Shown here piece after piece: positions 1-46,227 of a DNA stretch of 46,227 nt (positions are counted from its first letter, which is position 1; each line of letters starts with the position of its first letter). The stretch is from Actinomycetota bacterium (GTDB taxonomy: Bacteria > Actinomycetota > Thermoleophilia > UBA2241), in the NCBI GenBank assembly GCA_003132585.1, contig PKYG01000123.1, forward strand, positions 532 through 46,758, read 5' to 3'. A program made the position numbers and the translations under genes. A model generated the notes under the pieces. That model worked only from the letters and a program-made list of their open reading frames with translations, was not told the origin of the DNA and did no database searches.

Positions 1-777
1 GCGATGCGCGGCGCCGCCGAGGAAGACGCCGGTCATCGCGGCGATCTCGAGGCCGCCGACCTTGGCGAGCACGTCGATGGGGTCGGCGGCGTCGGGCTTG
101 TTGACCGCGAGCGCCTGCTCGATCACCGCGACCTTGGCCGGCAGTGCCTCTTTGCTGATCCCGGTGCCGCGCCCCGTGACCTTGGCTGCGGACTCCCCGG
201 TGAGCGCCGCGATCACCGCCGACGCAGCCGTCGTGTTGCCGATGCCCATCTCGCCGGTGGCGATGATGTCGAGGCCGTTCGCGAACTCCTCCTCGACCAG
301 CTCGATGCCGATCTCGATGGCACGGACGGCTTCATCGCGCGTCATCGCCGGCCCCTGGGCGATGTTGGCGGTGCCCATACGGACCTTCTTTTGGCGCACG
401 CCCGCGGCAGCGCTGATGTCGGCGTTCACGCCCACGTCGGTGACAATCACCCGGGCGCCGACATGGCGGCCGATCACGTTGATCGCAGCCCCGCCGGCAG
501 CGAAGTTGAGCACCATCGCCGGTGTCACCTCAGCAGGGAAGGCACTGACGCCCTCGGCCGTCACGCCGTGATCGGCGACCATCACGGCGATCGCCTTGCT
601 CTCGATCACCGGCAGCGGCTTGCGCTGGATGCCGGCGAGCTGGATCGACAGCGTCTCCAGGCGGCCGAGCGCCTTGGGCGGCTTGGTGAGCTGCATCTGG
701 CGGGCCTCGGCGGCGCGCATGGCGTCGGCGTCGAGCGGGCCGATGGTGGCGGTGGTGCGGGCGAGCAGGTCGGTCAC
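1..777 (-). CDS. cobT: Nicotinate-nucleotide--dimethylbenzimidazole phosphoribosyltransferase, C-terminus cut by window edge
   Basis: Minus-strand translation begins MTDLLARTTATIGPLDADAMRAAEARQMQLTKPPKALGRLETLSIQLAGIQ and reaches ...DPIDVLAKVGGLEIAAMTGVFLGGAAHR at the edge. GTG start overlaps the cobU stop (GTGA). Not in the ORF track because it runs off the window. Confidence 0.9.
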   Translation of the reverse strand, partial: MTDLLARTTATIGPLDADAMRAAEARQMQLTKPPKALGRLETLSIQLAGIQRKPLPVIESKAIAVMVADHGVTAEGVSAFPAEVTPAMVLNFAAGGAAINVIGRHVGARVIVTDVGVNADISAAAGVRQKKVRMGTANIAQGPAMTRDEAVRAIEIGIELVEEEFANGLDIIATGEMGIGNTTAASAVIAALTGESAAKVTGRGTGISKEALPAKVAVIEQALAVNKPDAADPIDVLAKVGGLEIAAMTGVFLGGAAHR

Positions 778-1535
778 TGGTCGGACTCCTTCACGGGGAA
801 CGGGGACAGAGGGTGCAAGTCAGAGGCGACGTCGGCCGGTGCTCCAGCCTCTGGCCAGGGCGACGCCAGCATCTTCACGTCGAGCGGATAACCCGAGACG
901 AGGAAGTAGACGCGGTCGGCAGCGCGCGCGAGACGCTGGTTGGCCCAGCCAAGTTGATCGCGGTAGAGGCGGGCAAGCGGGTACTCGGGCACGACCCCGA
1001 GCCCGACCTCGTTGGTGACCGCGACCAGGGTGGCGCCGGTCTCCGCGAGAGCCGCCAGCAGGTCGTCGACGGCGGCGCTGGCGCGCTCAGTGACAGCGCG
1101 TTCCTGCTCGGCCGAAATCAGCGAGTCGTCGTAGTTGAATCCTTGCGGCGGTTCGCTGCCGCCGAAGGAGCCGCCGGCGAACAGCAAGTTACTTACCCAG
1201 AAGGTCACGCAGTCGAGGAGGAAGACAGTCGCGGGGGTCGTGCCGGCGGCGGGGCCGGCGTGCTCGCGCACCGCCGCCGGCACCTCGAGCGGGCACTCGA
1301 CCGTCGTCCAGGTGGCGGGCCGCGCAGCGCGATGCGCCGCGACCCGCGCCGCCATCTCCTCGTCGTTGGTCTCGGACGTCGCCAGGTAGATGAGGCGACC
1401 GCCGCGCGCAGCGGCTTCGCCACGCGCCGCCTCGCGCTCCTCGGCCAGTTGCGCCGCGAGCCGCTCGGCGAACGTGCTCTTGCCGCTGCGCGCGCCGCCG
1501 GTGACGAGGATGAGAAGTTCGTGAGGTTTAGCCAC
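774..1535 (-). CDS. cobU: Adenosylcobinamide kinase / adenosylcobinamide-phosphate guanylyltransferase
   Basis: N-terminal LILVTGGARSGKSTFAE P-loop, LIYLATSETNDEEMAARVAAHRAARPATWTTVE, VFLLDCVTFWVSNLL, VTNEVGLGVVPEYPLARLYRDQLGWANQRLA. Confidence 0.93.
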   Translation of the reverse strand: MAKPHELLILVTGGARSGKSTFAERLAAQLAEEREAARGEAAARGGRLIYLATSETNDEEMAARVAAHRAARPATWTTVECPLEVPAAVREHAGPAAGTTPATVFLLDCVTFWVSNLLFAGGSFGGSEPPQGFNYDDSLISAEQERAVTERASAAVDDLLAALAETGATLVAVTNEVGLGVVPEYPLARLYRDQLGWANQRLARAADRVYFLVSGYPLDVKMLASPWPEAGAPADVASDLHPLSPFPVKESDQ

Positions 1536-1569
1536 CGCAGCCCTCCCTCGAGGCGTTGTCGCAGTAATC

Positions 1570-1735
1570 CCCCGGCCGTGGTGTCCTGGCTCGCGCTTCG
1601 TCCTACCGGCCGCGCCTTCCCGCCCCTCGGGGCAGTGGCATCGCTGCGGCTTTCGTCGGCGCCTACAGTTGCGGGGCAGCGCCGGCCTTGCACCGGCTTC
1701 CCAGCAGCTGAGGGATGCCCCGCAAGGCTACAGCT
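1570..1735 (-). promoter_or_regulatory. Cobalamin (adenosylcobalamin) riboswitch upstream of cobU-cobT
   Basis: Minus strand reads GGGAAGCCGGTGCAAGGCCGGCGCTGCCCCGCAACTGTAGGC...GCCACTGCCCC...GGGAAGGCG...GCGAGCCAGGACACC, matching the B12-box/core consensus. Confidence 0.92.
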
Positions 1736-2020
1736 GCGCCGTCGCAGGCGTCAACCGGCTCCGCCGCGGCCCGCAGTCCCACACCTACGCCAGGGGCCGA
1801 CGCTCCCAGCTGTCCTGACCCGCTCCCCGTCCGTCGATCCACTTCCTCTGTTAGCTCGTGATCTTGGCTCGAGGCAGTGACGGCGACCACCATCCCGCAC
1901 AATACGCGTCGATGCTACTTGAGGTCCCCAGGTGGGTGTCGGGGCGGGGAAAGGGTGCCGCCTGTTGACGTCGTCGCCCATGAGCCAGCGAGACGACGGT
2001 GGGTCGATGCCGAAGATCCT

Positions 2021-2104
2021 GCTGGAGGTCTTGGTGTCGTGTCCAGCCGTCAGAAAGCCAAGACTTGCAGCGACTTCTGTCGTCTCGCCGACGCCGAGCC
2101 GACG
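2021..2104. repeat. 84-bp dispersed repeat, copy 1
   Basis: GCTGGAGGTCTTGGTG...TTGCAGCGACTTC...GCCGACGCCGAGCCGACG; same length and conserved blocks as copies at 9317, 30787 and 30900. Confidence 0.8.
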
Positions 2105-2235
2105 TGTGCGGCGGCGAAGACCCCAGCAGCTACGCGAGGAGCCGGCACAAGCTGACGCCACCAGAGGCCGTACGGTGCAACAGAGCGTGCGTGAGCTGGT
2201 CGGCGATCTTCAGTCCGAAAACCATAACCTCAACC

Positions 2236-2261
2236 TGGACCGATTTCAGGGGTGCAGGTCA
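2236..2261. repeat. IS-type terminal sequence TGGACCGATTTCAGGGGTGCAGGTCA
   Basis: Near-identical to 9532-9557 and 13069-13094; sequence 5' of it is homologous between the 2.0-2.26 kb and 9.3-9.56 kb loci. Confidence 0.7.
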
Positions 2262-2339
2262 GTCCGCGTCGATCGACTCGGCGGGCTGATTCACGAGTAT
2301 CACCGAACAGCAGCGTGAATCGGGATAAACGCACCCCTC

Positions 2340-2385
2340 AGCCCCCGGCTGGAATCGAACCAGCGACACCAGGTTTAGGAAACAT
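2340..2385 (-). pseudogene. tRNA-Arg(CCT) 3' fragment (candidate attachment-site duplication)
   Basis: Minus strand GTTTCCTAAACCTGGTGTCGCTGGTTCGATTCCAGCCGGGGGCT: anticodon loop TTCCTAA, stem ACCTG, variable loop GTGTC, T-arm GCTGG-TTCGATT-CCAGC, acceptor strand CGGGGGC. D-arm and 5' acceptor strand are absent. Confidence 0.72.
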
Positions 2386-2738
2386 GAGGAAGCCGTGACC
2401 GGCCGTAGTGCCTCGTGTGCAAAGGTGCTGCACGGTCCAAGGTTCTGCGAGAGCTCGGTGCTGCATAGTGCTCAGGCGTGACAGGCCGTGACGAAGCGTC
2501 TCGTCCGGTCATGAAAATGGACCCGGAAGGCCTCCGAACTCGGTCTCGGTGTAGGGTTCGCGTACCGGGCCAGGGGCTTTCCGGGAGAACGCAGGACGGG
2601 CAGGCCGCAATTGCCGTGGGCTTCGAGCCCGATCTTGTCTGTGGCCGCCCCCGCGACTGCACCCGGGTGTGCTCATGAGCACGAATCCGTCGGTGTCGAT
2701 TCGCCCGCCTGCTCTCCAGCGACAAGCTACCGAAAGGA

Positions 2739-4013
2739 GTGCAGATGCGAGCAATCGGCATCGATGTGCACCGCGACTTCTGCGAGGTGGCGGTGAGCGA
2801 GGGCGGGCGCCTGCGCTCGGCGGGCCGCGTGCCCTCGAAGCCCGAGGAGCTCGAGCTCCTCGGCGTTAGCCTCTCAGCCGACGACGAAGTGGCCCTGGAG
2901 GCGACCGGCAACGCGCTCGCCATCGCGCGCATTCTCGAGCCACACGTCGCCCGCGTCGTGGTGGCCAGCGCCCGCGAGCTGCACGCCATCAGCGACGCCA
3001 AAGCCAAGACCGACCGCCGCGACGCCCGCATGCTGGCCAAGCTGCTCGCGGCCGGCATGCTCGAGGGCACCTGGCTGCCGGGCGAGGAGACGCGCACCCT
3101 GCGCCGCCGCCTGGCCCAGCGCGCCCAGCTCGTGCGAGCGCGCACCCGCCTCAAGAACGAGGTCCACGCGGCCCTCTACCGCAACCTCGTCGGCGCACCG
3201 TCGGCGACGGACCTCTTCGGCGCGGCGGGGCGACGCTGGCTTGAACACCTCGAGCTGCCCGTCGATGAGCGCGAGACGCTGGAGAGCTGCCTGCGCACCA
3301 TCGCCTTCCTCGACGGCGAGGTCGAGCGCTTCGAGCAGGCCATCGCCCGCTGCGCCATGCACTCGCCCGAGATCCGCTGCCTGGTGACGATCCCTGGCGT
3401 CGGCCTGATCAGCGCAGCCACCTTGGTCGCAGTGGTTGGCGACGTACGCCGTTTCCGCTCCGCCCGCAAGCTGGTCGGCTACCTGGGCCTCGACCCGCGC
3501 GTGCGCCAGTCGGGCAGCAGCCCGGCGCGCATGGGGCACATCTCCAAAGAGGGTCCTGCGGCCGCACGCCAGGCGCTCTGCGAGGCGGCCCACGCGGCCA
3601 TGCGCACGCCCGGGCCGCTGCGTGCCTTCGGGCAACGGGTGGCGGCGCGGCGCGGCCGCCAGGTGGCCATCGTCGCGGTTGCCCGCAAGCTCGCCACGAT
3701 CGCCTGGCGGCTACTGACAAGCGGCGAGGACTACGCCTTCGCAAGCCCCGGGCAGGTACGCCTCAAGCTGCGGCGTATCGAGCTGGCGGCCGGCGCTCCG
3801 CGGCAGCAGGGGCATCGAACGGGCGTATCGCTTGAGAGCCAGCAGGAGCGGGAGCTCGCCTTGGCGGCAGAGCGCGCCTACCAGCGTCTCGTGGCCGACT
3901 GGCAGGCGGCTGGCCGCGGGCGCGCGGGCGCCGCAGTGGGGCGCGCATCGGACGGGCTCTCACTGAGCCCAGCAGCGCGGCAGACGGGCAAGCCCCAGGC
4001 GTCTGTGCTTTAG
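2739..4013 (+). mobile_element. IS110-family transposase (DEDD N-terminal domain + Transposase_20-type C-terminus)
   Basis: MRAIGIDVHRDFCEVAV..., LEATGNALAIARIL, AKTDRRDARMLAKLLA, LVTIPGVGLISAATLVAVVGDVRRFRSARKLVGYLGLDPRVRQSG, HISKEGPAAARQALCEAA. Confidence 0.92.
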
Positions 4014-4160
4014 CTCGCGGTCGCCCGCGCCCGCACGACAACGTTCGCACAGGAGGCCCGAGTGGTCCAGGTCACTTGACTTTCATCCGTCGGCAATCGG
4101 TCGGCAGCCATGCGCGGCTTCGCGTATCCGACTATGACGCGAAGTGGACACCCTGGGTGT

Positions 4161-4640
4161 CTACCGCTGCCATTGGGTCGAGGCGTTCACATGCGCTGAC
4201 CAGCATCGGAAGACGGCGTCCTGCACCTCTTCGTCGGTCACGGCAAAGACGATGACGTTCAGCGTCACGCGAAACTCCGCGACTGGCTCGCCTAGCTTGC
4301 CCGACCAGCGAGGCGCCTCGGTCGCCGATGTCACGCTGAAGGCAAGACGGTCGCCGGCCGCCGACTCGAGAGCGCCCTTGATGTGACCGACGAGGACGCA
4401 ACCGGCGGCCACGAGCTGGTCGACCAGGGCGAGGACGAACGAGTCGACGGCGGCCCTCAACTCGCCGCTCGTTGCAGCCGGCGCAGGAGACACCCGGGCG
4501 ACGGCCGCGAACACCACCGGCTCGGTTCCAGGTGCGAAGCAGTTCAGGTCGGCATGTGAATGGCCGGCACTGTGGGCGGCCTCGCCATCGTCAACGTGGT
4601 CGTGATGGGCGTCCTCGCCGGGCACCATCACAGAAGGCAT
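4161..4640 (-). CDS. Hypothetical protein with His-rich N-terminus, translationally overlapping a CobW-like GTPase
   Basis: MPSVMVPGEDAHHDHVDDGEAAHSAGHSHADLNC...; start lies inside the 3' end of the upstream GTPase ORF. Confidence 0.6.
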   Translation of the reverse strand: MPSVMVPGEDAHHDHVDDGEAAHSAGHSHADLNCFAPGTEPVVFAAVARVSPAPAATSGELRAAVDSFVLALVDQLVAAGCVLVGHIKGALESAAGDRLAFSVTSATEAPRWSGKLGEPVAEFRVTLNVIVFAVTDEEVQDAVFRCWSAHVNASTQWQR

Positions 4641-5215
4641 CCCTGGAGATCGCCCAGACCGCTGCCGGAGACAGCCGACACACGGCGTATCGCGGCAGTC
4701 GCGTTCGCGCGCCGCACCACCTCCTCGATCCGGGCAACCACCGCCTCGTCTACCTGGTCGATCTTATTGACGGCGATGACGTCGGCGGCCTCGAGCTGGG
4801 CGGTGATGAGTGGCTCGACGACCTGCTGGAGCATCTCCCACCGGCCCGCGTCCACGAGCGTCAGCACTCGCGATCGCGCGATCTGCGGCATGTAGGTGCG
4901 CACGGTCTTCATCAGGTCGCCCGGCGCCGCCAGCCCGGTCGGCTCGACGACGACCCAGTCCGGAGCGTACTGCGCCTCAAGGGCCCGCAGAGTCTCGACG
5001 AGCCCCGTCTGGAGCGTGCAGCAAATGCAGCCACCGAAGAGTTCCTGTACCGGCAGTCCGGCCTCGCGCACGTAGCCGCCGTCGACGCCGACATCGCCGA
5101 TCTCGTTCTCGACGATGGCGAGCTGCAATCCCGTCTGCGTCATCGTGCGTGCGAGCTCGAGCAGGACGGTCGTCTTGCCGGAGCCGAGGAAGCCGGCGAT
5201 GCAGAGCAGCTTCAC
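4628..5215 (-). CDS. CobW/HypB/UreG-family GTP-binding protein (G domain only)
   Basis: IAGFLGSGKTTVLLELA, ENEIGDVGVDGGYV, ELFGGCICCTLQTGLVETL, VVVEPTGLAAPG, AVNKIDQVDE. Confidence 0.88.
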   Translation of the reverse strand: MKLLCIAGFLGSGKTTVLLELARTMTQTGLQLAIVENEIGDVGVDGGYVREAGLPVQELFGGCICCTLQTGLVETLRALEAQYAPDWVVVEPTGLAAPGDLMKTVRTYMPQIARSRVLTLVDAGRWEMLQQVVEPLITAQLEAADVIAVNKIDQVDEAVVARIEEVVRRANATAAIRRVSAVSGSGLGDLQGCLL

Positions 5216-5940
5216 GACCCGCCCGCGCCGGCGAACAGCTCCGGCCGAAAGTCAGTGAAGGTGAGCTCGTGGCCGGGAGGGGCGACGACGAAGTCGTCGC
5301 CCCTCCCGCCCTCCACGAGCGCGTCGAGGATGCGCGTGGTGCCGGGCACGTCCTCGACGACGAGGTCGAAGGTCTCAGCGAACTCGGTCACCCGCGCGCG
5401 GTATGGCTCCAGGTCATGGCGCCCCGTATCGATGAACACGATGCGTGTGTAGTGCGCGAGCAGCGTGCGCATCATCTGCTCGGCGCGTTCGAGGCCACGC
5501 TTCTCAATGAGCTTCTCGTGCTCGCTGAAGATGGTGTCGCACTCCTCCAGGTAAGCCTTGGCCACGTAGTACGTGCCATGAGCCTTCTCAGACTGCTCCG
5601 CAAACGCCTCATTCGACCCGAGCATCATCGCGATGCAGTCGTCCACGCGCGGAACGATGAGCGTCGCGTGCTCGGTCTTGAGGCCAAGGACGGCGTTGGA
5701 GCACATACCGAAGCCGAGCACGATGGTAGCGCCCGGCTTGTCGGCTGCAGCAACGGCGACGCGCAGCGCCTCCTTGAGGCGGTCGGGGCTCACGTGCAGC
5801 TGCGCCTCGAGCGTTTGGCACTCGACGTGGTCGGTAGCGCCCTCGGCGAGTTCGCCGAGGACGGCCGGGCAGGCAATGAGCGTGAGCCTGCCCGGCCGGT
5901 CCTCGACGCTCGGATCGACGCTGGTTCCCGAGTTGGTCAT
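5212..5940 (-). CDS. DUF1638-like protein
   Basis: LTLIACPAVLGEL...TIVLGFGMCSNAVLGLKTEHATLIVPRVDDCIAMMLGSNEAF...GTYYVAKAYLE; context beside UroD-type and corrinoid proteins. Start chosen at MTNSGTSV. Confidence 0.75.
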   Translation of the reverse strand: MTNSGTSVDPSVEDRPGRLTLIACPAVLGELAEGATDHVECQTLEAQLHVSPDRLKEALRVAVAAADKPGATIVLGFGMCSNAVLGLKTEHATLIVPRVDDCIAMMLGSNEAFAEQSEKAHGTYYVAKAYLEECDTIFSEHEKLIEKRGLERAEQMMRTLLAHYTRIVFIDTGRHDLEPYRARVTEFAETFDLVVEDVPGTTRILDALVEGGRGDDFVVAPPGHELTFTDFRPELFAGAGGS

Positions 5941-5957
5941 CTCCTCGCGGCGGCGAG

Positions 5958-7088
5958 TCAGCTGACGCGACCGAACTCGCGACTTGCCGCCACGAACGCC
6001 TCGAAGTTCTCGGGCTTGGAGTCGATCGGGCCGTCGCAGCCGGGGCACAGGATGAGGCCTGTGGGGCCGACGTCCCGCACGAGGGCTTCGATATAGGCAT
6101 AAACGTCGTCTGGCGTGCCGACAGAGAGTATCGCGGCCGGCAGATCGCCCATGATCGCCATGTGGCCGTCGAGCAGCTCCTTGGCCTTGCGGATGTCAGT
6201 CATACCGTCCGGGTTGAGGATGCAGGTCCTGGCGGGCAGCTCCTTGAGGCGCGCAAGATCGCGCGTCCAGTCCTGGTCCCAATGGAGCACGGGCGTGATG
6301 CCCTTCTCGATGAGCGCCATGGAGATGTCGTAGTAGTAGGGCCAGACGAACTCGTCCCAGAGCTTGGGGGCAAGCATGGCGCTGGCCGATCTCCAGCCGC
6401 CGAGCCATGCACGGGGGATACCCGAGAGCGCGCAAGCGGCGATCGCGTTCTCGACCATCGCCGGGACCATGGCGTCGAGGGCGGCTTTCACCCGGGCAGG
6501 ATCCCGGTAGAGGTCCATGAAGAAGCTGTTCATGGAGCGGCCACCGCAGAGCACTTCGAAGGGGATCGTCGAGATCCCGCCGACGACGGGCACGTAACCG
6601 GCCGCCTTGAACTTCTCAAGCTGGTGCGGATACTCGTTCACAAGCCAGCCCATATGAGCCTGGAACATCTCCATGTCCACGACCTTGGGCAGGAACGACT
6701 CGAGGAACGGCTGCCATCCGTCCGCCGCGATGGCGTCGTAGTCTTCCAGGGTCATCGTCTCCCGCTCGACGACCTGCCACAGGGCGTCGTCGGGCAGGTC
6801 CTTGCCGGGCATGAGCACCTTCGACAGCCACTGGGTGCTGAGGTTGACGGTGTGGTAGCCCACCGACCAGAGGTTGACGCCGTCGACATCGCCGAGGCGC
6901 TCTAGGGTCCCGAGCGTCGCCGCACAGGCGCCCTCGGGGTCGGTGCAGTACTGTGCTGTGGTCATGCCCATCCAGCGAGGGGCGAAGGCCTGGCCCATGA
7001 AGAGAGTGGGGATCAGATCAACCGGTTCACAGCGAACCGCCTTCTCGATACGCTCCGCGCGCTGCTGGTAGAGAGCTTCGTTGGCCAT
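5958..7088 (-). CDS. Uroporphyrinogen decarboxylase (URO-D) family protein, probable corrinoid methyltransferase
   Basis: MANEALYQQRAERIEKAV...VPVVGGISTIPFEVLCGGRSMNSFFMDLYRDP...GITPVLHWDQDWTRDLARLKELPARTCILNPDGMTDIRKAKELLDGHMAIMGDLPAAILSVGTPDDV...GLILCPGCDGPIDSKPENFEAFV; next to corrinoid protein. Confidence 0.87.
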   Translation of the reverse strand: MANEALYQQRAERIEKAVRCEPVDLIPTLFMGQAFAPRWMGMTTAQYCTDPEGACAATLGTLERLGDVDGVNLWSVGYHTVNLSTQWLSKVLMPGKDLPDDALWQVVERETMTLEDYDAIAADGWQPFLESFLPKVVDMEMFQAHMGWLVNEYPHQLEKFKAAGYVPVVGGISTIPFEVLCGGRSMNSFFMDLYRDPARVKAALDAMVPAMVENAIAACALSGIPRAWLGGWRSASAMLAPKLWDEFVWPYYYDISMALIEKGITPVLHWDQDWTRDLARLKELPARTCILNPDGMTDIRKAKELLDGHMAIMGDLPAAILSVGTPDDVYAYIEALVRDVGPTGLILCPGCDGPIDSKPENFEAFVAASREFGRVS

Positions 7089-7090
7089 CG

Positions 7091-7723
7091 TCACGCCTCC
7101 ATCCAGGACTTGCAGAGCTTGATCGCATCGGTCGCGTCGCGGCCGCAGCCGTCGGCGCCGACATACTCGCACACGGCGGCGTCGGTCGGGCCACCGCCCA
7201 CCATCACCTTAACCGAATCACGCAGGCCAGCGTCGTTCAGCGCCGCGATCGCACGCTTCATCGAATCGAACGAGATCGTGAGGAGCCCCGAGTAGCCGAC
7301 GACCTTGGCGCCAGTCTCCTTGATCGCCTCCACGAAACGCTCCGGAGGGACGTCGACGCCGAGGTCGGTGACGTCGTAGGTAGCGGCCCGCAACATGCTC
7401 ACGACGATATCCTTGCCGATGTTGTGGATGTCGCCCTGAACGGTACCGATGACCACGGCCCCGCCCTTGGCGGCGGCGCCACCGGTGATGCCGATGTCGA
7501 GCTGAGCCGACGCCTCTTTGAAGATGTCTGCCGCGAGCATCAGGTCCGAGATGAAGTACTCGCCAGTGGAGAACCTCTCGCCGACCTGGACCATGCCCTC
7601 CTGGCACGAGGCCAGGACGGCCGCAGGCTCGGTGTCGGCCGCAAGAGCCTCAGCGACGGCCGCGACCGTCGCCTCTCGCTCGAGGCTCGCGAGGCCTTCG
7701 GAGATCTTGTCCTGCATCGCCAA
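7091..7723 (-). CDS. Methyltransferase cognate corrinoid protein (B12-binding)
   Basis: GEYFISDLMLAADIFKEA helical cap and VIGTVQGDIHNIGKDIVVSMLRAATYDVTDLGVDVPPERFVEA B12-binding motif. Confidence 0.93.
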   Translation of the reverse strand: MAMQDKISEGLASLEREATVAAVAEALAADTEPAAVLASCQEGMVQVGERFSTGEYFISDLMLAADIFKEASAQLDIGITGGAAAKGGAVVIGTVQGDIHNIGKDIVVSMLRAATYDVTDLGVDVPPERFVEAIKETGAKVVGYSGLLTISFDSMKRAIAALNDAGLRDSVKVMVGGGPTDAAVCEYVGADGCGRDATDAIKLCKSWMEA

Positions 7724-7822
7724 GCTCCTTTCCGACTTCCATGGGGTTGCACTGCGGCACTCTACACCATAGTGGGCTACTGGTCTAGGGAAGTATCGTT
7801 GCAGGTGCTATGATGCCGTCCA

Positions 7823-8575
7823 ATGGGCGCCGTCAGCCATATCGACCGCTCGTCCTTCGAGCCTCCGTACGCGCAGCTCGCGCGCCTGCTCCGTGAGCGC
7901 ATCGCCAGCGGCGAGTACCGTGCCGGGGACCGCCTGCCTTCCGAGGCCGAGCTCTGCGGGACCTACCGCGTCAGCCCCATGACCGTCCGGCGAGCCGTGA
8001 CCCTTCTCGTCCAAGAGGAGGTCGCGATCACCGAGCAGGGACGCGGCACCTTCGTGAAGTCACCTGAGCTTGGCGCTGCCACATTCGATCTCAGAGACCT
8101 GCGTCGCTACCTCGACGACGCCGGCACCGACGTGAGGATCCTCGAGGCACGCATCGTCTCTCCGTCCCTGCACGTCTGCAGCAAGCTCGCCGTCGAGGCG
8201 GGATCGCGCGTCATCGCGATCAAGCGCATCCTAAGCAGCGATGGGGAGCCCGTCTTCTACCACAGCGAGTACCTCGTCTTTGACCCGATGCGCCCGCTGG
8301 TCGAGGCCGAGCTCGGCGTGACTGCCCTGCAGGACCTCTTCTCAGGAGCCGGCGGCTCGGGTCTCAAGTACGGCCGCCTCACGCTGCACGCCTCGGCGTT
8401 CACGGAGAAGGAAGCCGCCTATCTCGGCGAGCAGGCGGGGACGCTGGCCTGGGTCGTCGAGCACCTCTTCTACGACTTCGATGACCGCCCCGAGAGCTGG
8501 GGGCGGTTCGTCGGGAGAGCGGACCGCCTCACGTTCTCCACCACCGTCGGCATCCCGGGCGCAGGGGAGGCATAG
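7823..8575 (+). CDS. GntR-family transcriptional regulator with UTRA domain (HutC/FarR type)
   Basis: PPYAQLARLLRERIASGEYRAGDRLPSEAELCGTYRVSPMTVRRAVTLLVQEEVAITEQGRGTFV plus C-terminal ligand-binding-type domain. Confidence 0.92.
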   Translation: MGAVSHIDRSSFEPPYAQLARLLRERIASGEYRAGDRLPSEAELCGTYRVSPMTVRRAVTLLVQEEVAITEQGRGTFVKSPELGAATFDLRDLRRYLDDAGTDVRILEARIVSPSLHVCSKLAVEAGSRVIAIKRILSSDGEPVFYHSEYLVFDPMRPLVEAELGVTALQDLFSGAGGSGLKYGRLTLHASAFTEKEAAYLGEQAGTLAWVVEHLFYDFDDRPESWGRFVGRADRLTFSTTVGIPGAGEA

Positions 8576-8579
8576 CGGC

Positions 8580-9227
8580 ATGGCGCCGATGTCCGGCAAG
8601 AAGAACCTCGCCGCGCTCATCGTGAACATGGACGAGCGCGGCAGCCTCGCCGCCATCCGCCGGCGCCTTGACGCAGGCGACGATCCCCTTTACCTCATGG
8701 AGGAGTGTCGCGCGGGCATGGAGCAGGTCGGGGAGCTCTACGAAAGCGGCACGTACTACATCTCGGCCCTGATCATGGCTGGCGAGATCTTCCGCGAAGC
8801 AGCGGAGATCCTCGTTCCCCTGCTCCCCACCCCCGAGCGCCCTCAGAGCTCCGGCTCGATGGTCATTGCGACCGTCAAGGGCGACATCCACGACATCGGC
8901 AAGAACATCGCGATCACGCTGCTCGACGCCCACGGCTTCACTGTGGTCGACCTCGGCGTCGATGTCGCACCCGAGCGCATCGCCGACGCGGTCGTAGCAG
9001 AGCATCCGGACGTTCTTGGGCTCTCGTGCCTGTTGACCACGGGCTTTGAGGCGATGCGACAGACGATCGCGCTGATGCGCGAGCTCACCGCCGACTGGAA
9101 TCGGCGCGTGCCTGTCGTCATCGGCGGCGCCGCAATCGACCAAAACACCGCAAACCACACGGGCGCGGACGGCTGGTGTACCAACGCGGCAGACGGCATC
9201 AACATCGTGCGGTCGCTGCTGAGCTGA
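8580..9227 (+). CDS. Second corrinoid protein (B12-binding)
   Basis: YESGTYYISALIMAGEIFREAAEIL ... MVIATVKGDIHDIGKNIAITLLDAHGFTVVDLGVDVAPERIADAV; start taken at ATG 8580. Confidence 0.92.
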   Translation: MAPMSGKKNLAALIVNMDERGSLAAIRRRLDAGDDPLYLMEECRAGMEQVGELYESGTYYISALIMAGEIFREAAEILVPLLPTPERPQSSGSMVIATVKGDIHDIGKNIAITLLDAHGFTVVDLGVDVAPERIADAVVAEHPDVLGLSCLLTTGFEAMRQTIALMRELTADWNRRVPVVIGGAAIDQNTANHTGADGWCTNAADGINIVRSLLS

Positions 9228-9316
9228 CCCGGCGTCACTCGTCCGGCGCAGGTGCGCGGCGCCCCGCCGAGATGCACTCAGCTTCGAAGACCTCCTTGAG
9301 CTCGTGGATGCCGACT

Positions 9317-9400
9317 GCTGGAGGTCTTGATGACGTGTCTGGCCGCCAGAAAGCCCTGATTTGCAGCGACTTCTTTCGTCTCGCCGACGCTGAGCCGACG
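9317..9400. repeat. 84-bp dispersed repeat, copy 2
   Basis: GCTGGAGGTCTTGATGACGTG...TTTGCAGCGACTTC...GCCGACGCTGAGCCGACG; closest to copy 1. Confidence 0.8.
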
Positions 9401-9531
9401 TGCGTGGTGGCAAGGACCCCGAGCAGCCACGCGAGGAGCCCACGCAAGCCGACGCCACCAGAGGCCGCATAGCGCTACAGGGCGTGCGTGGACTGACCGG
9501 CGATCTTCGTCCGAAGACCATGACCCCAAGG

Positions 9532-9557
9532 TGGACCGATTTCAGGGGTGCACGTCA
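9532..9557. repeat. IS-type terminal sequence TGGACCGATTTCAGGGGTGCACGTCA
   Basis: One mismatch to 2236-2261. Confidence 0.7.
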
Positions 9558-9609
9558 GTGCTACAGCAAGGCTGCACAGAGGGCGAATCTGAATAGACGT
9601 ACCCTACAG

Positions 9610-10178
9610 GCTCGACCATCCGCCTGCGCCCCGAGCGAGCCAACCACGTCTGGGCATATGACTTCGTTGCCGAGCGCACCCACGACGGCCGTGCGCTGAA
9701 GCTGCTGACGGTGGTCGATGAGTACACCCGCGAGTGCCTGGCGATCGTGGTCGCGAGAAGGATCACTAGCCACGAGGTGCTGATGTGCCTGGCCGACCTG
9801 TTCTTGGAGCACGGCATCCCCGCGCACATCCGAAGTGACAACGGGCCTGAGTTCGTCGCCAAGGCGATCAGGGAGTGGCTCTCTGACCTCGGGGTGACGA
9901 CGCTGTTCATCGAACCCGGCTCACCTTGGGAGAACGGCTACGTCGAGTCGTTCAACGGCAAGCTCAGAGACGAGCTCTTGAACGGCGAGATCTTCTACAC
10001 CCTGCGTGAGGCGCAGATCCTGGTCGCCGACTGGCGGCGGCTCTACAACGCCCTGCGACCGCACAGCGGCTGTGGGCGCAGGCCGCCAGCGCCGGAGACG
10101 ATCGTCTGGCAGGGCTTCAAACTGACCGACGTTGCACCCCCGTCCCTGGCACCGGAGCCGGCTATGGGACTAACATAG
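9610..10178 (+). pseudogene. IS3-family transposase OrfB (integrase core), 5'-truncated
   Basis: TIRLRPERANHVWAYDFV...LLTVVDEYTRECLAIVVARRITS...IRSDNGPEFVAKAIREWL...GSPWENGYVESFNGKLRDELLN...RRLYNALRPHSGCGRRPPAPE; no OrfA or OrfB N-terminus. Confidence 0.9.
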
Positions 10179-10207
10179 AAAGTGGACCGACGAATGGGGT
10201 CCGGTCA
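10174..10207. repeat. IS3 right terminal sequence CATAGAAAGTGGACCGACGAATGGGGTCCGGTCA
   Basis: Directly follows the OrfB fragment; close copy at 17511-17544, degenerate copy at about 24222-24254. Confidence 0.8.
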
Positions 10208-10351
10208 CTTGCCCGTAACCCTATTGCCTTTGTATCACCAATTCGATTTGTTTTCTACAAGTATTTTGGGGTACACTTCGTCGCTGCGCGTCCTAGCGCA
10301 CCTGGCCTGCGGCCTTGTCCCGCCGGCCGGCCTGACCAGGCGAAAGGTCAG

Positions 10352-10834
10352 ATGGACAGTCGAGAATCGCGCGTCGAGAGCATCGTCGATGATCTGCGGA
10401 CCGTCTACGCCAGCGTGCACCGGCAGAACGTGCCGGCGTGGTTGCAGCTCGACCTGACGATGGCGCAGTTCAAGGCCTTGGTCGCCGTAGAGCGCAGCTC
10501 AGGCGTCGCAGTCTGCGAGCTCGGCCGCAAGCTCGGCATCGGCGAATCGGCGGCCAGCCTGCTGGTCGATCAGCTGGTGCGCCGCGGCTACGTGGGACGC
10601 AAGACCGACCGAGCCGACCGCAGACGTGTCCATTTGGCTCCCACGTCGCGGGGCACGAAGCTCCTGGGGGAGCTCCGCCAGGGACGCCGGCAAAGTCTGA
10701 AAGAGTGGCTTGCCGACGTAGACGACGACGATCTTGACGGGCTGGCACGCGGTCTGGGTGCTCTCACCCGGGTGGTGAGTGCCGGCAAACCGCCGGCCGC
10801 CGGTGACACAACGACGGAGGTCCCAAAGACATGA
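10352..10834 (+). CDS. MarR-family transcriptional regulator
   Basis: TMAQFKALVAVERSSGVAVCELGRKLGIGESAASLLVDQLVRRGYVGRKTDRADRRRVHLAPTSRGTKLL. Confidence 0.92.
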   Translation: MDSRESRVESIVDDLRTVYASVHRQNVPAWLQLDLTMAQFKALVAVERSSGVAVCELGRKLGIGESAASLLVDQLVRRGYVGRKTDRADRRRVHLAPTSRGTKLLGELRQGRRQSLKEWLADVDDDDLDGLARGLGALTRVVSAGKPPAAGDTTTEVPKT

Positions 10835-11016
10835 CATCACCAAGCTCAGAGGCGCTGGTACCCGAGCGGGGAGCGGGCACGCACGGACGCGTTCCCTACA
10901 AGTGGATCGTGTTCTCGTGCACGACGCTCGGCCTCTTGATGGCCATGATCAACGCCTCGAGCGTCTTGATCGCGCTGCCGGCCATCTTCCAAGAAGGGAG
11001 GGAGCACAGGAAGTGA
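10831..11016 (+). pseudogene. Truncated N-terminus of an MFS (DHA2-type) transporter, paralogous to the next gene
   Basis: PYKWIVFSCTTLGLLMAMINASSVLIALPAIFQ aligns with PRYKWVVLSNTTVGVLLATLNTSSLLIALPVIFR of 11021-12823, then stops. Confidence 0.75.
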
Positions 11017-11020
11017 CGGC

Positions 11021-12823
11021 ATGACGGCGTTAGCGCCAGCCCAAGCGCCCGTGGTGGGCCCCCGCTACAAGTGGGTGGTCCTCTCGAACACGACGGTCGG
11101 GGTGCTGCTGGCGACGCTCAACACGAGCAGCCTCCTGATCGCCCTACCCGTCATCTTCCGCGGTATCCACCTCGACCCGCTAGCGCCGGCGAACTTCCCC
11201 TATCTGCTGTGGATGATGATGGGCTACATGCTAGTGACCGCGGCGGTGGTGGTGACCGCCGGGCGTATCGGCGACATCTTCGGGCGGGTGAAGATGTACA
11301 ACCTTGGCTTCGCCTGGTTCACCGTGGCGTCGGTCCTGCTCGCGGTGGTCTGGAGCACGGGGCCGACGGGCGCGTTGGAGCTGGTGATCTTCCGGATGGT
11401 CCAGGCCGTCGGCGGAGCGCTCCTGTTTGCGAACTCGGCCGCGATCATCACGGACGCCTTCCCCTCCGAGGAGCTGGGCTTCGCCTTGGGCACCAACCAG
11501 ATAGCCGCGATCGTCGGCATGTTCCTCGGCGTCCTGGTCGGCGGGCTGCTCTCCGAGGCGGGCTGGCGCTGGGTGTTCTTGGCGAACGTCCCGGTCGCCG
11601 CGTTCGGGACGGTGTGGAGCTACCTCAAGTTGAAGGAGATCGGGGTCCGCACCAAGGCGCACATCGACTGGCTCGGCAATATCGCGTTCGCTGCTGGTCT
11701 CGCCATGATCCTCACCGGCGTCACCTACGGCATCAAGCCATATAAGCATTCTCTCACCGGATGGACGGACCCGTTCGTCCTGGAGATGCTCTTCGGCGGC
11801 GTGGCGCTGCTCATCATCTTCGTCTTCCTAGAGACAAAGGTGAAAGACCCGCTGTTCCGCATGTCGCTGTTCCGCATCCGGGCGTTCGCCGCTGGTAACC
11901 TGGCGCAGTTCCTCGGGGCGGTCGGGCGGGGCGGCTTCCAGTTCATGCTGATGATCTGGCTGCAGGGGATCTGGCTCCCGCAGCACGGCTACAGCTACGC
12001 CGCCACGCCGCTTTGGGCGGGGATCTACATGATCCCGTTCTCGATTGGCTTCATGGTGGCGGGACCGCTGTCAGGGAAGCTCTCGGACCGTTACGGGGTC
12101 CGTCCCTTCGCCACCGCTGGGATGCTCTTGAACGCGGTGATGTACGCGCTCGTGATGCTCTTCCCGGCTAACTTCGCCTATTGGTCGTTCGCGGTGGTGA
12201 TGTTCGGCATTGGGATCTCCGGCGGGCTCTTCGCCGCGCCGAACACGTCGTCGATCATGAACTCGGTGCCTGCCCGGGACCGGGGCGCTGCCTCGGGCAT
12301 GCGAGTGACCTTCGGCAACGCCGGCATGCCGTTATCGATGGGGCTCTTCTTCACCCTGCTGGTGATCGGGCTCAACGCCAAGGTGCCCTCCGCCATGTAC
12401 CGGGGCCTGGTCGCCCACGGCATCCCTGGCGCGCAGGCCACGCAGCTCGCGCACGTGCCGCCCCTCGGCTACATATTCGCCGCGTTCCTCGGCGACAACC
12501 CGCTGAAGAGCCTGCTCGGGGCGAAGGTGCTGGGACATCTGCCTGCCGCGCAGGCGGCTGACCTCACCGGACGGTCGTTCTTCCCCCAGCTCATCGGCGG
12601 CCCCTTCAAGCACGGCCTCGTGCTCATCCTCGCCGTGGGCGCGATCATGTGCGTCGTCGCGGCCATCGCTTCCCTCCTGCGAGGGACCACGTACATCCAC
12701 AAGGACGAGGAGTCCAAGGCCCAGGACCTGAAGGCGGGGCTCATCACCGGACCGGACGATGACCAGACCCCATTCATCGATCCACTCTTCATGACAGTCG
12801 ACAACCCTGGCCGAGGCAAGTGA
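11021..12823 (+). CDS. MFS transporter, DHA2/EmrB-QacA-type drug exporter
   Basis: Multiple TM segments; RYKWVVLSNTTVGVLLATLNTSSLLIALPVIF, GRIGDIFGRVKMYNLGF, GPLSGKLSDRYGVRPFATAGM. Confidence 0.9.
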   Translation: MTALAPAQAPVVGPRYKWVVLSNTTVGVLLATLNTSSLLIALPVIFRGIHLDPLAPANFPYLLWMMMGYMLVTAAVVVTAGRIGDIFGRVKMYNLGFAWFTVASVLLAVVWSTGPTGALELVIFRMVQAVGGALLFANSAAIITDAFPSEELGFALGTNQIAAIVGMFLGVLVGGLLSEAGWRWVFLANVPVAAFGTVWSYLKLKEIGVRTKAHIDWLGNIAFAAGLAMILTGVTYGIKPYKHSLTGWTDPFVLEMLFGGVALLIIFVFLETKVKDPLFRMSLFRIRAFAAGNLAQFLGAVGRGGFQFMLMIWLQGIWLPQHGYSYAATPLWAGIYMIPFSIGFMVAGPLSGKLSDRYGVRPFATAGMLLNAVMYALVMLFPANFAYWSFAVVMFGIGISGGLFAAPNTSSIMNSVPARDRGAASGMRVTFGNAGMPLSMGLFFTLLVIGLNAKVPSAMYRGLVAHGIPGAQATQLAHVPPLGYIFAAFLGDNPLKSLLGAKVLGHLPAAQAADLTGRSFFPQLIGGPFKHGLVLILAVGAIMCVVAAIASLLRGTTYIHKDEESKAQDLKAGLITGPDDDQTPFIDPLFMTVDNPGRGK

Positions 12824-12956
12824 CGGCGACCGTCGTTTCGCACAGTGGGCGCCGATGTTGCTGGCGGTTCCTCCGACCTGTGCCTGTCTCCTCTTGACCT
12901 ACGCAGCGCTCGCACTTTCGGAGGACGTGGACCACGGGCTAGGAGCAGGCCAGTCA
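12820..12956. repeat. ~135-bp repeat copy a (IS-end-like remnant)
   Basis: GTGACGGCGACCGTCGTTTCGCACAGT...GGAGGACGTGGACCACGGGCTAGGAGCAGGCCAGTCA aligns with 13975-14107. Confidence 0.75.
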
Positions 12957-12999
12957 CGTCACACAGCAGGACGTCGGCCTTGCACGGCTTGCGATGATC

Positions 13000-13094
13000 T
13001 CCTCGGGGCGGTAGCGCTTCTGTGGCATGATCTGCCTCCTTCATCGGTCGCGAAACCTACACTGGGGGTGGACCGATTTTAGGGGTGCAGGTCA
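13000..13094 (-). mobile_element. IS3-family left-end remnant: terminal sequence plus start of OrfA
   Basis: Minus strand TGACCTGCACCCCTAAAATCGGTCCACC...GGAGGCAGATCATGCCACAGAAGCGCTACCGCCCCGAGGAGATCATCGC = MPQKRYRPEEIIA (OrfA N-terminus), then degenerates. Confidence 0.75.
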
Positions 13095-13200
13095 AGGAGC
13101 GTTTGATTCCCTCGGGGGCGGACCACTTCTGGCATTGTCAGAGGAAGTGGAACACTGAAAGAGGGCAGGTCGGCGCGAGTGTCCAGAGTTTGTGCGCCCT

Positions 13201-13854
13201 TCAGGGTTGATCGAGGTCGACCGCTGGCAGGTCGCGCACCTCGTGCTTGGTGAGGCTAAGCCGGACGCCGTCTTCGACGCCGGCCACGGCGCTGATGGGA
13301 ATGGCGACCCGCTTCTGACCCCAGAGGTGGCCCTCGTCAAGGAGGACGTGGGTCATGTGATGGTCGCGGGGATCGATGACCAGTCCTCGGACTCGCCCAA
13401 CAGTGCCGTCCGTGGCATGTACGTGCTCGCCGCGACGCACCTCCACCTCGCCCGCCGGTACCCGGTCGAAGGTGATCACTTCGGGACCAGCACTCGGGTC
13501 CATGCCGCCCATGGCGCCTATGGCTCCCAGGTGAAGTCCGAAGTAGGGCCAGGAGAGCAGGTGCTCCTGCCCGTAAGCCCACTCTCCGCGCGCTCCGGGC
13601 AGGAACCGTGTCTCTTCAGCGTCCGGGAGCGCGGCGAACTCAGACCTGGTGCAGCGCAGCTGAATCCCCTCTGTCGTCGCGGCCACGAGATCGACGGGTA
13701 CGAGATGACCCACGCCGCGCCCATGTCGCGGTTCGACGACGAGATGGGTGAGGGCGCGGGCGACGGGATCGACGACCACACGCCTCAAATCCCCGCAGAC
13801 ACCGTCGCTGCAGGTGACTTCGCTGCCAATGCTGAACTCCGCCCTTTCGCTCAT
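13201..13854 (-). CDS. PRC-barrel-like protein with two barrel-type repeats
   Basis: IGSEVTCSDGVCGDLRRVVVDPVARALTHLVVEPRHGRGVGHLVPVDLV and GEHVHATDGTVGRVRGLVIDPRDHHMTHVLLDEGHLWGQKRVAIPISAV. Confidence 0.7.
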   Translation of the reverse strand: MSERAEFSIGSEVTCSDGVCGDLRRVVVDPVARALTHLVVEPRHGRGVGHLVPVDLVAATTEGIQLRCTRSEFAALPDAEETRFLPGARGEWAYGQEHLLSWPYFGLHLGAIGAMGGMDPSAGPEVITFDRVPAGEVEVRRGEHVHATDGTVGRVRGLVIDPRDHHMTHVLLDEGHLWGQKRVAIPISAVAGVEDGVRLSLTKHEVRDLPAVDLDQP

Positions 13855-13974
13855 CGAGGTCCCCCCTCCTCGCTGCTCTGCCAACTCCGCCAGGTTGAAG
13901 CCAGCTCACGCGCACTGACCCGACGCATTCGTTAGTCCACCGCCCATGATAGTCCCTGAACCCGGCTGGGGTCA

Positions 13975-14107
13975 GTGGCGGCGACCGTCGTTACGCACAG
14001 TACGGGCGGACGTTGCTGGAGGGTCCGCCGGCCTGTGCCCGCCTCCTTGTCGCCTACTCGAGGCTCGCAGTGTCAGAGGAAGTGGACCACTGAATGGGGG
14101 CAGGTCA
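13975..14107. repeat. ~135-bp repeat copy b; TGA of its terminus serves as the menA stop codon
   Basis: GTGGCGGCGACCGTCGTTACGCACAGT...CAGAGGAAGTGGACCACTGAATGGGGGCAGGTCA; same orientation as copy a. Confidence 0.75.
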
Positions 14108-15064
14108 AGCGCGCGCGAGAACCATGCCAACAGCGAAGAGCACACTGTAAACGAGAGCCGTCTGGCCCGTCTCGGCGAGCGCAGCGTTGAGGGCACGGCC
14201 GCTCTGCGTGAACACGCGCCGTGTTTCCTGTAGCGCCAGCGGCAACGAAAGCCATGTGAGAAGCGCCGCGAGCGGCAGCGCGTGCAGCACCACGATGATC
14301 GTGAGCAGTGCGTAGGGGAGCGTCATGAGCGTCCCGTACTCGAACGTGGTGGCGCGCGCACCGACCCGCACGGCGATGGTCCGCTTGTTGGCGGCCCTGT
14401 CCTGTTCGACGTCGCGCAGGTTGTTCACCACGATGATGGCCGTGATGAGGGCGCCGATCGCCATCGCCATGAGCCAGGCGAGCACAGACGTGGTTCCGGT
14501 CTGCACCCAGTAGGTTCCCACCACGGCAGTCAGCCCGAAGAAGAGAAAGACACACACCTCCCCCAAGCCGTGGTAGCCGAGCGGGTAGGGCCCAGCGGTG
14601 TAGGCCAGCGCAACAACGACCGCCGTAGCGCCGATAACGGGCACCAGCACGCCTCGCACGAAGGTCAGGTAGATACCGATCGCCAGCGCAAGAGCCAGCG
14701 CGGTCTTCATGCCGCGTTTGACCTGATCCCGAGTTAAAAGGCCCGACTGGGTGACGCGTACAGGGCCGAGCCTGTCTGCGGTATCGGCTCCGCGCTCGTC
14801 GTCGTAGACGTCGTTCGCAAGGTTGCTGGCGATCTGGAGCAGCAGCGCCACGCCCAGCGCAGCCAGAGCCGGTCCCAGGGAGAAGCCGCCGTCTCTCCAC
14901 GCGAGGGCGGTACCAACGATCACGCCCGCAGCTGCTGCGGGCAGCGTCTTGGGTCGGATCGCCAGCCACCAACGGTGCAGCGTGCTCGGGCTCTCTGGGT
15001 TGCCATCAGGCGCGACAGGCGACGACACGTGCACTCTCCTTCCCCTCACCACTCTGCAGGCCAC
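14105..15064 (-). CDS. menA: UbiA-family prenyltransferase, probable 1,4-dihydroxy-2-naphthoate polyprenyltransferase
   Basis: WWLAIRPKTLPAAAAGVIVGTALA, LLLQIASNLANDVYDDERGADTADRLGPVRVTQSGLLT, VNNLRDVEQDRAANKRTIAVRVG. Confidence 0.87.
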   Translation of the reverse strand: MACRVVRGRRVHVSSPVAPDGNPESPSTLHRWWLAIRPKTLPAAAAGVIVGTALAWRDGGFSLGPALAALGVALLLQIASNLANDVYDDERGADTADRLGPVRVTQSGLLTRDQVKRGMKTALALALAIGIYLTFVRGVLVPVIGATAVVVALAYTAGPYPLGYHGLGEVCVFLFFGLTAVVGTYWVQTGTTSVLAWLMAMAIGALITAIIVVNNLRDVEQDRAANKRTIAVRVGARATTFEYGTLMTLPYALLTIIVVLHALPLAALLTWLSLPLALQETRRVFTQSGRALNAALAETGQTALVYSVLFAVGMVLARA

Positions 15065-15334
15065 ACGTTAACCGGGTCGGCTACCTGAAGGGCATACAAA
15101 CTCTCGACAACGTCGCTGAGCAAGCGTTTCCTTCAGGGCTGATATACGAGTATGAGCTCGCGGTACGAGTGGAGCGAGAGTTCCTGTTCTATCGCCTCGC
15201 CGGCCTGCCCGACGTCTGGCGCATGAGCTGCCGGCTCGCTGCGACTTGAACTTCATCATAGCTTCGGCCCGGTCTGCTCGATTCGCGTCTGGGGCACTCC
15301 TCCAAAGCTGGATCGAGGCCTTGGCTGCACGACC

Positions 15335-15772
15335 TCAGTCGAATTCGCGAAGACGGACGATCCCCCCCACGACAAGGACGCGCGTGAAGACACCGGGGCG
15401 CACGGTGAACCTGCTGCCCGTGTAGCGCAGGCCCCTGCCGTATGCGAGGTAGCGGCCGGGTGGCAGGGATACCCTGAAGATCCCTTGGGCGTCCGCCCGC
15501 ACCCGAGTAACGAGGCCGCCGGCGTCGTGGCCGCCGGTGGACCTAATCAGGATAGCGGCGTGCGGGCAGGGTACACCTTCGGCTTCGCCGAAGCCGCCGG
15601 GTAGCGGTGAGGGGGTCGGCGACGCGGTGACGGGATTCTTGAGCGCGATGCCGTACACTCCGGAGGTCGGACTAGAGGAAGTGCTTGTGTGCTGGCTCGC
15701 GGTGCCGCCGCACGCGGCAAGCGCAAACATTCCCGCCAGAAGCAGAGCCAACCCGACCAGTCGTCTCTTCAC
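15335..15772 (-). CDS. Small lipoprotein
   Basis: GTG start, KRRLVGLALLLAGMFALAACGG lipobox; start trimmed from the longer ORF. Confidence 0.7.
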   Translation of the reverse strand: MKRRLVGLALLLAGMFALAACGGTASQHTSTSSSPTSGVYGIALKNPVTASPTPSPLPGGFGEAEGVPCPHAAILIRSTGGHDAGGLVTRVRADAQGIFRVSLPPGRYLAYGRGLRYTGSRFTVRPGVFTRVLVVGGIVRLREFD

Positions 15773-15785
15773 AACATCGCCTCCG

Positions 15786-15854
15786 ACCGTAATGTGTCCA
15801 GCGCTTGGCGCTTCAGCGGCAATGCGCAACCTCGCCTGGACGCCGTTGTTAGCC
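15786..15854 (-). repeat. attC-like site downstream of the HEPN-motif gene
   Basis: Minus strand GGCTAACAACGGCGTCCAGGCG...CGCCAAGCGCTGGACACATTACGGTC: the stop TAA of 15849-17177 lies inside GGCTAAC, with inverted arms GTCCAGGCG/CGCTGGAC. The R' box is degenerate. Confidence 0.5.
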
Positions 15855-17177
15855 TGTTGCCGCCCACGGCACAGGCACCTCATCGTCGCCTTTCCAGCCC
15901 CTCCATGCACGCCGCGCGTAGTAACCAGTGTGGCCGCATGCCGCGAGGATCGCCAAGTCCACGTACTGCAAAGAGAGCTGCGAACACTCAAACAAGGTCG
16001 GTCCATCGAGAGCGGCGGTGACAGCTCGGTTGTCTTCGCTGGCGTGAACGAGCGCATTGCGCACACGAGCGATGACTCCCGGTCCATCGAAAGCGTCGCC
16101 TTGGACCAGACTCGGCAGCCTGCCCATGTAGTCCGGCAGCGCTGTGGGCACGCCGATGTGCTGCAGCAGAATCCGCATGCGACCAGCCGCTGACAGGCGC
16201 CTGAAGTCACTGCGACTATGTAGCTCTTCGGTCTCGACGAGCAGTACCCACGCCAGCATCTCGAGGGCGACCTGCGACAAGACGATAGTGGGCTCCAAAC
16301 CGACGCTTGGCGAATTGGCCTCCACAAGCCAGTGAATCGAGTACATCAGTGGCTGCTTCCACGCTGCGTCCGTCCAGCGGCGAACATAGCCAGCAAAGAG
16401 ATCAGAGAGGTCGAGAAGTGCTCTTTGCGGCATCCATGTACTGACCGAGCGGCTTTCGTCGAGATCCCACGCGCCGAACTCACGCCACATGACTTCTTCG
16501 CGGAGAAGCCCTTGTGGGAACAACGGCCCCGCCCACGCACCTCGCAGAAACCCGAACCACAGATGGAGCATGTGCAGCGCTTCTTGAGCCTCGAGAACTG
16601 TCATCTGGCCACCAGCGGGGCGCCATTCGCCCACATGGGTGACAACCCACCCGGCGTCTCGTGTGGCTGCCTTGCCAAGCTCCCGCGCCTCCGGAATAGG
16701 GTCGAGAATGCATTCGCCAAGCTCCGAGACGACCTGAAGGCGACCAGACATGGTGCCACGGGATCCCTCGCGTTCGTATCTCACTCCAGCACCGATATAG
16801 CTGGGGAAGTTGGCGAGGCAAAACCGGATCGCGTGAAGGGGCGACTCACCCAGACTGACGGGCCTGTTGACAACGCCTTGGACGCGTGGCCCCGCGGGTC
16901 CGTTGATCACACTCGTCAGAAGGACAGACACTTCGAAGTCGGGATTGTCAGACCGGAGAACCCAGTCTGACGAGCCATCCAGTTTCAGCGCCGCTTGCGA
17001 ATAGGTGCCGTCGAAGACGAGCGCCGGCGATGGCGTCCATCGAAAGACGAGATCAGAGTCCACGATGGCCTCTCCGAGCCAAAACGGGCCCGACAGCGCC
17101 CGGACCGGCTCGTTGAGTTCTCGCATGATGACATGCGGCTTCAGTCGGTCCGGCAGGTCCTCGCGTGTACTACTCAT
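15849..17177 (-). CDS. Hypothetical protein with C-terminal HEPN-type RNALVH motif (candidate ApeA-like/HEPN protein)
   Basis: 442 aa; ...GVIARVRNALVHASEDN (Rx4H) preceded by a helical region; no other recognisable domain. Confidence 0.65.
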   Translation of the reverse strand: MSSTREDLPDRLKPHVIMRELNEPVRALSGPFWLGEAIVDSDLVFRWTPSPALVFDGTYSQAALKLDGSSDWVLRSDNPDFEVSVLLTSVINGPAGPRVQGVVNRPVSLGESPLHAIRFCLANFPSYIGAGVRYEREGSRGTMSGRLQVVSELGECILDPIPEARELGKAATRDAGWVVTHVGEWRPAGGQMTVLEAQEALHMLHLWFGFLRGAWAGPLFPQGLLREEVMWREFGAWDLDESRSVSTWMPQRALLDLSDLFAGYVRRWTDAAWKQPLMYSIHWLVEANSPSVGLEPTIVLSQVALEMLAWVLLVETEELHSRSDFRRLSAAGRMRILLQHIGVPTALPDYMGRLPSLVQGDAFDGPGVIARVRNALVHASEDNRAVTAALDGPTLFECSQLSLQYVDLAILAACGHTGYYARRAWRGWKGDDEVPVPWAATG

Positions 17178-17510
17178 CTCGAGTCCCTCCGTTCAACCAG
17201 GCCAGCAGTGATGATGCAGACGGTGGAGCGCGCACTGTAGCCTACGCCTTTCGGCGTAAGACGACAGTTCACGCGCGGGTTGGGGTGCTGTGCAGTCTTT
17301 GCAGGACCTCCCAGAGACCGTCCGTGGGCCTTCGTGCGCCGTGGCCGCCACGGCAGGCACGCGCGTGACGCGATCAGCGGCTTGCATTGAGGGCCCTTGC
17401 AGCCGAAGTGATGGGGATCTGGAAGACCTCCGACAGCCTGGCGGTAGGCGCTCATGAGTGCGTCTGTGATCTCGTTTCACACGTGCCTACGGGGACGGCC
17501 ACAGAACAAA

Positions 17511-17544
17511 CATAGAAGGTGGACCGATGAATGGGGTCCGGTCA
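17511..17544. repeat. Solo IS3 right terminal sequence
   Basis: CATAGAAGGTGGACCGATGAATGGGGTCCGGTCA; two mismatches to 10174-10207; no adjacent transposase. Confidence 0.75.
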
Positions 17545-17582
17545 CCACGCCCCGCGAGCACGGCCAGCTAGCTCACGCGTGT

Positions 17583-18710
17583 TCACCTGTCCAGGGTGCG
17601 CAGGTACTCCGAGATGGCAGCAAGACCGCCGACCAGGACGTCCTTGCTGCACGCGTAGCCCATGCGGAAACTGAACTCTTCGTCGAAGGCGACGCCGGGC
17701 ATGACGAAAGCCCCGTTGAAGTCGAAGAGCGCCTGACAGAACTCGGCCGACGACACCGGGTAGTCGTAGTGAATAAGGGTCGTCGTGCCAGCACGCGGGC
17801 GGACGTGGTGGAGCCGCGGTTCGCCGGCCAGCCACTCGTCGACGACGGCAAGGTTGTCGCGCACGATCGAGAGGCTGCGCTCGAGCACCGCGTCGATGTG
17901 CTCGAGCGCTACGGTCGCGAGCACGTCGTCGAGCACGCCGCAGCTGATCGTCGTGTAGTCGCGCACGTCGAGGCAGCGCTGGATGTGCTCCGGCCGACCC
18001 GCGACCCAGCCGGTGCGCAGGCCGGCGAGCGAGTAGCTCTTGCTCATGCTGCCGCTGCTCACGCCCTTCTCGTAGAGATCGGCGATCGAGGGCGCTGTCG
18101 TCCCCGGCTCGTGCTCCAGCTTGCGGTAGACCTCGTCGCAATGGATCCAGGCATTGCACTCTCGAGCCACGGCCACGATCTCGCGCAACAGCTCCTCATC
18201 CATGAGCGAACCGGTCGGATTGTTGGGGTTGTTGAGCACGATGAGGCTAGTACGGTCGTCGACGAGGGAACGGAGCGTGTGGACATCCGGCAGGTAGCCG
18301 TCCTCCTCACGCAGCTTGAGGTACTTGATCCTCGCACCCAGCGCCTCGGGGAAGGAGTAGAGCTGCTGATAGGTGGGCTTGACGCAGATGACGCTGTCGC
18401 CCGGCTCGACCAGGGCGAAGAGCGAGAGGATGTTGGCGCCGATGGCACCGTTGCCTACAAGGACGTTGTCGGCCGTGACGTGGTCGCCGTAGAGTGACGC
18501 GATTGCTGTGCGCAGGCCCGGCGAACCGGTGATGTCGCCATAGCCGAGCCGCGTCTCCCGCAGGCGCCGCAGCACTCCGCCGGCGTCGCCGCTCAGCTCC
18601 AGCAGATCGTCGAGCGTCAGCGAGTCGACGCAGGTCTCTGCTGTGTTCCAAGTAGCCGCCTTCTCATGGGAGTTCATCCACTGCTCGACGAAGAAGGGTT
18701 CGATGCGCAA
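17583..18710 (-). CDS. Class I/II PLP-dependent aminotransferase
   Basis: LGYGDITGSPGLRTAIASLYGDHVTADNVLVGNGAIGAN, VLNNPNNPTGSLMD, IHCDEVYRKLEHE, SSGSMSKSYSLAGLRTGWVAGR. Confidence 0.9.
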   Translation of the reverse strand: MRIEPFFVEQWMNSHEKAATWNTAETCVDSLTLDDLLELSGDAGGVLRRLRETRLGYGDITGSPGLRTAIASLYGDHVTADNVLVGNGAIGANILSLFALVEPGDSVICVKPTYQQLYSFPEALGARIKYLKLREEDGYLPDVHTLRSLVDDRTSLIVLNNPNNPTGSLMDEELLREIVAVARECNAWIHCDEVYRKLEHEPGTTAPSIADLYEKGVSSGSMSKSYSLAGLRTGWVAGRPEHIQRCLDVRDYTTISCGVLDDVLATVALEHIDAVLERSLSIVRDNLAVVDEWLAGEPRLHHVRPRAGTTTLIHYDYPVSSAEFCQALFDFNGAFVMPGVAFDEEFSFRMGYACSKDVLVGGLAAISEYLRTLDR

Positions 18711-18720
18711 GTCCGTCTCC

Positions 18721-19704
18721 TCAGAACTCGAACTCGACGCCGCGCTGGACGGCCCGGGCCCTGTCGTAGACGCACCTCGCGGCAGCCATGTCCTGCACGG
18801 CGAGACCGCATGACTGGTAGATGGTCATCTGGTCCGGCGAGGTGCGACCCGGCTTCGTGCCCGCCAGGACCTCGCCGATCTCGTCACTCACGTGCTCCGG
18901 GCCGAAGAGGCCTTCAGCGATGGGGATCAGACAGTCGCCGCACTCGGCAAGGTTGGCGTCCCGCGAGTCGACGACAACGCGTGCACGCCGCATGCTCTCG
19001 CCGTCGATCTCCCGCGCATCGGGCGTGTGCGAGCCGACGGCGTTGATGTGACAGCCAGGCTCAAGCCAGTCAGCGTCAACTACTGGTTGGCTCGAGTAGG
19101 TGACGGTGCACACGAGATCCGCACCCGCAAGCGCCTCGCGGGCATCGGCGACAGGTTCGACTGTAATACCCGGGTGCGCGCCTCGCGCCCGCGCCGCAAA
19201 GGCATCGGCTTCGTCCATCGTGAGCGCAGCGACACGCACCTGCTTCACCGGCCTCACGGCGAGCATCGCCGCGAGGTGACTGGCCGCTTGAGCTCCAGCG
19301 CCGATCACCGCGAGGGTGGATGCGTCCGTGTGCGCCAGGGCGCGCGTCGCCGCCGCCGACGCCGCGGCGGTGCGGATACCGGTGATGCTGGTGCCGTCGA
19401 GCACTGCGAGCAACTCGCCTGTGGCAGCGTCCAGCAAGGCGACCAGTCCGATGACAGCGGGAATGCCCTTGTCGAGGTTCCCGGGGAAGAACGTGATGAG
19501 CTTGCAGCCGAAGGCGTCCCGACCTCCCATCCAGGCCGGCATGAGGTTCATCTCGGCTTCCTCTGCGGGGATGACCATCGTCGTCCGCACGGGCATGATC
19601 GCCTCTCCGCGGGAGAACTCGATCTGGGTCTCAGCCATCAGGTCGATGCACACGTCCATCGGCAACAAGTCAACGACGTCGTTCGCGCTGAGCAAAAGGG
19701 TCAT
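18721..19704 (-). CDS. Ornithine cyclodeaminase / mu-crystallin family protein (paralog 1)
   Basis: GELLAVLDGTSITGIRTAAASAAATRALAHTDASTLAVIGAGAQAASHLAAMLAVRPVKQVRV...INAVGSHTPDAREID; start taken at ATG 19704. Confidence 0.9.
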   Translation of the reverse strand: MTLLLSANDVVDLLPMDVCIDLMAETQIEFSRGEAIMPVRTTMVIPAEEAEMNLMPAWMGGRDAFGCKLITFFPGNLDKGIPAVIGLVALLDAATGELLAVLDGTSITGIRTAAASAAATRALAHTDASTLAVIGAGAQAASHLAAMLAVRPVKQVRVAALTMDEADAFAARARGAHPGITVEPVADAREALAGADLVCTVTYSSQPVVDADWLEPGCHINAVGSHTPDAREIDGESMRRARVVVDSRDANLAECGDCLIPIAEGLFGPEHVSDEIGEVLAGTKPGRTSPDQMTIYQSCGLAVQDMAAARCVYDRARAVQRGVEFEF

Positions 19705-19739
19705 GGCGTAGCCTCCTGGGGTAGCCTGCGAGTCTCGAG

Positions 19740-20762
19740 TCAGGCGCTCAGATCGGAGAGGGTGCGCCCAAGGCCACGCCTGAGCGCCTCTGCGGCGACG
19801 AGGTTGGCCACGGCGGCATCCTGCACGCCCACTCCTGTCAGGTCCACAACGGTGATCTCCGAGTCTCCCTCTCGCCCCGGCTTCGATCCGGCCACGATCT
19901 CGCCGAGATCGCCGTACACGTCGGCGGCGGTCAAGGCGCCCGCCAGGATTGCGTGATGAATCTCCCCCTGCGTCAGGCACTGGGGCAGGTAGTCGGCAAC
20001 GACCTTGTCTGCGAGGCGCAGCACGCCGGGATCGAGTTCCTGCTTGGCGGGCATGTCCGACCCCATAGCGGTGATATGCACGCCTGGTTGCAGCCAGTCC
20101 GCCTTGAGATACGGCGCGCGCGCCGGCGTCGTGGTGACGATGACCTGCGCGTCGCGCACGGCATCCTCAACAGAATGCGCGACGCGCACGGTGAGCCCAT
20201 CAGCCTCGCCCATCTCAAGCGCGTAGCTCTCCGCCTTCGGTGTATCGATGTCGAAGATCGTGGCGTGCCTGATCGGACGCACTGCCCGCAAGGCGCGGAG
20301 CTGATAGCGGCCCTGCACCCCGGCGCCAATGATCGCCGCACGCGTTGCCTCACCCGATGAGAAATACTCCGCGGCAACCGCTCCCGCGGCCGCCGTGCGC
20401 AGGTCGGTCAAGAAGCCGCCGTCGAAGATGACTGCCTGGAGAAGCCCGGTTTCGGCGTCGAACACGAGCGTGACACCCTCCCCCGCCGGCAAGCCTTTTG
20501 CCGGATTGTCAAAGAAGCCGCTGGCGGTCTTGATTGAATAGAACGGCGCTCCTCGCAAGTACGCGCCCTTCGCGTGGAACTCGCCATGATGCTCAACGAC
20601 ATCGATGTCCATGACCGCGGGAAGGACGGCCTTATCTGTCGCCAGCAGGGCGAAGGCCTCCGCCACGGCCGCCCGAGCAGTGTCCAATGTGACTAGCTCT
20701 CGCACTTCACTCTCAACGAGAATCCGAGCAACCCGTGGTCGATCACGCGACTCCGTGTTCAT
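19740..20762 (-). CDS. Ornithine cyclodeaminase / mu-crystallin family protein (paralog 2)
   Basis: GLLQAVIFDGGFLTDLRTAAAGAVAAEYFSSGEATRAAIIGAGVQGRYQLRALRAVRPIRHATIFDID...ITAMGSDMPAKQELD. Confidence 0.9.
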   Translation of the reverse strand: MNTESRDRPRVARILVESEVRELVTLDTARAAVAEAFALLATDKAVLPAVMDIDVVEHHGEFHAKGAYLRGAPFYSIKTASGFFDNPAKGLPAGEGVTLVFDAETGLLQAVIFDGGFLTDLRTAAAGAVAAEYFSSGEATRAAIIGAGVQGRYQLRALRAVRPIRHATIFDIDTPKAESYALEMGEADGLTVRVAHSVEDAVRDAQVIVTTTPARAPYLKADWLQPGVHITAMGSDMPAKQELDPGVLRLADKVVADYLPQCLTQGEIHHAILAGALTAADVYGDLGEIVAGSKPGREGDSEITVVDLTGVGVQDAAVANLVAAEALRRGLGRTLSDLSA

Positions 20763-21108
20763 GCTGCCTCCTTCTCAACGCGCTTCCGCACGTCATTCAA
20801 GACGCAAGACCGTCAGCATCACAGCCCCATCTAGGTTGGCCATAGCGACGCTGTGAGCTCACAGCCGCCGGTGCCCGTCGCGTGAACGACGAGCGGGAGC
20901 TCACCGGCGGGTCAAGACATCGAGTCGATGACACGACAAGGTCACACAACTACCCCGGGTTACGCCGGTCGACAGCGCTGAGCGCCCACTTGGCGGAGAA
21001 GAGGAGCCCACACATCTTCACCGGCAACGCCAATAGACGGTCTCTTCACCCAAGGCGCAGCCATCGACCGAGCCCGCAAGAGCCTTCCTCTTCTCTCGGC
21101 ATCAACAG

Positions 21109-22125
21109 TCACGGATTAGCCGTTGGAGCGAAGAAGCGCGGGAGCGGCATGTCGAGGACGGTCAACATCCCTGGTCGCGCCTCGACAATGAGAGGGATGT
21201 AGTTGCCGGTGCTGGCCACAGTGCCCATTCCTCCGGGGTGCTCCGGCACGTTCTGCATGTGCACCTCGGGTGTCCCAATGATGTTGATGTAGTCGCCGGT
21301 CTCTTGCCCTTCCGCGCCAGGGTGGATCTGCTGCGGGTGAACAAGCTCAATCCTTAGGTCGCCTCCGGAGTAGGCCTTGGCGACGTGACGGCAGCCTGCC
21401 ACGTCGCCCGGCTTCACAATCACGTGAGGAGTGGACCGCTCAACACTCGTGAGTATGGGCTCACGCGTCTCTTCAATGCTGTCGATCTCCCACCCTACCG
21501 CCTTTGCAATCAGCCCGATTGACTCGGGGAAGCCAATATGTCCGACGATGCTGCCGTTGGCTACGCCGATGCCGAAGTCCTCTGGAGTTGTCCCCACACC
21601 CTGACTTGTCAGCACGGTTGGTCCATACGGCGACAGATCGTTGACTCGTTTCACCTCGATACGGTCGACCTTCAGGCAGACACTTGACCACGCGATGGCC
21701 AGAGCGTCCATCATGAAGCCGGGATTGATGCCGGTTCCAAGGATGCTGACCCCGCGTTCCTCCGCGAGAGCGGCGATGCTGTCGGCCCACGCTGGATCTG
21801 ATGCCCAGGGATAAGCGAGGGTCTCCGCGATGCACAACACATTGCACCCTGCCCTCAGCGCTGGTTCGACTTGGCCCGAAATCCGGTGCAGGTCCGATTG
21901 CGTGTTGATCAGCACGACGTCTGGCTTCTTGGCGAGGACCGACTCAAAGTCGTCCGTCATGACGACGTCGCACTCGCATCCGATAAGTCCCCCGACGGTC
22001 GTCCCCACTTTGGCCGGAGACGTCACAATGCAGCCGACGAGTTCAAGGTCTCTTGGCCGGTCAAGTACGTACCTCAACATTCCCTGACCCATCTGACCAG
22101 TGCCCCACTCCACCACCCTTATCAT
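21109..22125 (-). CDS. Dihydrodipicolinate-reductase-like oxidoreductase, resembling 2,4-diaminopentanoate dehydrogenase
   Basis: IRVVEWGTGQMGQGMLRYVLDRPRDLELVGCIVTSPAKVGTTVG...ILGTGINPGFMMDAL...TGNYIPLIVEARPGMLTVLDMPLPRFF. Confidence 0.75.
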   Translation of the reverse strand: MIRVVEWGTGQMGQGMLRYVLDRPRDLELVGCIVTSPAKVGTTVGGLIGCECDVVMTDDFESVLAKKPDVVLINTQSDLHRISGQVEPALRAGCNVLCIAETLAYPWASDPAWADSIAALAEERGVSILGTGINPGFMMDALAIAWSSVCLKVDRIEVKRVNDLSPYGPTVLTSQGVGTTPEDFGIGVANGSIVGHIGFPESIGLIAKAVGWEIDSIEETREPILTSVERSTPHVIVKPGDVAGCRHVAKAYSGGDLRIELVHPQQIHPGAEGQETGDYINIIGTPEVHMQNVPEHPGGMGTVASTGNYIPLIVEARPGMLTVLDMPLPRFFAPTANP

Positions 22126-22197
22126 TCTCGATCCTCCGTTAGTTCCAGCTTTGCGGCCAAACGCGCGCTCGCCGCCGACACAAGCTTCCTCGTGAAC

Positions 22198-23373
22198 CTA
22201 GGACAATGTCTCCGTGGGTACTTCGCGAAGAATGGCGTCGAGTGTCTCAAGAGCTTGGTCGATGTCCCGCAAGTTGTTGAAGTAATGGGGCGAGAATCTG
22301 ATAGCCGCGAAACGCGGTGACACGATGACACCACGACGGTTGAGTTCTGCCGCGACCTTCTCGCCGTCCCTGCCAGGGAATCTTGCAGTCACGATGCTGC
22401 TCCTCTCGGACGAGGACCTTGGTGAGATGACCTCCGCCCCAAGCTCGTCAAGCCCAGCGATCAGATGCTCTCCCAGCGCCGTCCCGTGGCGACGCACTTC
22501 GTCCGAGGACAGCGACAGGAGGTACTCGATGGACTGGCCGAGGCCGAATGCAGCGGCATAGCTCGTGGTACAGAACTCAAAACGGCGCATGTTTGGGGGG
22601 TACGTCAAGCTCCTTGAGTCAAATGTCCACATATCGTAGGAGCTCCGCCATCCCACCAGAATAGGCTCGAATCGCTCGAAGAGGCTGGGAGCGAGATAGA
22701 GGAAGCCGGCGCCGAACGGTCCACACAGCCACTTGTAGGAGGTCGCCACCATCGCATCCACTCCACTCGCGGCCGCGTCGATGGGGACGGCCCCGACGGA
22801 CTGGCTCGCATCGATCACGCAGACGGCTCCGACCGAGTGCGCAAGGTCGGCAAGGCTGCGAAGGTCAAGTATGCGTCCATTTGAGTACTGGCCATGACTC
22901 ACGACGATCGCTGCCGTGGCGCTGTCTACCCGCGCGGCAATGTCATCCAGGCAGAGTGCAGATGGGTCATTCCATCGCTCGACCAACCGTAGTTCCGCGC
23001 CGGTATCCTGACAGACTCGACGCCACGGGTACACGACACTCGGATGCTCAATGTCAACGCTTACCACATTCCCCGTGGGTCGGATTCCCCAGGCGATCTG
23101 GGCCATAGCCTCGGTGCAGCTACTGAGGATGGCGATGTGTTCGTCGGCTACCCCAATCAGGCGAGCAGCAGCCTGTCTCGCCCCCTCGTAAGCCAGCACT
23201 TCTGCCGCCTCGTCGAGGCTCACTGTGCCGGCGCTCAGGATGCCTCGCTCATACTCTTCCATAGACCGAAGAGCGGGCAACGGCATGAGGGCAATGGAGG
23301 CCGAGTTCAGATAGACGTACTTCTCCAGTGCCGGGAAGTCCGAACGGGGGACGATTCCGTCTTGCTCATTCAT
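22198..23373 (-). CDS. Class V aminotransferase (cysteine desulfurase/isopenicillin-N-epimerase-like fold)
   Basis: YVYLNSASIALMPLPALRSMEEY, VVSHGQYSNGRILDLRSLADLAHSVGAVCVIDASQSVGAVPIDAAASGVDAMVATSYKWLCGPFGAGFLYL. Confidence 0.9.
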   Translation of the reverse strand: MNEQDGIVPRSDFPALEKYVYLNSASIALMPLPALRSMEEYERGILSAGTVSLDEAAEVLAYEGARQAAARLIGVADEHIAILSSCTEAMAQIAWGIRPTGNVVSVDIEHPSVVYPWRRVCQDTGAELRLVERWNDPSALCLDDIAARVDSATAAIVVSHGQYSNGRILDLRSLADLAHSVGAVCVIDASQSVGAVPIDAAASGVDAMVATSYKWLCGPFGAGFLYLAPSLFERFEPILVGWRSSYDMWTFDSRSLTYPPNMRRFEFCTTSYAAAFGLGQSIEYLLSLSSDEVRRHGTALGEHLIAGLDELGAEVISPRSSSERSSIVTARFPGRDGEKVAAELNRRGVIVSPRFAAIRFSPHYFNNLRDIDQALETLDAILREVPTETLS

Positions 23374-24139
23374 TGACTACTCCTTCACCCGGGCCCTTGC
23401 AGTACTCATGGCGGAGTGACGCTTCTCACCCCTACACAAAGAATGGCAGCAGACCATTAATCGATGCGAACACATCCTATGGTATCATACTCATTTAGTG
23501 CAGAGTGTCTAATACAGCATCAACATACCACTTCATCTAAGCTGACCAGCGCCCGAGGAATCAGCCAACTCCGACTGTAGGCTTGTCGACCCGGGAAGGA
23601 GTCTCTCTTGGGCTGGCGCTTCACCTTGAGCCACTCGGCCAGCCAGATGCGTCACTCTTTGCGCCCGCGAGTGGGTGTCCTCGTGGACGCCTCGGGCATC
23701 ACGACTTAGGGCACCTTCTCGCCCTGGCCGCCTGGCGGTCTCCTACCTCCCGCCCGACCGACTCATCGTGAGGCAGGCGGCCGGGGAAGACTCCTGAGCC
23801 GGGCTGCAAGGCCTGTAGCCAACGGCATCGACCGCCATTGCGCGACGACGAAGACGCCTTGACCGCGGCCGTGACTGGTCTCCCCGGCAGGCGGCCGGTG
23901 CCCTTGAGCACCTATGCGACGCACTCCCTTCACTCGTGATCGACCTCGAACGGTCCCCGCCACTTCATCACGGTGGAGGCCCGGAGCCGCAGCTTGTTCG
24001 TGCATGCGCGCGCCAGCACCTTGGCCAACGGCTGCCCCGCGCGACTGACGAGAGGTCCTGACCAGCGAGGTGCTCCGCGGCGACGGCCATGTCTGCGCGC
24101 GCGGCGACCGGCCACGGCGTGCTCGCCAACGGCCCGCCG

Positions 24140-24254
24140 GCATCCGAGACGATCGTCTAGCAAGGCTTCAGATTCGTCGACCACGCTCGGCAGTCCTTTG
24201 CCCGAGCAGCTGTGGGACTGACATGGAGGGTGGACGATGCATGGGGTCCATTCG
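24140..24254. mobile_element. Decayed IS3 3'-end remnant
   Basis: GAGACGATCGTCTAGCAAGGCTTCAGATT...GTGGGACTGACATGGAGGGTGGACGATGCATGGGGTCCA parallels 10090-10205. Confidence 0.65.
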
Positions 24255-24259
24255 AGCGG

Positions 24260-24790
24260 CGTTCAGGCAAGAGGCTGGAGATCGGCAAGAGAGGGCTCTC
24301 CTTGCCAAGGCGGGTGAACGCAACAACCGACGGCTGGGGCCACCTGGCGGCGGTGATCGACTGCCACGACCGCGAGATCGTCGGTTACGAGTTCAGCCTG
24401 CGAGGGCGCGCCAAGGAGGCGGAGCGGGCCCTCGAGGAGGCCTGTCTTGCCCGCTTCGGCACCCTGCGCCCGGAAGGTGAAACACCGCAGATCCGCAGTG
24501 ACAACGGCCTCATCTTCACCGCCCGGCGCTTCAGGGCAGCTTGCCGCGACTACCGCCTCTTCCAGGAGTTCATCACGCCCTACACGCCGGAGCAGAACGG
24601 CATGATCGAGCGCTTCTTCCGCTCCTTGAAAGAGGAGTGCGTCCGGCAGCACAACTTCGCCAGCTTCATCGAGGCACGAGCGGCGATCGACAGCTGGATC
24701 CGCTGGTACAACGAGCGTCGTCCCCATCAGGCTCTCGGCTATCTGAGCCCGCGCCAGTATCGGGCCCAGCAACTACAGGCGGTGGCTTGA
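24260..24790 (+). pseudogene. IS3-family transposase (integrase core), 5'-truncated, abutting a different IS3 remnant
   Basis: DGWGHLAAVIDCHDREIVGYEFSLRGRAKEAERAL...IRSDNGLIFTARRFRAACRDYRLFQEFITPYTPEQNGMIERFFRSLKEECVRQHNFASF...YNERRPHQALGYLSPRQYRAQQLQAVA. Confidence 0.88.
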
Positions 24791-25011
24791 GATGGGGGGA
24801 GCACTACAACTGCACAGAGAGCCTAGCGAGTACCGACCGTGCGGGTATCTTCCTCCTCCACAGGACCAGCCCCGCAGGTTGGAGTGACGTTGGTGCGCAC
24901 ACCCGTGGCAACGGGGGGCGGTCATCGACGTCCAGCCGTCTACTCAGACCATGCTTGGCTCCGAAGAGCGCAATACCGTGCCTATCATCCTCCACGGACT
25001 GCCCGTGACGC

Positions 25012-25833
25012 CTACGCCAGTACCTTTGAGAGGAACAGCTTGGTGCGCTCCTCCCTGGGGTTCACGAGCACCTCCTCCGGAGGACCGTTCTCGACGATTA
25101 CGCCTCCATCCATGAGCGCGACGCCGTCGGCGACCTCCTTGGCGAATCCGATCTCGTGCGTGACGACGACCATGGTCATGCCTTCGCGGGCGAGGTTCTT
25201 CATCACCTCGAGCACCTCGCCCACCAGCTCCGGGTCGAGCGCCGACGTGGGCTCGTCGAAGAGCATCAGCTTGGGCTTCATCGCCAACGCCCTGGCGATC
25301 GCCACGCGCTGCTGCTGCCCGCCGGAGAGCTGCGCGGGGTAGACGTCGAGCTTGTCACGCAGGCCGACGCTCGTGAGCAGCTCCTCCGCCTCGCTCTCGG
25401 CCTGCTTGTGAGAAACATGCTGCACGTGGATCGGTGACTCCATCACGTTCTCGATCGCGGTCATGTGCGGAAACAGGTTGAAGCGCTGAAAGACCATGCC
25501 GACGAGCGAGCGCTGGCGGGCGACGTCCTTTGCCCTCATCTCGTGCAGGACGTCGCCCTTCTGTCGGTAACCCATGAGCTCGCCGGCGACCCATAGCCGG
25601 CCGGCGTTGATCTTCTCCAGATGGTTGATGCAGCGGAGCAGGGTCGACTTCCCGCCCCCCGAGGGGCCGAGCAACACCCATGTCTGCTGTGGCATGACCT
25701 CGAGGTCGACACCTCTAAGAACGTCGAGCCTACCGAACGACTTCCAGACCTGCTCCGCCCTGAGCATCGACTGGCCGGTAAGGGGGGCGCTCGCGGCGAT
25801 CTGGTCGGCGCTGACGATGGGAGTCTCAGACAT
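25012..25833 (-). CDS. Polar amino acid ABC transporter ATP-binding protein
   Basis: [85 protein letters not shown]. Confidence 0.94.
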
Positions 25834-26782
25834 GGCCCATCCCCGCCCGCCGCAGCTCCCGGCGAGCCGCCCGCTTCTCGGCTGCCGCAGCCTCCTTCCG
25901 CCCGGATCCCTTGCCGTAGTAGGCCTCCAGATAGTGCTGGCCAATTGACAGGATTGATGTCAGGAAGAGATACCAGATGCAGGCCACGCTCAGCAGAGGG
26001 ATGATCTTGAAGTTCTGCCCGTAGGCAAGCTGCAGGTTCGTGAGCAAGTCGCGACCCGCGATTACTGACACGAGGGCGGACGTCTTGAGCATGCCGATCG
26101 TCTCGTTGCCCATCGTGGGAACGATCACCCGCATTGCCTGCGGCAGCACGACCCGTCGCATCGTGAGCGTGGGGGACATGCCGAGCGACAACGACGCCTC
26201 GGTCTGGCCCGCGTCGACCGAGATAATCCCAGCCCGCACGAGCTCGGCACAATATGCGGCCTCGTTCAGTCCGAGAGCGAGGATGGCGGCAGTCGTGGCC
26301 CCAATAGCGGCGCTGGTCTCTGCAGAGCCGAACAGTATGCCCGTGAAGGGGAGGCCGAAAAAGAGGGTGGGATAGAGCGCGCCGAGAAATCCCCAGATGA
26401 GGATCTGGACCAGCACCGGAATCCCGCGGAAGAACCATATGTATGCGACCGCGATTGCTGACAGAACACGGTTCTCCGAGAGCCTCATAACGGCCAATAG
26501 GATGCCGCCAAGGATTCCGATGGCCATGGCGATGAAAGTCAGGTAGATGGTGACAACAAGGCCTCGCAGCACGAGGGGTTTGAAGAGGTAGTCTCGAATG
26601 GTTGGCCAATCGATGTTCGGGTTTCCCGCGGAGGAATAGAGGAGAGCAACGACGAGGTACAGGACGATGACCGCACTGACCCAGCGGCCCCAGTGGCGCA
26701 AGGGAACGACCTTGGTGTTCTGCGGGCGTATGGGGAATCGCACTGGGTATTCAGGCCCCGACCCTTGAGCTGCCCCAGTCAT
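25826..26782 (-). CDS. Polar amino acid ABC transporter permease (HisM/GlnP family)
   Basis: [112 protein letters not shown]. Confidence 0.94.
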
Positions 26783-26846
26783 CGTCGTATCCTCGTTGTT
26801 CGCAGCTGTCGCCGGTCTCTTGGCGAGAGACGTGCAGCGGTCGCGG

Positions 26847-27887
26847 TCAAGTGCCCTGGTTCAGTTGAGCGGACTGAACTGCGGCAGCTCCAAGGCCCCA
26901 CTTCTCCATGATCTTCGCGTACGCTCCGTCGTCGATAAGGGCCTGCAGGGCCTTCTGCATCGAGTCACGGAGCTGAGTGTTCTTTTTCGACACGCCAATA
27001 CCGACCGGTGCAGGATTGTAGCCGTTCGGAAACTTCGGGTCGATGACGACCTCGAAAGCATTGCCGTTGTCGTAGCTCTTGGCGGCCCAGGCGGCAGCGG
27101 AGAGGTCCATAAGGCTTGCGTCCCCCTTGCCCGCTTTCACACCGAGGGTCAGCGCGGGGGAGTTGGGCAGTTGGATCAGCTGCATGGGCGGCTTCCCGGC
27201 AGCCTTGAACTGCGGCTGGACCGTCTTGAGCGCCCAGGAGGCTTGGCTTGAGCCACTGTTGACAATGACTCGCTTTCCCGAGAGGTCGTCCACGCTTGCG
27301 ATGTTCTGAGGGTTACCCTTCAGGACGAGAATGACAATGCTATCCAATGCGTAGTCGACGAAGTCGACGGTCGCCTGGCGCTCCTTGGTGTCAGACAAAT
27401 CCGAGATCACAACGTCCGCCTTGTCCGCCTGAACGGATGGAATCATGGAGTCGAAGGGCATCTGGATAGCACTCGCCGTGACGCCGAGCTTGGTCGCAAG
27501 TGCCTGCGAGAGGTCCCAATCCAGGCCTGTGACTTCGTTGCTCCCCTCACTCACATACATCTCCCATGGAGGGTACGGGATGTTCATAGCGACCCGCAGA
27601 ACCCCTGATGCCTTCACTTTCTCGGGAAGGGTCGCTGCTAGAGCCGGATCGGTAGCTATCTGAACACCAGCCACCGTCGCGGTCTTCATTGCCGTACCGC
27701 TAGCTGAAGTGGTGCTTGACGAGGCGCCACAGCCCGCGAGGATGGCTACGGCGAAGAGCATCGCAAGAGCGGCCACGCCCAGAAGGAGCCCGTGGGGCCG
27801 TCGCGTGTGGCCCAAGTCGGCCCCTGAGCAGGGCTCGAGTCTGCTCCGGCCTTGAGACACGTGACCCGCTTGACCTGAGAATCCCAT
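26847..27887 (-). CDS. ABC transporter substrate-binding protein, amino acid type (lipoprotein)
   Basis: LFAVAILAGCGASS lipobox; ASGVLRVAMNIPYPPWEMYVSEGSNEVTGLDWDLSQALATKLGV; ADVVISDLSDTKERQATVDFVDYALDSIVILV. Confidence 0.92.
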   Translation of the reverse strand: MGFSGQAGHVSQGRSRLEPCSGADLGHTRRPHGLLLGVAALAMLFAVAILAGCGASSSTTSASGTAMKTATVAGVQIATDPALAATLPEKVKASGVLRVAMNIPYPPWEMYVSEGSNEVTGLDWDLSQALATKLGVTASAIQMPFDSMIPSVQADKADVVISDLSDTKERQATVDFVDYALDSIVILVLKGNPQNIASVDDLSGKRVIVNSGSSQASWALKTVQPQFKAAGKPPMQLIQLPNSPALTLGVKAGKGDASLMDLSAAAWAAKSYDNGNAFEVVIDPKFPNGYNPAPVGIGVSKKNTQLRDSMQKALQALIDDGAYAKIMEKWGLGAAAVQSAQLNQGT

Positions 27888-27990
27888 GACGCCTCCATTT
27901 CCTTGTTCTCTTGCATGTTCGGCCAGGACCACGTCCCGTCCGCAGGGGCTTCAACACAAAGCTCGAGTGCTTTGGTCCGCTCCGCGAGAG

Positions 27991-29349
27991 CTAGGGGAAT
28001 GGCGACTCCACGGAGCCAGGCAGGAGCCCTGGGGATTGCTTGAGTCGGCGGAATGTCGAAGCCTCCTCTTCGGGCAAATGGCACGAGAGCGACAGGAATG
28101 TGTCGAGGCTGGCCAGGTCCGGATTGATGGCATCCTCGCCACGGGCCAAGTACCTTGCCGAATCCAGATCATGCAGCCCTTCGCCGGTGATTACGCACAC
28201 TGCTGTGTCCCGGCTCTCCACCACGCCCTCGAGTGACAGACGCCTGAGAGCTGCGACGCCTGCGACGCCGGCGGGTTCTGCGAAGATGCCCTCCGTGCGC
28301 GCCAGTAGCCGTTGTGCAGCTAGAAGCTCCTCGTCGTCGACCGCAAGGGCGAAGCCATTCGACTCCCTCACCGCGAGCAGGGCGAGGTCTCCATAGTCCG
28401 CATAGGCGGATAGAAGCGGGGCTGCAACAGTCTCGCCCACCGGCCCTACGGCAACATGCTCGGAGTGAGTCTCAAGAGCCTTGACCAGGGGCGCGCCTGC
28501 CGCGACCCCAACCGACACCATCCGGGGCAAATGTGCGATCAGGCCCATTTCGAACAGTTCCTTGAACCCCCTCCACTCTCCCGCCAAGTTGCCGCCACCG
28601 CCCGTCGGCACGACAACCCAGTCGGGGGCAATCCAGCCCAGTTGCTCGCAGATCTCGAACGCGATTGTCTTGTCACCCTCCATGCGGTAGGGGTTCAGAG
28701 CGGAACTGCACATGTACCACCCGTACTCGCCGCATGCCTCGATCTGCAGCGCCAAGGCCCGCTCGTAGATGCCCTTCACCCGAACGACAACTGCTCCTGC
28801 CACAGCCATCTGTATAGTCTTCTCTGCCGGTGTGGTCTCCGGCACGAAGACGAAGCACTGTAGTCCTCCTCGACTGGCGTACGCTGCCAGGGAAGCGGCA
28901 AGGGTGCCCGTAGATGCGCAAGCCACGGTGCGTGCGCCAAAGAGGGTTGCCATGGTCACAGCCACCGACGACTCCCGGTCCTTGAACCCACCAGTCGGAT
29001 TGATGTGTTCCAGCTTCAAGTGGAGTCCTGTGAGTGACAGGACGTCTCCCAGACCTCGGCACCGAAGCAGGGGGGTCCCGCCCTCACCCAGGGAGACAAC
29101 CGGGTGACCCCGCGGGACTGGCAAGCACTGGCCATAGCGCCACATGCCTGCTCCCGGCATGTCGCCATTATCGGTGACGGCAGAGGGCGGATGGCTAGCA
29201 CCAAAGCACACCGTCAATAGACCCGAATGCACGAGCACTCCGTCGTGCGTTTCGGTGGCGCAGCTGTCGCAGACGAAGCGCGCAGGCTCTGGCTCGTACT
29301 CCCTCCCGCAGCCAACGCATTTCAGAACGAAGTTGAAGGCTTCACTCAT
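27991..29349 (-). CDS. PLP-dependent threonine synthase-like lyase with N-terminal zinc-ribbon
   Basis: LKCVGCGREYEPEPARFVCDSCA zinc-ribbon, LKLEHINPTGGFKDRESSVAVTMA, CASTGTLAASLAAYASRGGLQCFVFVP, VVPTGGGGNLAGEWRGFKEL. Confidence 0.88.
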   Translation of the reverse strand: MSEAFNFVLKCVGCGREYEPEPARFVCDSCATETHDGVLVHSGLLTVCFGASHPPSAVTDNGDMPGAGMWRYGQCLPVPRGHPVVSLGEGGTPLLRCRGLGDVLSLTGLHLKLEHINPTGGFKDRESSVAVTMATLFGARTVACASTGTLAASLAAYASRGGLQCFVFVPETTPAEKTIQMAVAGAVVVRVKGIYERALALQIEACGEYGWYMCSSALNPYRMEGDKTIAFEICEQLGWIAPDWVVVPTGGGGNLAGEWRGFKELFEMGLIAHLPRMVSVGVAAGAPLVKALETHSEHVAVGPVGETVAAPLLSAYADYGDLALLAVRESNGFALAVDDEELLAAQRLLARTEGIFAEPAGVAGVAALRRLSLEGVVESRDTAVCVITGEGLHDLDSARYLARGEDAINPDLASLDTFLSLSCHLPEEEASTFRRLKQSPGLLPGSVESPFP

Positions 29350-29713
29350 GGTTCCTCTCAGCCGCGGGTCCCCAGGCCTGGACGGCGATGCGTGGGTGTC
29401 GAAGGCCTCCTCATGGAACAAAGGATAGTATATCACAATCTGTGTGTCTACATAGGACTTGAGCTTATCGACTGGACAAGTTCTCTCGTCATGTAACTCG
29501 AGCAGTTCGCGCCTCTCACATGATCACTCGCAGCCGCAACCCTCTGTGATCTCCGGCCTGGTCGCCTAGATCGGTTGGGGCGAATGGGATGGGATCGAAA
29601 GCGCGGATGCACAACGTCATCACTAGCGGTATGGATGTGGACGAGTTCAACATAGCCACACAAGGCCAACTCAAGTGCTATAGTGGTTTCTCACCGAACG
29701 TCCAGAGGCAAGG

Positions 29714-30346
29714 ATGGCTGCGAACACAAGGCTCGAGGCGTCTACTGGGGACGAGCACAGCAAACGTATCAGGCGGAGGGAGATTGACTCCGAGGAAGCA
29801 CCCCGTCCAAGGATCGGTCCGAGACTAAGGAGGGCCAGACACCACCAAGGCCTGACCTTGGAGCAGATAGCCAAGGCCACGGGACTCAGCAAGAGCTTTC
29901 TGAGCCAATTGGAACGTGATGGAACCTCTGCCTCTGTAGCTTCGTTGTTCAAGATATGTAGGTTCCTTCGTATCAGCGTGGCCTCACTGCTTGAGCCATC
30001 GGGCTTCATCACTGTAAGGAAAGGCGATCGCCCGACATCGAGTTTCGGAGAGGTGGGTGTGGTGGACCACCTGCTTACCCCACCAGAGGAGAGAGCCCTG
30101 CAGGTGATCGAGACGCACATCGAGCCAGGTGGAACAGCGGGGGAGAAGCTCTGGTCAACCGATGCGGATGTAGACTGCATGTACGTGACGAGTGGTCGGC
30201 TAGAGGTGCGCTTCGCGGACAGAACAGTAGAATTGAATGAGGGTGATTCGCTCACACTCTCGCCGCGCGAGCCGCACACGTGGAGAAACCCGTCTTCGAG
30301 CCGGCCAACGGTCGTTATCTTCGCCCTGACGCCGAGTGCGCCGTAA
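29714..30346 (+). CDS. XRE-family HTH regulator with C-terminal cupin domain
   Basis: IGPRLRRARHHQGLTLEQIAKATGLSKSFLSQLERDGTSASVASLFKICRFLRI + EPGGTAGEKLWSTDADVDCMYVTSGRLEVRFADRTVELNEGDSLTLSPREPHTWRN. Confidence 0.93.
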   Translation: MAANTRLEASTGDEHSKRIRRREIDSEEAPRPRIGPRLRRARHHQGLTLEQIAKATGLSKSFLSQLERDGTSASVASLFKICRFLRISVASLLEPSGFITVRKGDRPTSSFGEVGVVDHLLTPPEERALQVIETHIEPGGTAGEKLWSTDADVDCMYVTSGRLEVRFADRTVELNEGDSLTLSPREPHTWRNPSSSRPTVVIFALTPSAP

Positions 30347-30642
30347 GACCAGGCTGCACGCTATCTCTTGGCGCACGACTGCCTTTCAGTTCCCCTTTCG
30401 GAATCCGTGCGCGGTCGCCGTTGACTCGTCGGTGCCCAGGACGAATGGACGCTTGTGCGGGCGGCCAACGACCCCAGGCGCCTGACTCGCCCTCAGGGTG
30501 CAACGCGGAAGCACGAGCTGGGCCGCCCTCACCGCCGACAACGCATGCTTGCTCCCCTAGGGAACCCGGCCCGCGTGATGCTCACGACGCTGTCGATACC
30601 GGTGTTGCGCCACCGCCACCCAAGGCCTTCTGGAGTTGGAGT

Positions 30643-30740
30643 TGGAGTTACCCCGGTTCGGTGGACAGTTCTCGGCTGGCAACGCCAGCCCCTCATGAAC
30701 CGGCCGCAGCGGCGGCCAGCTCGTAGTCTATCGGGCTCAT
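30643..30740 (-). mobile_element. IS3-type OrfB C-terminal remnant and terminal repeat
   Basis: Minus strand LGRMSPIDYELAAAAAGS* followed by TGTCCACCGAACCGGGGTAACTCCA. Confidence 0.6.
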
Positions 30741-30786
30741 TCGGCCCAGAGGTCTTGGTCCGGATGTAGGTCCACTGTGCGGACCT

Positions 30787-30870
30787 GCTGGAGGTCTTGT
30801 TCTTGCGTGCAGGCAGGAGAAACATGCCATTTGCAGGCACTTTCGCAATGCCGCCGACGCAGAGCCGACG
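30787..30870. repeat. 84-bp dispersed repeat, copy 3
   Basis: GCTGGAGGTCTTG...TTTGCAG...GCCGACGCAGAGCCGACG, 84 nt. Confidence 0.75.
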
Positions 30871-30899
30871 CAGCGTGGGGACGGCAGGTTGGACCGTTT

Positions 30900-30983
30900 G
30901 CTGGAGGTTCCCGTGTCGTGTCTTGGCGATGGATTGTCCTGTTTTGCAGGAATTCTTCAACGACTGCCGACACGAAGCCGACG
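30900..30983. repeat. 84-bp dispersed repeat, copy 4
   Basis: GCTGGAGGTTCCC...TTTGCAG...GCCGACACGAAGCCGACG, 84 nt; 29 bp after copy 3. Confidence 0.7.
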
Positions 30984-31226
30984 CGACACCTGAGACCGCC
31001 GCGTGATCGCCTCGAGTATCGGCCGACAAGCGCCGACGCGTATGTCATTTGGCCGAGGCGCCTCTCGCAAACGCCCACGAATTGATCCCTCGCCCGCGGC
31101 TCTGCGGGACCCTGGGGTCAATCTCGGCTTCGACACCTCGACTCCCGCCGGAAGCAGCTCGTGCGCCTCTCTCAGAGTGTCAACTGAAACAGGTCAAGCT
31201 CAAGCCCAAGTCCAATTCCGCAGAGA

Positions 31227-32015
31227 CTAGCGCACGCAGCGCCAGTCCAAATGGCCCTCGAACGCACCGAGGCGGGCGATGAATCTCCGCTGAGAGTAGC
31301 CCCAGGCATTCTCAATCAGTCCGCCCAAGGTGAATGCCAGCTCGGCTACGTCATCACCCTTCGGCCAGCGTTCGCACTCACGCCGCAGTAGAACGTTGAC
31401 GAGGCGGCATCGATTGGCATCCTCGAGCCCCTCGTGTGGTTCGCGCCAGCCTTCGCCAAGCCCGGCAAGCAGGCTGCCTTCGGTGCCCGCCATGCCAAGC
31501 GTCACCTCCCACGGACCCTTGGCCTCCAGCGGTGTCAGGCTGGACAGCACACTGAACGCCGACCACAGCCGGGCGACGATCCGCGTTAGCCAGAAGTACT
31601 TCGTGTCCTCTCGCAGGCGCGCCACTTCCGATCCCAGACCGACGTCGAGACCACCGGCTCGGGTTGCGCAGAGGTACTGGCTCCACTCATCCTGGACAGA
31701 GCCGGGATAGCCAAAGAGGGCCGCCCCTTCGACACACGCACACCTGCCGTGACCCCACAGTCGAGCGACCCTGTGCTCTGTGTCCCACTCGTATGTGGCC
31801 TGCGCAAGGCTTTCGATCGTCTGCTCATCGACATCAGCGCCACCGCTTTCGGGCTCACGCGGCAACACAAGGCAGCGCACCGCAACCTCATCGAGATGCT
31901 GCCCTAGGCCGCCGCGTGCGAACTTCTCGTCTTCCACATCGAGCAGATGTGCGGCAACCCTCGCGCGACGCCAACGCGCGCGAATGAGCTCCTGATCACC
32001 AAGCGCAGTCATCAT
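31227..32015 (-). CDS. Hypothetical protein, overlapping the DUF4062 gene (ATGA-type overlap)
   Basis: MMTALGDQELIRARWRRARVAAHLL...; no recognised family. Confidence 0.6.
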   Translation of the reverse strand: MMTALGDQELIRARWRRARVAAHLLDVEDEKFARGGLGQHLDEVAVRCLVLPREPESGGADVDEQTIESLAQATYEWDTEHRVARLWGHGRCACVEGAALFGYPGSVQDEWSQYLCATRAGGLDVGLGSEVARLREDTKYFWLTRIVARLWSAFSVLSSLTPLEAKGPWEVTLGMAGTEGSLLAGLGEGWREPHEGLEDANRCRLVNVLLRRECERWPKGDDVAELAFTLGGLIENAWGYSQRRFIARLGAFEGHLDWRCVR

Positions 32016-33109
32016 CCTCCCATCTTCGTCTTGAGCTCGGCCACGACATCGGCGGCAAGCGAATCGGCCTCGCGGGCGAGCGCCGCGCGCGCCAGGGGGC
32101 CTGGAGGCCACTCGACCGTCAGGCGCTCAGGCGCCATCGGTATCGTCATCGACGAGGGGCTAGCGCTGTGCTCCTGCAACGTGCGGATCGGCGCATGGCC
32201 ATGATCGAGTCTGGTGACCGGCAGCACATGCGTCACGCTGCGACGCTCGTCGACGAGATCGAGCAGCACAGAGGCCAGGCGGTAGGTGCGCGCCAATATC
32301 TCGGTAAGCTCCTCCTGCACGATCACCGTCAGTGCTCCCGGCATCTTCATGCGATGTGAGACATCGGCCGAGAGCAACAACAAGCCCGACTGGTCGATCT
32401 TGACTTGGGGTCCTGATGGCTGCTTCAGACACACCTGCTCACTGCTGATCTGGAACGTGCTGCCGACCTCGGGATCGAGGATGGCATGCGGCCCGACAAG
32501 AGCGGTCTGGCGAATGCTGCTCTGAAGACCATCGCTCTGCAGCTGTCGCGGCGAGAGAAGCACCGCCTTGGGAAAGACTGCAACCGCCACATGGGTCATC
32601 GGTCGGTAGCCGAGGGACCCCCTCGGCATCATCCCGAGAGCCTCCGCGCGAAGCTCGGCAGCATCGGGCCGACCCTGCGTTTGGCGAATGACGAAGTCGT
32701 GTAGGGCCTTGATCGTCTTGCCTTTCAGATTCTCAGGGGTTGTGAAGTTCTGGGTAAGCAGGCCAGCCTGCCACTCTCGTACCTCGGCGATGAAGGCCGC
32801 CTGTCGCGACTCTGGGCTGATGCCGCTCTCGACGAAGGCAAGCGCGGTGCCCCGTTCGCGAGCTTCTCTGTACTCTTCATGCGTAGCAGACAGACCAGAG
32901 GGCTGGACAGTCCCATAGCGTTCGCCCAAGACGAGCACCACACAGTCGGCCCAGCGCACACCCTGAAGACAGACCTGCTGGGCGGACTCTTCGCTGGCCG
33001 CAAAGTCCTCGCAACGTCGGACTTCCAGCCCCAGCGTGCTCGCGGCTTCGAATGCCGCATCGCGCTCAGCCCCGAAGCCGGAGACCACCGAGCTAATAAA
33101 GACCTTCAT
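32012..33109 (-). CDS. DUF4062 (TIR-like) domain protein
   Basis: MKVFISSVVSGFGAERDAAFEAASTLGLEVRRCEDFAAS...CLQGVRWADCVVLVLGERYGTVQPSGLSATHEEYREARERGTALAFVESG; a TTG start at 33151 is also possible. Confidence 0.82.
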   Translation of the reverse strand: MKVFISSVVSGFGAERDAAFEAASTLGLEVRRCEDFAASEESAQQVCLQGVRWADCVVLVLGERYGTVQPSGLSATHEEYREARERGTALAFVESGISPESRQAAFIAEVREWQAGLLTQNFTTPENLKGKTIKALHDFVIRQTQGRPDAAELRAEALGMMPRGSLGYRPMTHVAVAVFPKAVLLSPRQLQSDGLQSSIRQTALVGPHAILDPEVGSTFQISSEQVCLKQPSGPQVKIDQSGLLLLSADVSHRMKMPGALTVIVQEELTEILARTYRLASVLLDLVDERRSVTHVLPVTRLDHGHAPIRTLQEHSASPSSMTIPMAPERLTVEWPPGPLARAALAREADSLAADVVAELKTKMGG

Positions 33110-33147
33110 CTGGCGAAACTCCGATAGATGGTCGTTGGTCGTTTGCC

Positions 33148-33357
33148 TCAAGCCTGGTGCTTGCGCAGCAGCTCATCCAGCGAGTCGACTCCATTCTGCT
33201 CCAGGAGTGTGTCGAGGTGCATATCGGAGCGTTTACCGAAGTCGACGCCGTACTGCTCTTCGATCGTGCCGATGTGCGCATCGCCACGCTTCTGGCGTAG
33301 TCGACCGTCCTCATTGCGAGAGCGGTCGCCTTTCATCCCAGGCGCATCAGTGAACAT
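33148..33357 (-). CDS. Small hypothetical protein
   Basis: MFTDAPGMKGDRSRNEDGRLRQKRGDAHIGTIEEQYGVDFGKRSDMHLDTLLEQNGVDSLDELLRKHQA; immediately upstream of DUF4062 gene. Confidence 0.6.
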   Translation of the reverse strand: MFTDAPGMKGDRSRNEDGRLRQKRGDAHIGTIEEQYGVDFGKRSDMHLDTLLEQNGVDSLDELLRKHQA

Positions 33358-33683
33358 CGCGACACCTCCAGTCGAACGATGGCTGAGCACGAATGAACCA
33401 AGTGCTTGCTGACGCCGTAAGCCGCCACCAGTGACGGTCACTCTACTACTGAGAGGGGATGGAAACGACGGTCTTGTCCTCTGCCGAATCGCGTCAGGAA
33501 TCGGAAGAGAGATGGCCCAGCAGGGCAGACCGCCACCTACCTCCCGCCTCGGAGTTGCCGAGTCACGACAACGCGCCTCGTGCCGCCGTCCGAACCGAGA
33601 GTGTCAACGAGAACTCGGAGGTAACCTGCTAAGCAAGGTGCGTTCGTGACCTGCACCCGTAGATGGTCATGCAGACATCTCCG

Positions 33684-35075
33684 TCAGTCGTCGAGCAAAG
33701 TCAGCTGGCTCTGATCGACCGAGGCTGCATCAACGTAGTGGGACAACAGCCGCTTCAACCGGCCGGTGGATGCCGCGCCAACGTCACGCCGTGTGATCTT
33801 CTTGGCCGCTACAACGCTCATGAACTCAACTCGCTCGCCGGATGTCAACGCGTGGAAGTCGCGGCGCCAATCACCGGCTCCATTCGGGGCATGGGCGCGT
33901 CGATGGACGATGTAGTCCTCTGGCATGACGGCGATCTCCAGGAACTCATCGCTGTCATGGCCAAATGCCGCTTCGAAGAAATCCAAGTGGGGACCCACCA
34001 TGCCACGCGTTGCCACGAGAATGCATTGAACGCCGCGAAGCAGCCGGGGCGTCCAATGCTTTCCAACATACGACCGGTCCTTGGCATTCAACGGCACGTA
34101 CTTCATCGGAAAAGAGTAGATCTGCGTGCCGAGTGTCTCGTTCAAAACGGGGTTCAGGCGTAGGCGATCGTAGAAGTCCTGCGGAGTGTCCCTGTAGTTG
34201 AACAGAATGTAGTTCGACAGATGCCTGACTCCGTTCTCGGCTGCAAGTCGCACGCCAGCCTCATACACCGGCCGCAGTCTGGAGTCATCAAACGCCAGCC
34301 TCAAGGGCCGGAGGGCTGTCCTCGCCAGGAGTGCCATCTTCTCAGGCGTGAGCAACCGCACGTCGGTCCCTTGATTGAAGTCGACTCGACGCTGGCGACC
34401 GTTGAGCTTCGCTCCGCGTTCGTAGCCGAGATCAACCAGGTCGTTGACTATTCGACCGAGGGCGTCGGAGGCGAGCACGCTGTTGTCCATCAACACAAGG
34501 TCGTGTCGTTCCCCAAAGAGCATCTCCAGGGACTTCAGCTGGCGCTTTAGCGGGAGGTAGTCAATGAAGTTGGGCTCTATCTGACTAACAGCACAGAAGT
34601 CGCATCTATTGGGACAGCCTCGCGTCGCATAGCCGAGGTACGCGTCTTGAAGACCGTACTGGTAGTTGATCGTGTCGAGCATGGAGTAATCGGGGGTGAG
34701 CTCATCGACCACCACGCGCGAGTCGGAGTCGAGTTGGCCGGGCTCGTTGAGCAGTCCGCGAACGACGGTCCCGCCGGTCAAAGCCGCAACCTCATCCCCC
34801 ATGAGAGTCGCCATCACGCCGCCGATCCAGATGTCCTGCTGACTGGCCACCGACTGCGAGTAGAAACGCACCGTGCGGATGGTGATGTCCCAGTAGAAGG
34901 TGAAGAGCGATGAGACATAGATGCGATCCCACTGTTGGCCTGCGATACCCGTGTCGCAGCCCTTGACGAACCGAACATAGTCCCCGCGCCGCTGGTGATA
35001 CGTCGAGATCTTCATCAGCCCCAGGGGCGGGTACTTGTTGTGGAAGTTCGGCTCGACTAGAAGGATGCGACGCAT
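33684..35075 (-). CDS. Radical SAM protein with B12-binding-like N-terminal region
   Basis: MRRILLVEPNFHNKYPPLGLMKISTYHQRRGDYVRFVKG...YATRGCPNRCDFCAVSQIEP (CxxxCxxC); start could be upstream at 35120. Confidence 0.85.
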   Translation of the reverse strand: MRRILLVEPNFHNKYPPLGLMKISTYHQRRGDYVRFVKGCDTGIAGQQWDRIYVSSLFTFYWDITIRTVRFYSQSVASQQDIWIGGVMATLMGDEVAALTGGTVVRGLLNEPGQLDSDSRVVVDELTPDYSMLDTINYQYGLQDAYLGYATRGCPNRCDFCAVSQIEPNFIDYLPLKRQLKSLEMLFGERHDLVLMDNSVLASDALGRIVNDLVDLGYERGAKLNGRQRRVDFNQGTDVRLLTPEKMALLARTALRPLRLAFDDSRLRPVYEAGVRLAAENGVRHLSNYILFNYRDTPQDFYDRLRLNPVLNETLGTQIYSFPMKYVPLNAKDRSYVGKHWTPRLLRGVQCILVATRGMVGPHLDFFEAAFGHDSDEFLEIAVMPEDYIVHRRAHAPNGAGDWRRDFHALTSGERVEFMSVVAAKKITRRDVGAASTGRLKRLLSHYVDAASVDQSQLTLLDD

Positions 35076-35080
35076 GCGGC

Positions 35081-35515
35081 CTACACCAGCTGATCGGGGA
35101 TGAACTTCAGCAGTTGCCATGACAGATCAGCACAAGCGCTGGTGTCCAGCTTGAAACCGTCTGCCTTGACCATGAAGCGTTCGAGCAACTCGTCGATCAG
35201 CACTTCCATGCCGCCGTCTGCGTAGGACTCCGCGATCTGAACGACGGCCTTGTCGTCGTCGAGAACGCTGAAATCCATCTGCCTTTCATCGGTCGCTACG
35301 GCGTAGTAGCAGGCCCATTCATCGGCCGTGATTGTCCCCGACCAGAACCGCTCGGCTCGTTTGGCATCTGTGGCCGCGCGCCGGCCAGTTCTCACCCCCA
35401 GACAGAAGCACAGGAAGAACACTGAGTGGGCTTCTCCGCAATGAGGTTTCAAGTCCTTGTAGAGCTGCTCGAACCGTGAGTCAGTCTTCACTCTGATGTC
35501 TGTGGACTGCTTCAT
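35081..35515 (-). CDS. Small protein, possibly DndE-like
   Basis: 144 aa MKQSTDIRVKTDSRFEQLYKDLKPHCGEAHSVFFLCFCLGVRTGRR...; position after the DndD-like gene and N-terminal pattern are suggestive only. Confidence 0.5.
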   Translation of the reverse strand: MKQSTDIRVKTDSRFEQLYKDLKPHCGEAHSVFFLCFCLGVRTGRRAATDAKRAERFWSGTITADEWACYYAVATDERQMDFSVLDDDKAVVQIAESYADGGMEVLIDELLERFMVKADGFKLDTSACADLSWQLLKFIPDQLV

Positions 35516-37566
35516 GCGTCCTCCTCTGTGTTCTTCAGGAGGGCCAGAGCCTCGCTCACCTTGTACTCGCGCATCGTCGTCGAGCCGTCAGGTTGTGACT
35601 CCAGTACAGCGAACTTGCCCCAAGCGCCGCCTCGCGATAGCAGGCTCGCCTCGCGGCGGCCGAGTTCGGTGTCGGTAGCAAGCAGTATCCATTGAGCGGC
35701 AGCTCCCGGAATCTGACTGATGAGGTTCTCACGGTGCTGCCATGACAACTTGCCGAATGGCGTGTCCATGAATAGAGGCATCTCAAGAACCTGACCACCC
35801 GCGGCTGCCCGTGCAAGCGCAAGGATGAACGAGATGGATGCCACTTGCCGTTGGCCAGCGGAGATATTGGCAAGGAACGGCTTGTCCCACGGATCTAGCA
35901 CCTGCAGCGAGTAGTCATTCTCGACGACGATCCTGCGCAGCATGCTCCTTCCTTCGTCGTCAAGCAGTCGAGAGAAGATCTCGCTAGCGTTGTCAGAGAG
36001 TCGAGTCTTCACCTCTGAAGTGAATTCACTCTTGACGTTGTCCAGCGCCTCGTGGGTGCGCAGGGCCAACTCAACCCGCTCGGCAAGTTCGCTCTTCTGA
36101 CCCTCGACACGCTCCAGCTGCTCACGCCTGTTGCTGCGCTGGCTGCGCTCCACCTCGCGGTCCGCGATCTCGTCCTCAATCTTCAGCCGTTCGGCCTTGC
36201 GCTCGATCATTCGACTCTCAGTAAGCTGCCTCGTCTTTTCGAGATCCAGGAGGTCGCCTCGCTCGCTGCCGCCAATCTGTTCGTTGATGCTCTCGATGCT
36301 CTTGGTGGCGGTCTCCATCGAGTTACGAAGATTCCCGTAGCGCTGGATGGTGGTCTCAAGGAAGACTCGTATGTCGTCGAAGCGTCCGAGTAACCCGCTC
36401 AACAGTCGCCACAGGTCCATCGCGGCGTTCTCGATGTGCTCGTCCACCGCCTTGTTCTTCCACTCTAGGATCGCCTCGAAGGCGCCCGGGACACCGGGCG
36501 TGACTGGCCTACCGCAGATGCACTTCTCGTCGCTTAGGATTCTCTCGATTAAGTCCTTGCGCAAGGCGGTTGGAATCTCACCACTCTGCCGCTTGTCCTC
36601 AACCGTGCCGTAGACTCTCTCAACCAAGTTGCTTGCCAGAAGAACGGCCGACGGACCAACGCGGTCGCGCATCTGCACAAGCAGCTCGTTCGCTTGGGTC
36701 TTCCACTCCTCCCGGGCATCCTCAAGGCGTTTCCGCTCGGCGACCTGGGTGGCGATGCCTTCGTTCGCGGCCAGCGCGTCGTCGAGTTTCTTCTTCTCGC
36801 CTCCCGCCAGCAGTAGCTCCTTGTCGATCTCTTCGAGCCTGGCTGTCCTTGCATCTAGCTCCCGCTGCAGTTCGTTGAGGCGCGTCACCACTTGCGCGTA
36901 CTCCCCTGTGGAGACCTTGGACAGCTCCTCGCCGAGGAAACCGCGGAGTCTCTTGAGGGCAGCCAGAGCCTTCTCCAAGTCGTCGATGTCCAGAAGGCAT
37001 CGAATTCCGCGAGCGACCTCGATTCGCTGGGCGGCACTCGACCTGGTCAAGTGCTCAATCTTCTCGCCGTCAAACAGGAAGTACTCGCGAACACGGCGGT
37101 CCAGGATGCCGTTCAGCGTTCGCTCGATCTCCGAAGGGCTGTCGACCAACTTGGTGTTGCCGTTCTTGTCTTGGTACCGAAGCTCCGCCTTATCGACCTG
37201 CTCGAGGTGGTCTCCATTGTGCAGAACTCCCTTTACACGTCGCTCAACGTCGTAGTGCACTCCGTGGTGAGTGAACTCAACTTGGACCGTTGCATAGACG
37301 GGGTTGCCTGCTTCACTCGCTTCAACAAGCGTCGGCGTGTTGACAAGACGCAGATCCTCGCGCCGAGTGTCCTCGTCCTGAGCGAGCGAGCAGTCACCGT
37401 AGAGACAGAACATGAGCGCTCTGAATAGGCCGGTCTTGCCCCGTCCGTTCTCACCGAGGATGACCGTCACGTTCTTGCCCTTGCCCGGCTCTCCAGCGGC
37501 GAAGACCAGAGACTGCCTACCCCTGAATTGGCGGAAGTTCTCTACGGTGATCTGTTTGAGAATCAT
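35512..37566 (-). CDS. SMC/RecF-type AAA ATPase, DndD-like
   Basis: MILKQITVENFRQFRGRQSLVFAAGEPGKGKNVTVILGENGRGKTGLFRALMFCLYG, coiled coils around CICGRPVTPG, NISAGQRQVASISFILALARAAAGGQVLEMPLFMDTPFGKLSWQHRENLISQIPGAAAQWILLATDTEL. Confidence 0.87.
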   Translation of the reverse strand: MILKQITVENFRQFRGRQSLVFAAGEPGKGKNVTVILGENGRGKTGLFRALMFCLYGDCSLAQDEDTRREDLRLVNTPTLVEASEAGNPVYATVQVEFTHHGVHYDVERRVKGVLHNGDHLEQVDKAELRYQDKNGNTKLVDSPSEIERTLNGILDRRVREYFLFDGEKIEHLTRSSAAQRIEVARGIRCLLDIDDLEKALAALKRLRGFLGEELSKVSTGEYAQVVTRLNELQRELDARTARLEEIDKELLLAGGEKKKLDDALAANEGIATQVAERKRLEDAREEWKTQANELLVQMRDRVGPSAVLLASNLVERVYGTVEDKRQSGEIPTALRKDLIERILSDEKCICGRPVTPGVPGAFEAILEWKNKAVDEHIENAAMDLWRLLSGLLGRFDDIRVFLETTIQRYGNLRNSMETATKSIESINEQIGGSERGDLLDLEKTRQLTESRMIERKAERLKIEDEIADREVERSQRSNRREQLERVEGQKSELAERVELALRTHEALDNVKSEFTSEVKTRLSDNASEIFSRLLDDEGRSMLRRIVVENDYSLQVLDPWDKPFLANISAGQRQVASISFILALARAAAGGQVLEMPLFMDTPFGKLSWQHRENLISQIPGAAAQWILLATDTELGRREASLLSRGGAWGKFAVLESQPDGSTTMREYKVSEALALLKNTEEDA

Positions 37567-37733
37567 GACTGAGACCCAGCCTTCACGATCTCCCGGACCC
37601 AGTTCTTGAGCCCCTCGAACACCGCGGTCTCCGAGTTGTCGTGCGCGAGCTCCAGCGCCCTGAGCGCGAGCTTCCTCACGTTGAGCGGCTGAGCATCAAG
37701 TTTCGCAGCAATCTCGTCGTGAATGTCACCCAT
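37563..37733 (-). CDS. 56-aa small protein overlapping both neighbours
   Basis: Read directly: MGDIHDEIAAKLDAQPLNVRKLALRALELAHDNSETAVFEGLKNWVREIVKAGSQS*; start overlaps helicase stop, stop overlaps DndD-like start (ATGA). Absent from ORF track. Confidence 0.7.
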   Translation of the reverse strand: MGDIHDEIAAKLDAQPLNVRKLALRALELAHDNSETAVFEGLKNWVREIVKAGSQS

Positions 37734-39891
37734 TCAAGTCCCCCCGTACGATTGGATCGTCCGCACCGCCGATTTCGCTCTCCCCGGCAAGTGCCTGTTC
37801 GTAGAGCTCCCAAGGTGTCTCATCGAGCATGTTCAGAGCCTGATAGGAATCGAGGAGGTCAAACACGACCTTTCGGGCCGCAAATGTGTTCTTCGCGGCA
37901 GACGAGAACTCCGCGAATCGCGGCATCTCTCTGCGCAGCAGACTAAGGCTCGTGTCACGACTAATGTCGGTAACATCGCGCGGTGGGACTACAAGGAAGT
38001 CGTAGATCACGGCTTCTGACTTGCCGACTGACAGTCGAAGAACCCGGCCGCGCCGCTGCACAAACTGACGCGGGTTCATCGTGCTGGCCAAGAAGAAGGC
38101 CGTCTGCGTGGCTGGAACGTCGACTCCTTCGTCCAGACAGCGCACCGCAACGAGCACCTCAATGGCGCCCGCTTCGAATTGACCAAGCACGGTCTCTCGC
38201 TCGGCAGAGGAAACGGTGTAAACGAATTCGTGGCATCGCAACCCCAAGCTCGCGAGTTCGCGGAGCACGCGTTTGTGCTCTCCCGGCGCGCAGTAGACCA
38301 AGACGTGGTGGAGTCGTTCTCCGCGCTCGTTCGCACTCTCCATCAGCTTCCGTATCTCACTGACAAGGCAAGGGAGCTTCTCTCTGGCTGCCCACACCAC
38401 CTGGGCTCGGTCAATCAGCGCCTTCTTCAGCGCGCGGTCTAACCTCGAGTCCTTCTTCGCCGCTTCGTGCAGCCGCACGATGGCGGTAGTCAGCTCTTGG
38501 TATTGCTCGAGCTCATCATCGGTGAGAGCGACGAGCACGGGATGGTACTCGTACTGAGCGAGATACCCTTGCTCCATCGCTTCGGCCAGCGTGAACTCGA
38601 AGCAGACTCCACCGAAGCACTCGCCAATGGCGGCAGTACCTGCCTCGTCAAACCATCTGCGTGGCGTCGCCGATAGACCGAGGTGCATGCCCGCCATGGG
38701 AAGCATCGCTGATTGGAACCCCGTCGCGCCGAGCCCGTGTACTTCGTCTCCGATGACTAGCGTGCTTTCCGCCGACAATGACTTGACCGCTTTCGAGAAG
38801 TCCTGGCCTGAGGCCGTCTTGTGAACGGCAAGGATGCAGATGGCAGAGGAAAGGCCAATCCGGAAGTCGCTGACTGCGCTTGGAACATCCAGTCGCCAAT
38901 CCGCATGACCCGTCCCGCACAGAATCGGTGAGAAACCGAACGCCTCGCAGTGCTTCCGCCATTGCTCGAGAAGATGCAGATACGGAACCAAGACCACCAG
39001 GGCGAGCCTGCCGCTGCGCTGATACTCCTGCGCAGCCGCCGCCAGGGCCGTATACGTCTTCCCCGTCCCCGTTGCCATCTCGAGGATGCCCTTGCGTCCC
39101 TGGGCAACCCACGCGTCGATAGCTGCCTTCTGGAAGGGGCGAAGGTCGACCGCGACGTGAGGCACAGGGGCTGATGCCTGCCCCTGCTTTGCAGTGCCCG
39201 GAACGGCGTATGGCCGGTCAGGTGTTGTCCTAAGCCGAATCAGCTCTTGGCGAGACGCCTCAGGAATGGTGCGGACCACAAACTGGGCGTTGGCGCCCGA
39301 CCACAAGTCCTCCAGCCTGCGTTCATGAAGCCCGACGTAGGCATCCTGACCAGGCACCCATGACTTGAACACCGAGATGGCCTCTCCGTTGAGCGTTCCT
39401 TTGACCGAGTCGTTAAAGGAACCGTGAAGAGCCACTCGATCATCTTTGGTATCTCGAAACACCCAGACCTTATCGTGATAGTCGCCACCGGCCCACCGAG
39501 GTCGAGCAATCGCAAAGCGAAACTCAAGCAGGCCATCTGCTATCAGCCAAGCTAGTGTGTTGCGCGTGTCATGCTCCAAGGAATCGGCGAGATCCTCGAT
39601 CGCAACCTGGAGCGATGCGCGCAGGATCGAGTTCTGCTTGGCCTCATCGCCCTTGTGGAATGCGGACCAGTCCTCAGGCTGAAGGATGGGAGACGTGACG
39701 ATACGACCGGTTCCGCCGTTGTGGACAAGCGCCACAATACCGTCGCTGGCCTCACGGAGCCAGCCCGACGAGAAGTAGCCGACACCCCTAGAGTACTTGT
39801 GCGCCTGTTCCATGAGGGGAGATATGAGGTCCCGCACGAGATCAGACGAGGCACTGTCGTAGACCGGAGCCAGCTCAAGATCTCTAAGCAT
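37726..39891 (-). CDS. PLD-like nuclease domain fused to SF2 DEAD/DEAH helicase
   Basis: N-term HDKVWVFRDTKDDRVALHGSFNDS (PLD-like HxK..GSxN), then GILEMATGTGKTYTALAAAAQ, VIGDEVHGLGA, LGLSATPRRW, VAVRCLDEGVDVPATQTAFFLASTMNPRQFVQRRGRVLR. Confidence 0.9.
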   Translation of the reverse strand: MLRDLELAPVYDSASSDLVRDLISPLMEQAHKYSRGVGYFSSGWLREASDGIVALVHNGGTGRIVTSPILQPEDWSAFHKGDEAKQNSILRASLQVAIEDLADSLEHDTRNTLAWLIADGLLEFRFAIARPRWAGGDYHDKVWVFRDTKDDRVALHGSFNDSVKGTLNGEAISVFKSWVPGQDAYVGLHERRLEDLWSGANAQFVVRTIPEASRQELIRLRTTPDRPYAVPGTAKQGQASAPVPHVAVDLRPFQKAAIDAWVAQGRKGILEMATGTGKTYTALAAAAQEYQRSGRLALVVLVPYLHLLEQWRKHCEAFGFSPILCGTGHADWRLDVPSAVSDFRIGLSSAICILAVHKTASGQDFSKAVKSLSAESTLVIGDEVHGLGATGFQSAMLPMAGMHLGLSATPRRWFDEAGTAAIGECFGGVCFEFTLAEAMEQGYLAQYEYHPVLVALTDDELEQYQELTTAIVRLHEAAKKDSRLDRALKKALIDRAQVVWAAREKLPCLVSEIRKLMESANERGERLHHVLVYCAPGEHKRVLRELASLGLRCHEFVYTVSSAERETVLGQFEAGAIEVLVAVRCLDEGVDVPATQTAFFLASTMNPRQFVQRRGRVLRLSVGKSEAVIYDFLVVPPRDVTDISRDTSLSLLRREMPRFAEFSSAAKNTFAARKVVFDLLDSYQALNMLDETPWELYEQALAGESEIGGADDPIVRGDLNG

Positions 39892-42688
39892 GCACACCCT
39901 CAGTCGCCACGACCTCCATCCCACGTATCGAGACGGACCCCTGACCGTCGAGCATGCTCGCGGTGAGCTGCTTCAAAATCACGCCCTCATCACGCAAGCG
40001 GGACTCCAGAACCGACAGTTTAACACCGCCGCCGTAGTCACGACGCACCAACCACGACACCAAGTCGCCAAAGATCTCGATTCCTAGCGGATTGGGCCGG
40101 GTTGCGAACGCGTTTCGCCCATTGCCCAAGAGAAGGAAACCGCCGGTGCGCTCCAGCATGCTGGCCACGAGTTGCTCAGTCCACACGACACCCACGGCTA
40201 TCTCCGGAAGGACATCCTCCTCTAGCATGGCCCGAATGGTGGAGAAGCAGTTGCCGGCCGCGATGTCAGCAGCGAACCGCTCGGCCGCGGCGTGATACAC
40301 GACTTCGAAATCGGAAGTCGACAGGCCAATTGAGTCCTCATGAATGACACTGCCCGGGAGGTACCGGTAGACGTGGTGTCGGTGGACGATCGCGTACACC
40401 GTGGGTGCGCTGTACTTCCGCCTCTCGACGAACTCCTCCTCGAGCTCCTGGTAGCTGCACGGACCTTTCTTGGCCCGCACGTACTCCTCGATGTTCTCAA
40501 GCACTGACACCGACGTAGGCGCATCCTGCGCAGAATGAGCTAGGAGGGGGTAGTGCGCAGCGGTGACTCCATGGGCATCTGAGAGACGCATGAGCGAGAA
40601 CAACAGCTCCGGCGAGTCAATCCCGCCCAGCACACAATCGACCTTTAGGTCGTCGAACACGCGCTTGATCGAAACTTGGCTATCGTCCCGAAGGAGGCCC
40701 GCTGCGTGCCGGACGCATTTGTCGAGAGCACCGGGGTCAACGTCAACGTAATCCTCGTGCACCAGAGCCGAATGGGCTGTTCTCAGAGTGCTGGGAATGC
40801 CCCAAGCCAGTGCTTGGCCAAGCTGGAACTCCTTGAACCCCATCCTCCCAACCACTAACGCTTTGAGCTCTTTGGACGATACCGGCTGTCCAGCCGCTCG
40901 GACGTACTCCCCGATAGCGACTGACAGGGGCACAGGCGCGTCGTAGCCGCGCGAGGAGAAAATCCGAGGGTAACGCGGGTATCTGAGCTCCGCGTCTGCA
41001 GACATCCGCAGCAAGCTATACAGGGCCGATTCGCTCGGCACGCTCTGTGCTTCGCAGGCAGAGCGGAAATGTTCAAAGACGCCGTGAACCGACATCATCG
41101 GCAAACCGTCGGGGCCGGCCAGACAATCTCGGATCCAGTCCTCGACATCGCGCAGGAGTGCATACGGGAACGGCATGTGATCTTTGTGGACGTAGGTGCC
41201 TCGGTCCCAAAGGACGGCGTTGGAACTACGATCCAAACAGGCGTGTACGTTCCTCGCAGAGTCTGAGCGATACCCCTCCTGCCCTAATACTGCGTGAACT
41301 TTGTTGAAATGCATTGGCCGAGCTTCACGCCGCAGCACCTCATCGGCCCGATATGCCAACGAGTCGGGGCGAAATGGACCGGCTGCGTTGGGGATCACCC
41401 AGGCGCGCCGCAACGCGAGATTCTCTTCTCGGGCCGCCGCCGCCATGATGACCAGCGGGGACACATTGTCGACAAGGCAATGGTCACCTCTGGACCCCTC
41501 ACAGCCGGCTTCAACAAGTGCGGCCGCCTCCTGCAGCGGAACCGCCATTTGTCCGTGTTCGATCTCGTCGAGCACCCGTCCTACGACACCGCAGCCAAGG
41601 CACGGAAGTCCGGCGAATATGACAACATCCGAGTTCGTGGCCATCTCGCACTCGGGGATGATCTCGGCAAGCCCGAGAACCGCCGTTTCGGGAGGCGCCT
41701 CGCCGAGCTGCATAGAAACGGCGATTCCTTCAGCCAGGTCATGGGCGCCAAGAGCTCCTCCATTCGCAAGAAGGCAATTGACCACCGTGACGCGGAAAGG
41801 CAGCAGCGTCTCCAAGAAGGCCGCAGAGTCGAACCCTCGTAGCGACCGCTTCTCGATTTGATCAACCCTGGCTCCGGTCACGCCCAGCAGCTCGCCGATC
41901 GCTCGGTGCGTCTCTCGCCTGCCAGTGAGCAGGCCCAGACGGTAGAGGTGAACATCGTAGGCGCGGTTCCCTCGGTCTGGCGACTTAATGCCGCAGACCA
42001 GAGCCCTCCGTACAAGCGCTTCAAGGCTGGTTTCACCCGAGGGCAATAGCCTGGCTTCCGGCAGCGCGTCAATCATCGCCGACAACGCGTAGCAGTGCTC
42101 CACCGCGGTGAGCCCGTTGATGCCGAGCCCAAACTCGGTGAGGATCTGCCCTTCAGTTACCCCCCGCAAAGAGCCAAGAGTGGTCATCTCGTTCGTCTGA
42201 CAGAAGTGCGCCAGCGCAGGACACAATCGGAAGGTTGCGAGGCGCAAGTCCCTAAGAACTTGAGGCACGGACTCAATGATTGGACTTGCGCAAGTCCAGA
42301 TGTCCGCCTGGACTTCATGGCCGATTGTGAGGGCAACCTCTTTCTGGAGACTCTCGAGCAGACTCCGAAACGCGTCCGGCCCATCGAACATGCGCATCAG
42401 GTAGCGTGTGGTTGCGGTGAGGACGAGCTCAATGTCATCTTCGAGCGTGATGAAAGGTGACACTAGACCGGCAGAGACCTCTGCAGACCGGCTCACTGAA
42501 GTCAGCGGCAGGGACTCGAACGCCCGCCAGAGCGCATCGCTCTCGTCGTCTGAGAGGTGCCACAGCTGTGGCAGCGTCTGAGAGAGCACGCTGTCTCGTG
42601 GGCAAGCCACACACTCAGCCGACCCCGGCTCGACACTGAAGAACCATGGCTCGCGCGACGACAGCAGGGTCGCGAGATGATTATGCAT
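39884..42688 (-). CDS. Large multi-HTH protein with sigma-region-4-like and possible RNAP alpha-CTD-like segments
   Basis: 934 aa; HRAIGELLGVTGARVDQIEKRSLRGF resembles sigma-70 region 4; TLGSLRGVTEGQILTEFGLGINGLTAVEHC resembles alpha-CTD HhH; repeated wHTH-like units such as IGEYVRAAGQPVSSKELKALV. Confidence 0.65.
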   Translation of the reverse strand: MHNHLATLLSSREPWFFSVEPGSAECVACPRDSVLSQTLPQLWHLSDDESDALWRAFESLPLTSVSRSAEVSAGLVSPFITLEDDIELVLTATTRYLMRMFDGPDAFRSLLESLQKEVALTIGHEVQADIWTCASPIIESVPQVLRDLRLATFRLCPALAHFCQTNEMTTLGSLRGVTEGQILTEFGLGINGLTAVEHCYALSAMIDALPEARLLPSGETSLEALVRRALVCGIKSPDRGNRAYDVHLYRLGLLTGRRETHRAIGELLGVTGARVDQIEKRSLRGFDSAAFLETLLPFRVTVVNCLLANGGALGAHDLAEGIAVSMQLGEAPPETAVLGLAEIIPECEMATNSDVVIFAGLPCLGCGVVGRVLDEIEHGQMAVPLQEAAALVEAGCEGSRGDHCLVDNVSPLVIMAAAAREENLALRRAWVIPNAAGPFRPDSLAYRADEVLRREARPMHFNKVHAVLGQEGYRSDSARNVHACLDRSSNAVLWDRGTYVHKDHMPFPYALLRDVEDWIRDCLAGPDGLPMMSVHGVFEHFRSACEAQSVPSESALYSLLRMSADAELRYPRYPRIFSSRGYDAPVPLSVAIGEYVRAAGQPVSSKELKALVVGRMGFKEFQLGQALAWGIPSTLRTAHSALVHEDYVDVDPGALDKCVRHAAGLLRDDSQVSIKRVFDDLKVDCVLGGIDSPELLFSLMRLSDAHGVTAAHYPLLAHSAQDAPTSVSVLENIEEYVRAKKGPCSYQELEEEFVERRKYSAPTVYAIVHRHHVYRYLPGSVIHEDSIGLSTSDFEVVYHAAAERFAADIAAGNCFSTIRAMLEEDVLPEIAVGVVWTEQLVASMLERTGGFLLLGNGRNAFATRPNPLGIEIFGDLVSWLVRRDYGGGVKLSVLESRLRDEGVILKQLTASMLDGQGSVSIRGMEVVATEGVHA

Positions 42689-42995
42689 CGTGAGGCCGTA
42701 CGTCAGGGTCGACAGTCACGTCAACAAACACCATCGACGCCGCCATGCGATAACTGGAGTATCGCGATGCTCGATCTGACACCAATGCCTCACTCTTCCA
42801 GAAGGCGAGACGGCACTTGCCCACCGTTACGCACGTTGGGCGTACCAGTCATCTTCGTACAGTCTAGCGCGAGAGGGTGACGAAAGCTCAGGGCAGCGGC
42901 AAATCTCCTTCGGGATCGCCTACCGCCCGTCAGACGCGGAAACGAAATCCTTCTCTGGGCTCGCTCAAGGCGTGCGCCGTGGCGCGCGAGGCTGA

Positions 42996-43078
42996 GGAAG
43001 AGGTCTCCACGTCCTGTCGGCGCGCTCAAAACCGCGCTGTGCAGCAACCTTACCCAAGCTGCCGACGAGCAGCCGACG
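42996..43078. repeat. 84-bp dispersed repeat, copy 5 (diverged, 83 nt)
   Basis: GAGGTCT...TGTGCAG...GCTGCCGACGAGCAGCCGACG with the same block spacing as copies 1-4 to within 1 nt. Confidence 0.55.
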
Positions 43079-43182
43079 CAACAAGGCAGCAGGTGGGGCT
43101 CCAGTCAGCGAACCAGTAGATTGCGTTCGGCACCACGAGTCTGGAACCAGCACGGAAGGCCGGGCATCCCACTCACTCGGAC

Positions 43183-43953
43183 CTAGCTGTGCGGCCGTAT
43201 GCGCACCACATAGTAGTCACGCACGCCCGTGGCTAGGGGGAAGAGCGAACCTGGTGGGATATCTTCGATCTCGAAGTGCGGCATCGGTTCGCTCGTGCAT
43301 TCCAGCCTCTCGAACGCCGATGACGACTCGAAGATTCTCGGCCGAAGGTGCCTAACCTGTTTGTCATCCAGGTACACCAGGCCCTGGAAGGCGTCCATGA
43401 CGGAATTCGAAAGCCGGTCGGCGTCCGGCAAGCTCACGGGCTCACTTGAGAAGACGTCAATCATCATTTCAACCGGTCCCTGCAGCGGGCGCCCAAACGA
43501 GGCCCCGATTGTCTCTCGCTGTCTCAGGACCTCCTCCCGAAGTCTTGCCTTTCCACCCTTGCTTCTGACGGACCTTGGCGCTCCCTCTAGAACGAATGCG
43601 ATGTGCCCCCTGGTGACACCGAGATACGGGTACGTCACACTCGACTGAGCCAAGGACGACACCCACTCCCGAATCTGGTCACATTCGTATTCCTGCAGAA
43701 TGGTAGCTCCTTTGACATTGCGGATGCCCTGCACGTTGTCCCAAGGGTAGAAACGTAGTTCCCCCGCCTCGGCCCAGTCGCCATCGCTCTGGCGCAGGTC
43801 GGTGATCAGCAAGGCATCACGAGCGAACCGTATTCCGTCGCGATGGAGCCAGATCAGCTCCTTGCAGAAGTCCGTGTACGTGATCTCGGACTCAAGGGAG
43901 ACGCCGAAGGCATCGAACAGCTCAGACCCGCGATGAAACAGCCCCTCGTTCAC
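43183..43953 (-). CDS. Integron cassette protein with C-terminal RusA-like endonuclease motif
   Basis: GPVEMMIDVFSSEPVSLPDADRLSNSVMDAFQGLVYLDDKQVRHLRPRIFE resembles RusA (PDxDN...DAL...DDxQV); GTG start chosen just outside attC1. Confidence 0.65.
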   Translation of the reverse strand: MNEGLFHRGSELFDAFGVSLESEITYTDFCKELIWLHRDGIRFARDALLITDLRQSDGDWAEAGELRFYPWDNVQGIRNVKGATILQEYECDQIREWVSSLAQSSVTYPYLGVTRGHIAFVLEGAPRSVRSKGGKARLREEVLRQRETIGASFGRPLQGPVEMMIDVFSSEPVSLPDADRLSNSVMDAFQGLVYLDDKQVRHLRPRIFESSSAFERLECTSEPMPHFEIEDIPPGSLFPLATGVRDYYVVRIRPHS

Positions 43954-43968
43954 CCTGCCACCCCCAGC

Positions 43969-44058
43969 GCCCAACGTGTTGCACATGAGCTGGCGGCTCG
44001 CTGTGCTCTGAACCACATCATAGCCTTCGGGCCGCCCTGCTCGATGTGCTTGTTAGAC
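43969..44058 (-). repeat. Integron attC site 1
   Basis: Minus strand GTCTAACAAGCACATCGAGCAGG...CAGCTCATGTGCAACACGTTGGGC: canonical R''/L''/L'/R' boxes; the TAA stop of 44053-44553 lies within R''. Confidence 0.9.
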
Positions 44059-44553
44059 CGCTGCCTGCACGTCATCGATGCGCTCACGAACCGCCTCCGA
44101 GAGCTCCCTCAAGCCGTAGGCGCTTCCGGCTTGATCTTCGTATGCGTAACGCCACTCCTCGAATACCGTGCTCACAATGGCCAGAACATCGTCGATGGCA
44201 AACGACACGTCCGGAAACTTAGCCTTCATGGCTTGAGCGCTTGGACTTGCACCCATGAGTTCTTCGAACCTCTGGGCGATTGCGGCCCGGCTTGTTGTCG
44301 AGAGCCGTGAGTAGAGGACTTTGAGGCTGTGGGTTCGTGGCACGGTGCCGGTCTCAAGCAGGCCGAGGCATTTCAGGTACAACTCAACCGAGAAGGCGAT
44401 GCAGACTCTCGCCGGGATGAGAAACGGCAGATCCACTGGGCCCTGCGCCGCCGACAAGAGGCGCGCACATTCGGCGTCGAGAAGAGAGGCCGACGCCGCG
44501 AAGTGGGCCGCCGTCTTGAAGATGCGCTCAGCGTTTGCCTCTGCCTTTGTCAC
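44053..44553 (-). CDS. Integron cassette protein, HEPN-like helical protein
   Basis: FLIPARVCIAFSVELYLKCLGLLETGTVPRTHSLKVLYSRLS resembles HEPN-family pattern. Confidence 0.6.
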   Translation of the reverse strand: MTKAEANAERIFKTAAHFAASASLLDAECARLLSAAQGPVDLPFLIPARVCIAFSVELYLKCLGLLETGTVPRTHSLKVLYSRLSTTSRAAIAQRFEELMGASPSAQAMKAKFPDVSFAIDDVLAIVSTVFEEWRYAYEDQAGSAYGLRELSEAVRERIDDVQAAV

Positions 44554-44576
44554 GGTCCCCCCGGTGCCTTGAGTCG

Positions 44577-44639
44577 GCCTAACGTGGGGCGCATAACCTG
44601 CAGCCCGCCAGGGCTGTCAGGTTGAGGCGCTTGTTCGGC
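44577..44639 (-). repeat. Integron attC site 2
   Basis: Minus strand GCCGAACAAGCGCCTCAACCTGACAGCCCTGGCGGGCTGCAGGTTATGCGCCCCACGTTAGGC. Confidence 0.9.
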
Positions 44640-44643
44640 AGCC

Positions 44644-45216
44644 CTACTCGCACTGCCACAGAAACCGCGTCTCGGTGGGGCAGGCGTCACAAACGAAGGC
44701 GAAGCCTTCTCCAGCGTCGCCGAAGTTGATGCCGCCACCACCTTCCGCCGACAGCTGAAGTGCGAACCGCATGCGACTACCGCAGGCGCACGTCGGCGTC
44801 TCGTCGCCCTGGATCCATTCCGGCTCACCACCAACCCGCCCCAGGGCTCCTCTTTCCGGGTCTCGAACGACAGCTTCAACTGGGTCAACAGCGGCAAGTA
44901 GGGTCTCACCCGACGTGGGCGGCTGGAACGTCGCGGCCGCAGCCGCCGGAACCAGGCGAGCTGCGTTGCCGCCGGAGTCTGGGTCCCACTCGTCGCACAT
45001 GCCTGGGTCGTTGGCGCACTGAAAGACCAGGAGCAGCTGCTCTCGCGAGGCTAACGCGGGGACTCCGCAATCCGGCAAAGCGAGCTGCACGAGGAACTGC
45101 ATGGCCCCGCCGCACTGCTTGCAGACGGGCCACTCGAAACTTTCCGGTGCATCCGGCAAGCCCCCGATTCGGGATTGCGACCCACTCCCTTGCGTACGAA
45201 CCAGCCAAGCTGTCAT
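44644..45216 (-). CDS. Integron cassette protein, DUF1963/YwqG-like
   Basis: SRIGGLPDAPESFEWPVCKQCGGAMQFLVQLALPDCG...LLLVFQCANDPGMCDEWDPDSGGNAARLV. Confidence 0.7.
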   Translation of the reverse strand: MTAWLVRTQGSGSQSRIGGLPDAPESFEWPVCKQCGGAMQFLVQLALPDCGVPALASREQLLLVFQCANDPGMCDEWDPDSGGNAARLVPAAAAATFQPPTSGETLLAAVDPVEAVVRDPERGALGRVGGEPEWIQGDETPTCACGSRMRFALQLSAEGGGGINFGDAGEGFAFVCDACPTETRFLWQCE

Positions 45217-45239
45217 CTCACCCCACCTCTCCGCGGTCT

Positions 45240-45299
45240 GCCGAACGTTGTGCGCGTGAGCTGCGCGCGAAGCGCGTCTGCTCGATGCGCTTGTTCGGC
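45240..45299 (-). repeat. Integron attC site 3
   Basis: Minus strand GCCGAACAAGCGCATCGAGCAGACGCGCTTCGCGCGCAGCTCACGCGCACAACGTTCGGC; long imperfect palindrome. Confidence 0.92.
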
Positions 45300-45300
45300 A

Positions 45301-46104
45301 TCACTGCTGTGCCAGTCGATCACGGACATGATTCGAGCCGAAGGCGTACCCGATGCCGACGTTAGCCGAGCGCCGGAGGTTCACGGCTATTTCCCGCATC
45401 GCGGTCTGCGAAGCCCTCAGACCCTGGACGGGATCGACGCCGGCGATGACAACCCGCGCGCCCGTCGGTTGATTCAGCTGGTCAATGTTCTGACCGAGAA
45501 CTTGGATCATTGCATCGAACTGGTCCGCCAAGAACCCGACTTCAGCACGCGAGATGATGCCAACCACGCTGCCACTACGTAGCTCAACCAACGGGCCTCC
45601 CGAGTTGCCTCCGTTGACACTGGCATCGATCTGAATGACATCGACTTTGGCTCGTTGGTGGAGGCTGGAGACGTACCCGACATGGCACGTGAGATGCTGC
45701 ATCCGAAACGGGTAGCCCAAGAATGCGACCTGATCTCCAACGGCCAGGCTGTCGGAATCGCCGAACGAGAAGACATGGCGGCCAGCAAACTCCGGCTCAT
45801 CCAACCGAAGAAACGCGACGTCGTGTTCGTTCGAAGGTGAGTCGTAGGCTACTGCCTGCAAGCAGATATCACGAGCAAGGCGGATGCCGGCTCCATAGTC
45901 CATTTCCTCGAAGCGAAGTACAGCGACGTCGAACCCTACATCACGAAGGACGTGACTGTTGGTCATCAGACCGCCGGGAACGAGGAAAGCCGTGCCCGCG
46001 GTCAGTACCTCGCCTCCGACTTCCAGGGATACCTGGGCGACGCCCGACCTACAGGATGTGAATACTTCCTGAGTGGTCACCGCTTCCTTCCGTATGCCGA
46101 ACAA
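45301..46104 (-). CDS. Integron cassette protein, trypsin-like serine protease
   Basis: GTAFLVPGGLMTNSHVL (His), EHDVAFLRLDEP (Asp), IQIDASVNGGNSGGPLVELRSGSVVGIIS (GNSGGP Ser motif). Confidence 0.9.
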   Translation of the reverse strand: MFGIRKEAVTTQEVFTSCRSGVAQVSLEVGGEVLTAGTAFLVPGGLMTNSHVLRDVGFDVAVLRFEEMDYGAGIRLARDICLQAVAYDSPSNEHDVAFLRLDEPEFAGRHVFSFGDSDSLAVGDQVAFLGYPFRMQHLTCHVGYVSSLHQRAKVDVIQIDASVNGGNSGGPLVELRSGSVVGIISRAEVGFLADQFDAMIQVLGQNIDQLNQPTGARVVIAGVDPVQGLRASQTAMREIAVNLRRSANVGIGYAFGSNHVRDRLAQQ

Positions 46105-46227
46105 TGAGTATGGAGACTGTGTAAGACGTCGAGCACACCCTACGCTTCTCCACGTAAGAGGTCTCCGGTCCTCGTGGACGCGTGGGATATGCAGTCTGTG
46201 TACGCCAGGTCAGAGCCCGTCCGTCGG

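Follow-up and report, generated by a model that had tools for sequence, protein, structure and literature searches.

Which enzyme would mark self DNA in a cassette of Dnd-related genes, if a radical SAM (rSAM) gene adjoins it and no dndC is visible? This question is raised by a six-gene operon on the minus strand of the 46,227-nt window, that is, the whole stretch of DNA that was analysed. How solitary PbeABCD systems work without phosphorothioation genes was left open by Xiong et al. (PMC6459918), and a radical SAM partner that recurs where the sulfur genes are excluded suggests a direct and testable answer for a part of them.

Gene organization and identity of the cassette

All six minus-strand ORFs given in the preliminary description were confirmed at their coordinates. 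Adjacent genes overlap by 4–8 bp or are separated by a few bp. The identical gene order with identical proteins was found in L009 (Ca. Cryosericum SMC1), and the same order was present in L010, L012, L015 and L238; since it recurs in these loci, the arrangement is more than chance. In the case of L011, a truncated contig, only the last three genes were present. Matches in the promoter and terminator scan of the operon were no more frequent than in shuffled sequences.

PbeA (39891-37726, 721 aa) combines an HKD (PLD-like) nuclease domain with an SF2 helicase, as expected of the PbeA of a PbeABCD system. A longer version starting from a GTG at 39924 is possible; the homologues begin at MLR. The match to the PADLOC PbeA model was 6.9e-213 and that to NCBIfam dnd_restrict_1 was 6.8e-134, yet the latter reached 447 bits, which is below the 600-bit cut-off. 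The nuclease motifs were located at H139-x-K141 and G157-S-x-N160, and the helicase motifs were determined to be GTGKT275, DEVH382, SAT407 and QRRGRVLR612. Residues H139, K141, G157, S158 and N160 were invariant across 12 PbeAs.

The following 56-aa ORF (37733-37563) overlaps both of its neighbours and was assigned as PbeB-like by its position and size, PbeB being the small and fast-evolving product encoded between those of PbeA and PbeC. It had no family-model match in PADLOC, Pfam or NCBIfam; homologues (cluster c32) were detected in the rSAM-Pbe loci L010, L012 and L015. The next product (37566-35512, 684 aa) is an ABC ATPase with a coiled coil, a Walker A motif GENGRGKT38 and a signature motif SAGQ569. 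It had been described as a DndD-like SMC ATPase with CxxC. The relationship to DndD stands, but the protein is specifically PbeC (PADLOC 7.4e-158 vs 5e-57 for DndD) and its zinc hook is CxC (C349-I-C351).

It had also been asked whether the 144-aa product of 35515-35081 resembles DndE. The AlphaFold model (pLDDT 91.5) contains the strand-helix-helix order twice, with a long last helix, and the DndE entries 4lrv, 7x4e and 5wtu dominated the top PDB matches in Foldseek, each of them individually weak (E values from 0.2 upwards, TM to target at most 0.65). The predicted fold and the order of secondary structures correspond to a DndE-like protein with two RHH units, as in PbeD; on this relation the fold was more informative than the hhalign profile comparison with DndE. 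Neither PbeC nor PbeD retrieved a match from the PDB by sequence.

The first gene of the operon (42688-39884) encodes a 934-aa multi-HTH DNA-binding protein in its usual place upstream of pbeA. Its sigma-like character, noted earlier, is weak by Sigma70_r4 (E=0.004, under the Pfam cut-off), but the Pbe-linked homologues carry the PGAP name 'sigma factor-like helix-turn-helix DNA-binding protein'. A multi-HTH protein is located upstream of the Pbe genes also on Ruegeria pTHAF33_d and in R. leguminosarum. The tblastn search of the protein against plasmids gave no match; PGAP-named homologues were nonetheless found beside PbeA matches. Such a multi-HTH gene commonly accompanies Pbe.

The operon is real, and four of its genes form a PbeABCD ('CxC ABC-ATPase') cassette, a known anti-invader kind which has already been described (PMC6459918, PMC10853773). 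A wholly new system, as had been proposed, was rejected because PADLOC names PbeA and PbeC, the four genes correspond to the described PbeABCD and the multi-HTH gene usually accompanies them. The earlier wording of a system built from Dnd parts is correct in that the set is Dnd-derived, but most of it already bears a name. New here is the radical SAM gene in the Pbe operon.

Sequence and predicted fold of the radical SAM enzyme

The last gene encodes either 463 aa (35075-33684) or 478 aa (35120-33684, from an upstream ATG). The start at 35075, as originally given, agrees with the homologues of L011, L012 and L015, which begin at the methionine of MRxILLVEP. The CxxxCxxC triad corresponds to C169, C173 and C176 in the numbering from 35120 and was invariant in 40 of 40 rSAM sequences. 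The PF04055 match was below the Pfam threshold, and the PDB sequence search retrieved MgmA alone, weakly. The structural model was of high confidence (pLDDT 93, pTM 0.90); the triad and the fold together place the protein in the radical SAM superfamily. The nearest folds in Foldseek were those of MgmA, AprD4, MiaB and RimO, with MtaB also among the nearest, so the modelled fold is most similar to those of rSAM enzymes whose substrates are proteins, sugars or RNA bases. For the N-terminal domain, a B12-binding-like fold was predicted; AprD4 has such a domain but is not known to carry cobalamin in it.

In MiaB and RimO, the auxiliary Fe-S cluster depends on three further cysteines. The corresponding N-terminal cysteines were not conserved in the rSAM, and those outside the triad varied (C55 in 7/39 and C366 in 22/38 sequences). 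As only the CxxxCxxC cysteines are conserved, a methylthiotransferase of the MiaB/RimO type was rejected. Prokaryotic viperin was rejected as well, the protein having no match to it in the Pfam, NCBIfam, PADLOC and PDB sequence searches.

Linkage to Pbe genes and the probable role of the enzyme

The linkage survey was anchored on PbeA, not on the rSAM, and comprised 49 Pbe loci, in 8 of which a related rSAM was present. A PP-loop (DndC/PAPS-reductase-like) protein or a cysteine desulfurase was detected in none of these 8 loci compared with 32 of the 41 others (Fisher p=5.4e-5; p=6.3e-5 with genome loci only, without L259). The missing DndC of the preliminary description was confirmed at the level of the whole genome (G000, 91% complete), in which TIGR03183 was absent. 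A dndC just outside the window, which extends as far as the end of the contig, was rejected for this assembly; the sole PAPS-reductase-family match of the genome is on another contig in a housekeeping-looking context. TIGR03183 was likewise absent from 10 further whole genomes, having either an rSAM-linked Pbe system or, in the case of G117, a truncated HTH-PbeA contig, and was present in 2 comparison Pbe genomes.

Linkage of the rSAM gene to the ATPase and helicase genes in other genomes, on which the earlier interpretation depended, recurred repeatedly. In five loci besides this operon, from Actinomycetota, Desulfocapsa, another bacterium of the Desulfocapsa phylum, Bacillota and Lentisphaerota (the last on a truncated contig), the rSAM start is at most about 40 bp from the PbeD stop, often overlapping it. 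With Cryosericum, and with Actinomycetes standing for the Actinomycetota, the close linkage extends over five or six lineages, and the rSAMs concerned fall in one supported clade of the rSAM tree. On this tree, the Pbe link required about 6 label changes, at least 4 of them forced by well-supported branches, compared with a shuffled mean of 14.3, and in L185, L186, L246 and L259 the rSAM gene precedes pbeA. Both observations speak for repeated recruitment; the link probably arose several times.

PADLOC, Pfam and NCBIfam detected no DNA methyltransferase among the named ORFs that flank the operon in the window, and the neighbours of L009 gave no motif match. The absence of methyltransferases beside the rSAM refers to the 25 families listed in the Pfam and PADLOC tallies and to motif scans. 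In one of the rSAM-Pbe loci, L185, a MutH-C5 methyltransferase fusion is encoded as well; the motif scan missed this enzyme, shown by the tallies, and a further one could therefore be hidden. The PbeC proteins of several systems with phage-type rSAMs had no recognisable CxC hook.

Relatives of the rSAM, which number at least 549, were found also next to other cores: adjoining DrmA, DrmB and NERD/UvrD (DISARM-like), beside ParB-PDDEXK-SNF2-ParB cassettes, beside DGQHR proteins resembling DpdB and in HerA-like cassettes. Relatives without Pbe frequently occurred together with an HSP90-like (GHKL) ATPase (cluster c2, 49 loci), not with DndE. Phage-type relatives (phrog_9298, 3e-42) were located near PAPS reductase and DNA methyltransferase genes in Bacteroides LoVEphage.

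The exclusion of sulfur genes and the recruitment into other restriction-like cassettes give strong circumstantial support to the earlier suggestion that the radical SAM enzyme carries the modification chemistry. In our view, the chance is slightly better than even that the radical SAM enzyme serves as the self-marking module of this PbeABCD cassette, in place of a sulfur (DndACDE/PAPS-reductase type) or methyltransferase module. PbeC and PbeD, perhaps helped by the multi-HTH protein, would scan DNA for a motif, at which the radical SAM enzyme would put a modification on host DNA via the 5'-deoxyadenosyl radical. PbeA would act on unmarked DNA or stall its replication, and PbeB might restrain or couple the complex. 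DNA as the substrate, the protective nature of the mark and this order of events are what we infer. Several observations weigh against this reading, namely the methyltransferase fusion of L185 and the chance of another hidden methyltransferase, the hookless PbeC proteins of several phage-type-rSAM systems, the pairing of the rSAM with a GHKL ATPase in many other cassettes, and the non-rSAM Pbe loci in which a modification gene was likewise missing.

An effector or alarm role of the rSAM is rather unlikely, though the likeliest of the alternatives: once Pbe senses invasion, the enzyme would produce a viperin-like modified nucleotide or small molecule, or would act on a host protein or on tRNA. 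That rSAM enzymes can serve in anti-phage defence is known from viperins (PMC12926258), the HSP90-like ATPase of the Pbe-less relatives could be a sensing module, and RNA-base- and protein-modifying enzymes are among the closest folds. However, the exclusion of DndC/PAPS-reductase genes is not expected of an effector, PbeA already provides one, and no viperin similarity was retrieved in the sequence searches. It is improbable that the rSAM belongs to the restriction side, modifying invading DNA as an attack or tag, or reversing phage DNA hypermodification for PbeA. The gene neighbourhood in LoVEphage indicates that family members may act on phage DNA, but since the rSAM and the self-marking sulfur module exclude each other, a role in self-marking is suggested.

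A solitary Pbe system, to which the rSAM would be linked without a functional connection as a hitchhiker in a defence island, has a small probability. Solitary PbeAC without nearby modification genes accounted for 165 of 553 cases in Xiong et al. (PMC6459918), and no modification gene was visible in the surroundings of 6 of the 41 non-rSAM loci, therefore Pbe may not need one. Against this reading are the overlapping or nearly overlapping genes of the same orientation kept across phyla, the forced label changes and the excluded sulfur genes. Radical sulfur insertion into DNA, giving a phosphorothioate-like mark or a thio-base as MiaB does in tRNA, would fit the replacement of the sulfur module and the nearness of the MiaB, RimO and MtaB folds, but is very improbable given the triad-only conservation and the lack of a linked cysteine desulfurase.

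If the radical SAM enzyme marks self DNA, a hitherto undescribed kind of mark is to be expected. More broadly, and with a probability somewhat short of even, the widespread rSAM family may represent a new radical-based modification of DNA (base, sugar or backbone) for self/non-self discrimination, exchanged as a module between restriction cores of unrelated kinds (Pbe, DISARM-like, ParB/SNF2/nuclease, HerA-like, DGQHR), in places otherwise taken by sulfur or methyl modules. As the same family occurs in cassettes of the DISARM-like and ParB/SNF2 kinds, a single biochemical finding would account for several defence loci that are so far uncharacterised.

Comparison with known systems

No paper linking a radical SAM enzyme with Pbe, DGQHR or DISARM was found in the literature; PMC10853773 mentions radical SAM only regarding the claimed chemistry of DndC. 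The DndCDEA-PbeABCD systems have the same PbeA-PbeB-PbeC-PbeD order with a multi-HTH protein upstream, but here the genome is without DndC and the radical SAM gene follows pbeD. With regard to Dnd/Ssp phosphorothioation, PbeC is a sister protein of DndD and PbeD one of DndE, and Dnd or PAPS-reductase genes fill the modification role in most Pbe loci. In contrast, neither a DndC/PAPS-reductase-like sulfurtransferase nor a cysteine desulfurase is linked here, and the rSAM is unrelated to DndC.

Some relatives of the rSAM directly adjoin the DISARM genes (DrmA/DrmB), but the DISARM core differs and is absent from this window. Prokaryotic viperins are likewise rSAM enzymes in anti-phage defence; the present enzyme differs from them in its predicted B12-binding-like N-terminus, its lack of viperin similarity and its embedding in a nuclease/helicase/ATPase operon. 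MgmA, AprD4, MiaB and RimO have the same overall fold at 11–15% identity, MiaB and RimO being distinguished by the extra auxiliary-cluster cysteines. A precedent for a non-sulfur modification enzyme on a CxC-DndE core is provided by the CxC-DndE systems with cytosine methylases (PMC10853773), from which the present operon differs in that the enzyme is a radical SAM protein.

Composition of the operon

The six tandem minus-strand ORFs of the preliminary description, whose neighbours overlap or lie a few bases apart, were borne out by the ORF coordinates. PbeA (39891-37726, minus strand) was identified by PADLOC at 7e-213; motif inspection showed its SF2 motifs to be complete and its HKD-type site (H139-x-K141, with G157-S-x-N160) to be intact. 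PbeC (37566-35512, minus strand) was matched at 7e-158 by the PADLOC PbeC model and at only 5e-57 by the best DndD model; in addition to Walker A and the signature SAGQ it has the hook C349-I-C351, and on sequence grounds it is the 'CxC ABC ATPase' of PMC10853773. The 56-aa protein is PbeB, judged from its place and size. The 934-aa protein belongs to a multi-HTH group to which PGAP gives the name 'sigma factor-like helix-turn-helix DNA-binding protein'; its members lie upstream of pbeA, accompanied by complete dnd genes in Ruegeria and R. leguminosarum and by no visible dnd genes in L. plantarum.

The predicted structure of the 144-aa protein, PbeD (pLDDT 91.5), is a doubled strand-helix-helix unit whose final helix is long, the DndE layout according to PMC10853773. 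The DndE structures 4lrv, 7x4e and 5wtu dominated its top PDB matches, each weak individually. A profile comparison with three DndEs was less telling than the fold. The question whether 35081-35515 is DndE-like can be answered with a qualified yes from the predicted fold and these matches. These identities place five of the six genes in known Pbe company, so the set is not a wholly new system; the odd gene encodes the radical SAM protein (rSAM). DNA cleavage by Pbe is disputed (PMC6459918 versus PMC10853773).

The window spans 532-46758 of contig C22 and reaches the contig end in an assembly of 3.0 Mb (91% complete); Ca. Cryosericum septentrionale SMC1 (L009) has its locus with identical proteins. 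The operon is followed closely, on the same strand, by a DUF4062-domain gene (32012-33151, minus strand; Pfam 9.5e-23), possibly another conflict gene. Upstream (43183-46104, minus strand), RusA-like and HEPN-like ORFs (weak) and a trypsin-like protease with PADLOC matches to RT-Protease_XI and PDC-M35A were noticed, which are possible defence-island company.

The radical SAM protein and its linkage to Pbe

The rSAM gene (35075-33684, minus strand) was recognised by its cysteine triad and predicted fold (pLDDT 93, pTM 0.90), the nearest solved folds being MgmA, AprD4, MtaB, MiaB and RimO. The start at 35075 (MRRILLVEP..) was favoured by homologues over the upstream ATG at 35120, from which the triad C169/C173/C176, invariant in 40/40 relatives, is numbered. 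PADLOC had no model for rSAM; in PHROGs it matched the phage family phrog_9298 (3e-42). Short relatives of this rSAM occur in the phages Bacteroides LoVEphage and Marinitoga camini virus 1. In LoVEphage the gene has PAPS reductase and DNA methyltransferase genes nearby, which makes a role in phage DNA modification possible.

The one-genome-per-species scan yielded at least 549 relatives, and 80 loci were kept. The linkage to the ATPase and helicase genes, on which the preliminary description had staked its reading, recurred in other genomes: the window arrangement was found in the four best-scoring relatives (L009 to L012), in L015 and, in a later survey, in L238, with L011 showing its last three genes on a truncated contig. 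The PbeD-to-rSAM spacing in such loci was -40 to +4 bp, and their rSAMs form a single clade (support 90). Independent Pbe neighbours were detected within the wider family for two long forms (L048, L239) and for L021, and in a phage-like subfamily (L185, L186, L246, L249, L259; upstream of pbeA in four). A further such member is L240, a different, B12-type rSAM on a long branch. The Pbe label required 6 changes on the rSAM tree, 4 changes being forced by well-supported branches, versus 14.3 in shuffles.

The Bacteroidota genome G404 has two Pbe loci, L021 and L259, each with a different rSAM subfamily. The CxC hook was not recognisable in the searched stretch of PbeC in L185, L186, L246, L249, L021 and L240.

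Exclusion of sulfur genes and the proposed role of rSAM

A survey anchored on PbeA, which avoided rSAM-based sampling, covered four phylum-level samples and plasmids, about 10 kb either side where contigs allowed; genes were assigned by HMMs made from plasmid and genome genes that carried annotation. rSAM was present in 8/49 Pbe loci. A PP-loop (DndC/PAPS-reductase-like) or cysteine desulfurase gene occurred in 0/8 of these versus 32/41 loci without rSAM (Fisher p=5.4e-5). Without plasmids and L259, the second Pbe locus of a genome picked for its rSAM, the values were 0/7 and 26/31 (p=6.3e-5). The other loci without rSAM had seed-like methyltransferases (3/41) or nothing recognisable (6/41). 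None of the tested rSAM-Pbe holders had DndC anywhere in its genome; among four comparison Pbe genomes, DndC was present in two, and in the other two pbeA has a PAPS-reductase gene directly upstream. As an exception, in L185 a C5-cytosine methyltransferase fused to a MutH-type domain (2030-4621) lies immediately upstream of the Pbe-locus rSAM. The host genome has a single PAPS-reductase-family gene, which is not DndC; it lies on another contig (C27, 13562-14050) near tRNA-synthetase-like and other housekeeping-looking ORFs.

With the observed gene content, catalytic motifs, fold, repeated rSAM-Pbe linkage and exclusion of sulfur genes, the best reading of the sequences is that rSAM would carry out the modification in a PbeABCD system. 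DNA would be its substrate, the mark would be protective, and PbeC and PbeD may carry out recognition. The main rival is that rSAM acts as an effector or alarm, as in viperins. A MiaB-like sulfur insertion is unlikely: beyond the triad, no cysteine is conserved among the relatives, so the protein lacks the auxiliary cluster of MiaB/RimO.

Other cassettes and comparison with known systems

The rSAM relatives recur in pairs with a GHKL gene (HSP90 match), present in 49 loci and adjacent 53 times. The cores that such pairs accompany are ParB-PDDEXK-SNF2-ParB, DpdB-like DGQHR proteins (7e-11), the set of DrmA, DrmB and NERD-UvrD (1e-172, 7e-59 and 1e-70, respectively), a HerA-like gene that matches mad8 weakly, and PD-Lambda-5_A-like proteins. 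Several such cores operate elsewhere with DNA modification enzymes, which fits an exchange of a modification module.

In nine loci (L044, L050, L052, L056, L058, L059, L064, L085, L094) rSAM lies directly downstream of DrmA-DrmB-(NERD-UvrD), a DISARM-like core, in most with the GHKL ATPase downstream of rSAM; no DrmM-type methyltransferase was noticed in them. Rhizobiales and Novosphingobium plasmids (L169, which is pNL1, L170 and L173; 2/3 typed conjugative) carry a DGQHR (DpdB-like)-rSAM-GHKL cassette near a pair of PIN-like and ATP-binding genes, a set for which PADLOC gave no name.

No literature linking radical SAM enzymes to Pbe, DGQHR proteins or DISARM was found in a search with most subscription journals and bioRxiv preprints outside its range. 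The operon is a variant of PbeABCD, in which the Pbe core was already known and the rSAM gene is the unfamiliar part.
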